Part shown: one piece after another, positions 1-64,000 of the stretch
Position numbering within the stretch: position 1 is the stretch's first letter
Layout of the letters: each line of letters starts with the position of its first letter
Assembly: GCA_026129095.1 (NCBI GenBank)
Contig: JAHCIT010000003.1
Location: 1 to 64,000 of the forward strand
Origin: Deltaproteobacteria bacterium
GTDB taxonomy: Bacteria; JAGRBM01; JAHCIT01
Reading direction: 5' to 3'
DNA length: 64,000 nt
Notes under the pieces: model-generated
The model's input: the letters and a program-made list of their open reading frames with translations, nothing else
The model's database searches: none
Told to the model about the DNA's origin: nothing
Made by a program: the position numbers and the translations under genes

Positions 1-320
1 CTGACGGGTCGCGGCCCTCTCCAGGAACTGGAGAGGGCGGGAGCAATCCTCTCCCCCTCTCCGGTTCCCGGAGAGGGGGATTAAGGGGGTGAGGCCATCC
101 TTCCTTCTGCCTCACCCCGCGCCCCTGACGGGTCGCGGCCCTCTCCAGGAACTGGAGAGGGCGGGAACAATCCTCTCCCCCTCTCCGGTTCCCGGAGAGG
201 GGGCAGGGGGAGTGGTTTCCTTCAGGGCGGGAACAATCCTCTCCCCCTCTCCGGTTCCCGGAGAGGGGGATTATAGGGGGTGAGGCCATCCCCTCTCGGG
301 GGATTAAGGGGGTGAGGCAT
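1..320. repeat. Mosaic of palindromic GC-rich intergenic repeats
   Basis: A 79-base unit at 1-79 recurs almost exactly at 125-203, and its second half recurs at 225-270. Each full unit holds two inverted repeats. One has 9-base arms (ccctctcca/tggagaggg, 15-37 in the first copy). The other has 12-base arms (ccccctctccgg/ccggagaggggg, 53-79). A linker reading gattaagggggtgaggc is repeated at about 79, 269 and 302 with small changes. No protein reading is convincing. This looks like a small dispersed palindromic element amplified in an intergenic region. The left edge of the window may cut the array. I saw no clear further copy elsewhere in the window. Confidence 0.85.
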
Positions 321-533
321 CTGGAAACCTCACCTCACCACGGCTCACCACGCCTCAGGCCGTACTGTTTTCGTCTTGTCACCGGCCCGCCGGTTGACTT
401 CCCGTGCCGTTCGGCAAATCCTGAAAAAGGCGGTTTGCATAGTTACTGGGCAGCCTAAAAAATACGCAAACCGGCAAAAATGCCAGATAAATGCCTTTAA
501 TATCACTTTAAGCCTGTAAACAGGCGCTTTCCG
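321..533 (+). other. Intergenic region upstream of the dus operon
   Basis: These bases separate the palindromic repeats from the dus start. The stretch 420-520 is clearly AT-richer than its surroundings and is the likely place for the operon promoter. I cannot point to a convincing -35/-10 pair, and I see no coding sequence or RNA gene. Confidence 0.4.
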
Positions 534-1652
534 ATGAATATGAATGTGGCAGCGGACAAAACGGGCGAAAAACCGGACGGAACCCCTATAGAGGGTGTGA
601 CGGTCGGCCGGGTCCGGCTGGCGGGCAATCTGGTGCTCGCTCCCATGTGCGGCGTGACGGATCTGGCCACCCGGCGCGTGACCCGCCGCGAGGGCGCGGC
701 CCTCTGCTTTACCGAGATGCTGAGCAGCGTCGCGCTGCTGCACGATTCGAAAAAGACGTTCGATCTCCTGCGTACCGCCGCCGAGGACGCGCCGCTCGCC
801 GTGCAGGTGTTTGGCGGCGACCCGGACGTGCTCGCAAAAGCCTGCACGCTCCTCGAATCGAAGGGCGTCCAGTGGATCGACCTCAACATGGGCTGCCCGG
901 TTCCGAAGGTTGCCAACCACGAGGCGGGCTCCGGCCTCCTCAAGGATCTCGTCCTCATCGGCCGCATCTTCGCCGCCATGCGGAAGGCCATCGGCGGCAC
1001 CTTCACCTGCAAGATACGGGCGGGCTGGGACATGGAATCGCTCGTCTTCACCGAGGTGGTCCGCATCGCCGGGGAAGAGGGGCTCGACGCCATCGCCTTC
1101 CACCCGCGCACCCGCGCCCAGCAGTACACCGGGAAGGCGAACTGGAACTTCCTGAAAGCCGCGAAGGAGATCAGCCGCATCCCCGTGTTCGGGAGCGGCG
1201 ACCTGTTCACGCCGGCCGATGTCATCCGCATGCAGCGGGAGACGGGCGTGGACGGCTGTTATCTCGCCCGCGGGGCCCAGGGGAATCCGTGGATATTCCG
1301 CCGCGCCCTTGCCGGGCTCGCGGGAAAGCCCGACCCCGGCCGCCCGTCCGTCGCCGGACTGCGCGCCGTCATGCTGGAGCACCTCGACGGCAGTTGCAGC
1401 CTCTACGGCGAGAACCGGGGCGTCAGGATGTTCCGGAAACACATCGGCTGGTACACGAAGGGGCTTCGCAACTCGGCGCAACTCCGGGCCCAGGCGTTCG
1501 GCTTCCTTGAGGCCGCGGCGGTGCAGGCCACCCTGAACGCCTATTTCGACACGCTGGAGGCATCGGGCCTGAACCCGTGGGCAGGAGAGCCCGAAGCCTC
1601 GGCCGGAAACCCGCCCGAAACGCCGGAGGACTGCCTCGCCTATGCCGGCTAA
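534..1652 (+). CDS. tRNA-dihydrouridine synthase (Dus family)
   Basis: An FMN-dependent enzyme that reduces uridines in the D-loop of tRNAs to dihydrouridine, 372 residues. The N-terminal TIM barrel opens with the family signature LAPMCGVTDLATR. The active-site stretch NMGCPVPKV carries the catalytic Cys that protonates uracil. FGSGDL and GARGAQGNPWIF form the phosphate-binding end of the barrel, and the C-terminal helical domain follows. Closest in style to DusB, but I do not assign a subtype. The start is the first ATG of a MNMN run; the ribosome-binding site is weak and 540 is an alternative. The gene overlaps the next by 11 bases, giving the dus-ntrB-ntrC order known as nifR3-ntrB-ntrC in alphaproteobacteria. 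Confidence 0.93.
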   Translation: MNMNVAADKTGEKPDGTPIEGVTVGRVRLAGNLVLAPMCGVTDLATRRVTRREGAALCFTEMLSSVALLHDSKKTFDLLRTAAEDAPLAVQVFGGDPDVLAKACTLLESKGVQWIDLNMGCPVPKVANHEAGSGLLKDLVLIGRIFAAMRKAIGGTFTCKIRAGWDMESLVFTEVVRIAGEEGLDAIAFHPRTRAQQYTGKANWNFLKAAKEISRIPVFGSGDLFTPADVIRMQRETGVDGCYLARGAQGNPWIFRRALAGLAGKPDPGRPSVAGLRAVMLEHLDGSCSLYGENRGVRMFRKHIGWYTKGLRNSAQLRAQAFGFLEAAAVQATLNAYFDTLEASGLNPWAGEPEASAGNPPETPEDCLAYAG

Positions 1653-2775
1653 GCCCAGCCAGAAGCCGGTGTCCGGCGCCCTCGACTGGCGGGTGATCTT
1701 CGACAGTTTCGAGGACGGCGTACTGGTGCTCTCGCCGGAGGGCGGGATCGAATACCTGAACGACGCAGCCGAGAAGCTCCTCGGCCTCTCGCGCCAGTCG
1801 GCTGTGGGGCTGCACTACTCGGACGCGCTGAACCAGCCGCATCTGGCCGGAATGATTGCCACGTCGGGCGAGCGCGGCATCAGCCTTGCCGACCGCAGCG
1901 CGTTCCTCGACTTCCCGCCAGGACTGCCCGGACACCCGGAGCGGGTGCCGGTGGCGCTCAAGGTGACGCCGCTCAACGACGACGGCGGCGCCCGCCGGGG
2001 CACGACGGTGACGATCATTGACCGCACCCGGACGGTGGAGATGGAGCGTGACCTCGTCCGCAGCGACCGGCTGGCCTCGATGGGCACCATCGCGGCGGGC
2101 CTCGCCCACGAGATCAAGAACCCCCTTGGCGGCATCGCCGGGGCGGCCGAACTGCTGCTCCGCGAGGGCTCGCTCTCGGACACGGGCCGGGAGGCGGCGC
2201 AGATCGTCCGCCGCGAGGTGGAGCGGGTGAACGGCCTCATCGAACGGCTGCTCCGGTTCGCCAAGCAGGAACAGGTGATGCCCGAGGAACTGAACATCCA
2301 CCAGCTTCTCGACGAGACGGTCGCCCTGGTCCGCCTCGCCCGGCCGGGGCAGGAGTTCGTGCGCGAATACGACCCCAGCCTGCCGCCGGTGGCCGGCGAC
2401 GCCGGGCAGCTCAAGCAGGTGTTCCTGAACCTCGTCCAGAACGCGGTGCAGGCCTCCCCGGAGGGCCGGTCGGTCATCATCGGCACGCGGCTCGTCAACA
2501 CCTTCCGGTTCCGGGAGGTCGAGGAACGGGGCTACCGCCGCCTGATCGAGGTGTCGGTCACCGACCGCGGCCCCGGCATCCGGCCGGAGCATTTCGGACG
2601 CCTGTTCACGCCGTTTTTCACCACCAGGCAGGACGGGACGGGCCTGGGACTGGCCACGGCCCACCAGATCGTCCGCGAGCACGAGGGGTTTCTCACGGTG
2701 AACTCGCAACCGGGCGAGGGGGCGACCTTCGTGGTCCACCTGCCGGAGGCGGCCCGCCAGCGGGCAGGAGCATGA
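1642..2775 (+). CDS. NtrB-like PAS sensor histidine kinase
   Basis: A soluble two-component kinase of 377 residues with no membrane segment. A PAS domain (about 15-130) precedes a HisKA domain whose H-box AAGLAHEIKNPL has the phospho-accepting His at 156. The HATPase domain follows, with N-box NLVQNAVQA, G1 box DRGPGI and G2 box GTGLGLA. This arrangement is that of NtrB and related cytoplasmic kinases. It starts inside the end of dus and is followed nine bases after its stop by its probable partner, a sigma-54 activator. Nitrogen control is the family's classical role. Because no glutamine-synthetase or PII gene lies nearby, the actual signal here is unproven. Confidence 0.9.
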   Translation: MPAKPSQKPVSGALDWRVIFDSFEDGVLVLSPEGGIEYLNDAAEKLLGLSRQSAVGLHYSDALNQPHLAGMIATSGERGISLADRSAFLDFPPGLPGHPERVPVALKVTPLNDDGGARRGTTVTIIDRTRTVEMERDLVRSDRLASMGTIAAGLAHEIKNPLGGIAGAAELLLREGSLSDTGREAAQIVRREVERVNGLIERLLRFAKQEQVMPEELNIHQLLDETVALVRLARPGQEFVREYDPSLPPVAGDAGQLKQVFLNLVQNAVQASPEGRSVIIGTRLVNTFRFREVEERGYRRLIEVSVTDRGPGIRPEHFGRLFTPFFTTRQDGTGLGLATAHQIVREHEGFLTVNSQPGEGATFVVHLPEAARQRAGA

Positions 2776-2784
2776 GGTGACGCG

Positions 2785-4236
<1,452 letters not shown>

Positions 4237-4272
4237 GAGGGCCTTCCCGGTGATGCCGGGGCAGAACCCGCC

Positions 4273-4749
4273 TCAGCTCTCCACGATTCGTGGTACGGCC
4301 GTCACGGGAAAATTGACGGAATTGGCGATGAAGCAGTGGGCATGGGCGCGTTCGTGGAGGGCGATGGCCCGTTCGGTATTGGCGCCTTTTCTCACCGTGA
4401 CCCTGGGGTGGAGCACGATGCTGCTGAACTTCACGACGCCGTTCACCTTTTCCATCGTCCCCTCAGGGGCGTCCTCGTAGGCGAGCACTTCGATCCGCGA
4501 TTTCGCGCAGAGGGCGATGTAGGTGAGGAAATGGCATGAAACGACCGCCGCCATCAGGAAATCCTCAGGATTGTGGAGGCCGGCATCCCCCCGGAACGCG
4601 GGGGCGGAACTGCCGCTGAGGGAACCCTTCCCGTCGAAATCGACGCGGTATTCGCGGGAATAGGTTTCATAGGCGAACGGCTGCGCGCCGCCGCCGGTCC
4701 AGACGAGCCGGCATTTGAAACCATGAACGTCGTCTTCGGGATTACCCAT
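4273..4749 (-). CDS. OsmC/Ohr family peroxiredoxin-like protein
   Basis: A 158-residue OsmC-fold protein, a family of thiol peroxidases that reduce organic hydroperoxides. The two conserved redox cysteines are visible at 72 ([16 protein letters not shown]) and 139 ([11 protein letters not shown]). The usual long central helix and the N-terminal strand region are present. It is the last gene of the long minus-strand group and overlaps the glyoxalase gene by eight bases, so the two are translated together. The pairing of a hydroperoxide-reducing enzyme with a methylglyoxal-detoxifying enzyme suggests a small stress module. It converges on the ntrC-like gene with a 36-base gap. Confidence 0.9.
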
Positions 4750-5140
4750 GCTGCCTGCTCCTGTTCTCGATCAGTTCGATCTTGTATCCGTCCGGATCCT
4801 CTATGAAGGCGATCACCGTCGGGCCGTGCTTCATGGGGCCGGGTTCCCGCGTCACCCGGCCGCCTTTGGCCTTTACCTCGTCGCAGATCTGGTAGATGCC
4901 GTCCACGCCGATGGCGATGTGGCCGAAGGCGGTGCCGATGTCGTAGTGGTCCACGCCCCAGTTGTAGGTGAGCTCGATGACAGTGTGGTCGTCCTCGGAA
5001 CCGTAGCCGACGAAGGCCAGCGTGAACTTGCCATCCGGGTAATCCTTCCTGCGGAGCAGTTTCATGCCGAGCACGCGGATATAGAAATCAATGGAACGTT
5101 CGAGGTTCCCGGTGCGGATCATGGTGTGGAGGATTTTCAC
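4742..5140 (-). CDS. gloA: Lactoylglutathione lyase (glyoxalase I)
   Basis: A 132-residue metal enzyme that converts the hemithioacetal of methylglyoxal and glutathione into S-lactoylglutathione. The four metal ligands of the bacterial family are recognisable: His5 (ILHTMIRT), Glu56 (VIELTYN), His74 (FGHIAIGV) and a Glu at 121 (YKIELIE). The length matches the roughly 130-residue Ni/Co-type enzymes. I chose the GTG at 5140, which gives the classical N-terminus VKILHTMIR; the open frame further upstream overlaps gpmI and has no homology. It lies eight bases downstream of gpmI and overlaps osmC, so all three probably share a transcript. Confidence 0.93.
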
Positions 5141-5148
5141 CGGTGAAC

Positions 5149-6708
5149 CTACTCGTGATGCTCGATCAGGGACTGGCCGGTCATCTCCGGCGGTTCCTTG
5201 ATGCCCATGATGTCGAGGATGGTCGGCGCGATGTCGCTGAGGCGGCCGCCCTGACGGAGTTCCCGCTTCCCGTCTGGCTTCGGCTCCACGAGGATGAAGG
5301 CGACGGGGTTGGTGGTGTGCTGCGTGTAGGGCTTCCCGGCGGCGTCCGCCATCTGCTCGGAGTTGCCGTGGTCGGCCGTGACGAGCACCGTGTAGCCCTT
5401 CTCCTGCGCGGCGGGGACAAGGCGTGCAAGGCACTGGTCCACTGCCTCGTTGGCCTTCACTGCCGCCTCGAAGATGCCTGTGTGCCCAACCTGGTCGGAA
5501 TTGGCGTAGTTGAGGGCGATGAAGTCGTACGTCTTCTTCCCGATGGCCTCGATCACCCTGCCGGTCAGCTCGGCGGCGCTCATCTCCGGCTTGAGGTCAT
5601 AGGTCTTCACATCCTTGGGCGAGGGGACGAGGATGCGGTCCTCGCCCTCGAACACCTTTTCCTGACCGCCGCTGAAGAAGTAGGTCACGTGGGCGTATTT
5701 CTCGGTCTCGGCGGCACGGAGCTGCGTGAGCTTTGCCTTCGAGATTACCTCGCCGAGTGTGTTCTTCGGCTCCTCGTTCGTGAACGCAAAGGGGAGCTTC
5801 AGCGTGGCGTCATATTCGGTGAAGCAGACGTAGCCAGAGAGCTTTGGCACCCTTCCGCGCTCGAACTCCTGGAACTGCGCGTCGGTGAGCGCACGGCTCA
5901 TCTCCCGTGCCCGGTCGGCCCGGAAGTTGAAGAAGATCACGCCGTCACGGTCGTTGATCTGGCCCACGGCGTTCTTGCGCTCGTTGGTGATGATCGTGGG
6001 CTTGACGAACTCGTCCGTCTCGCCGCGGGCGTATGCCGCCTCGACCGCCTCCCGTGCCGAGGTAGCCGTGAACTCGGCCCGGCCGTTCAGCATCGCGTCG
6101 TAGGCCGCCTGGATGCGGTCCCACCGCTTGTCGCGGTCCATGGCGTAGAAACGCCCGGAAACGGTGGCGATTTTCCCCGTTTCGAGGTCGGCCTGCGCCG
6201 CCTCCAGCTGCTGGATGAACTCCGGCGCGCTCTTGGGGGCGGTGTCCCGGCCGTCGAGGAAGGCGTGGACGTAGACTCTCTTGATCTCCTGCTCCTTGGC
6301 CAGCTTGAGCAGCGCGACCAGGTGGTCAATGTGGCTGTGGACGCCGCCGTCGGAAACGAGTCCCATGAGGTGCAGGGCACCGTTGGCGTCACGGACCTTC
6401 TGGCACAGGCCGGTGAGTTCCTTGTTGGTGAAGAACGTCCCTTGCTCGATTTCCCGGTAGATGAGCGACAGGCTCTGGTAGACGATCCGCCCCGCGCCGA
6501 TGTTGAGGTGGCCGACCTCGGAGTTTCCCATCTGTCCCTTGGGGAGGCCCACGTCCTCACCGGAGGTCTTGACCGGAACCCAGGGGTTCCCGGCGAACAG
6601 ATTTTCGATGAATGGCGTGTTGGCGGCCTTCACGGCGTTGGAAGGCTCGTCCTTGCCGAGTCCCCAGCCGTCCACGATCACCAGCAGTACCGGTTTCTTC
6701 CCGCCCAT
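5149..6708 (-). CDS. gpmI: Phosphoglycerate mutase, 2,3-bisphosphoglycerate-independent
   Basis: Glycolytic and gluconeogenic enzyme interconverting 3- and 2-phosphoglycerate with two metal ions (usually Mn2+) and a phosphoserine intermediate. The 519 residues match the family. The N-terminal alkaline-phosphatase-fold motif VIVDGWG, the nucleophilic Ser at 63 in [14 protein letters not shown], the sugar-phosphate-binding DGRDT and [10 protein letters not shown] segments, and the C-terminal metal motifs [10 protein letters not shown] and NPVAFI are all intact. It follows the dksA-type gene after 33 bases. Placement of gpmI near the obg-proBA-rsfS-rlmH block is common in related bacteria. Confidence 0.96.
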
Positions 6709-6741
6709 TCCGGCTTTCAGTCCTCCCTCTGGGCCTGCGCC

Positions 6742-7143
6742 CTATTCGAGACCTTCTGCACCGGCCGTCTCGCCGGTGGCGCGGGTTCGTTCGTCTCGCT
6801 CGACGATCTCCTGGCACGCGACGCACCGCTCGCTGTACGGAACCGCCATCAGCCGCTTGAACGGGATTTCGTCGCCGCAGTCGGCGCAAGTGCCGAAGTC
6901 AGGCGTGTTGATCCGCTGGAGCGCGGCGTCCACCCGCTCCAGGATTTTCTGGTCGGCGAGCGACATCCGGCCGATGAACGCCTTGTCGTAGATCGACATG
7001 GCGGCATCGGCGAGATCGGACGCCCCCTGTTCGGCCTCGAGGGCGGCGGTCGATTCCTTCAGGCTCGCCACCTCGCGGAGCAGCGCCGTGCGCATCTCCT
7101 CCAGCTTCGCCTTGCACTGTCCGGTCTGTTCGCGTGTGGGCAT
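6742..7143 (-). CDS. DksA/TraR-type zinc-finger protein
   Basis: A 133-residue protein with an N-terminal coiled-coil and a C-terminal four-cysteine zinc finger (Cys86, 89, 107, 110 in CADCGDEIPFKRLMAVPYSERC). Family members enter the RNA polymerase secondary channel and modulate initiation with ppGpp. The usual coiled-coil-tip DxxDxA acidic motif appears as DLADAAMSIYD (43-53). That is close to the motif but not identical, so true DksA function is likely rather than certain. It sits between rlmH and gpmI in the same orientation. Confidence 0.85.
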   Translation of the reverse strand: MPTREQTGQCKAKLEEMRTALLREVASLKESTAALEAEQGASDLADAAMSIYDKAFIGRMSLADQKILERVDAALQRINTPDFGTCADCGDEIPFKRLMAVPYSERCVACQEIVERDERTRATGETAGAEGLE

Positions 7144-7161
7144 GCGGCCGCCTCGTTTCGG

Positions 7162-7635
7162 TCAGTAATGGTAAGGGACGCCCTTCTTGAGCGTCCAAGC
7201 CCGGTAAAGTTGCTCCAGAAGCAGCACGCGGGCAAGTTCATGGGTGAAGGTGGCCGGCGAGAGCGAAACGAGTTCACGGGCATTCCGCTTGACATCCGCC
7301 GCAAGACCGAACGGGCCGCCGATGGCGAACGATGCCGCCCGGCCGGACAGTTCGATCCGGTCGAGAAGCTGCTTCCATTCCAGCGTCGAGAGGGGCTTCC
7401 CCTCCGGCGTCAGTGCATAGAGAGCCCCTTCGGCCTTCTGGAGGATCCGGGCCCCTTCTTCTCCGCTCGCCCGTCGCCGGTCGGCCTCCGAGGGCGAGCG
7501 GTCGCGGATTTTCGTCTCGGGTACCTCACGCAGTTCCAGCGTACAGAACCGGCCAATCCGTTTGGCATAGTCGGCCGACAGCTCGGCCAGCGGGCCCGGC
7601 TTCAGTTTCCCGGTGCAGATGACGGCCAGTTTCAT
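7162..7635 (-). CDS. rlmH: 23S rRNA pseudouridine-1915 N3-methyltransferase RlmH
   Basis: A 157-residue SPOUT-class methyltransferase that methylates pseudouridine 1915 in helix 69 of 23S rRNA, using S-adenosylmethionine on assembled ribosomes. The typical N-terminal MKLAVICTGKLKPG strand, the trefoil-knot SAM-binding stretch FAIGGPFGLAADV, and the highly conserved C-terminal end LLLEQLYRAWTLKKGVPYHY are present. It overlaps the upstream rsfS by four bases (ATGA-type overlap), which is the standard rsfS-rlmH coupling. Confidence 0.96.
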   Translation of the reverse strand: MKLAVICTGKLKPGPLAELSADYAKRIGRFCTLELREVPETKIRDRSPSEADRRRASGEEGARILQKAEGALYALTPEGKPLSTLEWKQLLDRIELSGRAASFAIGGPFGLAADVKRNARELVSLSPATFTHELARVLLLEQLYRAWTLKKGVPYHY

Positions 7636-8189
7636 CTGGCCGGGCGGCCCGCACGGGGCAGGTCCACCACGCGGCCATCCTCGCCGTACAGCCTGCGCTC
7701 CGCATCCGGGAAAAGCCGTTCCAGGTCGTAATAGTGGCGGGAGGCATCATCGAAGATATGCACAACCACGTCGCCCGCGTCGGCGACGATCCACAGGCCG
7801 GTGCCGTATCCCTCGGTCCGGGGCTTGTCGCGTCCGGCCTTCCGTTCCGATTCGCTCACGGCGTCGCTCAGGGTCTGGTTGTGCCGCGCCGACGTGCCGG
7901 TCACGACGAGGAAGTAGTCCGTATAGGCGACCATCGGCCCCACGTAGATACTCGTCACCGCGAGCCCCTTCTTGTCGAGAAGGGCCGCGACAAGCCGGTC
8001 GAGCTGGATCCTGGCTGGATCGGGCCGGGCGGCGGGACTGCGTGGGGGGGCCGCCTTCCGGGGAGGAGGCGGCGGGGTTTTCCGGGTTTTCGGCCTCGCC
8101 GCCGCCGGAGCCTTCCGGGTTTTTGCACGCGGGGGTGCGGGCTTTCGTTTCGGGGCTGTTTTCTTCGCGGGTTTCCGTTTTGCTGGCAT
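7632..8189 (-). CDS. rsfS: Ribosome silencing factor RsfS, with Lys/Pro-rich extension
   Basis: RsfS binds ribosomal protein L14 and blocks joining of the two subunits when nutrients are short. The family core begins near residue 58 and includes the characteristic VAYTDYFLVVTGTSARHNQ and GYGTGLWIVADAGDVVVHIF segments. The protein has 185 residues, against the usual 105-130. The extra N-terminal part is a roughly 57-residue low-complexity Lys/Pro/Ala/Arg tail, probably disordered and possibly an RNA-binding extension. Because the tail has no internal stop and an ATG at its beginning, I keep the long start. A later start near the core cannot be excluded. Confidence 0.92.
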   Translation of the reverse strand: MPAKRKPAKKTAPKRKPAPPRAKTRKAPAAARPKTRKTPPPPPRKAAPPRSPAARPDPARIQLDRLVAALLDKKGLAVTSIYVGPMVAYTDYFLVVTGTSARHNQTLSDAVSESERKAGRDKPRTEGYGTGLWIVADAGDVVVHIFDDASRHYYDLERLFPDAERRLYGEDGRVVDLPRAGRPAR

Positions 8190-8198
8190 AGATGGGGC

Positions 8199-9461
8199 TC
8201 AGGCGCGGACCTGTCCGTCGCCGTAGATGAAGAACTTCTCCGTTGTCAGTTCCTCCACGCCCATCGGACCGTAGGCGTGGAGCTTGGTGGTGGATATGCC
8301 GATCTCGGCGCCAAGCCCCAGTTCGAAGCCGTCCGAGAACCGGGTCGAGGCATTGATGAAGACGCAGGAGGAGTTGACCTCCTTCAGGAACTGCTGCGAG
8401 CGCGCATAGTCGCTGGTGACGATCGTTTCCGTGTGGTTGGAGCCATAGGTCGAGATGTGGTCGATCGCCGCATCAATGGAGGGGACGATCCGTACGGCGA
8501 GAATGAGGTCCAGGTATTCGGCGTACCAGTCGGCCTCGGTGGCTGGCCTGGTGGGGACGCCGCCGGCCAGCTTCGCCGTCCCGGGGCAGACTCGAAGTTC
8601 CACGCCCGCTTCGTGCATCCGCTTCAGGGCGCCGGGCAGGAACGCCGGGGCGGCCTTTTCATGGACGAGCAGGGTTTCGAGCGCGTTGCAGACGCCGGGG
8701 CGCTGGACCTTGCCGTTGAAGGCGATGTCGCTCGCCATCTTCGTGTCGGCACTTTCGTCCACGTAGACGTGGCAGGTTCCCTTGTAGTGCTTGATGACCG
8801 GGATGCGGCTTTTCTCGGCCACGTAGCGGATCAGGGCCTCGCCGCCGCGGGGAATCACGAGGTCGATCTCCTCGTCGAGCTTGAGCAGTTCTTCCATCGC
8901 CGTGCGGTCGGTGGTCTGGAGCACCTGCACCAGGTCGCCTGGCACGCCAGTGCTCTTCAGAGCCCCCCGGATGACCTCGCCGAGCGCGAGATTCGAGTGG
9001 AGTGCCTCCTTGCCGCCGCGCAGGATGACGGCATTGCCGGCCTTCAGGCACAGGGCGGCGGCATCCACGGTCACGTTGGGCCGGGATTCGTAGATGATGA
9101 GGATGACGCCAAGCGGGATCCGCATTTTCCCCACGCGCATGCCGTTGGGCCGGATCCACTGGCGCGATACCGAACCCACCGGGTCGGGCAGGGCGGCGAC
9201 CTCGCGCAGCCCCTTGACCATCTGGTCCATCACCTTGGGCGTGAGCCTGAGCCGGTCCACCATTGCGCTGGCAAGACCGGACTTTTCGGCGGCCTCGACA
9301 TCGAGCCGGTTAGCCGCTTCGAGCTGGCTTTTCGCCGCGACGATGCCGTCGGCGATGGCGAGCAGCGCCTGGTTCTTCACCGTGGTCGAAAGCCGGGCCC
9401 CCCGGATGGCGGCGAGCTTGCCGCCGTGGGCCACCTTCAGCATGTCATCAGCGAGGGACAC
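8199..9461 (-). CDS. proA: Gamma-glutamyl phosphate reductase
   Basis: Second step of proline synthesis: NADPH-dependent reduction of glutamyl-5-phosphate to the semialdehyde. The 420 residues match the family. Recognisable segments are PLGVILIIYESRPNVTVDAAALCLKAGNAVILRGGKEA, the catalytic Cys in NGKVQRPGVCNALETLLV, and the C-terminal FSDGFELGLGAEIGISTTKLHAYGPMG. It starts with GTG preceded by a GGAGT ribosome-binding site. It follows proB after 30 bases. nadD, which commonly separates proA from rsfS, is missing; rsfS follows directly. Confidence 0.97.
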   Translation of the reverse strand: MSLADDMLKVAHGGKLAAIRGARLSTTVKNQALLAIADGIVAAKSQLEAANRLDVEAAEKSGLASAMVDRLRLTPKVMDQMVKGLREVAALPDPVGSVSRQWIRPNGMRVGKMRIPLGVILIIYESRPNVTVDAAALCLKAGNAVILRGGKEALHSNLALGEVIRGALKSTGVPGDLVQVLQTTDRTAMEELLKLDEEIDLVIPRGGEALIRYVAEKSRIPVIKHYKGTCHVYVDESADTKMASDIAFNGKVQRPGVCNALETLLVHEKAAPAFLPGALKRMHEAGVELRVCPGTAKLAGGVPTRPATEADWYAEYLDLILAVRIVPSIDAAIDHISTYGSNHTETIVTSDYARSQQFLKEVNSSCVFINASTRFSDGFELGLGAEIGISTTKLHAYGPMGVEELTTEKFFIYGDGQVRA

Positions 9462-9491
9462 AGAACACTCCTTCCGGCACCCGGATCTACA

Positions 9492-10616
9492 CTAACCGTT
9501 CAGGATTACGAGGTCATCCCGGTGGATGAGCTCGTCCACGTCCCGGTAGCCGAGAAGCTTTTCGATCTCCTCGGTCTTGCGCCCGGCGATCCGGGCCGCG
9601 TCCCGGGAGCCGTAGGCCACGATCCCGCGTGCGAACTCCCGGCCGTCGGGGGCGAGGCACTTCACGCAGTCGCCGGGATCGAACTCCCCGCGGACCTCGC
9701 GCACGCCTGCCGGGAGCAGCGATTTCTTCCCGCCCCGGAGTGCCTGCGTGGCGCCGGCGTCGAGGACCAGCTCCCCTTTTGGCTGGAGCGTGTGGGCGAT
9801 CCAGTGGCGGCGGCGCGACATGCCCTTCTCGTCGGGAGCGAAGAACGTCCCCTCGTCCTCTCCGGCGAAAACCCGGCTGAGGACACCCTCGCGGATGCCG
9901 GAGGCGATGACGACGGCCGCGCCGCCGCGGGTTCCGGTCTCGGCCGCGTCCAGCTTGGTCTTCATCCCGCCGAGGCCAACCTCCGACGAGGTGCCGCCGG
10001 CAAGCCCTTTCAGGCTGTCGGTGATCTGGGAAACCTCGCCGATTCGCCGGGCGTCCGGGTGCTCGTTCGGGTTCTGGTCGTAGAGTCCGTCCACGTCAGT
10101 GAGGATCACCAGAAGCTGCGCCTGCAAAAGGCCCGCGACGATGGCCGAAAGCCTGTCGTTGTCGCCGAACTTGATCTCCTCGACCGATACCGTGTCGTTC
10201 TCGTTGATGACCGGCACGACGCCCAGCTCGAACAGGGTTTCGAGCGTGTTCCGGGCGTTCAGATAAAGCTGCCGGTTGCTGACCACCTGCTGCGTGATGA
10301 GCACCTGCCCGGTGACAAGCCCGTGGCGGCCGAACTCCTGCCCGTAGGAGTGCATGAGGAGACTCTGGCCCACGGCGGCGGTGGCCTGCTTGAGCGGGAT
10401 CGTTTTCGGCTTTTCCTTCAGGCCAAGCCGCGAGCGGCCAGAGGCCACGGCACCGGAGGTCACGACAGCCACTTCAAGCCCCCGCTTGCGGAGCGCGGCG
10501 ATTTCGTCAACGAGGCGGCCAAGGCGTGCGGCGTCGATCCGGTCGCCGCTCACGAGCACCCGCGAGCCCAGCTTGATGACGGCCCGGCGGACCTCGGGAA
10601 TGTCGCTGCGTTTCAC
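9492..10616 (-). CDS. proB: Glutamate 5-kinase with C-terminal PUA domain
   Basis: First, feedback-inhibited step of proline synthesis, ATP-dependent phosphorylation of glutamate. The 374-residue protein has an amino-acid-kinase domain (VIKLGSRVL, VTSGAVASGRSRLG, VINENDTVS, and the LTDVDGLYDQNP signature). A PUA domain (about 280-365) follows, as in the long bacterial form. Its GTG start overlaps the obgE stop by four bases (GTGA), so translation is coupled. The order obg-proB-proA is widely conserved. Confidence 0.97.
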   Translation of the reverse strand: MKRSDIPEVRRAVIKLGSRVLVSGDRIDAARLGRLVDEIAALRKRGLEVAVVTSGAVASGRSRLGLKEKPKTIPLKQATAAVGQSLLMHSYGQEFGRHGLVTGQVLITQQVVSNRQLYLNARNTLETLFELGVVPVINENDTVSVEEIKFGDNDRLSAIVAGLLQAQLLVILTDVDGLYDQNPNEHPDARRIGEVSQITDSLKGLAGGTSSEVGLGGMKTKLDAAETGTRGGAAVVIASGIREGVLSRVFAGEDEGTFFAPDEKGMSRRRHWIAHTLQPKGELVLDAGATQALRGGKKSLLPAGVREVRGEFDPGDCVKCLAPDGREFARGIVAYGSRDAARIAGRKTEEIEKLLGYRDVDELIHRDDLVILNG

Positions 10617-11671
10617 CAGTCGTCTCCGGCGGCTTCAGTGGCTTCGGGTTCCACGGCCTCGGCATGGGTGCGTGCCCCCATCTCCTCCAGCAGGTGCCCA
10701 AGCCGGGTCTTCAGTTCCGGTATGTTCTGGCCGGAAACACCGGAAATTGTCCACACCTCGACCTTCTTGCGCTTGAACCGGGCGAGCAGTTTCTTGAGGA
10801 TAGCGGCGTCAGGGTTCGTGTCCATCTTGTTCAGGGCGACGAGCCGGGGCTTGTCGAGCATGGACTTGTCGAAGGCCCGGATCTCCTTGAGAAGGAGGTC
10901 GTACGTCGCCACGGGGTCTTCCGGTGCGGCCACATCGATCACGAACAGCAGCACCCGCGAGCGCCGCGCATGCTTCAGGAACCGGATGCCGAGGCCCGCG
11001 CCATGATGGGCACCTTCGATTATTCCCGGCAGGTCGGCGACGACGTAGGTCTTGAACTCCGCCCACTCGACGACGCCCAGGTTCGGCGCGAGCGTCGTGA
11101 ACGGGTAGTCGGCGATCTTGGGCCGGGCGGAGGATATCCGGCTGATGAGCGTGGACTTGCCGGCATTGGGAAGGCCCACCAGTCCCACGTCGGCCAGCAG
11201 TTGCAGCTCAAGCCGGACGTCCATCTCCTCGCCGGGCTCGCCGGGCTGCGCGTAGCGGGGTGTCTGCCGCCGGGCGGTGGCAAAGTGCATGTTCCCCATG
11301 CCGCCCCTGCCGCCCTTGGCGATGACGATCTCCTGCCCGTCCTCGGTCAGGTCGCAGATGATTTCGTTCGTGTCCGCCCGGTAGGCGCGGGTTCCCACGG
11401 GCACTTCGAGGACGAGGTTCTCCGCGTCCCTCCCGTACATGTCGTTCCCCATCCCCTGCTGGCCGTTTTTCGCTATGGCGCGGGGCTGGTAGCGGAAGTC
11501 GAGAAGGGTGTGCTTGCGGGTGCTGGCCCTCAGGATCACGCTGCCGCCCGCGCCGCCATTGCCGCCCGATGGCCCGCCCTTGGGGCGGAACTTCTCCCGC
11601 CGGAAGGCGACGCAGCCCGGGCCTCCGTGGCCGGAAGCGACGTGAATCGTGACTTCGTCGATGAACCGCAT
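10613..11671 (-). CDS. obgE: Obg/CgtA GTPase
   Basis: An essential ribosome-associated GTPase involved in 50S assembly and the stringent response. The N-terminal glycine-rich Obg fold (RFIDEVTIHVASGHGGPGCVAFRREKF) is followed by the G domain: P-loop GLPNAGKST, switch and G3 DLPGIIEGAHHGAGLG, NKMD and a later SG-type G5. At 352 residues it lacks the variable acidic or OCT tail of longer homologues beyond a short acidic end. Together with rpmA and rplU upstream it forms the classical rplU-rpmA-obg unit. Confidence 0.97.
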   Translation of the reverse strand: MRFIDEVTIHVASGHGGPGCVAFRREKFRPKGGPSGGNGGAGGSVILRASTRKHTLLDFRYQPRAIAKNGQQGMGNDMYGRDAENLVLEVPVGTRAYRADTNEIICDLTEDGQEIVIAKGGRGGMGNMHFATARRQTPRYAQPGEPGEEMDVRLELQLLADVGLVGLPNAGKSTLISRISSARPKIADYPFTTLAPNLGVVEWAEFKTYVVADLPGIIEGAHHGAGLGIRFLKHARRSRVLLFVIDVAAPEDPVATYDLLLKEIRAFDKSMLDKPRLVALNKMDTNPDAAILKKLLARFKRKKVEVWTISGVSGQNIPELKTRLGHLLEEMGARTHAEAVEPEATEAAGDDW

Positions 11672-11758
11672 GGGTATCCTGATATGCTGCGCCCCCTTGC
11701 CGGCTGGCGGCGAAGGGGGCGCGGAGTGCCTTGGGGGCCGGAACCGTTGGGAAGACGA

Positions 11759-12019
11759 TCAGCCCTTGGCGGCCGCGGCCTCCTCGAGCGGGATCACATG
11801 GACCCGCTTCCTGGCCTTGCCCCACCGGGTGAACTTCACGGTTCCCTCGGCGGTGGCGAAGATGGTGAAGTCGTTGCCCATGGCCACGTTGCGGCCGGGG
11901 TGAACCCGCGTGCCGACCTGGCGCACGATGATGTTGCCCGGCTGCACGGTCTGTCCGTCGGCGCGCTTGACGCCTCGCCGCTGCCCGTGGGAATCGCGTC
12001 CGTTAACCCGATCTGCCAT
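11759..12019 (-). CDS. rpmA: 50S ribosomal protein L27
   Basis: Large-subunit protein whose N-terminal tail reaches the peptidyl-transferase centre. The 86-residue frame reads [20 protein letters not shown] and [26 protein letters not shown], unmistakable L27 segments. The N-terminus [13 protein letters not shown] differs slightly from the usual MAHKKGxGSSxNGRDS: the K/G/S-rich tip is shortened, so the tail reaching the active site is about six to eight residues shorter than in E. coli. AGGAAGG precedes the ATG. Confidence 0.95.
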
Positions 12020-12061
12020 GACTCAAAAACCTTCCTGCTGCTGCTGCTGACTGGCGCCGGC

Positions 12062-12376
12062 TCAGGCCGAGATCGCCGTCACTTCCACCCGGGACTGCTC
12101 GGCCCGGAAACCCTGACGCTTGCGGGAGTTCTTCCGCCGCCGGTGCTTCCAGATGAGAATCTTGGGGCCGCGCATCTCCTCGATCACCTTGAGCGTCACC
12201 TTCGCGCCGCTCACGTACGGTTTGCCGACCACCGTCTCGCCGCCGTCCTTTTCCACGACCAGCACCTTGTCGATGGTGACCTCGCTGCCCGGCGCGGCGT
12301 CCACCCGGTCGAGGACGAGCCTGTCGCCTTGGGCGACGCGGTACTGCTTGCCCTGGGTAATGATTACGGCGTGCAT
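12062..12376 (-). CDS. rplU: 50S ribosomal protein L21
   Basis: A 104-residue 23S-rRNA-binding protein. I chose the ATG at 12376, giving the family N-terminus MHAVIITQGKQYRV and the standard length, with GGAGAG eight bases upstream. The open frame extends 18 codons further without homology. The C-terminal signature LIWKHRRRKNSRKRQGFR is intact. It heads the ribosomal-protein/obg/proBA unit. The 86 bases upstream separate it from the SGNH hydrolase gene and must hold any dedicated promoter; I could not define one. Confidence 0.96.
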   Translation of the reverse strand: MHAVIITQGKQYRVAQGDRLVLDRVDAAPGSEVTIDKVLVVEKDGGETVVGKPYVSGAKVTLKVIEEMRGPKILIWKHRRRKNSRKRQGFRAEQSRVEVTAISA

Positions 12377-12462
12377 GCTAACTCTCCGTCTTTGCTCAGG
12401 AAACCGCCCGAAGCGGCCCTGCCGGGACACCCCCGGAAGGCGCCTTTTGTGGCCGAAACGGC

Positions 12463-13506
12463 TCAGGGAGTCAAGGGGCTATCGGAGGCGGGATTTGCCG
12501 ACAGGGTTTCCGTGAACATGGACTCGAACCGTTCCGCGATCCGGCCGTAGGCACCGGCGTTGAAATGAAAATCGTTGAACAGCATGGGGTCTTCGGGGAA
12601 ATCCTTCCGGGTAAAGACGTAATGGGGGATTCCTCGTTTCCGGTGGGCATCCAGAAGCGTTTCGAGTTCGGGAGCCTGCTCGCGGAGCATGGATGTAAAG
12701 TTCGGGATCAAGCCAGTAAGCAAATGTGTCCCATTTGTATCCAGCTCCCTTGCAAACTCCTCCCATAGGATTGTGTATGCAGTTTTCAAGTCATTGTCGT
12801 ATCCAACCGGCCAAAGAATATGCAGGAGGCTTGCTGGTGGGATCGAACTACGTATCCATTCATGCTTCCAAGCCAAATGATAATGAAAACGCAGCGAGCT
12901 TGTTGTGAGTCCTTGAAGTAAAAAGAGGGGAAAGAAGGAGTTGCTTCGGATTGCTTCCGCAGTCATTGGACTGGCGATCTCTAAGAAGTCGTTGAAAAAG
13001 AACATATGGATGACCGCGAATGGGGTAGCCCCCCCCCCCCCTTGTAATACACGATTGAGGTGTCGTCTTTGTTCGGCCAAACCTGTGCCCGGAACTCCGG
13101 CGTTGTATACACAAGCATCGAGGCCCTTTCCTTTAAGACGTCTATCAAGTTGTTCCGGCCAGGATTGTCCGTCAGGCAACAAGTGTCCCTGAGTAAATGA
13201 ATCTCCTAATGCGATGATGGGAACTGAACATCTGAACTCCGTCGGTTCTGGTGCTCGGTGGCCTAAACTATTGTTTGTGCGGATTGATCCCGACCGAAAA
13301 GGGCCTTTCCCTTTATGATCGAAAATGTATCCGGGTTTCTCACTGGCGGAAACCGAGATAAACCAGGTAAACCCGGCGGCCCGCAAGGTGAGTTCGGCCG
13401 CCACCACTCCCGCGCAGGCCAGGGCAAACGAGCCCGCGACGGCCCCCAAACGCATCCAGCCCGGATGCCGCCGGGCCGGTTTGTCCGGCAGCTTCACGCG
13501 CTCCAT
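12463..13506 (-). CDS. SGNH/GDSL-type hydrolase with membrane anchor and poly-G tract
   Basis: A 347-residue protein: N-terminal signal anchor (about 18-42) followed by an extracytoplasmic SGNH-hydrolase domain. Block I GDSFTQG supplies the nucleophilic Ser. An Asn-containing block lies at [13 protein letters not shown]. The C-terminal [17 protein letters not shown] resembles the block V Asp-x-x-His region. Such proteins often de-acylate or acylate cell-surface sugars; the substrate is unknown. The start at 13506 overlaps nadA by 13 bases. Its middle (12700-13330) is clearly AT-richer than all neighbours, and 13 consecutive G (sense strand, 13029-13041) encode Gly-Gly-Gly-Gly. Slippage would cause a frameshift and an early stop. 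Confidence 0.8.
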
Positions 13507-14450
13507 TCGAGCATGAGCTCCAGCGGCTTGAGGGCCTTCAGCCGGACGGCCTCGTCCATCTCGATCGTGGGCTTCAGATCCCTCATGGCGGCGTAGATTT
13601 TCTCCATCGTGTTGAGCTTCATGTAGGGACACTCGTTGCAGTTGCACGATTCGTCCTCGCCGGGGGCGGGGATGAACTTCTTCCGGGGCGAGTATTTCTC
13701 CATCTGGTGGATGATGCCCGGCTCGGTGGCGACGATGAACTCGCTGGCCTCCGACTGCCGCGTGTATTCGAGGAGCGCCTTCGTCGAGCCGATGTGGTCG
13801 GCAAGGTTCAGCACCGGCGCGGTGCACTCGGGGTGTGCGATCACCTTCGCCTGGGGGTGGCGGACCTTGAGATCAATGAGTTTGCGCTCGCTGAACGTCT
13901 CGTGGACGATGCAGGTGCCGTTCCAGAGCACCATGTCGTCGCGGCCGGTCTGCTTCCTCACCCAGGCGCCGAGGTGCTTGTCCGGGGCGAAGATGACGGG
14001 CCGGTCCTTCGGGATCCGGCTGACGATCTTCACCGCGTTGGACGAGGTGCAGATCACGTCCGAGAGCGCTTTCACTGCCGCCGAGCAGTTGATGTAGCTC
14101 ACGACGAAATGGTCCGGGTGCTGCGCCCTGAACCGGGCGAACTCCGGGGCCGGGCAACCGTCGGCGAGGCTGCACCCGGCGTCCATGTCGGGGATCACGA
14201 CCGTGCGCGAGGGGTTCAGGATCTTGGCCGTCTCGGCCATGAAGTGGACGCCGCAGAAAACGATGACGTCGGCGGCGGTGGATTTGGCCGCCTGCGCGAG
14301 CTGGAGAGAGTCGCCGATGAAATCGGCGATGTCCTGGATGTCATCCTCCTGGTAGTAGTGCGCGAGGATGACGGCGTTGCGCTCCTTCTTTAGGCGCACG
14401 ATCTCGCCAGCGAGGTCCAGGGTGGGGTCGATCTTTTCGGCCAGTTCCAT
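13494..14450 (-). CDS. nadA: Quinolinate synthase NadA
   Basis: A [4Fe-4S] enzyme that condenses iminoaspartate with dihydroxyacetone phosphate to make quinolinate for NAD. The 318 residues start at the ATG at 14450; the open frame upstream has no homology. Family segments include [53 protein letters not shown] and NGTCIVHE. The terminal [13 protein letters not shown] completes the set of three cluster cysteines (in CGVHF, GTCIVH and CNECP). It is transcribed divergently from the beta-barrel gene at 14640 and overlaps the SGNH gene. nadB and nadC are not in the window. Confidence 0.96.
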
Positions 14451-14639
14451 GTTGTCGTCCGTGGCTCCGCCGGGTGTAACCCGGTTGCGGGCATCAGCGC
14501 CGCTGACGCCTTGTGTCAGTGTGGGGTCGGGCGAGGGGGTTTTCAAGGCGGCGCGCTGGTGTCTTGAGTCACTGTTTTTCGCTGGAGCCCCGGTTAGGCT
14601 TCTCCCCGGGCTGGGCCATTTTTCAGGAGGAAAATACAA

Positions 14640-15245
14640 GTGCTGAACATCCGGTTTTCACCCTTGCAGTGTATGGTGTTTCTGGCTGTCCTTTTCAGCG
14701 GGGCATCACCGGTCCGAGCCGACGGCAACTGGGTGCTGGGGGCGCGGGGCGGCATTTCGTGGATCCTGCAGAAGGTGGACGGCAACAAGGACGCCGACGC
14801 GGGCGGGCACCTGAACATTCACGGCGGGTACCGCATCGCCAAGCCGCTGCTGGTGGGCCTGATGCTGGACGCCGAACGCCACGACGTCCGGCAGGGCACC
14901 CTGAAGCTGGGCGACCACTACACCTTTTCCGTTCTCCCCTTCGCCGAGGCCCGCCTCGACCTGCCGGGAATGCCGGTGGTGCCGTTCGCCAATCTGGGCA
15001 TCGGCGTCAACATCAACGATCTAGACGACGATCCGAGCTTCGGGGCGCTGAATGCCCGGAACAAGGAGGCCTACCGCTTCGGTATCGGGGCCGACTGGGT
15101 ATTCGCGGATACGGCCGCCGTGACGATGGAGCTTGCCTACAAGATCAACGACTCCAGCATCCGGAGCGCGGCGGCTAGCGTGACGAGCGGCAGCTACCGG
15201 ATGAACTCGCTCGCGCTCCTGTTCGGCGCCCGGCTGATTTTCTGA
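14640..15245 (+). CDS. Outer-membrane beta-barrel protein, copy 1
   Basis: A 201-residue protein with a cleavable signal peptide (to about residue 28) followed by alternating amphipathic strands typical of an eight-stranded barrel. It ends in [11 protein letters not shown] with the C-terminal aromatic residue expected for BAM-dependent insertion. The start is GTG; a perfect AGGAGG lies at 14625-14630. It is clearly paralogous to the next gene: same size, same spacing, matching segments (SVLPFAEAR versus [18 protein letters not shown] versus LEIAYKTNN; near-identical C-termini). Function unknown. Small barrels of this size include GltA/GltB-type components, but nothing here proves such a role. 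Confidence 0.82.
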
Positions 15246-15338
15246 TTGGCGGCCGGTTCTCAGGAAGCGACTCTGGTTGTGGTGGAGCGAGTTCGCCAAC
15301 TGGAAAAAAAAATGTATATTAGTGTCGCAGCGATTTAG

Positions 15339-15389
15339 TATAATCCGCATAACTGTGTTATCATGCTTTAGAAAAGCTTGAAGAGGAGG
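15339..15389 (+). promoter_or_regulatory. Probable promoter -10 and ribosome-binding site of barrel copy 2
   Basis: A perfect TATAAT at 15339-15344 lies in an AT-rich stretch between the two barrel genes. The -35 region (around 15316-15321, atatta) is poor. GAGGAGG at 15383-15389 is a strong ribosome-binding site for the ATG at 15394. The second barrel gene therefore probably has its own start of transcription. Confidence 0.45.
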
Positions 15390-15393
15390 AAGT

Positions 15394-16047
15394 ATGCGAA
15401 CACCTGGATGGGCAACTGTGTACATTTTTTCGATTTTTATAATGACAGGGGTTCTGCTGGCGGGTTCTGCCGCGGCGCAGGAACCGGCTGATGACGGCAT
15501 TGTCTACGGAACGGCGCGGCGGCAGAACTACTGGCTCGGCGGGTTGAGGGCCGGATTGTCGCTGGTTCCGGCAAAGGTTGCCTATGGTGGTGTGAAGGCG
15601 GATCCCGGACCCCATGTGAATGCTTCCTTTGCGAGGGTTATTGACGATATTGTGGCAATCGGGCTGATGTCAGAATGGGAAAGTCATGACTTGAAAGTCG
15701 GTGGCCTGAAGGCGGGGACCGGCCACGTCGTTTCGATTATTCCCTATGCTGAAGCGCGGGCACGGCTGACGGGTTCGAAAGTTGTGTTGACCGGAAGTTT
15801 TGGGCTTGGTGCCAATATCAACTTTTTCGATATGGCTCCCGGTGTCACACCGAAGGTCAAGCCGAATCCCATGGTTGCGTTCAGGCTTGCGGTGGGCGGC
15901 GAGTATGAAGTGAAGGAAAACGCGTTCCTGGGACTTGAGATTGCCTACAAGACGAACAACGCAAAAGCGGAGATTGGTAACCTGGGCAAGGACAATTACC
16001 GCTACAACTCTCTCGCCTTCCTGTTCGGCGGGAAACTGGCCTTCTGA
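15394..16047 (+). CDS. Outer-membrane beta-barrel protein, copy 2
   Basis: A 217-residue paralogue of the preceding gene. A signal peptide ends near AAAQ (residue 29), then comes a short mature N-terminus and a barrel of alternating strands. The end is YNSLAFLFGGKLAF, again with terminal Phe. Compared with copy 1 its base composition is AT-richer, so the two copies have diverged in codon use as well as sequence. It is followed by a perfect terminator (16099-16135), making this a one- or two-gene unit. Function unknown. Confidence 0.82.
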   Translation: MRTPGWATVYIFSIFIMTGVLLAGSAAAQEPADDGIVYGTARRQNYWLGGLRAGLSLVPAKVAYGGVKADPGPHVNASFARVIDDIVAIGLMSEWESHDLKVGGLKAGTGHVVSIIPYAEARARLTGSKVVLTGSFGLGANINFFDMAPGVTPKVKPNPMVAFRLAVGGEYEVKENAFLGLEIAYKTNNAKAEIGNLGKDNYRYNSLAFLFGGKLAF

Positions 16048-16098
16048 CCCGGTAGCCCCGCCCGTTTATTGACACTCCCGCCGGTTTTCGCCAGACGG

Positions 16099-16135
16099 AT
16101 GAGTCCGGGTTCTGATGCCCGGACTCATTTCTTTT
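16099..16135 (+). terminator. Rho-independent terminator after barrel copy 2
   Basis: Perfect 11-base inverted repeat, atgagtccggg (16099-16109) and cccggactcat (16118-16128), with an eight-base loop and the T-rich tail tttctttt. It overlaps the earliest possible start of the next gene and so argues for that gene starting at 16154. Confidence 0.9.
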
Positions 16136-16153
16136 CCGGGGGGATTTTCCGTC

Positions 16154-17458
16154 ATGCCCATCCTCGTCTCCAAGACCTACTGGCTCGGAATGCCGTTCAA
16201 CTTCCGTATCTGGCCGGAGCACGCCCAGTGCGAGCCGGTGACGATGAAGGCGGACGACTTCCGCGAGCTTCGCGGCCTCTACTGGACGGCGAAGGGGAAC
16301 GAAAAGCCCAGGATCGGTGTCGTGGTCATGCACCCCCGTGCGGACTTTACCCACCACTACATCGTCCCGCGCTTCACGAAGGCCGGGTTTGCCGTGCTGG
16401 GTGCCAACACGCGCAACCCCAACAACGACACCAACACGATCCACGAGGAGATCATTCTCGATGCCAACGCCTGCGTGAAATACCTCAAGGACGTGAAGGG
16501 CTGCCAGAAGGTGCTCCTGTTCGGGAACTCCGGCGGCGGCAGCCTGTTCGCCTTCTTCCAGGCCCAGGCCCGGCTCGCGCCGCAGCAGCGGCTGAGCCAT
16601 GACCCGGCCGGCATTCCCGTCGCGCTTAAAGGCGCCAAGATGGTCCCGGCCGATGGCATCATCCTCTGCTCGGCCCACAAGGGCGAGGGGAAGATCATGA
16701 ACGAGTGCATCGACCCGTCGGTCGTGGATGAACGGAACCCGGAACTTACCGACCCCGATCTCGACATGTACGACCCGCGTAACGGCTTCCGGGAGCCGCC
16801 CGACTGGACCGAGTACTCGACGGAGTTCTGCGAACGGTTCCGGGCGGCTCAGATCGCCCGCGTGAAGCGGATCGACGGCATCGCCAGGGGCTACATCGAC
16901 GAGTTCCGCCGGGCGGAACTGCTCCGCGCTGATCCGGAGTTCAAGAAGCTCCCCTACGAGAAACGGATGCGGATACTCCGGCAAGAAGCGTTCGAGCCGG
17001 TGATGGTGATCTACCGGACGATGGCGAACCTGCACTATGTGGACCGGCACCTGGACCCTTCGGACCGTCCCTACGGCTCGCTCATCAGCGAGCGGCCGGA
17101 CCTCATGAACTGGCAGTACCTGGGCTTCGGCCGCATGTGCACACCGCGGGCGTGGCTCTCCACCTGGTCGGGGGTATCGTCGAAGGCCGACCTGCGTGCG
17201 AACCTGAAGCAGATCGAGGAACCGGTGATCGTCGTGAACGCCGGACGCGACAACGAGATTTTCCCCAACACCGACGCCAAACCGATCTACGAGGCCGTGG
17301 TCTCAAAGGACCGCAAGTACGTCAACTTCCCGGAAGCGCTCCACTACTTCGAGCCGCCCTTCGGCCAGAAGGAGACGCCGGACGTGGACAAGCTCATGGA
17401 CCTGCTGGTTCCGTGGGTGGAGGAACGGTTCGCTTCGGCGGCTCCCGCAACTTCCTGA
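16154..17458 (+). CDS. Alpha/beta hydrolase, unknown substrate
   Basis: A 434-residue cytoplasmic hydrolase. The nucleophile elbow GNSGGGS (around residue 132) follows the strand VLLFGNS. A plausible acid is the Asp in VVNAGRDNEIFP and the His that completes the triad is in EALHYFEPP, in the expected order. An unusually long insertion (about residues 150-310), rich in charged residues, separates elbow and acid and probably forms a lid. I chose the ATG at 16154 because the upstream terminator covers the earlier start. No signal peptide. The family includes esterases and dienelactone-hydrolase-like enzymes; I cannot name the substrate. Confidence 0.8.
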   Translation: MPILVSKTYWLGMPFNFRIWPEHAQCEPVTMKADDFRELRGLYWTAKGNEKPRIGVVVMHPRADFTHHYIVPRFTKAGFAVLGANTRNPNNDTNTIHEEIILDANACVKYLKDVKGCQKVLLFGNSGGGSLFAFFQAQARLAPQQRLSHDPAGIPVALKGAKMVPADGIILCSAHKGEGKIMNECIDPSVVDERNPELTDPDLDMYDPRNGFREPPDWTEYSTEFCERFRAAQIARVKRIDGIARGYIDEFRRAELLRADPEFKKLPYEKRMRILRQEAFEPVMVIYRTMANLHYVDRHLDPSDRPYGSLISERPDLMNWQYLGFGRMCTPRAWLSTWSGVSSKADLRANLKQIEEPVIVVNAGRDNEIFPNTDAKPIYEAVVSKDRKYVNFPEALHYFEPPFGQKETPDVDKLMDLLVPWVEERFASAAPATS

Positions 17459-17467
17459 AAGGATTCC

Positions 17468-17507
17468 GCGCCCGCCGGGACCAGTTCCCAGCGGGCGCGC
17501 AGTTTTT
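17468..17507 (+). terminator. Rho-independent terminator after the alpha/beta hydrolase
   Basis: Outer arms gcgcccgc (17468-17475) and gcgggcgc (17491-17498) and inner arms ggga/tccc form a long stem with a five-base loop, followed within four bases by ttttt (17503-17507). It lies between convergent genes. Confidence 0.85.
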
Positions 17508-17565
17508 CCGGGTGGTAGAACGGCTCGTCGTCCAGCAGGAAGACCTGCCGTCCGGCGGCGAGATA

Positions 17566-18729
17566 TCACTCTTCCGGCGGCGGGAGCGTGATTGTCCGGA
17601 ACCGTTCGTTCACACCCTCGGCCACGTACAGGATGTGGGTGCGCCAGTCGACTCTCAGGCCGCGGGGCTGGTTGAACATCGCCTCGGTGGCCGGTCCGCC
17701 GTCGCCGGAAAATCCGGCCTCACCCGTTCCGGCGATGGTGGTGATGACACCGGTCCGGGCGTCCACCCGCCGGATCTGATGTCCCGGCGCGTCGGCGACA
17801 TACAGGTTCCCAAAGGCATCGAAGGCGATGGCATGGGGCGAAAAGACGCTGGCCCCGGTGGCTGGCCCGCCGTCGCCCGAAGCCGCAGCTTCGCCATTAC
17901 CGACAACCGTGGTGATGATGCCCGTCACGGCGTCGATCCGCCGGACCCGGCGGTTGCCTGCGTCGCAGAAGAGGTAGTTCCCGGCCGGATCGAAATCCCC
18001 GTTGGCCGGGAAGCTCACCTGTGCATCCACAGCCGGTCCGTCATCGCCGGAGAATGCAGCAGTACCGTCACCTGCGATGGTGTCGATCTTGCCGGTGGCC
18101 GCATCGATTCGCCGGATCCGGTGGTTGTTGAAATCCGCGATGAAGATGTTGCCCCCGCCGTCGATGGCGATGCCATGAGGGCGGGCAATTTCGGCCTCGA
18201 TGGCCGGTCCGCCGTCGCCCGAGAAGCCTTCGGCTCCGCCGCCCGTGACGGTGCGGATGATTCCGGTATGAGCCTCGATCTTGCGCAAGCGGTTGGAGTT
18301 CAGCTCCACGAAGTGGAGGCTGCCCGCCGCATCGCGGGCCAGTTCGCGGGGCCGGGCGAGCCGGGCGTTCACTGCCGGTCCGCCGTCGCCATCATCCTCG
18401 CTGTCGCCGTTCCCCTCGACACCCGTTCCGGCGATGGTGGTGATGATGCCGGTTTCACCGTCAATCCGCCGGATCCGGTGGTTGCGGACATCCGTCACGT
18501 ACACATTGCTGAGCCCGTCGATCACAATGCCGCCCGGCAGATGGAAACTGGCCTCCAGTGCCGGTCCGCCGTCGCCGCTGAAACCCTGGGTTCCGTTGCC
18601 CGCGAACGTCTGGACGATGCCGTAAACGGGCGGCTCCTCGGTTTCGATCACGGGCGCCGGATCGTTTCCGCAGGCAACAAGTGGCAGGCAAAGCAGTGCG
18701 GTAAATAGCGGGCGGGTTAACAGGTTCAA
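17566..18729 (-). CDS. NHL-repeat beta-propeller lipoprotein
   Basis: A 387-residue lipoprotein. The signal sequence ends in a lipobox with Cys20 (PLVACGN), so the protein should be anchored in the membrane. Six NHL-type repeats follow, each with a GDGGPA-like turn, a strand pair such as GNIFIADFNNHRIRRID and a closing GIITTIAGTG, predicting a six-bladed propeller. I chose the TTG at 18729 because it is preceded by AAGGGGA and gives a clean lipoprotein signal; no ATG does. NHL propellers usually bind partners or ligands rather than catalyse. It lies downstream of tmk on the same strand. Confidence 0.85.
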   Translation of the reverse strand: MNLLTRPLFTALLCLPLVACGNDPAPVIETEEPPVYGIVQTFAGNGTQGFSGDGGPALEASFHLPGGIVIDGLSNVYVTDVRNHRIRRIDGETGIITTIAGTGVEGNGDSEDDGDGGPAVNARLARPRELARDAAGSLHFVELNSNRLRKIEAHTGIIRTVTGGGAEGFSGDGGPAIEAEIARPHGIAIDGGGNIFIADFNNHRIRRIDAATGKIDTIAGDGTAAFSGDDGPAVDAQVSFPANGDFDPAGNYLFCDAGNRRVRRIDAVTGIITTVVGNGEAAASGDGGPATGASVFSPHAIAFDAFGNLYVADAPGHQIRRVDARTGVITTIAGTGEAGFSGDGGPATEAMFNQPRGLRVDWRTHILYVAEGVNERFRTITLPPPEE

Positions 18730-18796
18730 GCAGGAATCCCCTTCATGGGGGTGCCTTTTGTCATGGAAGTGCCGGGAATGGCAACAGCCTGATCGT

Positions 18797-19447
18797 TCAG
18801 GGGGTTTCCGCATTGCGGCGGGCCTTGGCGGCAACCGATTCGATCCGGGCGGTCGCGGTGCGGACCGACTGTTCCAGCGACAGTTCGGGTTCCACCCAGT
18901 ACCAGTCGTCCCGCCGCCTGAAGCGGGCATACTGTGACCGGACTTTTTCCAGAAACTCCTTTTTCTCGAAGCTGTCGTGTCCTTCCGGGCGGGACGCCCG
19001 GATCCGCTCCAGCGCCGTATCGACGTTGCAGTCGATCCAGACGACGAGGTCGGGCCTGGGAAACTCGGCTTCGCTCAGGTGCAGTATCCGGTCCGGATCA
19101 ACGCCCATGGAGCCCTGGTAGGCGGCACTCGAAAAATAGTAGCGGTCGGTAATGACGATCTGGCGGTTCACGAGGGCGGGGTACAGCTCGCGGCTGGCAT
19201 GCTCGCGCCGGTCCTCGTGGAACAGCCGGAAGATTTCCGCCCCGTCGTCCGCTTTCCCCTCGTTCACCAGCCGTCTAATCTCGCGGCCGTACTGCCCGTC
19301 TGTCGGTTCCCGCGTCCAGCGGACCGGGTAGCCCTTCCGGCGCAGCTCCTCGAAGACGAGCTTGCTCTGGGTGGTCTTGCCGCTTCCGTCGATACCCTCG
19401 TAGGCGATGAGCAGGCCACGGGGAACGGTGAGATTGGGCGGGTTCAT
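18797..19447 (-). CDS. tmk: Thymidylate kinase
   Basis: Phosphorylates dTMP to dTDP for DNA synthesis. The 216-residue protein has the P-loop EGIDGSGKTT (17-26), the dTMP-binding TREPTDGQYGREIR, the DR(Y/H) motif ITDRYYFSSAAYQG and a lid segment RIRASRPEGHDSFEKKEFL. It lies back-to-back with the TPR gene, only 14 bases apart, so both promoters must overlap the neighbouring starts. The downstream lipoprotein gene may be co-transcribed. Confidence 0.95.
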   Translation of the reverse strand: MNPPNLTVPRGLLIAYEGIDGSGKTTQSKLVFEELRRKGYPVRWTREPTDGQYGREIRRLVNEGKADDGAEIFRLFHEDRREHASRELYPALVNRQIVITDRYYFSSAAYQGSMGVDPDRILHLSEAEFPRPDLVVWIDCNVDTALERIRASRPEGHDSFEKKEFLEKVRSQYARFRRRDDWYWVEPELSLEQSVRTATARIESVAAKARRNAETP

Positions 19448-19461
19448 GGGCGGAGGCGATC

Positions 19462-20553
19462 ATGCGACGAACCGGGGGAGCCGTGCAAGGGATGATCGAG
19501 ATGCGCCCAGTGATACCGGCTGTCGTCATGGCGGTCCTGCTGCCGCTGGCCGTTCTGGCTGGCGGTGAAGGCGACGCCTACGCGGCCCGTCACAAGGGGC
19601 GGTTTCCCGGCAAATGTCTTGAAGACGCGAAGAAACACCTGTCTGCCCTTGAAAAATCGGACAAATCCGCGCCGGCGGCACGCAAGGGGCTGGAGGCGCT
19701 CGTCGCTGCCGGGTGCGGCGATTCACTGATCGAGGCCCGGCTGGGAACGCTGAGGCTCGATTCCGATCCGGCGGCGGCAAGAAAGCACTTCGAGGCGGCC
19801 ACCTCGCTAGCGGCGGACTATCCGGACCTGAAACCTCTGGCAGCGTCGGTCCTGTTCAATCTCGCCTACCTGCTGGAGAAGGCGGGCGACCTGGACGGGG
19901 CCGAAACGAGATACCGGGGGGTTCTGGACGCGGACCACGGTTATGCCAATGCCCGCACGTCGCTCATTACCCTCTACCAGAAACGGGCCCGCGCCCGCAT
20001 CGCCGCGGGTGATGCGACCGGTGCCATCGCGGATATCGACGCCGCCATTGCCGAGGCGGATATATCCGAGAACCAGTACGGCATGCGCTTCCGGGTTTTT
20101 CGCGAACAACTCGCCATCCAGGCGGTTGAAATCCTCGTGGCGTCGAAGCGGTTCGACGCGGTGGACGAGTATCTGGGCCGTTTCAGGGCGGAAAAGAACA
20201 CGCGGGGGATACTGAAGGCGGCGGCACTGATGAACGCCGCGGGACACCGGGCAGGCGAGGAGAAGGCCTACGAGATGGCTTTCGATACCGACTCCACCCT
20301 GCATGAGCCGGTCATCCTGTGGGCCGAGCTTTATGAAAACGCGGGCGATCTCGCTCGCGCCGAGGCGATCTACCGCCGGGCGCTGGAAAAAAACTCCCGG
20401 CTGTCGCGGGTGCGCTATGCGCTTGGCGTGGTTCTGTACAATCAGGGCAGGATGAAAGAGGGCGTTGCCGAGGTAGAGCAGGCGTCCAGCGAACTGCCCA
20501 CCTCGGCCGAGTTCCGCGAAACCCTGGAAGAGATGAAAGCCGGCATGCGGTGA
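19462..20553 (+). CDS. Exported TPR-repeat protein
   Basis: A 363-residue protein with an N-terminal export signal (hydrophobic core VIPAVVMAVLLPLAVLAGG) and several tetratricopeptide repeats. The clearest are LAYLLEKAGDLDGAETRYRG, LYENAGDLARAEAIYRRALE and VLYNQGRMKEGVAEVEQA. TPRs mediate protein-protein contacts, so a periplasmic scaffold is likely. GGAGG five bases before the ATG supports this start; the ATG at 19501 would also leave the signal peptide. It is followed by an unknown gene and then the histidine kinase, all on the same strand. Confidence 0.78.
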   Translation: MRRTGGAVQGMIEMRPVIPAVVMAVLLPLAVLAGGEGDAYAARHKGRFPGKCLEDAKKHLSALEKSDKSAPAARKGLEALVAAGCGDSLIEARLGTLRLDSDPAAARKHFEAATSLAADYPDLKPLAASVLFNLAYLLEKAGDLDGAETRYRGVLDADHGYANARTSLITLYQKRARARIAAGDATGAIADIDAAIAEADISENQYGMRFRVFREQLAIQAVEILVASKRFDAVDEYLGRFRAEKNTRGILKAAALMNAAGHRAGEEKAYEMAFDTDSTLHEPVILWAELYENAGDLARAEAIYRRALEKNSRLSRVRYALGVVLYNQGRMKEGVAEVEQASSELPTSAEFRETLEEMKAGMR

Positions 20554-20608
20554 AGCGCGGGGTATCCACGGCCGCGGTTCACCAGCTACAGTAAAGCCCG
20601 GCGAAAAC

Positions 20609-21112
20609 ATGACAGAGACTCCCGCCAGAGACACAACCTCCATCTGTCCGGTCAGGCTCCTCCCCGGCGAGGTGCCTGATGGTGCCGGCCTGTGGGCTGT
20701 CGAACTGGCCCGCAGGGGGCCGCGGTTCGATGGCTGGCTGGGACAGATCGACTGGTGGACGGGCGGGGTCTTGAGGACCTGGCGGCCGGAACTGTGCCGG
20801 GACGGCAAGGCAGACCTGTTTGTCGGTCTGGACTGGCTCCTGTCCGAGGGCCTTCTGGTCCTTCCAGGTCCCCCGGACAGATCGGATGCGGCCTGTGTCA
20901 CATGGGCGAAAAGCATCGTCGAGCGTGCACGCGGGCTGGGTGTCAGCGAACTATCCATCGGGCTGAACCGGATCGGCCGGGGAGAGGGAGAGATGGACAG
21001 GATCGTGGATCTTCTCGGCCGTGAACTGGCAACGCCGGGGATTGAGATCCGGGTCTGGACGGGCGGCCTGTTCGATCCGTTGCGGGACGGGTATCCCGCC
21101 GGAAGCGGCTGA
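20609..21112 (+). CDS. Unknown 167-residue protein, faintly like an M17-peptidase N-domain
   Basis: I do not firmly recognise this soluble protein. The pattern FDGWLGQIDWWTGGVLRTWRP followed by a strand LFVGLDWLLSEGLLVLPGP loosely resembles the N-terminal, macro-like domain of M17 leucyl aminopeptidases that occurs as a stand-alone protein in some Myxococcota. No catalytic domain or metal ligands are present. It ends 11 bases before the histidine kinase start, so the two are probably one operon. That spacing is the only functional hint. Confidence 0.65.
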   Translation: MTETPARDTTSICPVRLLPGEVPDGAGLWAVELARRGPRFDGWLGQIDWWTGGVLRTWRPELCRDGKADLFVGLDWLLSEGLLVLPGPPDRSDAACVTWAKSIVERARGLGVSELSIGLNRIGRGEGEMDRIVDLLGRELATPGIEIRVWTGGLFDPLRDGYPAGSG

Positions 21113-21123
21113 GCGGGACTGCC

Positions 21124-24009
21124 ATGGGTGAGCAGTTTTTCCTTTCCGTCGAGTTCGAGAACCTCGTTGACCTGTCGGCGCTGGCAGTTTCCATCTTCCT
21201 CTTCCCTCTGGGCTGGAGAGGCGCCCGGAGCATGCAGACGGCCTTTGCTCGGTGGTGCCTGTCCGCCTTCTTTTCCGTAATGGTTTTCCACTTCGGGCTG
21301 CAGGCGCTCCGGAGCGGATACCACCTTGCGTCGAACCTGCCCTTCAGCGCGGGGTACTTCCTGCCGCTTCTGGCGATCACCGAAACGCTCGGTGCGGGAC
21401 TGCTGCTGGCGTTGCTGGTGAGCGGCTGGAGTCTCGTCTGGGCGCGCTGGTCGCTGGGAGTGGTGATTGCCGCCGCACTGGTATCCGGGGCGGCGGCCCA
21501 CCTGACCGGTGCGTCTGGCCTGCCGCTGATCATCCGGGGCCAGTATGCGTTTGCCCAGACCCCGCTGGCCTGGATGGGGTTTCTCCGGGCGTTCCTGCTG
21601 GCTGCTGCGGGGGTAGCGGTGCTGCGTGCGGGCGTCGGTTTTCCGCTGCCGCGGCGGCTGGGGCTCGTCGCGCTGGGGCTGGCTGCCTGGCAGTTTCTCA
21701 ACCTGCCGGTTGTTTTAGGCGCATCAATCCCGGCGGCGGCGGTGAGTTCGTCAGCGGGACAGGTTGCGGGCCTGCTTGCTGTCGTGGGCGGAATCGTCAT
21801 CGTATACGATTTCAACGACGTCAGGTGGCGGTCGTTCGCAATGCGGGTCTTCGTGCTTGCGTTCGTGGTACTGGTGACGTTCATCCTGACGCTCTCCTTT
21901 AACTACCTGCTGCGTGTGCGGTTGCTGGACGAGGCACTGGTCCGCTACCGGGGTGAAGGCCGGAAGATCGCCGCCGATATTACGGAGACACTGGATGAAC
22001 TGGCCGGCTCGCTCTCCCGGCTGACCGAGCCGGCGGTCTTCCAGTTTTTCAGCACCCGCTTCCATTCCTCCAGCGCGGCGGTGAGCGAACTCGGCCTCGA
22101 TCTGGTTCGCGGGTACATTCCACGTGAATTCAACACGGTCAGCTTCACCGATCCGGCCGATCTTCTCCTGCTGGTGTATTCGGCCTATGGCGGTGTGCCC
22201 GGCGCAGCGCCGGCGCTCACCGCCAGCCAGATGAACCAGCTGTGGGCGGCTCCGGGCCGGGTGCTGATTTTTGATCTGGACCAGTCGGCGCGGGGAGGGC
22301 TGATTTCCGATGCTGGTGGAATACGCACCACTCCGGAAGCCATGCCGGAGTCGCAGCCTTCAGTAATGCTGGCGGCAGCGGTCAGTGACCGGTCGGGCCG
22401 TGCGCTCGGATTCGTCAAGGGCGTCATCCCGGTCCAGTCGCTGCTTTCGCATTTCGCGGGATATGACAGCAGCTCGGGGTGGGACTTCATCGCCACCGAG
22501 ACAGGCACCATCCTCGCCCATCCGCGTGCTGACTATGTGGGCTACCAGATCGACCGGCGGGGGAGTGCGTGGGAAGATGCGCTGGGTGCGAAACGGTGGT
22601 TCCAGCTCGACCTGCCGGGAGGGCGGATCTACCTGGCATTGTACCCGGTGGATCACGGCGACTGGGTGCTTGCCCGCGCTGTATCGACCACGACGATCGT
22701 CGAATCCACCCGCAAGCTGCGCGGCGCGACGCTTCTCATGCTGCTGTTCACGATGTTCGTGGCCGTCGTGATCGCGGCTGTCGTGTCGGTGGTGCTCACC
22801 CGGCAGAACGTCGCCATCGAGCGAATGGGGTTCGAGGTGGAGCGCAAGCGTGTGCTGGAAGACCGCAACCGGGTCCTGGACCTCAAGAACCGGGAGCTGG
22901 CGGGCGAGCGCCGGCGTATCGAAACGATCCTTCTTTCCATTGGTGAAGGGGTGGTCGTACTCGACCCGGAGGGCCAGGTGACGTTCATGAACCGCGCCGC
23001 CCGCCGGATACTGAAAGACGTGCCGGCTCCACAGGCGGTGCCTGTCGGTGCCGGACAACTGGGCATACCGGAGCTTGAATACGAGCTGGCCCGGCTTCGC
23101 GAGGCGGGGCAGGAGCCCGGTTCGGTTCGCACGTTCATCTGCAGGGGCGGGGAAGTCGATCTTCGTGTCACGCTGTCGGAAGTTCGTGCCGATGACGGGA
23201 GCCTCGTGGCGACGGTGCTGGCCCTTCAGGATATTACCGAACTGATGAAGGTTGACCGGCTCAAGACCGAGATCGTTTCGATCGTGAGCCATTCGCTGCG
23301 GACTCCCCTGACATCGATCAAGTCATACACGGAAATCCTGCTCAGCCACCCCGGAAAGGCGATCGGCGCCAGGGAACTCCAGCACCTCGGCGTTATTGAC
23401 CGTTCGGCTGACAAACTGACCCGTATTGTCACGAATCTTCTCGATCTCTCCAAGATATCTTCCGGACAGATGCAGTACCGCTTCGAGCCGACCGACATCG
23501 AAAGACTGGCGGCGGAGGCCGTCGAACTGGTTTCAGGCGCCGCCAGAGCCAAGGACATCGGGGTGGATTTCCAGGCCGATGCGGACCTGCCGTCGCTTCC
23601 GATCGACCGGCTCAAGTTCCGGCAGGTGCTCGACAACCTGCTGGGGAACGCAGTCAAGTTCACCCCTTCAGGCGGGAAAATCGGCCTGGAAATCCGGGTC
23701 GTCCCCACGGAGTCGCTCCCGGAAACGGTCCGGGCGGAGAACTGGGGCCCGCCGGGCCACTGTGTCCTCATCCGCGTGCGTGACACCGGCTCCGGTATCC
23801 GCCAGCAGAACCTGGAGCGGATTTTCGACAGGTTTTTCCAGGATGACTACGTGCGCCAGTCGTCCGAAGGCGGAACGGGGCTGGGCCTCGCTATCACTAG
23901 GGAGTTCGTGCAGGCCCACGGCGGGCGCATATGGGCCGAGTCTCCTGCCGGCAGCGGCGCCATTCTCAGCGTGGCGCTTCCCCTCTCGCAGGCCGCGGTT
24001 GCCGCCTGA
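21124..24009 (+). CDS. Large membrane sensor histidine kinase
   Basis: A 961-residue kinase. It has about seven transmembrane segments in the first 260 residues, a large extracytoplasmic domain of Cache-like character (about 265-525, with GWDFIATETGTILAHP and DHGDWVLARAV), another transmembrane helix (about 533-558) and a short coiled-coil. A PAS domain (about 600-705) precedes HisKA with H-box His723 in SIVSHSLRTPLTS. The HATPase domain has NLLGNAVKF, DTGSGI and GTGLGLA. It should sense an external small molecule and phosphorylate the regulator 63 bases downstream. The combination of an N-terminal 7TM bundle with a separate Cache-like domain is less common than either alone. Confidence 0.88.
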   Translation: MGEQFFLSVEFENLVDLSALAVSIFLFPLGWRGARSMQTAFARWCLSAFFSVMVFHFGLQALRSGYHLASNLPFSAGYFLPLLAITETLGAGLLLALLVSGWSLVWARWSLGVVIAAALVSGAAAHLTGASGLPLIIRGQYAFAQTPLAWMGFLRAFLLAAAGVAVLRAGVGFPLPRRLGLVALGLAAWQFLNLPVVLGASIPAAAVSSSAGQVAGLLAVVGGIVIVYDFNDVRWRSFAMRVFVLAFVVLVTFILTLSFNYLLRVRLLDEALVRYRGEGRKIAADITETLDELAGSLSRLTEPAVFQFFSTRFHSSSAAVSELGLDLVRGYIPREFNTVSFTDPADLLLLVYSAYGGVPGAAPALTASQMNQLWAAPGRVLIFDLDQSARGGLISDAGGIRTTPEAMPESQPSVMLAAAVSDRSGRALGFVKGVIPVQSLLSHFAGYDSSSGWDFIATETGTILAHPRADYVGYQIDRRGSAWEDALGAKRWFQLDLPGGRIYLALYPVDHGDWVLARAVSTTTIVESTRKLRGATLLMLLFTMFVAVVIAAVVSVVLTRQNVAIERMGFEVERKRVLEDRNRVLDLKNRELAGERRRIETILLSIGEGVVVLDPEGQVTFMNRAARRILKDVPAPQAVPVGAGQLGIPELEYELARLREAGQEPGSVRTFICRGGEVDLRVTLSEVRADDGSLVATVLALQDITELMKVDRLKTEIVSIVSHSLRTPLTSIKSYTEILLSHPGKAIGARELQHLGVIDRSADKLTRIVTNLLDLSKISSGQMQYRFEPTDIERLAAEAVELVSGAARAKDIGVDFQADADLPSLPIDRLKFRQVLDNLLGNAVKFTPSGGKIGLEIRVVPTESLPETVRAENWGPPGHCVLIRVRDTGSGIRQQNLERIFDRFFQDDYVRQSSEGGTGLGLAITREFVQAHGGRIWAESPAGSGAILSVALPLSQAAVAA

Positions 24010-24072
24010 CGGAAACATAAGTGATTTGGGCCGTTTGCACCCGCTTTCAGCCCGGTTACACTGTGCCCGCCT

Positions 24073-24768
24073 ATGGAAAAGGTACTGGTGATCGAGGATG
24101 ACGAAAACATCCTCACAGCCGTCAAGATACTCCTCGAAGAAGAGGGATTTGCTGCCCTTACGGCACGCACCCTTGCAGATGGCCGCAACAAGACCGAGGC
24201 TGAAAATCCGGATATCGTCCTGCTGGACCTGATGCTGCCGGACGGCGACGGGCTCGACTACTGCCGCGAATACCGGCAGAAACGTCCGGGCATGCCCGTC
24301 ATCATCGTTTCCGCCAAGGACGAGGAGGTTGACAAGGTGGTGGGCCTCGAAATCGGGGCCGACGACTACCTTACCAAGCCGTTCTCCAAGCGCGAACTGG
24401 TGGCCCGGATCAAGTCGGTCCTTCGCCGCACGGCCAAGGAAAAGGACGCGCCCGCGCTCGACCGGGAGAAGACCCTCACCATCCGGGGCATGAAACTGAA
24501 CCCCAAAAAATACGAACTGTCCTTCAAGGGGACCACGATCCGGCTCCAGCCCAAGGAGTTCGATCTGCTCTACGTACTGGCGACCGCCCCCAACAAGGTG
24601 ATGAACCGCAAGTATCTACTGAAGACGGTCTGGGGGTACGGGCCGGACATCGAAACCCGCACGATCGACGTCCACATCAAGAACCTGCGGGTCAAGCTGA
24701 AGCCGTTCTTCGGCGAGGACAACCTCATCATTACCGTCCCGACCGAAGGCTACAAGCTGATCCGCTAG
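24073..24768 (+). CDS. OmpR/PhoB-family response regulator
   Basis: A 231-residue regulator: receiver domain (phospho-acceptor Asp52 in VLLDLMLPDGDG, switch Lys in TKPFSKRE) and a C-terminal winged helix (LQPKEFDLLYVLATAPNKVM, then TRTIDVHIKNLRVKLK). It is almost certainly the partner of the kinase upstream. It ends one base before the end of the convergent gene, leaving no room for a dedicated terminator. Confidence 0.93.
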   Translation: MEKVLVIEDDENILTAVKILLEEEGFAALTARTLADGRNKTEAENPDIVLLDLMLPDGDGLDYCREYRQKRPGMPVIIVSAKDEEVDKVVGLEIGADDYLTKPFSKRELVARIKSVLRRTAKEKDAPALDREKTLTIRGMKLNPKKYELSFKGTTIRLQPKEFDLLYVLATAPNKVMNRKYLLKTVWGYGPDIETRTIDVHIKNLRVKLKPFFGEDNLIITVPTEGYKLIR

Positions 24769-24769
24769 G

Positions 24770-26920
24770 TCAGAATTCCGTCCAGCCGCCGCCTGAGGCT
24801 GGCCGCTTCAGCGATCCATCCTCGTCAAACTCCGCCGGATAACGTTCCGAGACATAGATGGTCCGGTCCCCGTCCGGAGCGGGCTGCCGGTACAGCCTGA
24901 GAACCCGGTGGCCGGCGGGCTCGCCGTCCTGGCCCCGGTTTTCCATGCCGATGGCAATGACCGGGCCGAAATCGGTGCCGGTGTCCACCTTGAGGACCGG
25001 TTCAGCGGCGAGGTTGTTGACGAGAAACACCGTCCGCCGGTCAGGCAGTCTCACAGCCGGATAGATGACCCCCTGCATGGGCAGGTCGAAATACCGTTCG
25101 CGGAGGATCAAACTGGCGGGAGCCGTACGCCGCCGCTCCAGTTCGTTGGCGAACTGTCCGCCAGCCTTCTGCGCGGCAATTGCCGCCAGTTCTGGCTGAC
25201 GGCGAAGGAGTTCATCGAAGGCCGCCCAGCGAAGGACTTCATCCCGGCTATCGTCGGTAACGATGGAGGCAAGGGAGTCATGTTTGCCGGCACAGCCAAG
25301 GCCACGCACACCCGCCTCGGCCAGAAGGATGTCGGTGGAACCCGCCGCCGCTTCCGACAACGGCGCCGTCGCCTCACAGCTGTCACTGGCTAGCGCGAAC
25401 AGGGCGGCTCTCCGCTCCGATACCGGCGCGCTCTCCAGTGCCGCCATGCGTTCGAGTTCCGGCCGGAGTGCCGTCCGAAGCTGGCCGCTCGTTCCGCCTG
25501 CCGCCAGCCCGTTCAGGATGGCCAGTCGCTCGGCATGTCCGCCTGTCTGGAGCCACAGGGCAAGCTGGGGAGCCTGTTCAGGACCTGCAATGCGCCTGCA
25601 CAGGACGGCGAGCCGGGCCCGGAGGGAGCCGGTTGCTTCCTCCGCTCCGGCCCCGCCGCAAACGTGCGGCGCCGTGCCTTTCCAGGCCGCCGCGGGAAGC
25701 AGGAGCAGCAGTTCTTCGGCGGCTCGCTGGAGAGAGTAAGGCGAGGCGGGGCTGACCATCCGGAGAAGGAGCTTCGACCGCCAGAGGGATAGGTTCCGTC
25801 CGGTCTGGCAGTCCGGCGCGGCCGAAAGCGGATCGGTTGCCTGTGGGCAGTGCTTTTCAAAAAGTGCCTGCAAGGCCGCCGTTCCGGTGGCGAGATCATC
25901 GGCACTACCAGTTACCAGGGGCTCGATCCGTCCGAGAACGCCCGAAACCATGTCGGATGAAGATGCCGATGCAGCCCACAGGAAATCCGGCGAATCGAGC
26001 GGATCCTGTACCAGTATCTGCCGGATCACATCCTTGAACGCGGCGGGCTTTCCTTGGGCGAGCAGGATGCGGGCCTGGGCTCCCCGGAGCATCTTTTTTT
26101 CTGCCGGTGTGAGCCACGGACGGCTGAGGGCTTTCAGTGCGGCCGGATGCAGGTCCAGGTTCAGAAGTTCCAGGGCTGCGCCCTCCACGAACTCGGCACG
26201 CGGCTCCCCGGTGCCGAGAATGCGGGCGCAGCCGTCGAATGTGTTCCATCGGCCGAGCAGGGCGCTCACCGCCCGTGTCGCCTGGCACAGGCTGGCGGAC
26301 ATCTGGCGGTCCTTGAGCCGTGCGTCGAAGTAGGCTCCGACCTCTTTCGGGCGGAGGGCAGCGCGGGCCGGGTGGATGACGGCGGGGACCGCCTGTGTCG
26401 CCTCATCAGGAGCCAGGGTCTCGCAGGGCAGGAGAAGCTCGGTTTCGATCTGGGCGGCGTTGTGTGCGGAAAACTCCGAGCGGTTCACGATTTCCGGTGG
26501 AATGCGGCATTTGCCCGATTGCTGGTTGAGTTGCGCGAGGGTGGCGATGGCCCACCCCCTGTCATCCGGGCTCAGGGGGCCGAATGTCTGTTCCGCTTCT
26601 ATCCAGCGGAGCAGGTCGTCGTAACTGTCGGCGGCCCATTTGCGGAAATACCCCCTCAGTTCTCCGGCGAGCTTGAGGTCCGCGGCCGTGGTAGCCCAGT
26701 TTTTTACCGTCAGGATTGCGCCGTGAAGATATGTCCGGTCCCTGGGAGTTCCCCGGGCGGCACGCTCGGAAAGTTTTTCAGGGGGCTTTTCTGCGGCATG
26801 TGCGGGATGGACGGAATGGATACCGGCCGTGACAGCCGTCATCAGTAGGGCGGTCCTGAAGATTCCTGCTGCCCGCGACGTACATTTTGGCCGCAGGACG
26901 ACGGGGGGCTCTGGATTCAT
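24770..26920 (-). CDS. Large exported protein with HEAT-like helices, unknown function
   Basis: A 716-residue protein. The ATG at 26920 gives a signal peptide (about residues 18-43, ending HPAHAAE). The body is almost entirely helical. Segments such as RRAALFALASD and EVLRWAAFDELLRRQPELAA look like degenerate HEAT-type repeats in the C-terminal half. The last 110 residues are beta-rich (FDLPMQGVIYPAVRLP, HRVLRLYRQPAP). I do not recognise a catalytic motif. It is divergent from the envelope cluster that starts at 27072 and could share its regulatory region; a structural or chaperone-like role in the periplasm is only a guess. Confidence 0.7.
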   Translation of the reverse strand: MNPEPPVVLRPKCTSRAAGIFRTALLMTAVTAGIHSVHPAHAAEKPPEKLSERAARGTPRDRTYLHGAILTVKNWATTAADLKLAGELRGYFRKWAADSYDDLLRWIEAEQTFGPLSPDDRGWAIATLAQLNQQSGKCRIPPEIVNRSEFSAHNAAQIETELLLPCETLAPDEATQAVPAVIHPARAALRPKEVGAYFDARLKDRQMSASLCQATRAVSALLGRWNTFDGCARILGTGEPRAEFVEGAALELLNLDLHPAALKALSRPWLTPAEKKMLRGAQARILLAQGKPAAFKDVIRQILVQDPLDSPDFLWAASASSSDMVSGVLGRIEPLVTGSADDLATGTAALQALFEKHCPQATDPLSAAPDCQTGRNLSLWRSKLLLRMVSPASPYSLQRAAEELLLLLPAAAWKGTAPHVCGGAGAEEATGSLRARLAVLCRRIAGPEQAPQLALWLQTGGHAERLAILNGLAAGGTSGQLRTALRPELERMAALESAPVSERRAALFALASDSCEATAPLSEAAAGSTDILLAEAGVRGLGCAGKHDSLASIVTDDSRDEVLRWAAFDELLRRQPELAAIAAQKAGGQFANELERRRTAPASLILRERYFDLPMQGVIYPAVRLPDRRTVFLVNNLAAEPVLKVDTGTDFGPVIAIGMENRGQDGEPAGHRVLRLYRQPAPDGDRTIYVSERYPAEFDEDGSLKRPASGGGWTEF

Positions 26921-26999
26921 GAAGCTGCCTCCACATACCGGACTGGCTGAACGGACGCTAATATAGCCGGTTACAAACCCATAGAACCTGTGGACACTA

Positions 27000-27029
27000 T
27001 TGACCAATTGGCTCATCCGTCCCTAGACT
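27000..27029 (+). promoter_or_regulatory. Candidate sigma-70 promoter of the Glt-like cluster
   Basis: TTGACC (27000-27005, 5 of 6 to consensus), an 18-base spacer and TAGACT (27024-27029, 4 of 6) lie 43 bases before the ATG at 27072, in the AT-richer gap between the divergent genes. No other pair in this gap is as good on the plus strand. Confidence 0.45.
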
Positions 27030-27071
27030 AACTCCCGCTGCAATCAGTGTGAGCAAAGGCATCGAATAACG

Positions 27072-27611
27072 ATGAAACAGGCCCTCCGTCTCATAACCGC
27101 CGTCTGCGGCCTCTCGCTGGTGTTCCTCGGGCTGGCCCCGCTGGGACTTTCGGCGCAGGACGTGCGCAGTGTCGACGATGAAATCAACGACCTCCGTTCC
27201 AAGCTGGTCAAGATCAACGCCGATCTGGACGAGCTGGAAAAGGACCTCCTGCTGCCCCGGATGTCGGCGGTCAAGATATTCCTGACCTCCAGCTCTGGCC
27301 GGGATTTCCAGCTGGAGCAGGTGAAGGTGCTCCTGAACGGCAAGGTCGTGGGCTCCCATGTCTACCGGCAGGAGGAAAACATCGCGCTGGACAACGGCGG
27401 TGCCCAGGAGCTCTATATGGGGCCGATTTCCGAAGGTGAGCACACCATTCAGGCCCAGTTCTCCGGTGTCGATTCACTGAAGACCAAGGTCAACCGTGCC
27501 ATCCAGATCAAGTTTCGCGGCCGGAGCCGGGTGCTTTCCTTCGTCGAACTGAAGGTGAGTTACGACCGCACCAAGCGGGCCCCTGACTTCACATACGATA
27601 TCTGGGAGTAA
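27072..27611 (+). CDS. Small periplasmic coiled-coil/beta protein, first gene of Glt-like cluster
   Basis: A 179-residue protein with a signal peptide ending near LSAQD. A short coiled-coil follows (about 33-60: DDEINDLRSKLVKINADLDELEKDL). Then comes a beta-rich domain resembling a PEGA-like fold (VKVLLNGKVVGSHVYR...ISEGEHTIQAQFSG). The end is DFTYDIWE. I do not recognise a named family. It is separated by only ten bases from the next TPR gene, and its place at the head of the cluster makes it a candidate accessory subunit of that machine. Confidence 0.72.
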   Translation: MKQALRLITAVCGLSLVFLGLAPLGLSAQDVRSVDDEINDLRSKLVKINADLDELEKDLLLPRMSAVKIFLTSSSGRDFQLEQVKVLLNGKVVGSHVYRQEENIALDNGGAQELYMGPISEGEHTIQAQFSGVDSLKTKVNRAIQIKFRGRSRVLSFVELKVSYDRTKRAPDFTYDIWE

Positions 27612-27621
27612 ACCGGACCCG

Positions 27622-29778
27622 GTGAAGCGCCGACAGGCCACATACGCACTCGCAGTGGCGGCTGTCCTGCTGACAGCCCGGGGGGCAAGCCTTCGGGCCG
27701 CGCAGGATCCCGTCCATCTCTCGGTGAGCCCCCTGTACTCGTCCTCGGACAAGATCCGCGTCCAGCTCATGAGCGCCGAATACGAGCGGCTCACCGACAA
27801 CTGGATCAACCAGGACCCGTCGGTGGTGAACATGCTGAACCACTCGCGTGCCAATTCCGACGTGCACCCGCTGGTGCAACTCGGTGCGGGCAGCCTGTAC
27901 GAAACCATCGGACTCTTTGTCGAGGCCCAAGAGCAGATACAGGCGATCATCAAGGGCAAGGCCCGGAAGGAGGCCGAACCCGGTGCCTTCTTCACGCTCC
28001 AGAAAGTGTACTACCAGGCGGGTGAATATGCCCGGTCCGCATCGAGCTATTCGTTCGTTGCGAAGCACCCTCAGTTCCGGAAGCTGGACGAGGCGCGGTA
28101 TCTGGCGGGACAGGCCTATTTGCGTCTCAATGCCCCCGACCAGGCCGTCGAGGTGCTGAACCAGGTTGATATCAGCACACGCTGGGGTGCCTATGCCCGC
28201 TATTCGCTGGCCGTTGCCTATACCCAGCTCAACCGGATGGACGAAGCTGTCAGGGCCTACCGGGAGGCTATCGTCCTGGCTGACCGGACGGTCAAGGCCG
28301 GCGGCATCGAGGTGGCGGAGCGTGTCGTGACGGTGCTCCGGGCGCGTGGGCCGGGGTCCGAAAACGCCGAGGAACAGGTGGTCCAGGGCAGCGAGACCAT
28401 CCGGACTACGCTCACGCCGCTGACCGATTCGGAACTGAAGGCGCTGGAGGGTTTGCGGTCACGCGCCCAGATCGGCCTGGGTTATCACTACATCCAGTTC
28501 AAGCAGTACCAGCAGGCTTTCGATGCGCTGTCGGCGGTGCCTGAAACCGACGCCTACTTCATCGAGGCGCTTTACGCGAAGGCATGGGCGCTCATCTACC
28601 AGAAGCGGCTCACCGAAGCGATCGTACTGCTCAACAGCCTGCTGAAACGGTCGCGCACCGGACAGTTCGCTTACGAGGCCTATCTGGTGGTTGGTTCCTG
28701 TTTCATGAATCTCGGCGCCTATGACCGGGCAATCAAGTCCTACCGGTCGGCGCAGGAGCTGTACAAGCGCGAGCGCGAGGTTGTCCGGGCCGTGGCCGAG
28801 GCGGACTTCTTCCGCGACCGCTTCGATCTTATCCGCAGCTACTTCATCCTGGAACGTGAAGGTGCCCGTGATCCGTTCGGTCTTGCCGAGTCGCGGCTCA
28901 CGGATTTCGACCAGCTCGTTTATGCGAATATCGTATCCAATCCGGTGGTGCGCGACAGCTACACGCAGTTCGACGATATCGGCCGCTACCTGGCCGCACT
29001 GAATGACCGCCGTGACAATCTGGTCCGTTACCAGATCATGATTGACGACAAGTTGCGGACAGTCGCACGGGTTGCCGATGTCCTGGACAAGGAATGGACC
29101 CCGCGTTTCAAGGACCTGCTGGAGGATTTCACCCAGCTTGATGACCGCATCAATGCCAAGGGCAGGCGGTTCGATATCTGGGCCATGGCTTCGCCGAAGG
29201 AGACGATGCTGTTGCGTGATCTCCAGACGAAGAAGAACGCCATCCAGGAGATCGAGACGGATCTGAAAGGGGTGCAGGGACAGGTCGGTTCGGTATCCAG
29301 CCGGCTCCAGGCGGACGCGGCGCAGGATATTACCAGCCGTGTGGCGGCATCCGGCGATCGTGTCGAGAAACTGAAGCGGATGCAGCGTCTTCGGGCCGGA
29401 GAGGCGATCTGGAAGATCGTCGCTGTTGACCCGACCCAGCGTGTTTCGCGCGAAGCGGGAATCGAAACCCGGCAGCGGCGGGACGTGGCACGCATCAAGC
29501 AGGACATCGACCGCGTTCAGCGGCGGATCGAACAGCTTCGGGATGATGTTGATCGCGTGCGCAACCGTCACCGGGACATGAAGGTCCGGGCGAACGATCT
29601 CCAGGCCCGGGTGAAACAGGTGCTCGACCGGACCGAGAGGCTGTACGTCAATCTGGTGGACCAGCTCAACCGGGCGGTCGTGGCCGAATACAAGAACCAT
29701 GACGAACGTCTTGAGCGCTTCGATCTTGAGGCCAGTTACGGAATCCTGACAGCACTCGACAAGCAGACGGGAAGGTAA
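27622..29778 (+). CDS. Periplasmic TPR protein, GltC/NfsC-like
   Basis: A 718-residue exported protein: signal peptide (LAVAAVLLTARGASLRAAQ), TPR-type helical repeats (about 60-370) and a long C-terminal coiled-coil (about 490-700, for example RIKQDIDRVQRRIEQLRDDVDRVRNR). The start is GTG. The length, export signal and TPR-then-coil layout fit GltC, the periplasmic TPR protein of the Myxococcus gliding machinery, and its sporulation paralogue NfsC. This is a resemblance of architecture and gene order; I could not align sequences. The next gene starts after four bases. Confidence 0.72.
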   Translation: MKRRQATYALAVAAVLLTARGASLRAAQDPVHLSVSPLYSSSDKIRVQLMSAEYERLTDNWINQDPSVVNMLNHSRANSDVHPLVQLGAGSLYETIGLFVEAQEQIQAIIKGKARKEAEPGAFFTLQKVYYQAGEYARSASSYSFVAKHPQFRKLDEARYLAGQAYLRLNAPDQAVEVLNQVDISTRWGAYARYSLAVAYTQLNRMDEAVRAYREAIVLADRTVKAGGIEVAERVVTVLRARGPGSENAEEQVVQGSETIRTTLTPLTDSELKALEGLRSRAQIGLGYHYIQFKQYQQAFDALSAVPETDAYFIEALYAKAWALIYQKRLTEAIVLLNSLLKRSRTGQFAYEAYLVVGSCFMNLGAYDRAIKSYRSAQELYKREREVVRAVAEADFFRDRFDLIRSYFILEREGARDPFGLAESRLTDFDQLVYANIVSNPVVRDSYTQFDDIGRYLAALNDRRDNLVRYQIMIDDKLRTVARVADVLDKEWTPRFKDLLEDFTQLDDRINAKGRRFDIWAMASPKETMLLRDLQTKKNAIQEIETDLKGVQGQVGSVSSRLQADAAQDITSRVAASGDRVEKLKRMQRLRAGEAIWKIVAVDPTQRVSREAGIETRQRRDVARIKQDIDRVQRRIEQLRDDVDRVRNRHRDMKVRANDLQARVKQVLDRTERLYVNLVDQLNRAVVAEYKNHDERLERFDLEASYGILTALDKQTGR

Positions 29779-29782
29779 CCCG

Positions 29783-32700
29783 ATGGGCAGTGACCGGCAT
29801 CAATCAGCATGTCGCGCCGCCGTGTCGGCGTGCATGATATCGCTGCTGGCTGTGGCCGGATGCACAGAGAAGGAAGACATCACCCAGCGCCGGCGGCGTC
29901 CGGGCGCACAATTGCGTGAAGTCGAGAAGGTCGAACGTATCCAGCAGGACCTGGTGATCGAGGATACACCGGCACCGGTGCAGGGCGGCCCCATCGTGGA
30001 TTTCGGTTCAGAGGCGGCCGAGCTGAGCCGCGAGCTGGATGCCGAGCTGAAGGCCCAGACTGCCGCACGAAAGCTGGCCGAGGAGATGGACCGCAAGCGC
30101 GAGGCCGAGCGGATGGATCAGCTCTCCGCGCTGGAGGCCGCCAGCGCCGAAAAGCGCCGGGAACTGGCCGCCGCGACCACCCTGAAGGCAAGCGAAATCT
30201 CCATGAGCGACCAGCAGCTCAAGAAACTGATCGCCGCAAGCGAGGAGTTTGTCGCCAAGGGTGAAGCCCAGAAGAGCCGGGCCAATATCGTCCCGCAGGC
30301 GATCCACCGGCTCGCGGACCTGTATGTCGTCGCCGAAAATGCCCGCTACCAGGAAGCGCTGATGGATTTCGACCTCGCCACCAAGGCGTGTGAGGCGAAC
30401 CCCAGGATCGAATGCCCGGACGATATCCCGCTGAAAGACTATTCCCAGGCGATCGGGTCCTATAACCGCCTGTTGAACGAGTTCCCGGACCGCAAGGATA
30501 ACGACCGCGTCCTCTACATGCTGTCGTTCTGTTATCAGGAAATGGCGATGGTGGCGGCAGCCGAGAAGGTACTGACCGATTTTATTGCCCGCTACCCCAA
30601 GGACCAGCGTACACAGGCGGCTCACTTCCGGCTGGGTGAACTGTATTTCACCAACGCTACCGGGCTGGATCTGTTCGAGGCCCGGCCGTGGCTGGAGAAG
30701 GCCTCGGCGTCGTACAAGAAGGCTACGGAGTTCGATCCGGACAGCGAGTATTTCGACCGTTCCCTTTACAAGCTCGGATGGACGCACTTCCGGATGCAGC
30801 AGTACTCGGTCACTGTGGATTTCATGGCCCGGCTGGTCGAGACCCGGTCGCGGATCGAGATCGAGCAGAAGAAGACCTACAGGAACTTCGACGAACTGTA
30901 TGTCAAGGACACGGGGCTGGTCCGCGAAGCGGTCCAGTACATGTCGATTGCCTTTACGGAAATGGGCGACGGCAAGAGTGGCCCCAGGAATCTCGAGGAA
31001 TACTGGGCGAAGCGGAAGTCGCAGCCCTATGAGCAATACACCTACATTGCGCTGGGTGAGTACCTCAGCAACGAGGAACGCTACGACGAAGCGATAGCGG
31101 TTTACGAGCGGCTGCTGGCGAAATATCCGGCCTATCATCGCGCTCCGAACGTCTACGAACTGATCATCACCACCTATGAGAAGGACAAGAAGTGGGAAAA
31201 GGTGGTTGAGACTCGCAAGCAGATCATCACGGCTCTTGCACCGGGTGGGCTCTGGTGGAACACGAACCAGAAGGATCAGGAGACGGTGGCCCTCGCGGTC
31301 AGCATCCGTTCCAAGGCCATCCTCCAGATGGGTCAGTACCACCATGCCAAGGCCACGCATGCAAAGACGCCCAAGAGCGAGCAGCCGGCGCATTTCGAGG
31401 AGGCTGAAAACTACTACCGGCAGTTCCTGGCGGAGTTCCCCAACACGCCTGAAGCGGGCGACACCCGCTACATGATCGCCGAGGTCTACGTGGCGCGTGG
31501 AAACATGCCGGCAGCGGCGGGGCATTACTACGATGTCGCCTGGGTGCTCCAGCTCGGGGAACGGCAGGAGAGGGCCGGCCTCAAGGCCATCCAGGCCTAC
31601 AACGATTCGCTGGAAGAGGATCTCGACCGCATCGAGAACGACCGCAAGGCCAAGGGACAGGTCTATGCACGCAAGATCGGCCTGCTCCAGAGCCAGTATA
31701 CCGACAAGGTGCTGGATGCGATCCGCAAGTTCTCGGAGAAATACCCGCAACACGAGAAGACCCTCGATATTCTCGTGCTGGAAGGTGCCATCCATTATGA
31801 CGGCGAGAACTGGACGGCATCGCGCAACGTATTCCAGCGGATCGTGAGGGATTATCCGAAAGACCCGCGTTCGCTGCTGCCCAAGCGGTACATCGCGGTC
31901 ACGTACATGGAAGCCGGCATGCTGAAGGAGGCCGAAGAGGCTTATCGCGACGCGGCCAGAGACCCCAGGTGGTCGGCGCAGGACCGCAATGACCTGCTCA
32001 CGCTGCAGACGGCGACCGTATACAAGCGCGCCGAACAGTTCCACGAGCAGCGCGACTACACGCAGGCGGCGGCGACATTCATGCGTGTTCCCAACGAATT
32101 CCCGCAGTCGGATATCGCCGTCAAGGCGTTCTTCCGGGCCGCTACCTCGCACCGGAGCGCCGAGCGGTTCAACGACATGGTGGCGACCTTCAACGACCTC
32201 GCGGCCAGGTACCCGCAGACCGAAGAGGCGGCTGCCGGATATGTGACGATCGGCGAGTACTACCGGGACACGAAGCAGCTCGACAAGGCGGCCGAGCAGT
32301 ATTGCCGGGCCTCGACCCTGTTTGAGCGCCAGAGAAAAATGGCTGACGCCGAGGAGCTCCAGTATGCCTGCGGCAAGACCTATGAGGACCTGAAGGACTG
32401 GAACAACACGCAGGCGGCGTTCCAGAACTATGTCCGCCGGTTCAGGGACAAGAATCTCGCCCGTACGCTGTACGCGACGTTCGTGGACGGCCTGATTTAC
32501 TATGATCGCAAGGACTGGACGAACGCTGACCGTGTATTCAATATGGTGGTCGCCCGTCATCGGGACATGAAGCGCCAGAATCCGGGCCTGACGGATGAAC
32601 TTCCCGCCCGGGCCCGCTTCCTCCAGGCTGACCGCCGGTTCGACGACTACACGGCCATCAAGATCACGCTGCCGCTCAAGCGGTCGTTCCAGCGCAAGCA

Positions 32701-33280
32701 GAAGTCGCTTACCGAACTGCTGGAGCTCTATGCCGGATCGGCGCAGTATCGCGTGCCGGAATATGTAACCGCCTCATCACACCGGATCGGCATGGCACTT
32801 CTGGATTTCCGTACCTCCATCCTTGTGTCGGAGATACCTAAGGAACTGCTGATCGATGAACTGCTGGTTGAGGAGTACAAGCTGCAGCTCGAGGAGCAGT
32901 CCTTCCAGTTCGAAGAAAAGGCAATTGAAACTTTCGAACGTAACCTGAGCTACGGGCAGCAGAACGTCTACCTGAACGAATGGATCAATAAGTCGATTGA
33001 CGAACTGGCCCGCATCGTTCCGGCGAAGTACGCCCGCCCGGAACTGGGAACCGCGCTCTTCTGCGACGAATTCGCATACCGGGTTTACGACGTCCGGCCG
33101 TTCGGCGACCAGGAGGCCCGGGACTCCAAGCGCAAGGCGGACAAGGAGTTCGAGGACCGGCTGAAGCGCGAGGAAGAAGCTGCCGAGATACAGAAGAAGA
33201 AGGCGGAGGCCGAGGCGGCCGAAAAGGCCAGGCAGCAGCCACCACCCGCACCCGCTCCGGCGGCACCAAAGAAACGCTAG
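29783..33280 (+). CDS. Large TPR lipoprotein, GltD/AgmU-like
   Basis: An 1165-residue lipoprotein. The signal ends with lipobox AVAGC (Cys27). A coiled-coil follows (about 70-140), then a long superhelix of TPR repeats through about residue 1000 (for example HFRLGELYFTNATGLDLFEARPWLEKASASYKKA; DEAIAVYERLLAKYPAYHRAPNVYELI). The C-terminal 60 residues are a charged coil ending in Ala/Pro/Lys. The size and layout match GltD/AgmU and NfsD, TPR proteins that help bridge the envelope in myxobacteria. It sits second of three TPR genes, in the C-D-E order of those systems. No enzyme motif is visible. Confidence 0.75.
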   Translation: MGSDRHQSACRAAVSACMISLLAVAGCTEKEDITQRRRRPGAQLREVEKVERIQQDLVIEDTPAPVQGGPIVDFGSEAAELSRELDAELKAQTAARKLAEEMDRKREAERMDQLSALEAASAEKRRELAAATTLKASEISMSDQQLKKLIAASEEFVAKGEAQKSRANIVPQAIHRLADLYVVAENARYQEALMDFDLATKACEANPRIECPDDIPLKDYSQAIGSYNRLLNEFPDRKDNDRVLYMLSFCYQEMAMVAAAEKVLTDFIARYPKDQRTQAAHFRLGELYFTNATGLDLFEARPWLEKASASYKKATEFDPDSEYFDRSLYKLGWTHFRMQQYSVTVDFMARLVETRSRIEIEQKKTYRNFDELYVKDTGLVREAVQYMSIAFTEMGDGKSGPRNLEEYWAKRKSQPYEQYTYIALGEYLSNEERYDEAIAVYERLLAKYPAYHRAPNVYELIITTYEKDKKWEKVVETRKQIITALAPGGLWWNTNQKDQETVALAVSIRSKAILQMGQYHHAKATHAKTPKSEQPAHFEEAENYYRQFLAEFPNTPEAGDTRYMIAEVYVARGNMPAAAGHYYDVAWVLQLGERQERAGLKAIQAYNDSLEEDLDRIENDRKAKGQVYARKIGLLQSQYTDKVLDAIRKFSEKYPQHEKTLDILVLEGAIHYDGENWTASRNVFQRIVRDYPKDPRSLLPKRYIAVTYMEAGMLKEAEEAYRDAARDPRWSAQDRNDLLTLQTATVYKRAEQFHEQRDYTQAAATFMRVPNEFPQSDIAVKAFFRAATSHRSAERFNDMVATFNDLAARYPQTEEAAAGYVTIGEYYRDTKQLDKAAEQYCRASTLFERQRKMADAEELQYACGKTYEDLKDWNNTQAAFQNYVRRFRDKNLARTLYATFVDGLIYYDRKDWTNADRVFNMVVARHRDMKRQNPGLTDELPARARFLQADRRFDDYTAIKITLPLKRSFQRKQKSLTELLELYAGSAQYRVPEYVTASSHRIGMALLDFRTSILVSEIPKELLIDELLVEEYKLQLEEQSFQFEEKAIETFERNLSYGQQNVYLNEWINKSIDELARIVPAKYARPELGTALFCDEFAYRVYDVRPFGDQEARDSKRKADKEFEDRLKREEEAAEIQKKKAEAEAAEKARQQPPPAPAPAAPKKR

Positions 33281-33295
33281 GAGAAAGGGGACGTC

Positions 33296-34354
33296 ATGCG
33301 AATGAAATGGAACCAGTATCTGATCGCAACCGGGATCGTGGCGCTTTCGCTGACGTCCGCTACGGGATGCGGGAAGAAGACCGCACCGGCCTATGACAGT
33401 AGCCGGGAAATCGAGGGAGAGGAGTTCCAGATTTCGGATGAAGAGCGTCGCCGCGTCCTGCAGGAACTGGGGGTCGCCGAGGACCAGATTGCCGGCGGGG
33501 ATATTGATCCCACCAAGCGGATGACCGAGGCCGAACGCGAAGCAGCCCGCCAGCGGCAGCGGGAGCGTCAGGCCCAGCGCGGTGAGCCGGCGCCTGATTC
33601 CACGCCAGCCGCTCCGGCCCCCGGCCAGGCCGTGGCGGTCGCGCCAGCCAAACCGGCTGAACCGGCCAAACCGGCAGTGCCGACTGCACCAGCAGCTTCC
33701 GGCCGGGGCATGACCCCCGAAGGGCGGACGGCAAACCGGGCCTGCAAGCAGTGCGAGTTTTACCTGAATGAGAAAGACCTGACGCTGGCGATGCAGCGCG
33801 CTGATGCGCTTGTCCAGCAGTTTCCCCAGATGGCCGAAGGGTACATTGCCCGGGCGATTATTTACCGCCGGCAGGGGAAGCTGGAAGATGCTGAACTGGA
33901 ACTCCGCCGCGCACTTGGTTTCGACAAGGACCATGAATGGGCGACTGTCTATCTGGCCACCCTGTTGAGGGATCAGGGCCGCCTGAAGCCTGCGATCTGG
34001 ATTCTGGAAGAGCACCGGAAGAAGTTCCCGAACTCGCTGCCTGCCCTTTACAGCCTGGGGATTCTGTATGAACTCTATGCCGGAGCATACGCCAAGGCAC
34101 TGGTCACGTATGTCGACTACCTGCGCAAGGGCGGGCCGCGGCAGAAGGAAGTGAATGTCTGGATTGATGCCCTGTCAATCCGCCTCGGCGTCGAACGGCC
34201 GGACACCCCCGGCATGTACGTTGCTCCGCCCCCGAAGCCGGCCGAACCGGCCACTCCGGCGGACGGGGAAGCCAGCCCCGAGGTACCGGCTCCCGCTTCA
34301 CCCGGTCCGGCGCCATCGGCTCCAACTCCGGATCCAGCGCCGCAGGCGTCCTGA
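33296..34354 (+). CDS. TPR lipoprotein, GltE/AglT-like
   Basis: A 352-residue lipoprotein (lipobox SATGC, Cys25). A Pro/Ala-rich linker (about 90-140) leads to three to four TPRs (about 145-285, for example AEGYIARAIIYRRQGKLEDAELELRRALGF). A Pro-rich tail ends the protein. GltE/AglT and NfsE of Myxococcus are TPR lipoproteins of similar size placed directly after GltD/NfsD. Here the gap to the GltD-like gene is 15 bases. The two cysteines in RACKQCEF just before the TPRs could form a disulfide or bind metal. Confidence 0.75.
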   Translation: MRMKWNQYLIATGIVALSLTSATGCGKKTAPAYDSSREIEGEEFQISDEERRRVLQELGVAEDQIAGGDIDPTKRMTEAEREAARQRQRERQAQRGEPAPDSTPAAPAPGQAVAVAPAKPAEPAKPAVPTAPAASGRGMTPEGRTANRACKQCEFYLNEKDLTLAMQRADALVQQFPQMAEGYIARAIIYRRQGKLEDAELELRRALGFDKDHEWATVYLATLLRDQGRLKPAIWILEEHRKKFPNSLPALYSLGILYELYAGAYAKALVTYVDYLRKGGPRQKEVNVWIDALSIRLGVERPDTPGMYVAPPPKPAEPATPADGEASPEVPAPASPGPAPSAPTPDPAPQAS

Positions 34355-34613
34355 TTGCGGGGGCTGTGGCTCGCCAAGTTGGCTTAGTTCTCATCAGTTC
34401 CAAGTGAATAATTTATGTGAGTTTCCTCACGTCTTATGTAACCGGCTGGAATGGTTTGATTTCGGCTGGCGCGGCGCGTCAGCAGGCTTGGGACAATGTT
34501 ATGAAAATGTTGGGGATCACACTCATTTTTCTTGAGTTTCGGGTATCCTGAGGATTATGTTCCTTCACATCGGTTTACAGTTCTTTCGGGGAAGGAAACC
34601 ATCCGGCGGAAGG

Positions 34614-35096
34614 ATGCGAGTGGGAATGAGAATTCTTGCCTTCGTTTTATTCACTGTAATCGGCGGGCTCGCCGTGAACGTGAACCTTGTGTTTGCCCAG
34701 TCCGCCGGGAAGGGCAAGGCAGACGCGAAGGCGGGCGCAAAACCGGCGGCCGATACCGGGAAAAAGGAAAAAGAAGTCGTCACGACCCGCTCTCGCTCGG
34801 GTGCTGTACAGTTCGAGGCCCTCCGCATTGAGACCGAAAAGGAAGGTCCAGGCGTCATCTTCATCGACAACTGGACGCCGAGCACGAAGCGCGAGTTTGA
34901 CGACGAAGCCAAGAGCGAACTGGACCGGGTGTTCATGGACATTCGCGGCCTGAACCGCTCATTCGACCGGCGCATCAAGCAGGCCCCCGATGTCACCCAA
35001 ATTCAGCGTGAAAATGCCGCTCGCGATGCCGAGCGGCGGCTCCTTTCCCTTGACCAGGGCCGGGTCAAGACCGACCGGGCAACTGTTCAGCGCTAA
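34614..35096 (+). CDS. Small periplasmic protein in the GltF/NfsF position
   Basis: A 160-residue protein with a signal peptide (hydrophobic core ILAFVLFTVIGGLAVNVNLVF, cleavage near FAQ). A Lys/Ala-rich linker follows, then a conserved-looking region (SGAVQFEALRIETEKEGPGVIFIDNW) and a helical charged end. I do not recognise the family. The ATG at 34614 or the one at 34626 both leave the signal peptide intact. It has an AT-rich 259-base gap in front, so it may carry its own promoter, unlike the tightly packed genes before it. Confidence 0.68.
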   Translation: MRVGMRILAFVLFTVIGGLAVNVNLVFAQSAGKGKADAKAGAKPAADTGKKEKEVVTTRSRSGAVQFEALRIETEKEGPGVIFIDNWTPSTKREFDDEAKSELDRVFMDIRGLNRSFDRRIKQAPDVTQIQRENAARDAERRLLSLDQGRVKTDRATVQR

Positions 35097-35261
35097 CCCT
35101 TGAAATAGACACACGGTACGCAGTGCTCCGACTGGAGCGGAGCGTTACTTCGTCTTCATTTTGACGGCAAAAACACCGCCGAAGCCAGCGATTTCGTTGA
35201 CCCTTCCGGCGTCAGCCGCTAGGCTTGCCCGGAAGCAGTTCTCTTCGGCACTGGAAGCACG

Positions 35262-36761
35262 ATGTCGGTAACGGGTTCCGAAAAACAGCACGGCCATTCG
35301 GCGGCAGGCGGCCAGCAGCAGGGCCTTTTGCCCTGTGTGATTGAAGGCGGCAGCGGCCGGCGCGGCTACTTTGCCGGCGGCAAACTGGTGATCGGACCTG
35401 GTGGAAATGGCGCTTTTGCGGCCAAGGGGATCGACGCCCCGGTTCAGATTGCCGGCCCGTCCAAGTCGGCAGACCAGTTTTACCTGTTCCTCACCCGGGA
35501 AATGACAGGGCGGATCATCCGGGGGAATGAAACCACCCCCATTGATGATCCGTCGGCGCTGGGGCTCCGCGAGAATAACGGCCGCTACGCGCTGCCAGTA
35601 ACCAAGGAAATGAAAGTTGACCTCAGGATCGGCGAAGCCGTCCTCAGGTTCAGTTGGGAAATGGAAAACACAGAACAGCCATCCGCAAAGAAACCGTCCG
35701 CCGCCCCCTCATCCGCACAGGGCCGTCCGCCTGCGCCACCGCCGGCTTCACCCGGAAAGATGCCCGTGTTCCGCCGGGCCAAGTCCAAAGACAAGGACAA
35801 GGAAAAGAAGCGCGGCCGCATCCGGATGACCACCAAGCCGATCCGCTGGGTGGAGATTCCGGTTACCGATCCGGGCAACAAGCCAATGGTGGGGTCATTC
35901 GGCCTCGTTGCGACGGTCTGTATCGGCGTGCTGGCCACGCTGGCTTACATGCGGCTGCACTACCTGCCTCCCAAGGATATCGCCGCCCCGCCGCCCAAGA
36001 TCGTGACCAAGCTTCTCGTTCCAGAAAAGCCGGAGCTTCCGCCTCCTCCGCCAATCGAGAAACCGCTGGAGATGAAGAAGGAAGAGGTGGTCGAGGAGCC
36101 GAAAGCCGACGCCAAGCCCGACAAGGCACCTAACGCGGAAGCTACCAGGGAGGAGCGCCGCGCCCAGGCCAAGGAGCAGGTGAAGTCCCAGGGACTTCTG
36201 GCCGTGCTGGGTTCCAAGGGCGGTCCCTCGGCCAGCCGGGATATCACGCGGGCAACTTCTGCCCTCCAGAACGTGTTCCAGGGCCTTGGTGCCGTGACCA
36301 CGAGTTCCAAGGGCGACACCGACATAAAGAATCTCGGCGGCTATGGCGAAGCAGGGGGTATCGACGATGCCATCGCCGGGCTGAAAGCCGTCAAGAGCAA
36401 CGTGGGCAAGACGACGGCCGAGAAAGTGGACGATTCGATCGTCTCCGGAGAGGCCGCTGGTGATAACCGGCGCTCGTACGCTGCTATCGCGGCGGTCATG
36501 CGGCGCTACCAGCCGCTGCTGAAGAGCCGTCATACACGGCTCCTGCGTACTGCCCCGGCGGCACAGGGCAAGATCACGGTTGAATTCACCATTGCGGCCG
36601 ACGGTTCGGTCAAGAGCCAGAAGATTACGGATTCCGCCTTCAGCCGCTATCCGGAGTTTGAAAAGGAAATCCTCGACCTGATCGGCAAGATCCGCTTCGA
36701 ACCGATCGAAAAGGGCGAGGTTCGCGTTGCCTTCCCGTTCATCTTCACCGTCAGCGGCTGA
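35262..36761 (+). CDS. AgmX/PglI-family transmembrane protein, GltG-like
   Basis: A 499-residue single-pass inner-membrane protein. A cytoplasmic N-terminal domain (about 22-132) has the pattern seen in AgmX/PglI proteins, ending LRIGEAVLRFSWE. A Lys-rich linker, a transmembrane helix (about 209-230) and a periplasmic Pro/Glu/Lys-rich spacer (about 235-310) follow. The TonB-like C-terminal domain (about 420-499) reads GKITVEFTIAADGSVKSQKITDS and VRVAFPFIFTV. GltG and GltJ in Myxococcus share this arrangement and connect cytoplasm to outer-membrane partners. No TonB/ExbD partner, ExbB/MotA-type motor or GYF/zinc-ribbon domain is seen in the window. Confidence 0.85.
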   Translation: MSVTGSEKQHGHSAAGGQQQGLLPCVIEGGSGRRGYFAGGKLVIGPGGNGAFAAKGIDAPVQIAGPSKSADQFYLFLTREMTGRIIRGNETTPIDDPSALGLRENNGRYALPVTKEMKVDLRIGEAVLRFSWEMENTEQPSAKKPSAAPSSAQGRPPAPPPASPGKMPVFRRAKSKDKDKEKKRGRIRMTTKPIRWVEIPVTDPGNKPMVGSFGLVATVCIGVLATLAYMRLHYLPPKDIAAPPPKIVTKLLVPEKPELPPPPPIEKPLEMKKEEVVEEPKADAKPDKAPNAEATREERRAQAKEQVKSQGLLAVLGSKGGPSASRDITRATSALQNVFQGLGAVTTSSKGDTDIKNLGGYGEAGGIDDAIAGLKAVKSNVGKTTAEKVDDSIVSGEAAGDNRRSYAAIAAVMRRYQPLLKSRHTRLLRTAPAAQGKITVEFTIAADGSVKSQKITDSAFSRYPEFEKEILDLIGKIRFEPIEKGEVRVAFPFIFTVSG

Positions 36762-37087
36762 AGTCCGGGCTAAAATACGTTCACAAATGGCCGCCGGGAT
36801 GGTCAATCCATCCCGGCGGCCTTATTTATCCGGTTGTTCGTCCGCTGTGAAATCGGCAGGGCGGTATGGCTCTTGCTGGTTTGGCAGCCCGGCTGGAGGG
36901 CCTCACGAGGAGCTGATACCGTATCAGAAATGTATAAACTCTTAAAATCACTGTATTTCAGGCAGAGATATACGAAAAACGGCTTGCGCCCGGGCCCGGT
37001 TTTTGATATCCAAGTTCGGGCCGCTGCGTCAAAACCGTGGCAATCAGTGAGGGCCGGAGCGCAGCGGCAGGCGGCCAAGTCAAATTC
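36762..37087. other. Intergenic region between the Glt-like cluster and the sigma factor
   Basis: The first part carries the terminator of the cluster. The remaining part (about 36830-37080) is AT-richer, with no frame that looks coding, and must contain the promoter of the sigma-factor gene. I could not fix a convincing -35/-10 pair. Confidence 0.5.
36789..36827 (+). terminator. Rho-independent terminator closing the Glt-like cluster
   Basis: Perfect 14-base arms, ggccgccgggatgg (36789-36802) and ccatcccggcggcc (36808-36821), with a five-base loop tcaat and tail ttattt. It lies 27 bases after the stop of the GltG-like gene and separates that cluster from the sigma-factor gene. Confidence 0.95.
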
Positions 37088-38872
37088 ATGGCATCATCAA
37101 AAAAACCAAATAAATCAGCTGGTTCAAGCAAGAAAAAATCGGCAGCAGGGGCTATCCGGCGACCTACTGTCGGCAAAAACAATATGACTGCCAATAAAAT
37201 GACATCACGTTCGGCTGCTAAAGTCGTAAAGAAAACGGCTGCCCCGGCAAAGGGAAAGGCCGTGAAGGCCCCAGCCAAGGGGAACAAGGCCGTACCGGCG
37301 AAGGCCCAGGGCAAGGTGGTCGCGAAGGCGATGACCTACGAGCAGGTTACGAAGCTTCAGGCGGGCGCTGGAGCCGCCGGGGCTGCCGGCAGCAAGAAGG
37401 CGCGTCCGGCGCCATTCTCGTCACCGGATGCGGCCAAGCTTCGCGAACAGAAGCGCAAGCTCGCCCAGATTCTTGGTCCTGAGGAAGAGCAGCAGGATAT
37501 CTACGACGAAGTCGATATCATGAAGACCTACCTGAAAGAGGTAGGCAACATAAAGCTCTTCACGCCGGAAGAAGAAGTGAAGGCGGCCTCGAAAATCGAG
37601 GCCATTACCGAAAAGCTCTACGACACGGTGCTTGTCGTTCCATTCGTCACGCATCTGATCATGTACCGTTCCAGTCTTCTCAAGGAGAAGAAATACAAGG
37701 TCTGGGACATGGTGAAATACGACGAGATGATCGACCGTGGCGCCGATGAGGAGGCCGTATCGGAAAAGGTCATCCGCACGGCCACCGTCCTGAAGGCGCT
37801 CCACCAGAAGCGCCTCCGGATGATGAAGGAACTTTATGACAAGCGGCTGTCGAAGCAGGCCCGCGAGAAACTGGACAGCCGGTATGACAAGCTGCTCCAG
37901 GAACTGCTGGACAACATCAAGAGGCTGAACCTGAACATCGTGTTCGTCGAGGGTATCGTGCGCATGCTGCAGGCGTGGCGGGACGGCAAGCACCGCGACG
38001 CAGGCATGCCCGGTATGCTCGTGATCGAAAACGAGACTGCCGCCGAAATGATCCTGCCCCCGGCGCATCTTGAGGTCGGTTATCCGGAGGAGAACCTGAG
38101 ACGCCTCCTTGTCGAGGTGGAGCGCACCCAGCGGGAGATCAAGTTCGCCAAGGAGGAGTTCGTCAAGGCAAACCTCCGGCTGGTGATCTCTATCGCCAAG
38201 AAATACCGCAATGCCAAGGTGTCGCTCACCGATCTCGTCCAGGAGGGCAACATCGGCCTCATGCGCGCCGTGGACAAATACGAATACAAGCGCGGCCTGA
38301 AGTTCTCCACCTATGCGACCTGGTGGATCAAGCAGGCCATCAACCGGGCCATTTTCGACCAGTCGCGCACGGTGCGTATCCCGGTCTACATGCGCGAGAA
38401 CCTGAACAAGCTGAAGCAGGCGCAGAAGAAGCTCTCCAGCGCGTCCGGAGAGCCGCCCTCCATCCACGACATCGCCAAGGAACTGGGCATGCCCGAGGAC
38501 CGCGTGACCGAGCTGCTCCAGATCGATCTGGAAACGGTCTCGCTGGAAATGTCCGTGGGCAAGGAAGATGACAAGGTGCTCGCCGACCTCATCGAGGACG
38601 ACAAGGTTCCGCTTCCCGAAGAGGAGATGGTGAACATCTCGCTTGCCGAGGAACTGGACAAGGCGCTGAAGACGCTTTCTCCCCGCGAGGAAAAGATCCT
38701 GCGCATGCGGTTCGGAATCGGCGGCACACGGCGTCACACGCTGCTCGAGATTGGCAAGGATTTCGGACTCACCCGCGAGCGCATACGCCAGATCGAGAAA
38801 AAGGGCGTCGAAAAGCTGCGTCTTCCGCTCAAGAACGTCAGTTTGCAGGACTTCCTCGAAGAAGGCCTGTAA
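37088..38872 (+). CDS. RpoD-like sigma-70 factor with Lys/Ala-rich N-terminus
   Basis: A 594-residue sigma factor. The first 120 residues are a basic low-complexity Lys/Ala/Pro tract with no recognisable region 1.1. Region 1.2 ([21 protein letters not shown]), a non-conserved insertion, region 2 ([30 protein letters not shown]), region 3 and region 4 ([36 protein letters not shown]) follow. The -10-reading helix differs from typical primary factors ([21 protein letters not shown]). It could therefore be a group-2 (alternative, RpoD-related) factor rather than the housekeeping one. The start at 37088 is a choice; no strong ribosome-binding site is visible. Confidence 0.85.
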
Positions 38873-38923
38873 GACCCGTTCCTCCTTGCCCCGTTTCCCT
38901 GAAACCGGTTACTAAGCGGTCCT

Positions 38924-39793
38924 ATGCCCGCTCCAGCCGTCACGACTGCCAATACGGTACCCTACGACGACCTTCACCGGACGCTGGGCTACCTGGACCT
39001 GCCTATCTGCTACCGGAAGTGGCCGGTTGACGGTGCGAAAGGCGCTGTCGTGATCGTTCACGGCCTTTCCGAGCATTCGGGCCGGTACCGCCACGTGGCC
39101 GAGGCACTGAACGCCCGCAAGCTGTCGGTCTTCGCTCTCGACAACCGTGGCCATGGCCGGACGGGTGGCCAGCGGTGCCATGTGGATGCCTATGACGACT
39201 ATGTGCGCGACCTGGAGCGGTTCTTCTCGACCGTGGTTGAGCCTGAGCTCAAGGGAACTCCCGTGGCCCTGTTCGGCCATTCCAATGGGGGTCTGATCGC
39301 TGCCCGGTTCGTTCTGGCGAATCCGTCGCGTGTCCGGGCGTTGGCGCTTTCCGGGCCCCTTCTGAAGCTCATCAAGGAAGTCCCCCCCTGGAAGCGGATA
39401 CTGGGAAGCCTGTTCGACAGGTACTGGCCCCGGTTCAAGTTCCCCAATGACCTTGCGCCCGAACAGCTCACGCACGATCCGCTGATGATCGAGGCGTGGA
39501 TGCGCGATGGCCTGATCGCCCACGAGGTGACGCCGAGATGGTTCAAGGAGTCAGAGCGGGCCAGTGCCGATGCGCTCGCACGGGCACGGGAAATCCGCGT
39601 TCCGCTGCTTGTCCAGCACGGCGGGGCGGACCCGCTTACGTCGCCGCAAGCGTCGAGGCAGTTCGTGGCGCACGCTTCCAGCGAGACGAAAGAGTGCCGC
39701 ATTTATGACGGCCTCCGGCATGAGATTGTCAATGAGATCGAACGGGACCGGGTGATCGCAGAGCTGGCGGACTGGCTGGCGGCAAGGTTCTGA
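38924..39793 (+). CDS. Monoacylglycerol lipase/lysophospholipase-like hydrolase
   Basis: A 289-residue alpha/beta hydrolase of the serine aminopeptidase S33/Hydrolase_4 type. The oxyanion segment VIVHGLSEHSGRY and the signature LDNRGHGRTGG precede nucleophile Ser120 in GHSNGG. The acid Asp is in VQHGGADPLTSP and the His in YDGLRHEIVNE. These features fit monoacylglycerol lipases and lysophospholipases. No signal peptide. It stands 51 bases after the sigma-factor gene and 57 before the GH2 gene. Confidence 0.88.
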   Translation: MPAPAVTTANTVPYDDLHRTLGYLDLPICYRKWPVDGAKGAVVIVHGLSEHSGRYRHVAEALNARKLSVFALDNRGHGRTGGQRCHVDAYDDYVRDLERFFSTVVEPELKGTPVALFGHSNGGLIAARFVLANPSRVRALALSGPLLKLIKEVPPWKRILGSLFDRYWPRFKFPNDLAPEQLTHDPLMIEAWMRDGLIAHEVTPRWFKESERASADALARAREIRVPLLVQHGGADPLTSPQASRQFVAHASSETKECRIYDGLRHEIVNEIERDRVIAELADWLAARF

Positions 39794-39850
39794 CGGCTGC
39801 CGGGGCCGTTCGAGGGCGGACAGGGCGGGAATGTCCGGAGGGGGCGGGTC

Positions 39851-41950
39851 ATGCCACGCGGACCGGTACAGGATTTGTCAGGGCAGTGGACGCTGGAGGC
39901 GGGCGGCCGCCGTGGCGTTGCGGAAGTGCCGGGTCACTGGCAGATGTCGCCAGGATTCGAGACCCACACCGGCGTCGCCGTATATAGCCGCCAGATACGG
40001 ATGCCGCCCCGGCGAGAGGGCGAGCGCCGTTTTATCGTGGTTCGTGGCGCGTTCTACTACATCAAAGTGACCTTCGCGGGGGCCGTGCTGGGCACGGCGG
40101 AAGGCTACTTCATGCCCCATGCGTTTGAACTGCCTGATGGGGTAGACGAGGGCGAACTGCGGATCGAACTCAACTGTCCGGTTGAACGGGACAAGAACGC
40201 CAAGCGGATGATCACGGGGGTCTTTTCCCACTGGGATTGTCTGGACCCGGACAAGAATGCTGGCGGCCTGTGGCTTCCGGTGGAAATCCACCGCACCGGA
40301 ATCGTCCGTATCCGGAATGCGACGGTCCTGACTCATTCCATTGATCCGGAGAAGGGCGAAGCAGAGGTCGAGCTGCTCTGGGAACTGGATTCGATCCTGA
40401 TGGGGGCAGGGCGGATCGAGGCAGTATTGACGCCAGAGGGGTTTGCCGGTGATCCGGTCCGGATCGAAGCGGTTGTCGCCCTGCCTGCCGGACGAGACAT
40501 CGGATCGTCAGGACGGGTGAAGGTCACGGGCATTCATCCCTGGTGGACCCGTGAGATCGGCGAGCCCCGCTGCTACCGGGCGGCGGTCACGATCCATTAC
40601 GAGGGGACGGTTTCCGACCGGGTGGAGTTCACCACCGGATTCCGCACGTTCCGGTTCGACAACTTTATCGCATACCTGAACGGACGGAGGTTCTTCGTCC
40701 GGGGTTCCAACTATCCGCCCGGCGATGTGCGCATCAGCCGGATGAACCGGAAACGGTGCGAGCGGGATATCGAACTGGCGCTCCAGTGCAACTTCAACAT
40801 GCTGCGTGTCCATGCGCATGTGGACCACCCGGAGCTGTACGAGGCCGCCGACCGGGCGGGGCTGCTCATCTGGCAGGACATGCCGCTCCAGTGGCTCTAT
40901 GTGCCGGAGGCAGCACCTGAGATCGTTCGCCAGTCGGAGGAGATGGTCCGGCTCCTGGGCTCCCATCCGTCGGTCTCCGTCTGGTGCATGCACAACGAGC
41001 CCATCCATATCGTCGATACCAAGGAAACCCGCTGGACGGAACTGGGCAAGACCGTCTTTTCCCTCATGGTATTTTCGCGCAACCGCGAAGTCACCGCCAG
41101 CCGGAGCCGGCGGCATGTGCGGGAACTGGACCCAACACACCCTGTCGTGCGCAGTTCCGGGGAGATGACGCCGTTTTCTGGCGGCGAGGACGTCCATCTT
41201 TACTGGGGCTGGTATCCGTTTTTCGGCCGGAACATGCGCGGCCTGGAGCGTTTGCTGAACCTCATGCCCCGTTATGCCCGGTTCATCACGGAGTTCGGCG
41301 CGCAGTCCACTCCGGAGCCAGAACATGCCCGCACGTTCATGGGCGATGATATCCGCAAGGTGGACTGGAAACGGATGGAGCGGAACTTCCACCTTCAGGA
41401 CGAATTCCTGCGGTGCTGGCTAAAGCCGGAAGCATTTGAATCGTTCGAGGCGCTCTACGAGGCGAGCTGCGCCTGGCAGTCCTGGGTTCACCGCTATTAC
41501 ATTGACCGCTACCGCCGCCGGAAATATCACCCGGCTGGTGGCATTCTCCAATTCATGTTCCTGGACTCGGAACCCTGCATCCAGTGGACCGTGGTGGATG
41601 ATCGCCGGGTGCCGAAGCTGAGCTACTACAGGCTCGCTGATGCCTTCCGGCCCACCTATTTTTTTGCGCTGGCGGAGCAGGACTACCGGAAGGGGCGGGG
41701 GAGGATCCCGCTTTTCTGGGTGAACGACCGTCCGCAGCCGGTGGAAGGTCAACTCTCGGCCGTGCTGACGGGGCCGTCCGGCGAGGTAAGCCGCATACTG
41801 GACCGGAAACTGACGCTCCCGGCCGATTCCGAATGCGAATGGCTGCTTGATGTTCCGGTGCCGGGTGCCCCCGGCATGCATACGCTGACGCTCACGCTGG
41901 ATGACGGACATGGCCGGCTCGAAAATGTCTACAGCTTCGAGGTCAAATGA
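39851..41950 (+). CDS. Glycoside hydrolase family 2 (beta-mannosidase-like)
   Basis: A 699-residue enzyme with the GH2 plan: sugar-binding beta-sandwich (about 5-150), Ig-like beta-sandwich (about 155-270) and TIM barrel (about 275-590), then a C-terminal beta domain. The acid/base Glu383 lies in VWCMHNEP and the nucleophile is probably Glu481 in FITEFGAQ. LIWQDMPLQW is typical of beta-mannosidase-type members. No export signal, so it should act on imported or internal oligosaccharides. GGAGG precedes the ATG. The next gene, an ABC binding protein, starts within its stop (ATGA overlap), linking hydrolysis to uptake. Confidence 0.88.
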   Translation: MPRGPVQDLSGQWTLEAGGRRGVAEVPGHWQMSPGFETHTGVAVYSRQIRMPPRREGERRFIVVRGAFYYIKVTFAGAVLGTAEGYFMPHAFELPDGVDEGELRIELNCPVERDKNAKRMITGVFSHWDCLDPDKNAGGLWLPVEIHRTGIVRIRNATVLTHSIDPEKGEAEVELLWELDSILMGAGRIEAVLTPEGFAGDPVRIEAVVALPAGRDIGSSGRVKVTGIHPWWTREIGEPRCYRAAVTIHYEGTVSDRVEFTTGFRTFRFDNFIAYLNGRRFFVRGSNYPPGDVRISRMNRKRCERDIELALQCNFNMLRVHAHVDHPELYEAADRAGLLIWQDMPLQWLYVPEAAPEIVRQSEEMVRLLGSHPSVSVWCMHNEPIHIVDTKETRWTELGKTVFSLMVFSRNREVTASRSRRHVRELDPTHPVVRSSGEMTPFSGGEDVHLYWGWYPFFGRNMRGLERLLNLMPRYARFITEFGAQSTPEPEHARTFMGDDIRKVDWKRMERNFHLQDEFLRCWLKPEAFESFEALYEASCAWQSWVHRYYIDRYRRRKYHPAGGILQFMFLDSEPCIQWTVVDDRRVPKLSYYRLADAFRPTYFFALAEQDYRKGRGRIPLFWVNDRPQPVEGQLSAVLTGPSGEVSRILDRKLTLPADSECEWLLDVPVPGAPGMHTLTLTLDDGHGRLENVYSFEVK

Positions 41951-43539
41951 GCTCCCGGGTGATTGCGCTGTGCATGCTGGCAGCGGCGTGGATGTCCGTC
42001 GCCTGCACACCCGCCCGTGATCCGCATACGCTGATTGTCAATATCGGCACCGAACCGCCGTCGCTCGATCCGGCGCGGGCGACGGATCATGTATCGTTCA
42101 ATGTCATTGCGAACCTGCTGGCAGGGCTCGTGGAGTATGGTCCAGACTATTCACCCGAACCGGCGATCGCCGAACGGTGGGATATCCTCGACGGCGGCCG
42201 GTTGTACCGCTTTCACCTGAGGGAAGACGTGCGCTGGTCGGACGGCATCCCGCTGACGGCCCATGACTTCGAGTATTCCTGGCGTCGGGTTCTCGATCCG
42301 GATACCGCTTCTGACTATGCCTATCTGCTCTATGACATCGAAAACGCCCGTGAGCTGAACCAGCGGGAAATGGCCGGGATGGAAAAACTGGGAGTCCGGG
42401 CCGTCGATGACCGGACCTTCGAGGTCCGGCTCCGGAACCCCGTGGCCTACTTCCTTGCCATCTGCGCCTTTGAAATTACCTGGCCTGTCCGCCGCGACGT
42501 GGTGGACCGGGGGCCGGGATGGACGGAAGCGGGGCGATGGGTCTCCAGCGGTCCGTACCTGCTGAAGGAGTGGAGGCACGACTCCCATCTGGTGCTGGAG
42601 GCAAACCCCCACTATTTCGCCGGCGAGGCGCCCGTGAAGCGCGTGCGGCTGATCATGGTCAATGATCCGACGGCCGGGCTGGCCCTGTTCGACCGGGGCA
42701 TGCTCGATATCATCGACAACTACTCGCTGGCCGGAATCGACGTGCGGGAGATGTCACGTCATCCGAACTACCGCCGGGTGCCGCAGCTCCGGGGCTACTA
42801 CTACGGGTTCAACACCACGCGTCCACCGGTTGACGATGTGCGTGTCCGCCGGGCCATCGGACATGCCATTGACCGGACTGTATTTGACCGGGTGCTTCTT
42901 TCCGGGGAACGGGGTGCCACAGGCTGGATCCCGCCCGGCATGTTCGCTCATAACCCGGCCGCGGGTCTTCATTATGATCCGGAACGGGCACGGGCACTTC
43001 TCGCCGAGGCCGGATATCCCGGCGGCAAGGGGATGCCGCCCATCGAACTCCATTTCAATAACAGCGACCTCCATCTGCTGGTAGCGCAGGTGGTACAGGC
43101 GGTTCTCAGGCGCGAACTGAACATTCAGGTACAACTCCGGGCCGTCGAATGGAAAGTCTACCTGAACGAACTCCGCGAAGACCCGCCCGCCATGTACCGG
43201 ATGGGGTGGGGCGCGGACTATCCGGATCCCGACAATTTCATGAACCTCTTTACCGCCGCATCCGGCAACAACTTCACCCGTTGGGGTGATGCCGGATTCG
43301 ACCAGCTGATCGCCGAGGCGTCCATGAACCCCGACCCGGAGAGCCGCCGCGCCCATTACGACCGCTTGCAGGAGATACTGCTGGTGGAGGCGGCTGCGAT
43401 TATCCCGCTGTTCGTTACGTCTGAGAACACGGTCTTTGCCGATGGGGTCGAGGGGTTCAGCTACGACGGCTTTGCCCGCCTGAAACTGTTCCCTGTCCGG
43501 TTTGGCCCCGGCCGGAAAGCGGGAGGACGTATCCGGTGA
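41947..43539 (+). CDS. ABC transporter substrate-binding lipoprotein (OppA/DppA family)
   Basis: A 530-residue family-5 extracellular solute-binding protein. The lipobox VAC sets Cys20. The classical segment NIGTEPPSLDPARATD is followed by GLVEYGPDYSPEPAIAERWDI and HLREDVRWSDGIPLTAHDFEYSWRRVLDP. The C-terminal WGADYPDPDNFMNLF supports an OppA-like peptide binder. Some family members bind oligosaccharides, which would fit the coupled GH2 gene. It overlaps the first permease by four bases. Confidence 0.9.
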   Translation: MSSRVIALCMLAAAWMSVACTPARDPHTLIVNIGTEPPSLDPARATDHVSFNVIANLLAGLVEYGPDYSPEPAIAERWDILDGGRLYRFHLREDVRWSDGIPLTAHDFEYSWRRVLDPDTASDYAYLLYDIENARELNQREMAGMEKLGVRAVDDRTFEVRLRNPVAYFLAICAFEITWPVRRDVVDRGPGWTEAGRWVSSGPYLLKEWRHDSHLVLEANPHYFAGEAPVKRVRLIMVNDPTAGLALFDRGMLDIIDNYSLAGIDVREMSRHPNYRRVPQLRGYYYGFNTTRPPVDDVRVRRAIGHAIDRTVFDRVLLSGERGATGWIPPGMFAHNPAAGLHYDPERARALLAEAGYPGGKGMPPIELHFNNSDLHLLVAQVVQAVLRRELNIQVQLRAVEWKVYLNELREDPPAMYRMGWGADYPDPDNFMNLFTAASGNNFTRWGDAGFDQLIAEASMNPDPESRRAHYDRLQEILLVEAAAIIPLFVTSENTVFADGVEGFSYDGFARLKLFPVRFGPGRKAGGRIR

Positions 43540-44483
43540 GACAGGTCGCACTTCGCCGCCTTCTTTTCCTGCCATTGCAGCTGCTCGCGGTGGCGAGCGT
43601 CTGCTTTTTCCTGCTCCGTGCGGCGCCGGGAAACCCCTTTGAAGGAGAACGAAAGCTCCCCGAAGCCGTCCTGAAGAACCTGGAGGAACGCTACCACCTG
43701 TCCGGTCCCTGGTACGAGCAGTGGTGGGCTTTCGTGGGCGGGACGCTCACGTTCGATTTCGGCGTTTCGCTCAAATACCGCGACCGGCCGGTCCGTTCGA
43801 TCATCGCCGAGGCCGCGCCAGTGTCATTTGCCCTGGGTTCCCTCGCCTTCGTGTTCGGGCTTGGGCTGGCGGTTGTGGCCGGGGTTGCCGGGGCGGCGCT
43901 GTCGGCGGACGTGCGCCTGAAGTTCGTGGACCGTCTGGTGATGACCAAGGCGTCGCTGCTCATTGCCGCGCCGAAATTCCTGCTGGGCGGACTTCTGGTT
44001 TATCTCTTTTCATTCAGGCTCCGGTGGCTGCCGCCCGCCCAGTGGGGGGATATTTCCCAGGTGATCCTGCCGGTGCTGACGCTCGCGCTCCCGGTGGCCG
44101 GGAGCCTGACGCTCCTCATCCGCAACTCCATGCTGGAAGTCCTGCAGAGCCGGTATGTCCAAACCGGCAGGGCCAAGGGGCTGGGCCAGTTGCGGCTGGT
44201 TGCCCTGCACGCGCTGCCGAACGCCATGCATGGTGTCCTGTCCTATCTGGGGCCGGTGTTTGCCACGCTGCTGACGGGCAGTTTCGTCGTGGAAAAGATA
44301 TTCGCCGTGCCGGGTATGGGCTGGCAGTTCGTCGCCTCGGTGATGGACCGGGACTACACCACGGTGCTCGGAGCGAGCGTCTTTTTTGCCGCGGTTCTGG
44401 TTCTGGCAAACCTCGTCGCCGACCTCGCAGCCGCCTGGATAGACCCCCGTTCGGGCGAGATTCCGGGGGAGGACGTGGCATGA
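43536..44483 (+). CDS. ABC transporter permease, DppB/OppB type
   Basis: A 315-residue inner-membrane permease with about six helices. The N-terminal signature LLRAAPGNPF and the cytoplasmic EAA-type loop (LQSRYVQTGRAKGLGQLRLVALHALPNAM) contact the ATPase. VEKIFAVPGMGWQFVASVMDRD is the typical end of the TM domain. It overlaps both neighbours by four bases, so binding protein and both permeases form one translational unit. Confidence 0.93.
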   Translation: MRQVALRRLLFLPLQLLAVASVCFFLLRAAPGNPFEGERKLPEAVLKNLEERYHLSGPWYEQWWAFVGGTLTFDFGVSLKYRDRPVRSIIAEAAPVSFALGSLAFVFGLGLAVVAGVAGAALSADVRLKFVDRLVMTKASLLIAAPKFLLGGLLVYLFSFRLRWLPPAQWGDISQVILPVLTLALPVAGSLTLLIRNSMLEVLQSRYVQTGRAKGLGQLRLVALHALPNAMHGVLSYLGPVFATLLTGSFVVEKIFAVPGMGWQFVASVMDRDYTTVLGASVFFAAVLVLANLVADLAAAWIDPRSGEIPGEDVA

Positions 44484-45289
44484 AAGGCTGGCTCACCGCG
44501 GCAGGGGTCATTTTCGTGGCGGGACTGCTCGCGCCCCTGATCGCGCCGCATCCGCCGTCCGGGCTGTTCGAGGAGCGGGTCCTGCTGAGTCCCGGCCCGG
44601 CGCACTGGATGGGTACCGATGAACTGGGCCGCGACCTCCTGAGCCGTGTCGTCTATGGAGCACGGGTATCGATCGCCGTGGGGCTGATCGGCGCGGCGAC
44701 GACCCTTTTGCTGGGCGGGCTTGCCGGAATCCTGGCGGGACTTGCGGGTCGTGATGCTTCGGAGTGGTCGCTCCGGGGGATTGATCTCTTTATCTCAATC
44801 CCCGAACTTCTCATTGTCGTCCTGCTGGCCCAGATTCTCGGCAGCAGTGTCTGGGGCGTCGGCGCTGCCATCGGCCTTGTTAGCTGGCCCAAGGTGGCGC
44901 GGCTCTTTCATGGAGAAACGCGCAAGCTCCGGCACGAGGCGTTCGTCGAATCTGCGCGGGTGGCGGGTGCCGGCACGGCGCGAGTGGTATTCCGCCACCT
45001 GTTGCCGAATCTGCGCTCGACGGCCATTGTCGTTTTCTCGCTTCTGGTCGCATCCAGCATGCTCACCGAGAGCGTCCTGTCGTTCATCGGGCTTGGCATC
45101 AATGACCCGTTCGACCCTTGGGGAACCAGCTGGGGGACGCTCGCCTCGGCCGGATGGAGGGCCATCCGGGGCTACCCGCACCTGTTCTTTTTCCCCTCGG
45201 CGGCGGTGGCCCTGACAGTCTTTGTGATGAACTCCCTTGGGGAGTCCTTCCGGCGCCACCTGGAGCACCGGGAGCGGCGTGTGGGATAG
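44480..45289 (+). CDS. ABC transporter permease, DppC/OppC type
   Basis: A 269-residue permease. GTDELGRDLLSRVVYGARVSIAVG and the EAA-type loop ETRKLRHEAFVESARVAGAGTARVVFRHLLPN are diagnostic, as is the end GTSWGTLASAGW. The ATG at 44480 overlaps the upstream permease. No DppD/DppF-type ATPase gene follows; the next gene is rpoZ. The importer must therefore borrow ATPases encoded elsewhere, or the operon has lost them. Confidence 0.93.
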   Translation: MKGWLTAAGVIFVAGLLAPLIAPHPPSGLFEERVLLSPGPAHWMGTDELGRDLLSRVVYGARVSIAVGLIGAATTLLLGGLAGILAGLAGRDASEWSLRGIDLFISIPELLIVVLLAQILGSSVWGVGAAIGLVSWPKVARLFHGETRKLRHEAFVESARVAGAGTARVVFRHLLPNLRSTAIVVFSLLVASSMLTESVLSFIGLGINDPFDPWGTSWGTLASAGWRAIRGYPHLFFFPSAAVALTVFVMNSLGESFRRHLEHRERRVG

Positions 45290-45302
45290 GCCCGGTGTCC
45301 CC

Positions 45303-45330
45303 TTGACTTAGCCCGTCAAAACCCTATCTT
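45303..45330 (+). promoter_or_regulatory. Candidate sigma-70 promoter of rpoZ
   Basis: TTGACT (45303-45308, 5 of 6), a 16-base spacer and TATCTT (45325-45330, 4 of 6) lie 55 bases before the rpoZ ATG. This is the best sigma-70-like pair I found in the window and probably drives rpoZ and the protease gene behind it. Confidence 0.55.
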
Positions 45331-45385
45331 AGCGGCCCGTCACGGGGTATCTGGCCCTTCGGATGGCGGCAAAGGATAGGATCGT

Positions 45386-45595
45386 ATGGCGCGCGTAACT
45401 GTCGAAGATTGCATCGAAAAAGTCCCTAACCGGTTCGAGCTGGTCAAGCTCGCCTCCCGCCGCACGAAGGATCTCCTCCGGGGCAGCGATTCGGCTGTCG
45501 TGAATGACGACAACAACAAGGAAGTCGTGCTGGCGCTCCGCGAGATCGCCGCTGGCTGCGTAAGCATCAAGCGCGAGGGCCCCGAGGGCCAGTAA
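45386..45595 (+). CDS. rpoZ: RNA polymerase omega subunit
   Basis: A 69-residue assembly subunit of RNA polymerase that chaperones beta-prime. The N-terminal [30 protein letters not shown] is a near-perfect family signature, followed by [14 protein letters not shown]. The usual neighbours gmk and spoT are absent; htrA follows after 15 bases instead. Confidence 0.96.
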
Positions 45596-45610
45596 CCATC
45601 TGCGGTTCGC

Positions 45611-46981
45611 GTGAAGTCCCCGGTCATTGCCAAAGGCGCCGCCATTATGGTGGCGCTTTGTGCTTTTTTACTGTCTGTTGCCCGGGCTGATGACGATGCC
45701 CGCCGCCAGTCACGGGAAACATCCGTCGTCAGGGTGTTCCGGCAGGCGTCACCGGCGGTGGTGAACATCCGGGTCCGCGGCGAGCGGATCGAGCGCGACC
45801 CGTTTTTTTCGAGCCCGTTCGGTTCGCTGTTTCCCGAGTTCGGCGGTTTCGGTTTCCGCCGGGAGTTCCAGAGCCTGGGAACCGGGTTCGTGATTGATGG
45901 CCGGGGTCACCTGCTGACCAATGCCCATGTGGTCGAGCGTGCCACCCAGATCGTGGTGAAACTGTCCGATGACCGGGAGTTCCCGGCTGAGCTGGTAGGG
46001 GCCGATTCGGACCGCGATCTTGCCGTTCTCAAGATTGACGCCCCGGTGCAGCTTCCCGCCGTAACGCTGGGCCGGGCCGATGACCTGATGATCGGCGAGA
46101 CAGTCATAGCCATCGGCAATCCTTTCGGCCTCTCGCACACGCTTTCGACGGGTGTCCTGTCGGCCGTGGGCCGGACCATCCAGGCGCGGGACAAGTCTTT
46201 CTACAATTTTCTTCAGACTGACGCACCGATCAATCCGGGCAATTCGGGCGGACCTCTGCTCAACATCCTGGGTGAGGTGATCGGCGTCAACACGGCGGTT
46301 CATGGCGAGGCCCAGGGTATTGGCTTTGCCATACCGATTGATGATGCCCGCCGGGTATTCGATGATCTGATCGCATTCGGCCAGGTGATCGAACCGTGGA
46401 TTGGCCTCCAGATGCAGGAGCTCACGCCTGAACTGGCCGAGGCTCTCGGCCATGACGGACGAGGGGCCATTGTCGTGGACGTGGTGAAGGGTTCCCCGGC
46501 GGAAGCAGCCGGTTTCCGTTCCCGGGATATCCTGGTTTCTCTGGCGGGGAAACCGGTCCGGAATCTCAATGACTACACGGCCATCATGCGTTCGCTGACC
46601 GGTGGGCAGGTGGCGCCCGTCAGGATCGTGCGCGAGGGTAAACCCGCTGATATCCGCCTGAAGCCGGTCGTGATGACCCTCGCGGAAGCGGGACGCGTAT
46701 TTGCCGAGCGCACGGGGCTGGTGGTGGAGGATATTCCGGCGGCTCTCCGCCGCCGGAACCCGAAACTGGCCGGGGTTTCAGTCAGATCCGTCGCACGGGG
46801 GTCTCCGGCCGAGCGCATCGGTTTCCAGCCGGGAGATATTGTTTTCCGCATCAATAACCGCTCCGTTCCTGACCTGAAAGGTCTCCAGGAACTGCTCCGG
46901 GGCTCCTTGAACCGCAGTTCCGTCTACGTCCACGGGGCCCGTGGAAACCAGCTTTTCGGTGTGGTCTTGCCGCTGGGATAA
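45611..46981 (+). CDS. Periplasmic serine protease, HtrA/DegP family
   Basis: A 456-residue protease/chaperone that degrades misfolded envelope proteins. A signal peptide (to about ARADD) is followed by the trypsin-like domain with triad His106 (LLTNAHVV), Asp136 (DSDRDLAVL) and Ser212 (NPGNSGGP). Two PDZ domains follow (about 275-360 and 370-456; YAIM-type loop DYTAIMRSL). The two PDZ domains fit DegP/DegQ/MucD. It starts with GTG 15 bases after rpoZ and precedes clpB, forming a protein-quality group. Confidence 0.93.
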   Translation: MKSPVIAKGAAIMVALCAFLLSVARADDDARRQSRETSVVRVFRQASPAVVNIRVRGERIERDPFFSSPFGSLFPEFGGFGFRREFQSLGTGFVIDGRGHLLTNAHVVERATQIVVKLSDDREFPAELVGADSDRDLAVLKIDAPVQLPAVTLGRADDLMIGETVIAIGNPFGLSHTLSTGVLSAVGRTIQARDKSFYNFLQTDAPINPGNSGGPLLNILGEVIGVNTAVHGEAQGIGFAIPIDDARRVFDDLIAFGQVIEPWIGLQMQELTPELAEALGHDGRGAIVVDVVKGSPAEAAGFRSRDILVSLAGKPVRNLNDYTAIMRSLTGGQVAPVRIVREGKPADIRLKPVVMTLAEAGRVFAERTGLVVEDIPAALRRRNPKLAGVSVRSVARGSPAERIGFQPGDIVFRINNRSVPDLKGLQELLRGSLNRSSVYVHGARGNQLFGVVLPLG

Positions 46982-47083
46982 TCAGCCTTACGTTTCACTT
47001 ACGGATCGTCCCGAAAGGGGAGGGTTGACCAACGTCATCCCGCCAGGGGGCTGATCTGGATAGAAATACGCGAGAGGTTCTCC

Positions 47084-49702
47084 ATGCGCCCGGAAAAGCT
47101 GACCGTAAAGGCCCAGGAAGCCCTGAACGAGGCCGCCAATCAGGCGCGCCGGGCGGGTAATCCCGACCTGCTTCCCGAGCACGTCCTGAAAGTGCTGATC
47201 GAGCAGGCGGACGGTATTGTGCCGCCGCTTCTCGAAAGGATCGGCGTCCGGCCGGGTGCTATCCAGAACGACCTTCAGGCGGTTCTGGGCAGGCTCCCGA
47301 AAGCAGAGGGCGGGGCTTCTCCACACCTGTCGCCAAAGCTGCAGAAAGTGATCGACAAGGCCGAGGACGCGGCCACTGCCGGGAAGGACGAATACGTCTC
47401 GACCGAGCACCTCGTTCTCGGCATGGCTCTTGAAAAGGGGCATGGTGCCTATGACGTGCTGGCTGCCCACGGGGTGACGCCCGACCGGATCCGCGATGCG
47501 ATCAAGTCCCTTCGTGGCAGCAATCGTGTTGTGGACCAGAATCCCGAGGCAACGTTCCAGGCGCTTGCGAAATACGGCCGTGACCTGACCGAGATTGCAC
47601 GCCGTGGGAAACTGGACCCGGTGATCGGCCGGGACGAGGAAATCCGCCGGGTGATCCAGGTGCTGTCGCGCCGGACGAAGAACAACCCGGTGCTGATCGG
47701 CGAGCCGGGTGTCGGCAAGACGGCCATTGTTGAAGGGCTCGCCCAGCGCATCGTGACCGGGGACGTTCCCGAAGGACTCAAGGACAAGAAGCTGATAGCG
47801 CTCGATCTGGGTAGCCTGGTGGCTGGCGCCAAATACCGGGGCGAGTTCGAGGAGCGTCTCAAGGCGGTCCTGAAGGAAATTGCCGACAGCAACGGCGAGA
47901 TCATCTGCTTCATTGACGAAATGCACACCCTCGTTGGGGCCGGATCGGCCGAAGGGTCCATGGATGCCTCGAACATGCTGAAGCCGATGCTCGCCCGCGG
48001 CGAACTGCGCTGCGTGGGCGCGACGACACTGGACGAGTACCGGAAATACATCGAGAAGGACAAGGCACTGGAACGTCGCTTTGCCCCGGTATTCGTCGGC
48101 CAGCCGACGGTGGAGGACACCATCGCCATCCTTCGCGGCCTCAAGGAGAAATACGAGACCCATCACCGGGTCCGGGTGCAGGATTCTGCCATCGTCGCGG
48201 CTGCCCAGCTTTCCAACCGCTACATCACCGACCGCTTTCTGCCGGACAAGGCGATCGACCTGATCGACGAGGCCGCCTCGCGCCTCCGGATCGAGATGGA
48301 TTCGGTGCCCACGGAAATCGACGTGGTGGACCGGAAGCTCATCCAGCTGGAGCTGGAAAAGCAGGCACTCCAGAAGGAAACCGATGAAGCCTCGAAGAAG
48401 CGGCTCGCCGCCCTGGAAAAGGAAATCGGCGAACTGCGCGAGGAAAGCAAGCGCATGCGCGCCCAGTGGGAAAGCGAAAAGTCTGCCATGACGGGCTTTT
48501 CCGAGTTGAAGGAAAAGATCAGCGAACTGGAGATGGAGCTGGAGCGGCGCCAGCGGGCGGGGGACCTTCAGCGGGCTTCCGAGATCAAGTACGGCGAACT
48601 GCCCAAACTGAAACAGCAGCTCGCCGACCGGGACCAGAACATTTCCCAGCAGCAGTCAGCAAAAGGTTCGATGTTCAAGAAGGAAGTGACCGACCAGGAG
48701 GTTGCCGCCGTTGTGGCCCGCTGGACCGGTATTCCTGTGGACAAGATGCTGGAGGGCGAGCGCGACCGCCTTCTCAGGATGGAGGACCGTCTTGGGGAGC
48801 GGGTGATCGGCCAGCGCAAGGCGATCGAGGCGGTATCGAATGCGGTCCGGAGATCCCGTGCGGGGCTCAAGGATCCGAACCGCCCCATCGGATCGTTCAT
48901 TTTCCTGGGTCCGACAGGTGTCGGCAAGACCGAAACGGCGCGGGCTTTGGCGGAGTTCCTGTTCGACACCGAGCAGGCGATGGTCCGGATCGACATGTCG
49001 GAGTACATGGAAAAGTTCTCCGTCCAGCGTCTCATTGGTGCGCCTCCGGGCTATGTGGGCTACGAGGAGGGCGGGCAGCTAACCGAGGCGGTGCGGCGGC
49101 GGCCCTATTCGGTGATCCTGTTCGACGAGATCGAAAAGGCGCACCCTGACGTGTTCAACGTGCTTCTGCAGATTCTGGACGACGGCCGTCTCACCGACGG
49201 TCAGGGCCGGACCGTGGATTTCCGCAACAGCGTGCTCATCATGACCTCCAACGTGGGCTCCAGTTTCATTCTGGAAGCAGCACAGGCCGGTGACATGAAC
49301 TCCGCCGAACAACGCGTCTCGGAGGTGATGAAGGCGACGTTCAAGCCGGAGTTCCTGAACCGGATCGACGAGATCGTCTACTTCAGCGCGCTGGGCCGTG
49401 AGGAAATCGGCCGGATCATCCGGGTGCAGCTCAAATCCCTGGGGGCCCGGCTGGCGGAGCGCGGTGTCACGCTGGAACTGACGGACAAGGCCCGGAATGT
49501 GCTGGCCGAACGCGGCTACGACCCGGCCTATGGTGCCCGGCCGCTGAAGCGCGTCATCCAGCGGGAGATCATTGATCCCCTGGCAGTGAAGATTCTCGCC
49601 GGAGAAATCGGTGAGGGTGCCACCGTGACCGTGGATGCAGGCAGCTCAGGGGAAATGGTTTTCCGGGCCGGGATGGCGGAGCCGAAAGCCAAGGCGGGAT
49701 AA
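47084..49702 (+). CDS. clpB: ClpB disaggregase
   Basis: An 872-residue Hsp100 that, with DnaK, pulls proteins out of aggregates. The N-domain begins at [17 protein letters not shown]-1 follows (Walker A GEPGVGKT, Walker [11 protein letters not shown], pore loop [11 protein letters not shown]). The long M-domain coiled-coil (about 405-530) separates it from AAA-2 ([14 protein letters not shown]; pore loop [13 protein letters not shown]). The linker RWTGIPV marks ClpB rather than ClpA or ClpC. GAGAGG precedes the ATG. I looked for a sigma-32-type promoter upstream and saw none that convinces. Confidence 0.97.
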
Positions 49703-49791
49703 GGGCTATATAAGTCTTCCTCTGCCCCTCCGGGCCATAACGCGGCCGGACTTGACCGGCCCCCAAGGCGGTTCATACGTTGTGCGGACCT

Positions 49792-50496
49792 ATGCCGCCA
49801 GCCAAACCGACCGTCAAAACCAGTCCGAGCACCAGTACCCAGGCTTCCAGGGCCCGTGAGGACCGTTCCAGGTCGGGCAAGGAAGTACGCCGGCAGGCGA
49901 TCATGAACGCGGCCCGGAAGATATTCGCGGCCAAGGGTTTTCATGCGACAAATGTCTCCGACATCGTGAAGGAAGTCGGTATTGCGCAAGGCACCTTTTA
50001 CCTTTACTTCGACGACAAGCGGCACGTCTTTTCGGCGCTGATGGATGAGATGCTGGCCAATTCGGTAAGGCTGCTCACGGTCAAGGAGCCGCAGAGCGAA
50101 TTCCGCACGGTAGAGGACATCGAGCGGGCCATCGAGCGGATGTCCCGCCCGATGGTCAAGTTCTTCGATGAGAACCGCGATCTGGTCAAGATATTCTTCC
50201 GTGAGGCCCACGGATCGGCTCTGGGTTTCGACGAGAAGATTGACCAGTTCTACGACCGGCTGGTGCAGCTCTCGTCGGTCTATTTTGAGGTCGCCCGCAA
50301 GAAGGGGCTCGTTCATGGGGATGTGGACCCCAGTATTGCCGCCATCATGATGATTGGTGGACTGGAAAAACTTCTCTACCGGTGGGCGAACGGCCGGCTG
50401 GAACTGACCTCCGAGGAACTCCTGCATCAGGTATCCATGTTCGGGATGCACGCCCTGTTCCGCACCCGCGCCCTGCCGGCAGGCGGCAAGTCCTGA
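49792..50496 (+). CDS. TetR-family transcriptional regulator
   Basis: A 234-residue repressor-type protein. After a short disordered Ser/Pro/Gln tail comes the TetR DNA-binding domain (RRQAIMNAARKIFAAKGFHATNVSDIVKEVGIAQGTFYLYFDDK), then a helical ligand-binding domain (KFFDENRDLVKIFFREAHGS). The GTFYLYF signature is typical. The ATG at 49792 is preferred over an earlier TTG. It stands 22 bases before the GMC oxidoreductase and most likely controls that oxidoreductase/desaturase pair. Confidence 0.92.
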   Translation: MPPAKPTVKTSPSTSTQASRAREDRSRSGKEVRRQAIMNAARKIFAAKGFHATNVSDIVKEVGIAQGTFYLYFDDKRHVFSALMDEMLANSVRLLTVKEPQSEFRTVEDIERAIERMSRPMVKFFDENRDLVKIFFREAHGSALGFDEKIDQFYDRLVQLSSVYFEVARKKGLVHGDVDPSIAAIMMIGGLEKLLYRWANGRLELTSEELLHQVSMFGMHALFRTRALPAGGKS

Positions 50497-50518
50497 AACA
50501 CCCTGGAATGCTGCTGCC

Positions 50519-52021
50519 ATGAACCAGCCCGATGTTGTGGTCATAGGTTCGGGCTTTGGCGGCTCGATTACCGCCGCCCGGCTCGCCCAAAGGGGGATGC
50601 GCGTTCTCATACTGGAGCGCGGTCCCTGGTGGGGACCGGCAGGTATCGAACGCTCGGAGAGCGAACACCGGCGCGAATTTCCCCGGACGCTCAACGGGCT
50701 CCGCAAGTCCCTCCGGAATATCCGCTGGGCGAGGGGTGGCCGCTCCCGCGAACTCCTGCTGAACCCCGATGGCCTGTACGAATATCATGGCTTCAGGCAC
50801 CTTGATGTCGTGACCGGCAGCGGCGTGGGTGGCGGATCGCTCATCTATACGAGCATCATGGAACAGCCCGAGGACGATTTCTTTGACGCGTTTCCGGCCG
50901 AGATCACTCCGGCCGAGATGCAACCCTATTTCGGAAGGGTGCGGGAGATGCTCCGCCCGCGCCCCATGCCTGACCGGCCGGAGAAGAATGCGGTTTTCGA
51001 GCAGATGGTCCGCAGCAGCGGCGTCGGTGAGGTGAAATATCCGGACGTGGCGATCCAGTGGCGCCAGTCTCCTGATGATGCCGCCTCCACGCATAACGCC
51101 GCCGGGGTCAAGCAGGCTGGCTGTACCCATTGCGGCATGTGCGTTGCGGGGTGCAACGAGCGGGCGAAGACGACAATGGACCTTACCTATCTCCCTGCGG
51201 CACTGGCGGCAGGTGCGGTGATACGCCCGATGTCGGAGGTCATGGCTATCGGCGAGGTGGGACAGGGCTATTTCGTCCGGTATCTGGACCGCATCACCGG
51301 GCAGGAACTGACGGTGAATGCTCATCGTGTTGTGCTTGCGGCCGGTTCCCTGAACACGCTTCGGCTCCTGTTCACCTGCCGGGACCGGCTGGGCACCCTG
51401 CCGCGCCTGCCAGAGTCACTGGGAAGCCATTTCTCGCCCAATACGGACATGGGCGGGCTCGTTTACCGGACGCCGAAAGTGACGAACAGCGCCTATGGTG
51501 CGGCATTCAACTCCTTCGTGCCGGTTCGCAAGAACGGGCGCTACCGGTTTCTGGTAGGCGAAGTGGGTATGCCCACGGCGGAGTTCAAAGTGCCGGGATT
51601 CCTGAAAAAGCGTGTCGAACAGTCGTTGCTGCTTCTCGGTATGGGCCGGGATGCTTCTACCGGAACGGTCCGTTTCGACGGCAAGGGACTGGTTACCGAC
51701 ATGGGCCGTTCGGTGGACCCGGAAATCTTCGCCGAAATGGAGACGGTGATGGGGGAAATCGCCCGCCAGTACGAGCCGGCCCGTTCCGCCGTCAACATTC
51801 CCTCGGGCAGGGGCTCGGAGCGCATATTCACGGTGCACCCGCTGGGCGGGGCATCCATCGCCTCGACACCTGCCGAAGGCGCCACGGACCATCGCGGGCA
51901 GATATTCGGCCATCCAGGCCTTCATGTGGCTGACGGATCGCTGTACCCGAAGGCACCCGGCATTCCGCCATCCTTCACTATCGCAGCCCTCGCCGAACGT
52001 ATCGCCGCACTGATGGACTGA
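50519..52021 (+). CDS. GMC-family FAD oxidoreductase (cholesterol-oxidase-like)
   Basis: A 500-residue FAD enzyme. The N-terminal dinucleotide site is VVIGSGFGGSITAARLAQRG, and GSGVGGGSLIYTSIM is the GMC flavin signature. HPLGGASIA and DGSLYPKAPGIPPSFTIAALAERIA form the C-terminal end with the catalytic His region. Four cysteines (202, 205, 208, 212 in CTHCGMCVAGC) form a ferredoxin-like cluster motif seen in a subgroup of cholesterol-oxidase/long-chain-alcohol oxidases. The substrate is probably a sterol, hopanoid or long-chain alcohol; the neighbouring sterol-desaturase-like gene supports this. Confidence 0.88.
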   Translation: MNQPDVVVIGSGFGGSITAARLAQRGMRVLILERGPWWGPAGIERSESEHRREFPRTLNGLRKSLRNIRWARGGRSRELLLNPDGLYEYHGFRHLDVVTGSGVGGGSLIYTSIMEQPEDDFFDAFPAEITPAEMQPYFGRVREMLRPRPMPDRPEKNAVFEQMVRSSGVGEVKYPDVAIQWRQSPDDAASTHNAAGVKQAGCTHCGMCVAGCNERAKTTMDLTYLPAALAAGAVIRPMSEVMAIGEVGQGYFVRYLDRITGQELTVNAHRVVLAAGSLNTLRLLFTCRDRLGTLPRLPESLGSHFSPNTDMGGLVYRTPKVTNSAYGAAFNSFVPVRKNGRYRFLVGEVGMPTAEFKVPGFLKKRVEQSLLLLGMGRDASTGTVRFDGKGLVTDMGRSVDPEIFAEMETVMGEIARQYEPARSAVNIPSGRGSERIFTVHPLGGASIASTPAEGATDHRGQIFGHPGLHVADGSLYPKAPGIPPSFTIAALAERIAALMD

Positions 52022-52024
52022 TAC

Positions 52025-53245
52025 ATGAAGCTCGATCCCATCGCGCTCGCCATCCCGTTTTTCTTCCTGCTGATCGGCATCGAGATTGTGGTCATGCGGC
52101 GCCAGGGCCGGAGGCTGTACCGGTTCGCCGATACCATCGCCTGCCTGAGCTGCGGCATCGGCTCCGAAGTCGTGAGGATATTCCTGGGACTTGCGGGGCT
52201 TCTGGCCTATTCATGGGTCTACGGGAATTTCCGGCTGCTTGACCTCGCGTCCTATCCGGTGGCCGCCTGGGTGATCGGCTTTATCGGGGTGGATTTCTTC
52301 TACTACTGGTTTCACCGCCTGAGCCACGAGATCAATGTGCTTTGGGCCATGCATGTGGTCCATCACCAGAGCCAGGACTACAACCTTGCCGTCGCCCTGC
52401 GGCAGTCCTGGTTCCAGGGGTTTGCCGCGACACCGATCTACTTCCCGCTGGCCCTGATCGGCGTTCCCCCGCTGGTTTTCGCCGGCTGTGCGGCGGCAAG
52501 CCTTTTGTACCAGTTCTGGATCCATACACGGACGATCGGGCGCCTGCCGGGCTGGTACGAAGCGGTAATGAACACCCCTTCGCACCACCGGGTCCATCAC
52601 GGCATCAACCCGGAATACATCGACCGCAACCATGCGGGTGTATTCATCGTCTGGGACAAGCTTTTCGGAACTTTCGAGCCTGAAGGGGCGGAGCCTGTCT
52701 ATGGCACGGTGAAGCCGTACGCGAGCTGGAACCCCGTGTGGGCGAATTTCGACTACTGGCGGGATCTGCGGGACCGGAGCCGGAAGATCAGCCGGCTTGC
52801 CGACCGGCTTCATCTGTGGTTCGCGGACCCGGCCTGGCAACCGGCCGAACTGGGCGGCCCGCAACCGGCCCCGCCGGTCGAGGCGAGCCGGTTTGTGAAA
52901 TGGGATACGCAGTTTCCGCACCGCTACAAGGCCTATATCAACTTCCACTTTGTGAGCGTCGGGCTGGGCCTGACACTGATGCTGCTATTCCGGGAAGTGC
53001 TCGGCTGGGCCGCCGTGTCGGTAATTTCACTTCTCGTCGTCGTGACAACGGCGGTTTGGGGCGGCCTGATGGAAGATAAAAGCTGGGCCCGCCCGGTGGA
53101 GTGGTTCCGGCTCGCAGCAATCGGGGCGGTTGCCACCGGCGCACTGTTCATGGGCTATCCGGCGGCGATGGCCGCCGGACTGGGGCTGGTGGCGCTGGCC
53201 GGGATGATCTGGTTCCCCCGTCTGTCAGCGGCGGGTATCCGGTAA
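52025..53245 (+). CDS. Sterol desaturase/fatty-acid hydroxylase family protein
   Basis: A 406-residue membrane di-iron enzyme. The histidine clusters H97xxxH101 (HRLSH), H110xxHH114 (HVVHH) and H187HxxHH192 (HHRVHH) are complete, plus His167. The hydroxylase domain (about 85-215) lies among hydrophobic segments, and extra transmembrane helices occur in the C-terminal third (about 310-400). Members hydroxylate or desaturate sterols, carotenoids or fatty acids. It starts three bases after the GMC gene, so the two are translated together. Confidence 0.88.
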   Translation: MKLDPIALAIPFFFLLIGIEIVVMRRQGRRLYRFADTIACLSCGIGSEVVRIFLGLAGLLAYSWVYGNFRLLDLASYPVAAWVIGFIGVDFFYYWFHRLSHEINVLWAMHVVHHQSQDYNLAVALRQSWFQGFAATPIYFPLALIGVPPLVFAGCAAASLLYQFWIHTRTIGRLPGWYEAVMNTPSHHRVHHGINPEYIDRNHAGVFIVWDKLFGTFEPEGAEPVYGTVKPYASWNPVWANFDYWRDLRDRSRKISRLADRLHLWFADPAWQPAELGGPQPAPPVEASRFVKWDTQFPHRYKAYINFHFVSVGLGLTLMLLFREVLGWAAVSVISLLVVVTTAVWGGLMEDKSWARPVEWFRLAAIGAVATGALFMGYPAAMAAGLGLVALAGMIWFPRLSAAGIR

Positions 53246-53267
53246 TCTGTCTGTCTGGACCTGGCAG

Positions 53268-53693
53268 CTAGATATCCATCAGCCCGAACTTCCGGAGCTT
53301 GGTGGAAAGTGTGCTTTGAGGAATCCCAAGCGCCTCTGCCGCATCGCCTTTCTTGCGGTGCAGTGTCAGGGCTCGCTGGATCAGTTCCTTCTCGGTCATT
53401 TCCAGATGTTCGGGAAGCGATAGCCCCTCCTGGACCTGGACCGGTTGCGCCTTCAGGTCACGCAGGGCAAGCTCGGCATGCGCCAGTTCGGTAACCACTG
53501 TGGGCGTCAGCGCCTCGTGCTGCTCAACGAGCCAGTTGACAAACCCCTTGGCAATGGACGGGTCGACCATGCAGGTCGGCGCAATGCGCGAAAGCGTCTG
53601 GAACAGATCCTGGACACGGTTCGCTGGAATACTGAACTTCGATATCGAAACCATCTGGTTAAAGCTGGTTTCAAGCTGGTGATCGGTGATCAT
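53268..53693 (-). CDS. Small Fis-type DNA-binding protein without receiver domain
   Basis: A 141-residue protein ending in a Fis-type helix-turn-helix (EKELIQRALTLHRKKGDAAEALGIPQSTLSTKLRKFGL). This is the kind of domain found at the C-terminus of NtrC-like activators. The N-terminal 90 residues are helical, with no receiver or AAA+ domain, and I do not recognise them. AAAAGG precedes the ATG. It converges on the desaturase gene. It may bind DNA as a dimer, like Fis; its targets are unknown. Confidence 0.78.
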   Translation of the reverse strand: MITDHQLETSFNQMVSISKFSIPANRVQDLFQTLSRIAPTCMVDPSIAKGFVNWLVEQHEALTPTVVTELAHAELALRDLKAQPVQVQEGLSLPEHLEMTEKELIQRALTLHRKKGDAAEALGIPQSTLSTKLRKFGLMDI

Positions 53694-54016
53694 CTGTACA
53701 CCTTTTCCGGATCAAATATGTCAGGTCCGGCATTATTTCGGATGCCTGGAGGCCGACCGTGCTGGTATCTGGTTCCCCGGCTCGAAATCATTGCCGGACG
53801 GAAAGATAGCAGGACGTAGGGTCTCCGGAAAGCATGAAGCCCCAAAATAGCATGCCATGTGCATTTTTCGGGGAATGGTGGCTTTCTCCTTATCAGAGAA
53901 CGCCTTGTGAGAACATCTTGCCGCATCATTTCGAACCATTGGGTGCACTGTTTTAATGGACGAGATTTATCTTTCTTGGGTCGAGGACGAGATGACGATT
54001 TTGCATGTGTCCCATC
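53694..54016. other. Non-coding gap with an imperfect inverted repeat
   Basis: This 323-base gap has AT-richer stretches and no convincing frame. At 53840-53873 there is an imperfect inverted repeat (ccccaaaat...gca...tgc...attttcgggg type; arms interrupted by single bases). It could be an operator or a weak hairpin, because no T-run follows on either strand. Nothing else is clear. Confidence 0.4.
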
Positions 54017-57000
54017 TCACGTTTCGTCTCCGAGCCACGTCGAAACCTTGACGAACCGGTAGCCGCGGTCGCGCCATTCGTCGATCAGGCGCGGAAGATG
54101 AAGACCGACCGAATCGTCGATCGGCCTGCGTGTACCTAGATGCATCAGGACGATCCCCCCGTTTACCCCTGCTTTCGACTGCCGTTCGAAGTCGAGCAAC
54201 CGGTCGATGATCTTGGCGCCCGGCTGGTAGTTGCGGTCACTCCGGTTGATCACCCAGTCCAGCGAATCGAGCGTCAGGCTTCGCGTGTAGTCGCGGGTCC
54301 ATCCGACATGCCGGTAGCCGAGTTCGTGCGCCCAGCGGAGAATCTGGGCGTTTACTTCGCCGTACGGGGCCCTCCAGATTTTCGCCATCTGCACGCCGGT
54401 GATCTCCTCGAATCTGGCTTCGGGCCGGAGAAGCTCCTCGTTGAACCACTCTCGGGTGACTTCCGGGCGTGTGTCATGGCGGTTGTTCTGTTCGTAGGTG
54501 GTGAGGTGGGGATGTGTCTGGGTGTGGTTGCCCACCTCATGCCCGTCCTGGACCATCTGGCGGACGAGTCCGGGGTTTTCATCCATGAATTTGCCCGTGA
54601 GAAAGATGGTGGTCTGGATCCGTTTCTGCCGGAGCGTATCGAGAATGACCTCGGCCCCCTCGGCGCTGTCACCGTCGAAAGTAAGGCCGATCTCACGCCG
54701 GTCGGTGGGACCGCGTTCGATATTCAACTCCCGGATGGCCGGGCGGGGTGGGGTGAGCCTGGCAGCGGCAGCGGGGGGGTGCCGTATGATCTCGCCGGTT
54801 ACGGGCGGCGAAAACCCCTTGCCAGGGGTAAACGACCACAGTTCGAAACGGTGCGTACCCGTTTCCGCCGGAATCCGGTCGAAGAGAAACTTCCCGCCCC
54901 GGACAGGGACGGCGGCGAAGAATATCCCGTCAAGGTGAATGACGGCGCCTCCGGCCTGTTCGGCACGCCCAGCGATCGATACCGTGTCAGCTTGGGTCTG
55001 GACCGGAATGGGAATGTCGAGGACCGGAGCCGGGAGCGAGGCGGCCACCGCCCCCGGTGTGAACAGGTCGGCCTGGCCGGGAGCGAGCAGGGCGAGCCGC
55101 TCCTCGATACGGGACTGCCGCCAGAGCAGGGCCGTCAGGCCCGCGAGGACCAGGATTGTGATCGCTGCGGCAGCCACCCAGAGCTTCTGGTCGCCTGGAA
55201 CGGGCTGCCGTGGCTGCTGACCGCTGCCTGCGCCGAGTGATTTTTCAATACGATGAAGAACGCCGATCACCTTGGAACTGGCGTCTCCGGCCGGTTCCGC
55301 AGGGACGGACCGGCTCCGGGAAATAGTTTCCACGGCCGCAAGCACGGACTGGATATGCTGTTCCTGCCGCTGGAGCCGCCTTTCGATGTCGTCCTGCAGT
55401 TTTTTCAGATGACCGGTGGAGTCGCTCCGGGCGGCAAGGGCAGCAAGATCAGCCTTGTAATGGGCCTGTCCGGACTGGATTTCCGCCTTGAGGGTATCGA
55501 GCGATTCCCAAAGCCGCCTTTCCCGGTCCTCGCCGTGCTGCGGTGACGGCTGACTGGCCAGCTTTCCCTCGATACGGGTGAGCAGGTTCGCCAGTTCTGC
55601 CGTGCGGCCGCTTTCGGCGAGCACCTTGCGGACGGCGGTGTCGAACGACCGCGAGAGACTCACGGTTTCCGCACGCAGGGCGGCGAGTTCGCTCCGTACA
55701 GCATCGTCGCCGGCAGGAGCCTGGCCATTGGCAGCAGCAGATGATGCCGATGGACCCAGGGCCGCTTCCAGTGACCGGATGCGTGTCCGGTGGCTTTCAA
55801 GAAGCTGCTCGTAACGCCGGACTTCCTCGCTCTGGTTGCCCACCAGTTCCGAGAGGAACTTCTCCCGTTCGCCCAGAAGCTGTTCCAGGCGGGTAATTTC
55901 CTGCGTGCGGTCTTCATGGACCTGGGCTAGCCGCCGGAGCTGCTCCTCGACGGATGCGACTCCGGTTTCGATACGTTCGGAAAGATGCCTGGAAGCCTGT
56001 TCGCGCAGGGCGCTGAGTTCGCTCCGGGCCGCTTCGGCTTCGCCGAGCGCACGGGCCAGTTCACCTTCGCGGCCTTCCAGAAGTGCTGCGAGCCGTTCCC
56101 GCTCGGACAGTAGGTGCGAAGCCTCGGCCCGGAGTGTCGCCGCCATGCTGTCCAGTTCGGCGATCCGGCCCTCCCGGCGTGCCAGTTCGCCTGCGGTTTC
56201 TGCACGATCCTGTTCAACGGCGGTGGAGAGTTCGGCTGCCCTCGCCTCGAAATGCCGGGCCCGCTCCTGCGCCCCCGAAAGGCTTGCCTGCAAGCGGGCA
56301 ATCTCGGCATTCAGTTCGGCCGCCTGCCGGGCAGCGGCATCGAGCGCCGCAATGCGCTCCCGGCGTTCGGACTCCAGTTCCTGTGACAAGGTGGAAATCC
56401 GCTGCTGAAGCCCGTCTGCCTCGGCGGCGGAAGAGGCAAGGCGGGCCTCAAGGGAGGCAAGCCTCTCATGGGCGGTGCGAAGGGCGGCTTCGCCGGAATC
56501 AATCCGGCGGCGGGCCTCCATCCGCTCGGCAGCAGCAGTGCGGGCGAGTCCGGCCAGTGCCCGTTCCCGTTCGGCAAGCTGCGTGCCGGCTGCCGAAAGA
56601 AGGCCGTCGAGACGGCTGACTTCGCGTTCCAGCCGGATCGCGGTCTGCTGGTGGGTTTCGCGGGCGGCGGCCGCCTGTTCCAGTTCACCCGCGAGCCGGG
56701 CCCCGTCTGCACGCTGGAGGGATATCTCCTCCCGGAGGGCTGATATCTGCTGTTCCAGCCGGGTGGCCGCGTCGCGGCTGGCGGCCAGCTCGGCGCCCAG
56801 TTTTTCCCGTGCGCCTGTCAGCGTCGTGATCTCGCGGTGGAACTGCTCTGCCGCCGTCGCTGACTGGGCTGTTGCTTCCCTGAACCGGGCTTCACTGGCG
56901 GCAAGCTGATCTGTGGCAGCGGCCAGTTCCCGGGACTTTTCGTCGCGGGCCGAGATGGCTGCGGCCCGTTCGCCAGCGAGCTGTTCGATCTCCTGGCTAC

Positions 57001-57157
57001 GTCCCGCCAGTTCCGACTGGAGCTGCCCGATCATTGCCAGGGCTTCGGCCCGTTCCCGGGAAGACTCGCGGGCGAGCCGGGCAAGAAGTTCTTCGCGCCC
57101 GGCCAGTAGCCTGGCGAGGCGGTCGATTTCTTCGTGAGTCCGGTCGTTATCGGTCAT
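54017..57157 (-). CDS. Coiled-coil transmembrane polysaccharide deacetylase (NodB domain)
   Basis: A 1046-residue fusion. Residues 1-460 are one continuous Ala/Glu/Arg-rich coiled-coil, followed by a second, broken helical part to about 640. A single transmembrane helix (659-680) leads to a beta-rich region (about 710-800, PEGA/Ig-like) and a C-terminal NodB deacetylase (about 820-1043). The metal motif reads TFDGD (826-830) instead of the usual TFDDG, followed by the zinc pair His878/His882 (GNHTQTH), RAPYGE and LMHLGT. The coil is cytoplasmic and the catalytic domain periplasmic if topology follows the positive-inside rule. A scaffold that positions a peptidoglycan or polysaccharide deacetylase is plausible. 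Confidence 0.85.
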   Translation of the reverse strand: MTDNDRTHEEIDRLARLLAGREELLARLARESSRERAEALAMIGQLQSELAGRSQEIEQLAGERAAAISARDEKSRELAAATDQLAASEARFREATAQSATAAEQFHREITTLTGAREKLGAELAASRDAATRLEQQISALREEISLQRADGARLAGELEQAAAARETHQQTAIRLEREVSRLDGLLSAAGTQLAERERALAGLARTAAAERMEARRRIDSGEAALRTAHERLASLEARLASSAAEADGLQQRISTLSQELESERRERIAALDAAARQAAELNAEIARLQASLSGAQERARHFEARAAELSTAVEQDRAETAGELARREGRIAELDSMAATLRAEASHLLSERERLAALLEGREGELARALGEAEAARSELSALREQASRHLSERIETGVASVEEQLRRLAQVHEDRTQEITRLEQLLGEREKFLSELVGNQSEEVRRYEQLLESHRTRIRSLEAALGPSASSAAANGQAPAGDDAVRSELAALRAETVSLSRSFDTAVRKVLAESGRTAELANLLTRIEGKLASQPSPQHGEDRERRLWESLDTLKAEIQSGQAHYKADLAALAARSDSTGHLKKLQDDIERRLQRQEQHIQSVLAAVETISRSRSVPAEPAGDASSKVIGVLHRIEKSLGAGSGQQPRQPVPGDQKLWVAAAAITILVLAGLTALLWRQSRIEERLALLAPGQADLFTPGAVAASLPAPVLDIPIPVQTQADTVSIAGRAEQAGGAVIHLDGIFFAAVPVRGGKFLFDRIPAETGTHRFELWSFTPGKGFSPPVTGEIIRHPPAAAARLTPPRPAIRELNIERGPTDRREIGLTFDGDSAEGAEVILDTLRQKRIQTTIFLTGKFMDENPGLVRQMVQDGHEVGNHTQTHPHLTTYEQNNRHDTRPEVTREWFNEELLRPEARFEEITGVQMAKIWRAPYGEVNAQILRWAHELGYRHVGWTRDYTRSLTLDSLDWVINRSDRNYQPGAKIIDRLLDFERQSKAGVNGGIVLMHLGTRRPIDDSVGLHLPRLIDEWRDRGYRFVKVSTWLGDET

Positions 57158-57593
57158 GGATGGATGTGGGCCTGGTATGGCCCCTGATTTCCTTAACTAT
57201 CCAAATCTGCAAAAACAGTATGATTCCTCGGTAAGGTGGCCGCAATTAGACACCATCGCCTCTGACTCACCGCGTTGGCCGTTTGTCTTGGAAAAGTGAT
57301 TTAAATCCTTTAAATGCTTGAACAATTCGCGTGTAATCATTCGTAACGGTGTTACCTGCTTTGGTTATGGGGGACCATAATAGTGACCATGGGTAACTTT
57401 CCGAAGGTGCGAAGCGGCACAGGTTCCTGGCAGAACTTCGCACGGTAGACGCCGGAATGCGTCCGGAACGGTAAATGGGGCTCAAAGGCCGGTCAGGATT
57501 TTCCGGCCGGGTCTTTGCAGGCTGCTGGTATTCAGGCGTGAAACCAGAACAGTTGAGCAGGAAATCAGGTTTCTTTTTCAGGGAGAGTGTCCG
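57158..57593 (+). other. Intergenic region with structured leader of the Ig-like lipoprotein gene
   Basis: No frame here is convincing. The first part (57180-57350) is AT-rich and probably carries both divergent promoters. The second part is a chain of inverted repeats, listed separately. GGGAGA lies 8-13 bases before the ATG at 57594. Confidence 0.5.
57351..57508 (+). ncRNA. Possible structured 5' leader RNA, class unknown
   Basis: Four consecutive stem-loops can be drawn. Stem A is gttacc/ggtaac (57351-57356 with 57392-57397), enclosing ttatgg/ccataa (57365-57370, 57375-57380). Stem B is gtgcgaag/cttcgcac (57407-57414, 57436-57443), with inner cagg/cctg. Stem C is gacgc/gcgtc (57448-57452, 57459-57463). 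Stem D is ggccgg/ccggcc (57487-57492, 57503-57508). Such density is unusual in this window and suggests a cis-regulatory RNA or attenuator. I could not match the conserved bases of the cyclic-di-GMP or other classes I know. Confidence 0.4.
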
Positions 57594-60500
57594 ATGTCAG
57601 TAATCAGTATTCAATGCAGGCATGCAACGCCGGTTGCGGTGCTGGCGAACCTGTTGAGGCGGTTCGGGCTGGCCGCAACCGCCGCAGTCTGGGTACTCGC
57701 CGGCTGCGGCGGCGGAGGCGGGACAACCACCCAAACGGTAACCAGGACAGTGACGCGTGACGTACCGCGCAATGTGGTTTTTGGACTCACCACGACGCCC
57801 GCAGTTCACACCTGCACCGGGCCGACCAGCACCTGCATAGCCAATGGCCTCGACCAGTACCAGATATCTGTGACCGTTTCGGTTGATGGCGACGCCCCCG
57901 GAACGCAGGCGCCAGTGGCGCTGATCGTGACAGCACCCGAAGGAGCCCGCATCCACACGGATTCGGCGGCGGGCGCTCCCGGCTACCAGCAGACGACGGT
58001 CGCCGTCATTCCGGATGGACCGGCGACGATCGTTTATGTCCGCGCCACGTCGAATGGAACCTATACGGTCGAGTTCTCCCACCCCGATGCGGACAACCCC
58101 AATCTGGGCACGCTGGTCCGGATGGTTCCCGATCTCGCCTTCATTGCCGATCCCAATGTCCCGGTCGAGGTGGAGTTCTTCGAGGCGCTTGGTTTCGTGC
58201 CGGCCTTCGGCGGCACCACCACGGTCAAGGCGCGTCTCAAGAACGGCGAGGGCGACGTGATTACCGGCGCTGCGGCAGGACTGTTCCAGATCGCATTCAC
58301 GTCAGTCACCGATCCGCTTGGATATTTCGATCCAGCTAATGGGATAGCCGTTCCATCCACGGCAGACGGAGTTGCAGAAGTCCAGTTTGGTACACTCGCA
58401 ACCTATCCCGACGGCGGAACCATCACGTTGCGAGCCTCGCTGGTGGGGACGGCCCTGCACAATGACCGGCAGGTGACGATATTCGAGAACCTCGGTGCGC
58501 CGATCTATGCTGAATATGGCGTGATCTCGCGGGTAGCTGGTTCGCTTAACCCTCCGGCTCCGGCCCCTCCGGCCCTCCTTCCCCCTTCTCTCTCCTATCT
58601 GGCCAATGCTCCCGGCGGACTGGATGGATTTACCGGCAAGGATCTGAACCGCGCCGATACGTTCAGGCTGCAGGTCCGGGTTGTGACGGCGGACGAGTTC
58701 GCCCAGGGCGTGTCGTGCAACGCCCTCACGCCGGGCGAAGGAAATGTCGTCTGCATGCCTGGCAATGTTAACATGCAGATCGACTGCCTCGCCAACGACG
58801 AACTGGTCGCCGCTGCGGCCTGCCAGTTCTCCGCCAATCCCGACGGACCATGGCAAGCCAGTCTAACCATCAACTGTGGCGATGGAGATCCGAATACTAC
58901 TGATACCTGTATCGGGGAGGTGTATCTCAAGATCGTATCCAATTCGGTCAAGGCCCGTTCTGCCAGCGGGTTTACCAAGATATTCCCGAGCCTGCGCGTC
59001 CAAACCATCGGTTCCATCTCGACAATCCCGACCCTGAACCGCCGGTACGATGACCAGGCGGCTGTGACGCCTACAAACCCGACATGGAATTCGAGGACAT
59101 TCGCTGGTGTCAGCGTGGCGGGCGAGGAAAATCGTCTCCGGCTTCGCCCGGATATCTTGCTGCCGTTCATGGTGAAATGGGTCGAGCCGGTGACAGCCAG
59201 TGCGCCCACGGGCGGCTGCCAGATCATCCAGGGCGGCACGGGCAACCAGCGGATCGTCAAATGCACGGAAGATCCGTCCAAATATGCGTCGGTCTGCTTC
59301 GGCGAAGGGGCGGCGAACTTCAATCAGGGAACCTGTTCCTTTGAAATCCTGAACAACCGCTGCTCGCCGACTGAAGTGTTCCGGAGCGGCGTATGCACGG
59401 GCGGGGCCGGTGACGTGCCCCGCATTCCGCTCCGGCTGGAACTGCTGCCCTCCACCTGCCGTTCGGTGGCGGATCTGACGGACAATCCGGGTGACTGCTA
59501 CCGGCAGGTACTGACCGAGGGCGGACTGCCGTCGAAGGTCAAGCTCGATTTCACCTATCTGGGACTGCAGGCGCAGCCGCCCTATGTCGTCCGTTCGGCG
59601 GGGCTGTTCCACAACTCCTCGGTTGCCGTGGGCGGCCAGGACAACATCAACATTGCTGAAGATATCGCGGCGGGATGGTTCCCGCTGGACAACGACATCG
59701 CGGAGTCCGGTTCGACGTTCCTGCTCCCGCCGCTGGTCAGCTCGACACCTGCGAATCCCTACCGTGTCCGGCTGGAGGTGGAGCCGGTTTCCTCCGGCAC
59801 GACGGGGCTGAACAAGGAAGAGCAGAACGTGATCGTCAACCCCGGCTGCTTCGCGCCGGCATCTGTGACCTGCACCCGGACCACGACGGCCGGAGGCCCT
59901 GCCTGCCTTCAGCCACCGGCTAACCGGATTCAGGCGAACAACAACGCGGACAATGCCAGTTGCGCCCGCTTCTCATGTGAAGTCAAAACCTTCGGCCAGC
60001 TTTTTCCCGATACGGCGGTGGATAGCCAGGTGATGTGCCCCGCGGCGAGCGGGCCGTATGTCCTTCCGGATGACGCCAACTACCAGATACGTTTTATTGA
60101 CGTGGGCCGGACGGTGGCCGGTGACGAGCCGGTGGGTGATCCCGATGGGCAGGAGATAGACGCTGATGGAGGCGCCGGGGAATCGAATGGTGTCGAGGTC
60201 CAGTTCTCGGAGTCGGGATCATTCCCGGCATCCAACAACTTCACAGCCCAGAACCAGACGGTCAATGTCGTTGGCGGGTTTGCCCATGTCTATGCCCGCG
60301 TCCGGAGCACCAGCCGGGCCAATGACCAGACAGCGAACATGATCGCCCGGCTGCGTTACACGGGTGGCAGCATCCAGCCAGCCACGCTGCTGCAGCAGCA
60401 GTTCAGCATGATCGTGAATCCGGACGGGACGCTGCCCGGCCAGGTGACGATCACGTTCCACCGGCCGAGCGAAGTCGTCGCGGGAACAGTCAACACGGAC

Positions 60501-61424
60501 CCGATCCGCTCGCGCCACGCGGCGCTCGATTCAAGTTTCGCCGCCGCGTTTGGGATTACGACTGACGGAACGGTCAATGACTACCGTAACCAGACGCTGT
60601 TCTCGAAGGTCGCCCGCGTCCGGGTCCAGCGGCTGAACGGGTCCGACTACAACGGCACCGCTGTCGGGATCACTTTCGCGCTGTCCGGTTCTTCCGGTTC
60701 CCTGTTCCGTAACGACGGAGCCAACAACAACTGCCAGACGACCGCACCCGCATCTCCAGTCACGACATCGCTGGTCAGTTCCGCCCAGACGGCCTACGCC
60801 TGTGTCGTGTCGGATGGCAACGTGACCCTGGCGCCGAATGTGAACGCCACGACGACTGTCACTGCCACGCTCGCCAACTGCCCTGTCGCCAAGCAGCCGC
60901 TTTGCCAGACGACCGGCAACGTGAACGTCCGCAGCGTCCGGCGGCAGGTGACTTACCGTTTCCCGATGACGCGGACGAGCGGCACCGGTGCGGTTGATTT
61001 CGCCGGATTTACACTGAAAGCGTTCTTCAACGACCAGAACATCGCCTACGTGGCGGGAACGGCCACCGGCCAGGATATCCTGTCGTCGCTCGGGACGATC
61101 CAGAGCAACGTGTTCGGCACGAACGAACTGCGCGTCCTCAAGTCGGCCGGTGACAACGACTATCTGTTCCCGTCGGGCAGTCCCGGCAGCCGGGACGTGA
61201 TCCAGACGATCTTCCGGATCAGGGAACAGTGTGCGTCCGCTGCCTGTGCCTTGCTTGCCGATCGAGTCGCGTATGATCCGGCGGCGGGGGAAATCACGTC
61301 GGTTCCCATTGGCACCGGCAACTCGGAGATATTCAGATACAACGCACTGGGTGAACCTGTCGCGGCAACGCTCAGGTTTGATCCTCCGTCTGGTGTCCAT
61401 GCGGCACTGAACTACGGGCAATGA
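57594..61424 (+). CDS. Very large Ig-like surface lipoprotein
   Basis: A 1276-residue protein. The signal ends in lipobox LAGC (Cys38), directly followed by Gly-rich and Thr/Val-rich spacers (GGGGGTTTQTVTRTV). The body is a series of beta-sandwich segments of bacterial Ig-like (Big_1/invasin-like) character, for example PAFGGTTTVKARLKNGEGDVITGAAAG and SGSSGSLFRNDG, with many cysteine pairs (CTGPTSTC, CRSVADLTDNPGDC). No enzyme motif is seen. It looks like an extended cell-surface or extracellular structural protein or adhesin. It lies 26 bases before the dockerin-like gene and shares its style, so the two are likely one operon. Confidence 0.8.
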   Translation: MSVISIQCRHATPVAVLANLLRRFGLAATAAVWVLAGCGGGGGTTTQTVTRTVTRDVPRNVVFGLTTTPAVHTCTGPTSTCIANGLDQYQISVTVSVDGDAPGTQAPVALIVTAPEGARIHTDSAAGAPGYQQTTVAVIPDGPATIVYVRATSNGTYTVEFSHPDADNPNLGTLVRMVPDLAFIADPNVPVEVEFFEALGFVPAFGGTTTVKARLKNGEGDVITGAAAGLFQIAFTSVTDPLGYFDPANGIAVPSTADGVAEVQFGTLATYPDGGTITLRASLVGTALHNDRQVTIFENLGAPIYAEYGVISRVAGSLNPPAPAPPALLPPSLSYLANAPGGLDGFTGKDLNRADTFRLQVRVVTADEFAQGVSCNALTPGEGNVVCMPGNVNMQIDCLANDELVAAAACQFSANPDGPWQASLTINCGDGDPNTTDTCIGEVYLKIVSNSVKARSASGFTKIFPSLRVQTIGSISTIPTLNRRYDDQAAVTPTNPTWNSRTFAGVSVAGEENRLRLRPDILLPFMVKWVEPVTASAPTGGCQIIQGGTGNQRIVKCTEDPSKYASVCFGEGAANFNQGTCSFEILNNRCSPTEVFRSGVCTGGAGDVPRIPLRLELLPSTCRSVADLTDNPGDCYRQVLTEGGLPSKVKLDFTYLGLQAQPPYVVRSAGLFHNSSVAVGGQDNINIAEDIAAGWFPLDNDIAESGSTFLLPPLVSSTPANPYRVRLEVEPVSSGTTGLNKEEQNVIVNPGCFAPASVTCTRTTTAGGPACLQPPANRIQANNNADNASCARFSCEVKTFGQLFPDTAVDSQVMCPAASGPYVLPDDANYQIRFIDVGRTVAGDEPVGDPDGQEIDADGGAGESNGVEVQFSESGSFPASNNFTAQNQTVNVVGGFAHVYARVRSTSRANDQTANMIARLRYTGGSIQPATLLQQQFSMIVNPDGTLPGQVTITFHRPSEVVAGTVNTDPIRSRHAALDSSFAAAFGITTDGTVNDYRNQTLFSKVARVRVQRLNGSDYNGTAVGITFALSGSSGSLFRNDGANNNCQTTAPASPVTTSLVSSAQTAYACVVSDGNVTLAPNVNATTTVTATLANCPVAKQPLCQTTGNVNVRSVRRQVTYRFPMTRTSGTGAVDFAGFTLKAFFNDQNIAYVAGTATGQDILSSLGTIQSNVFGTNELRVLKSAGDNDYLFPSGSPGSRDVIQTIFRIREQCASAACALLADRVAYDPAAGEITSVPIGTGNSEIFRYNALGEPVAATLRFDPPSGVHAALNYGQ

Positions 61425-61450
61425 TGAGGAAACCGGAGAGGTAACGGCAC

Positions 61451-64000
61451 ATGAAGATGCTCCTCGCGGTCCTCAGGAAATGGCGGCCGCCCCATTTGAA
61501 ATCCAGAACAAGACTGGCGCTCCTGCTGGTCCTGCTCGCCGCGCCCCTCCGGGCGGAGGCCGCCGGCCTGTTCGGCGACGTCTATCCGCGTGGCGCGCCG
61601 GACGGCATCGTCAGCCTGGGCGACCTGCTGCTGATCCGTGCATTTGCACTTGGCGTAACGGTCCCGACCGAGGCCGAACTCAACGCCGCTAATGTCTTCC
61701 CGCTGTCGCTTTGCATCACCTGCCTTCCGAATGAGGTCAGGTTCCCCGATTTCGCAACCCGGTTCATCGGGGGCAATGACACGAATGCTAACGATCCGGG
61801 CGACATTACCATCGCCGACGTGCTCGTGATCGAGAAGGTCATCTTGGGCCAGATCATCCTGGGTTCGGGCCTTGCCCTGAACACGGTCGGGGCCATCAAC
61901 CCGTCGAGCGGCGACACTTTCGGCGGAACGGTGGTGTCGATCAGCGGTAATGGATTTGCCGTGGAGCCTGGGCAGAAGCTCAGGATCAGTTTCGTGTTTC
62001 ACAACGACGGAGGCCCGGCTGACCGGGTCGAATGCGTGATTCCGCAAGGCGTCTCGCCAGCCACCGTTGACTGCGGGCTTCCCTTTTCGGTTATCTCAAT
62101 CACCAACAACACCATACAGGTGACGACCCCGGACGCATCCGGCCTGATCGAAGCGGGCGCGTTCGAGATCAGCGCCGCCATCCAGGTGGCGGTTCTGGAC
62201 GCGGATGACATCGTCATCCAGGCGACGACTGACGCACTCACTGCGGGCAATTCGTTCACCTTCGCCCGAGGCGCGCTCCAGATCATCGCCATCGGTGGCG
62301 AGGACCAGGCAGGCTTCCCGCTGATCGAGCTTGGCGTGCCGCTGGAAACGTTCGTCTACGATTTCGTTCTGCAGTCGCCGGCCACTTCAAATACGCCCGA
62401 TCCGCTGGCAGCGCCATACGTGACTTTCGTGGTGGATATTGTCGATCACTGCCCGGCGCTGCTGAATGACTCCGATTTCGAGATGATATTACCCATTAAC
62501 GATCTGGGCCGGACACAGATAAGGGTGACGCCGCTGGCCGACTGTCCGTCGCACCAGGTTCGCGTTACGGCGACCGTTACCAACCTGTTCTCGTTCCCGA
62601 TCATACCGGTCACACAGACCACCTTCGTGATCCCGGTCGCCGAGGCGGACCAGGGCGTTCTTCAGGTCGTGTCCGGGGCGGGGCAGATTTGTCCGTACGA
62701 CACGACCTGCTCGCTGGACCTGACCGCGGATACTCCGGTGCCGGAGCCGATGGTCGTCAGCATCATCGACCGGTTCGGGCAGCCGTTCATCGGCACGATC
62801 AATGTGAACTTTGCCGACCAGCCGTTTGGTTTCGGCGGCCGGACCGGAAACCTGACCGATCCGGTCATGGCGCAGGGGACCAGTACGGCCTGCACCGGCA
62901 CTGACATCAACAAGGATTGTTCGGCTGTTACCAATGTTCGCGTGAACTTTACCACGGGCGGATCAACGGACCCTGCGCTGAACAGTGCCGAATACGTCGT
63001 CCTGGCAACGGCCATAGGCAACCCGTCGCCGGGAACGTTCACCAATGCGACACCGATCATACCGGCCGGCGGAGTGACCTTCCGGATCCGGGCCGAACGC
63101 CCGGTGGGGACCACGATCGAATACGCTGACCCGGCGCTGGCCGACCGCGAGGCGGACCTGGTCAACGATATGGGGCCATTCGCGATGGGCGTGAAGGTCC
63201 GCGACCAGTGGGGGCGGCTCGCCACCAGCCAGGTCAACGTGCCGAACTGCGTGACCTATACAGCGCAGATGCCGGGCTTCACGTCGCCCCCCACGATTTC
63301 GATGACCGGCGGCAGCACGGTGAACTGCCCGGGTGACCAGCAGGTACCGCCGAACAAGCTTTCGGTCGAGGCGCCTGCCGGGACCGTTACGGAGAGCCTT
63401 GAGTTCGTGAGTGGTTCCCAGGGCGGGGTTATCACGGTGAGGGCGGCTATTACGTCACGGCCCGGTGCACTGGTGGACTTCCGGTTCGCCCTCGGCCTCT
63501 CGAACCGTCCGCCGCCACCAGTGAACCTCTCCCGGGTCATGGCCAGCCACCAGATACAGAACAGCCTCCCGGCGGCCCCGGACGGGACGACAGTCGGCAG
63601 CTTCCTCGTGCGTGGAGCGTTGGGGGCAGTCCGCAAATCGGAGGACGACACGGCGCCGTTTGGCAGCGGCACTCCGCCGACATTCACCCGCTATTCGGTC
63701 AGCGTGACCGACGGCGGGGCGATCACCGGCTGCGGGAATGTCAGTAATGGCATTACCGGCGGAGTAGGGCTGGATGGTACCGGCGACGTTGACCAGGGCC
63801 GTTTCGAGGTCGTGCTGACACCGCCGCCCACTACCGGCCAGCTTGCCATCAGTGTGTGGGATAACCTGAACTGCTCCGGCGAGCAGTCAGTCCCGAAGCT
63901 TATCGGATACACGAGCCGGTTCGATACCGGATACGTCTCCAACCGCTCCCGGTCGCAGCTCGACAAGCTGAGTCTGGATTTCTCCACGCCGGCACCCACG
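61451..64000 (+). CDS. Dockerin-like surface protein with IPT and Ig-like domains (incomplete at window end)
   Basis: A frame of at least 850 codons, open to the right edge. GGAGAGG precedes the ATG. After a signal peptide (about 20-38, ending RAEAAG) come two dockerin-like calcium-loop repeats: GDVYPRGAPDGIVSLGDLLL (42-61) and NDTNANDPGDITIADVLVIE (109-128). Each has the alternating Asp/Asn-x-x-Asp-Gly pattern followed by a hydrophobic helix ending in LG. An IPT-type domain begins at INPSSGDTFGGTVVSISGNGF. The rest is beta-rich, with cysteine-poor Ig-like segments resembling the preceding lipoprotein. Dockerins classically dock onto cohesins; no cohesin gene is in the window. Isolated dockerin-type repeats are also common in non-cellulosomal proteins. 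Confidence 0.82.
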   Translation, partial: MKMLLAVLRKWRPPHLKSRTRLALLLVLLAAPLRAEAAGLFGDVYPRGAPDGIVSLGDLLLIRAFALGVTVPTEAELNAANVFPLSLCITCLPNEVRFPDFATRFIGGNDTNANDPGDITIADVLVIEKVILGQIILGSGLALNTVGAINPSSGDTFGGTVVSISGNGFAVEPGQKLRISFVFHNDGGPADRVECVIPQGVSPATVDCGLPFSVISITNNTIQVTTPDASGLIEAGAFEISAAIQVAVLDADDIVIQATTDALTAGNSFTFARGALQIIAIGGEDQAGFPLIELGVPLETFVYDFVLQSPATSNTPDPLAAPYVTFVVDIVDHCPALLNDSDFEMILPINDLGRTQIRVTPLADCPSHQVRVTATVTNLFSFPIIPVTQTTFVIPVAEADQGVLQVVSGAGQICPYDTTCSLDLTADTPVPEPMVVSIIDRFGQPFIGTINVNFADQPFGFGGRTGNLTDPVMAQGTSTACTGTDINKDCSAVTNVRVNFTTGGSTDPALNSAEYVVLATAIGNPSPGTFTNATPIIPAGGVTFRIRAERPVGTTIEYADPALADREADLVNDMGPFAMGVKVRDQWGRLATSQVNVPNCVTYTAQMPGFTSPPTISMTGGSTVNCPGDQQVPPNKLSVEAPAGTVTESLEFVSGSQGGVITVRAAITSRPGALVDFRFALGLSNRPPPPVNLSRVMASHQIQNSLPAAPDGTTVGSFLVRGALGAVRKSEDDTAPFGSGTPPTFTRYSVSVTDGGAITGCGNVSNGITGGVGLDGTGDVDQGRFEVVLTPPPTTGQLAISVWDNLNCSGEQSVPKLIGYTSRFDTGYVSNRSRSQLDKLSLDFSTPAPT

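What the first reader, a model, noticed from the sequence alone, without database searches (positions are those of the whole stretch)
27072..36761. Six-gene Glt/Nfs-like trans-envelope cluster outside its usual context
Directly visible: a small periplasmic coil protein, a TPR+coil periplasmic protein, an 1165-residue TPR lipoprotein, a 352-residue TPR lipoprotein, a small exported protein and an AgmX/PglI-type transmembrane protein. They run in that order and are mostly 4-15 bases apart, with a perfect terminator behind the last. Established: Myxococcus gliding (Glt) and sporulation (Nfs) machines contain C (TPR), D and E (TPR lipoproteins), F and G (FHA-like/TM/TonB-like), in that order. Inference: this is a related machine. 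It has an extra first gene (27072) that I cannot match, no AglRQS/ExbB-type motor, no adjacent A/B barrels, no GltH or GltJ. It may represent a simpler or ancestral version with another cargo.
Basis: partly seen in the sequence, partly recalled or inferred. Interest (0 to 1): 0.85.

Follow-up and report, generated by a model that had tools for sequence, protein, structure and literature searches.

The report
Motor-less Glt/Nfs-type envelope machine genes
This is a known kind of bacterial envelope-spanning machine, related to the one that drives gliding and spore-coat wrapping in Myxococcus, but in this deep-branching lineage the genes for its dedicated proton-driven motor have been lost from the operon and were found nowhere else in the genome.

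Summary
Six co-directional genes (27072-36761) are present, with a 14-bp terminator stem behind the last. Three of the five gaps are 4-15 bp; the other two are 202 and 165 bp.

Comparison with about 45 related loci shows the standard 'core complex' order X-C-D-E-F-[R-Q-S motor]-G. The window has X-C-D-E-F-G with R-Q-S missing. The 'unmatchable' first gene is X, the usual first gene of the core in Gammaproteobacteria. The small fifth gene is most likely GltF/CglF; the last has GltG architecture.

The only other held genome of the order (a different family) has the same six genes and flanking genes, also without a motor. The window's genome has only TolQ-TolR and one ExbB-ExbD-TonB set. All 12 surveyed genomes whose motor is not in the Glt locus carry tandem AglQ/S-type ExbD genes elsewhere.

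A GltD tree nests the pair beside motor-bearing gammaproteobacterial cores (97/93); grouping with myxobacterial-type clusters is rejected (p-AU 9e-5). So this is derived motor loss, not an ancestral simple form.

What it does without the motor is inferred: a passive trans-envelope scaffold is favoured over borrowing another ExbBD/TolQR. New variant of a known kind.

The parts
21124..24009 (+). sensor histidine kinase (961 aa), conserved upstream neighbour
   Evidence: its C-terminal part is 53% identical to the kinase upstream of the same cluster in G001
24073..24768 (+). PhoB-type response regulator, conserved upstream neighbour
   Evidence: Pfam Response_reg and Trans_reg_C; 77% identical to the regulator directly upstream of the cluster in G001
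27072..27611 (+). gene X: exported protein, coiled-coil helix then beta-sandwich domain; first gene of the Glt-type core complex
   Evidence: 53% identical in G001; homologues first in the core operons L104, L105, L068, L073, L078 and weaker ones in L037, L040, L043; AF2 model pLDDT 80, coil 28-60 and strands 66-178
27622..29778 (+). GltC-like exported TPR plus coiled-coil protein
   Evidence: TPR hits; 32% identical in G001; same position and profile matches in L040, L068, L104, L105
29783..33280 (+). GltD-like 1165-aa TPR lipoprotein (lipobox LAVAGC)
   Evidence: TPR hits; 38-40% identical in G001; tblastn E 5e-59 and 4e-58 to the gammaproteobacterial cores; used for the tree
33296..34354 (+). 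GltE-like 352-aa TPR lipoprotein
   Evidence: TPR hits; NF033758 GltE only 14.5 bits against a cut-off of 225; 36% identical in G001; same position in the complete cores
34557..35096 (+). GltF/CglF-like small exported protein
   Evidence: a GltF profile built without window or G001 sequences hits the G001 orthologue at E 2.5e-5; hhalign of the pair against GltF P 1.5e-5, probability 79%; GltF identity of that profile anchored by NF033764 CglF, 70 bits (cut-off 90), on L054
35097..35261 (+). F-G junction where AglR-AglQ-AglS lie in motor-bearing cores; 165 bp here, about 40 bp in G001; no motor genes
35262..36761 (+). GltG-like transducer: FHA-like N-terminus, one TM helix, Pro-rich linker, TonB_C/AgmX-PglI C-terminus
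   Evidence: NF033768 58.1 bits; TonB_C 1.5e-6; N-terminus matches GltG N-termini, hhalign 1.2e-11
35313..35669 (+). FHA-like cytoplasmic domain of GltG (residues about 18-136)
   Evidence: profile match to 39 GltG N-termini; no direct Pfam FHA hit
35898..35963 (+). transmembrane helix of GltG (residues 213-234)
   Evidence: hydropathy; AF2 helix 213-234, low confidence
36561..36749 (+). periplasmic TonB_C-like domain of GltG (residues 434-496)
   Evidence: tail 51% identical to G001
36789..36821 (+). terminator-like stem-loop, 14 perfect pairs, loop of 5
37037..38872 (+). RpoD-like sigma-70 factor, conserved downstream neighbour
   Evidence: Pfam; 61% identical to the gene downstream of GltG in G001

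Best explanation
The cluster encodes the envelope-spanning part of a Glt/Nfs-type core complex (X-GltC-GltD-GltE-GltF-GltG) that has secondarily lost its dedicated AglRQS proton-channel motor. Supported here: identity of the six parts by homology and order, conservation in a second family, absence of an R-Q-S set from the locus and (as far as assembled) from the genome, and a tree position among motor-bearing cores. Inferred mechanism: GltG anchors the assembly in the inner membrane through one helix, with a cytoplasmic FHA-like domain and a periplasmic TonB_C domain; X, C and F occupy the periplasm; the TPR lipoproteins D and E reach the outer membrane. Without its own motor it most likely works as a passive, protein-binding trans-envelope scaffold, perhaps holding surface polysaccharide or other outer-envelope partners, under the linked two-component system, and not as a propulsion or cargo-rotating machine. 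I put identity at about 0.9, loss of a dedicated motor at about 0.8, and 'passive scaffold' at about 0.5.
For: The core order X-C-D-E-F-R-Q-S-G is seen in L040, L068, L104 and L105 (and in L073, L078 with C below the profile cut-off); the window reads X-C-D-E-F-G. G001 has the same six genes and the same flanking kinase, regulator and sigma factor. G000 has two MotA_ExbB and two ExbD genes: TolQ (219.7 bits against 221) in a tol operon, and an ExbB-ExbD-TonB set. G001 has one of each. All 12 surveyed genomes with a D-G locus that lacks an in-locus R-Q-S set carry tandem AglQ/S-type ExbD genes elsewhere. GltD tree: window+G001 (100/100) sister to the motor-linked gammaproteobacterial cores (97/93), inside a 13-row, mostly motor-linked clade (96/96); grouping with the myxobacterial/Bdellovibrio-type clusters rejected, p-AU 8.6e-5. 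Weak support for a lost motor contact: the GltG TM helix is only 12% identical between window and G001 while the tail is 51%.
Against: Both genomes are drafts (96.65% and 96% complete), and G001 also lacks a detectable TolQR, so it is probably missing loci. GltG keeps TM helix and TonB_C domain, as an energy transducer would. One motor-linked pair (L041/L080) has an equally diverged TM helix. The SxxxH coupling motif test was not informative. No functional data for any core complex outside Myxococcota and Bdellovibrionota were found in the papers read.
Confidence: 0.55

Rival explanations
1. Borrowed motor: GltG is energised in trans by the genome's ExbB-ExbD (C3:326 kb) or TolQR, so the complex is still an active surface transporter.
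For: In Myxococcus the Nfs complex has no motor of its own and borrows AglRQS (PMC3858216). GltG here keeps TM helix, Pro-rich linker and TonB_C domain. An ExbB-ExbD-TonB set and TolQR are present.
Against: Both available motors already have an adjacent transducer gene (TonB, TolA-like). AglR contacts are selective: the paralogue MXAN_3003 did not bind GltG or NfsG in a two-hybrid assay (PMC3858216). The TM helix is poorly conserved between the two genomes.
Confidence: 0.3
2. Missed motor: an AglRQS set exists in the unassembled few percent of both genomes, unlinked as in myxobacteria.
For: Both genomes are drafts; in myxobacterial-type genomes the motor is not in the D-G locus.
Against: Absent from both drafts; the tree puts the cluster with cores whose motor is in the operon, not with the unlinked type.
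Confidence: 0.12
3. Ancestral simple form: a pre-motor version of Glt.
For: It has fewer genes than Glt or Nfs (gene lists in PMC3169522).
Against: Nested among motor-bearing cores with starred support; X is shared with those cores.
Confidence: 0.03

Closest known systems
Glt/Agl 'core complex' of Gammaproteobacteria, Geobacter and Fibrobacter (Luciano et al. 2011, PMC3169522)
   Same: GltC, D, E, G in one cluster plus a first gene (X) that is homologous in the gammaproteobacterial MAG loci L104 and L105; same order; no GltA/B/H/I/J/K beside it
   Different: AglR-AglQ-AglS absent from the cluster and not found in the genome
Myxococcus xanthus Nfs sporulation complex (NfsA-H)
   Same: C-D-E-F-G order and no motor gene in the cluster
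   Different: no NfsA/B barrels or NfsH beside it; Nfs borrows AglRQS, which is not found here; GltD tree rejects grouping with the myxobacterial-type clusters
Myxococcus xanthus Glt gliding complex
   Same: GltC-G parts; an MglA 81% identical to that of a myxobacterium-like genome is encoded elsewhere in the genome
   Different: no AglRQS; A/B/H/I/J/K not seen at the locus (not searched genome-wide)
TonB-ExbBD and TolA-TolQR energy transduction
   Same: bitopic transducer with periplasmic TonB_C domain
   Different: no adjacent ExbBD/TolQR; TPR lipoprotein partners; FHA-like cytoplasmic domain

Membership tests
Glt/Nfs-type core complex (envelope part) | GltC-GltD-GltE TPR proteins in that order | tested here: met
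Glt/Nfs-type core complex (envelope part) | GltF/CglF small exported protein after GltE | tested here: met
   by way of the G001 orthologue E 2.5e-5 and hhalign P 1.5e-5; no direct NCBIfam hit for the window protein
Glt/Nfs-type core complex (envelope part) | GltG: FHA-like N-terminus, TM, AgmX/PglI (TonB_C) C-terminus | tested here: met
   NF033768 above cut-off, N-terminal profile match 1.2e-11; the full-length GltG equivalog model NF033760 not passed (50 against 650 bits)
Luciano core complex | additional first gene (X) | tested here: met
   that X is Luciano's unnamed gene is inferred
Luciano core complex | AglR-AglQ-AglS motor in the cluster or genome | tested here: not met
Myxococcus Glt gliding / Nfs sporulation machine | phylogenetic grouping with myxobacterial/Bdellovibrio-type clusters | tested here: not met
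Myxococcus Glt gliding / Nfs sporulation machine | GltA/B/H (NfsA/B/H) outer-membrane barrels | tested here: inconclusive
   not in the cluster; not searched genome-wide
Myxococcus Glt gliding / Nfs sporulation machine | motor-driven movement of the complex | not testable with these tools
   needs live imaging

The most novel reading that the evidence does not exclude
In this lineage a whole Glt-type trans-envelope complex has been kept under selection after permanent loss of its AglRQS motor and works as a motor-independent scaffold, so the Glt envelope module has a conserved function separable from force transmission.
Probability: 0.45. Interest if true: 0.65.

Novelty: new variant of a known kind. 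Interest (0 to 1): 0.5.

Why it matters
The function of the Glt core complex outside gliding and sporulating bacteria was unknown in the source read (PMC3169522). A lineage that keeps all of X-C-D-E-F-G but has no AglRQS would show that the envelope part can be useful without its motor, and gives a natural motor-minus system in which to ask what the envelope part binds. The comparison also suggests that GltF belongs to the widespread core, contrary to its listing as a Myxococcales/Bdellovibrionales-only gene in 2011, and describes gene X, for which no Pfam or NCBIfam model was hit.

Tried and rejected
SxxxH coupling motif in the GltG TM helix as a marker of motor contact: rejected, many motor-linked GltGs lack it too. 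TM-helix divergence as a marker: weak, 12% identity here but one motor-linked pair is also 12%. Naming the organism: the genome-contig scan returned only two gammaproteobacterial loci and no relative of the window's phylum; kinship labels show one other held genome of the order and none else below domain level. Fold comparison of X: generic beta-sandwich matches only, best E 1.5e-3. AF2 model of GltG: low confidence overall (pLDDT 52). Cambillau and Mignot 2025 (focal adhesion model) is not in the held library.

Full report
Observation. Genes 2, 3 and 4 are TPR proteins. Gene 6 passes the NCBIfam cut-off for the AgmX/PglI C-terminal domain (58.1 against 40 bits) but reaches only 50 of the 650 bits required by the full GltG equivalog, matching its C-terminal part; gene 4 touches the GltE model at 14.5 of 225 bits. 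Behind gene 6 is a 14-pair perfect stem with a weak T tail. The first three gaps are 10, 4 and 15 bp, the last two 202 and 165 bp.

The genome. The window is the first 64 kb of contig C3 of a 3.67-Mb draft (23 contigs, 96.65% complete). In samples of 60 and 386 genomes, only one other genome (G001) shares its order, and no other is closer than the same domain. The phylum could not be named with these tools.

Conservation. G001, of another family, has all six genes in the same order: X 53%, C 32%, D 38%, E 36%, F 40% and G 41% identical. Its G gene is split over two contig ends whose translations overlap by 41 identical residues. The sensor kinase and response regulator upstream (53% and 77% identical) and the sigma-70 gene downstream (61%) are conserved too. 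The whole block is therefore an old unit in this order.

Identity of the parts. I surveyed the AgmX/PglI tail (NF033768) in 386 genomes; 82 have it. I fetched loci around the best matches and scanned them with profiles built here. The recurrent order is X-C-D-E-F-R-Q-S-G. It is complete in L040 and L068 and in two named contigs, L104 (MAG of an uncultured Thiogranum) and L105 (MAG of a Proteobacteria bacterium). The fifth gene sits where GltF sits. A GltF profile made without the window or G001 hits the G001 orthologue at E 2.5e-5, and the pair aligns to GltF with P 1.5e-5. The GltF naming is anchored by NCBIfam CglF on one member, L054 (70 bits, cut-off 90). The N-terminus of gene 6 matches the FHA-like N-termini of 39 other GltGs. 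Luciano et al. (PMC3169522) described the core as gltC, D, E, G and aglRQS plus one additional gene; X is probably that gene, though this is inferred. They listed gltF as restricted to Myxococcales and Bdellovibrionales; the profile finds it in most cores surveyed here, including L104 and L105.

The missing motor. In motor-bearing cores R-Q-S lies between F and G (in one locus, L070, after G). Here that junction is 165 bp, and about 40 bp in G001. The window's genome has two ExbB-type genes and two ExbD genes. One pair is TolQ-TolR in a tol operon and the other is ExbB-ExbD next to a TonB. AglRQS would need one ExbB with two ExbDs. G001 has a single ExbB-ExbD. Twelve surveyed genomes have a GltD-to-GltG locus without an R-Q-S set in it; all twelve have tandem AglQ/S-type ExbD genes elsewhere. 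The window's genome and G001 are the only exceptions met among genomes with a GltD-GltG cluster. Caveat: both are drafts, and G001 lacks even a detectable TolQR, so its absence counts for less.

Direction of change. In a tree of 42 GltDs the window and G001 form a clade (100/100), sister to the gammaproteobacterial motor-linked cores (97/93), inside a 13-row clade (96/96) that is otherwise motor-linked apart from one long-branch row. Forcing the pair in with the myxobacterial/Bdellovibrio-type clusters, which keep their motor elsewhere, is rejected (p-AU 8.6e-5). The motor-less state is therefore most simply a loss from an operon that had R-Q-S, not an ancestral form. This rests on one gene and on a tree rooted only for drawing.

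Mechanism. Predicted from sequence: GltG is a one-helix inner-membrane protein carrying a TonB_C-like periplasmic end, X, C and F are exported, and D and E are lipoproteins. Known: in Myxococcus AglR binds GltG and NfsG, and the AglRQS proton channel is needed for both gliding and sporulation (PMC3858216). Inferred: without AglRQS the assembly is either a passive trans-envelope scaffold (favoured, about 0.5) or is driven in trans by ExbBD or TolQR (about 0.3). For the scaffold: the available motors have their own transducers beside them, AglR-type contacts are selective (MXAN_3003 failed to bind GltG or NfsG), and the GltG TM helix has drifted (12% identity against 51% in the tail). The last point is weak because one motor-linked pair is equally drifted. 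The SxxxH motif of TonB and TolA does not help, since many motor-linked GltGs lack it. In two other lineages the core is followed by polysaccharide export genes (L039, L045), which fits the polysaccharide cargo of Nfs and Glt; no such link was seen beside this cluster. The genome encodes an MglA 81% identical to one that lies beside an X-C-D-E-F-G locus without R-Q-S in a large genome, L037, but it also has several PilT homologues, so MglA may serve type IV pili.

Verdict. A real, conserved, Glt/Nfs-type core complex without its motor: a new variant of a known kind.

Noticed in passing
L037:5516-16364 (G029, 9-Mb genome): MglB-like (roadblock) and MglA genes lie directly upstream of an X-C-D-E-F-G cluster without a motor; that genome has tandem ExbD pairs elsewhere.
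   Followed up: partly
L039:9898-14554 and L045:7987-12263: Two Glt core loci are followed by a barrel-like protein, a Wza-type polysaccharide export protein and a Wzz/Wzc-type kinase, suggesting polysaccharide cargo.
   Followed up: partly
L039:7572-8429: A Glt locus with an AglR carrying a signal-like, Lys/Ala-rich N-terminal extension and no ExbD next to it (order D-E-F-R-G).
   Followed up: no
L008:5220-5687 (own genome C6) and L098:6165-7318 (G001): Small exported or lipoprotein-like proteins of 155-171 aa consisting mostly of a GltG/TonB_C-type tail without a separate TM anchor; in G001 two stand in tandem beside clpB.
   Followed up: partly
window 24770-27016 (-): A 748-aa protein without clear family sits between the response regulator and gene X; it is absent from the same place in G001, where the regulator directly precedes X.
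   Followed up: no
L076:6337-9925 (G346): An AglR-like ExbB with a GltG-tail protein but no GltD nearby and no tandem ExbD pair in the genome.
   Followed up: no
loci L036-L105 (survey): GltF/CglF-like proteins of about 90 aa occur in most Glt cores surveyed, between GltE and the motor or GltG, so they are not confined to myxobacteria and Bdellovibrio.
   Followed up: yes
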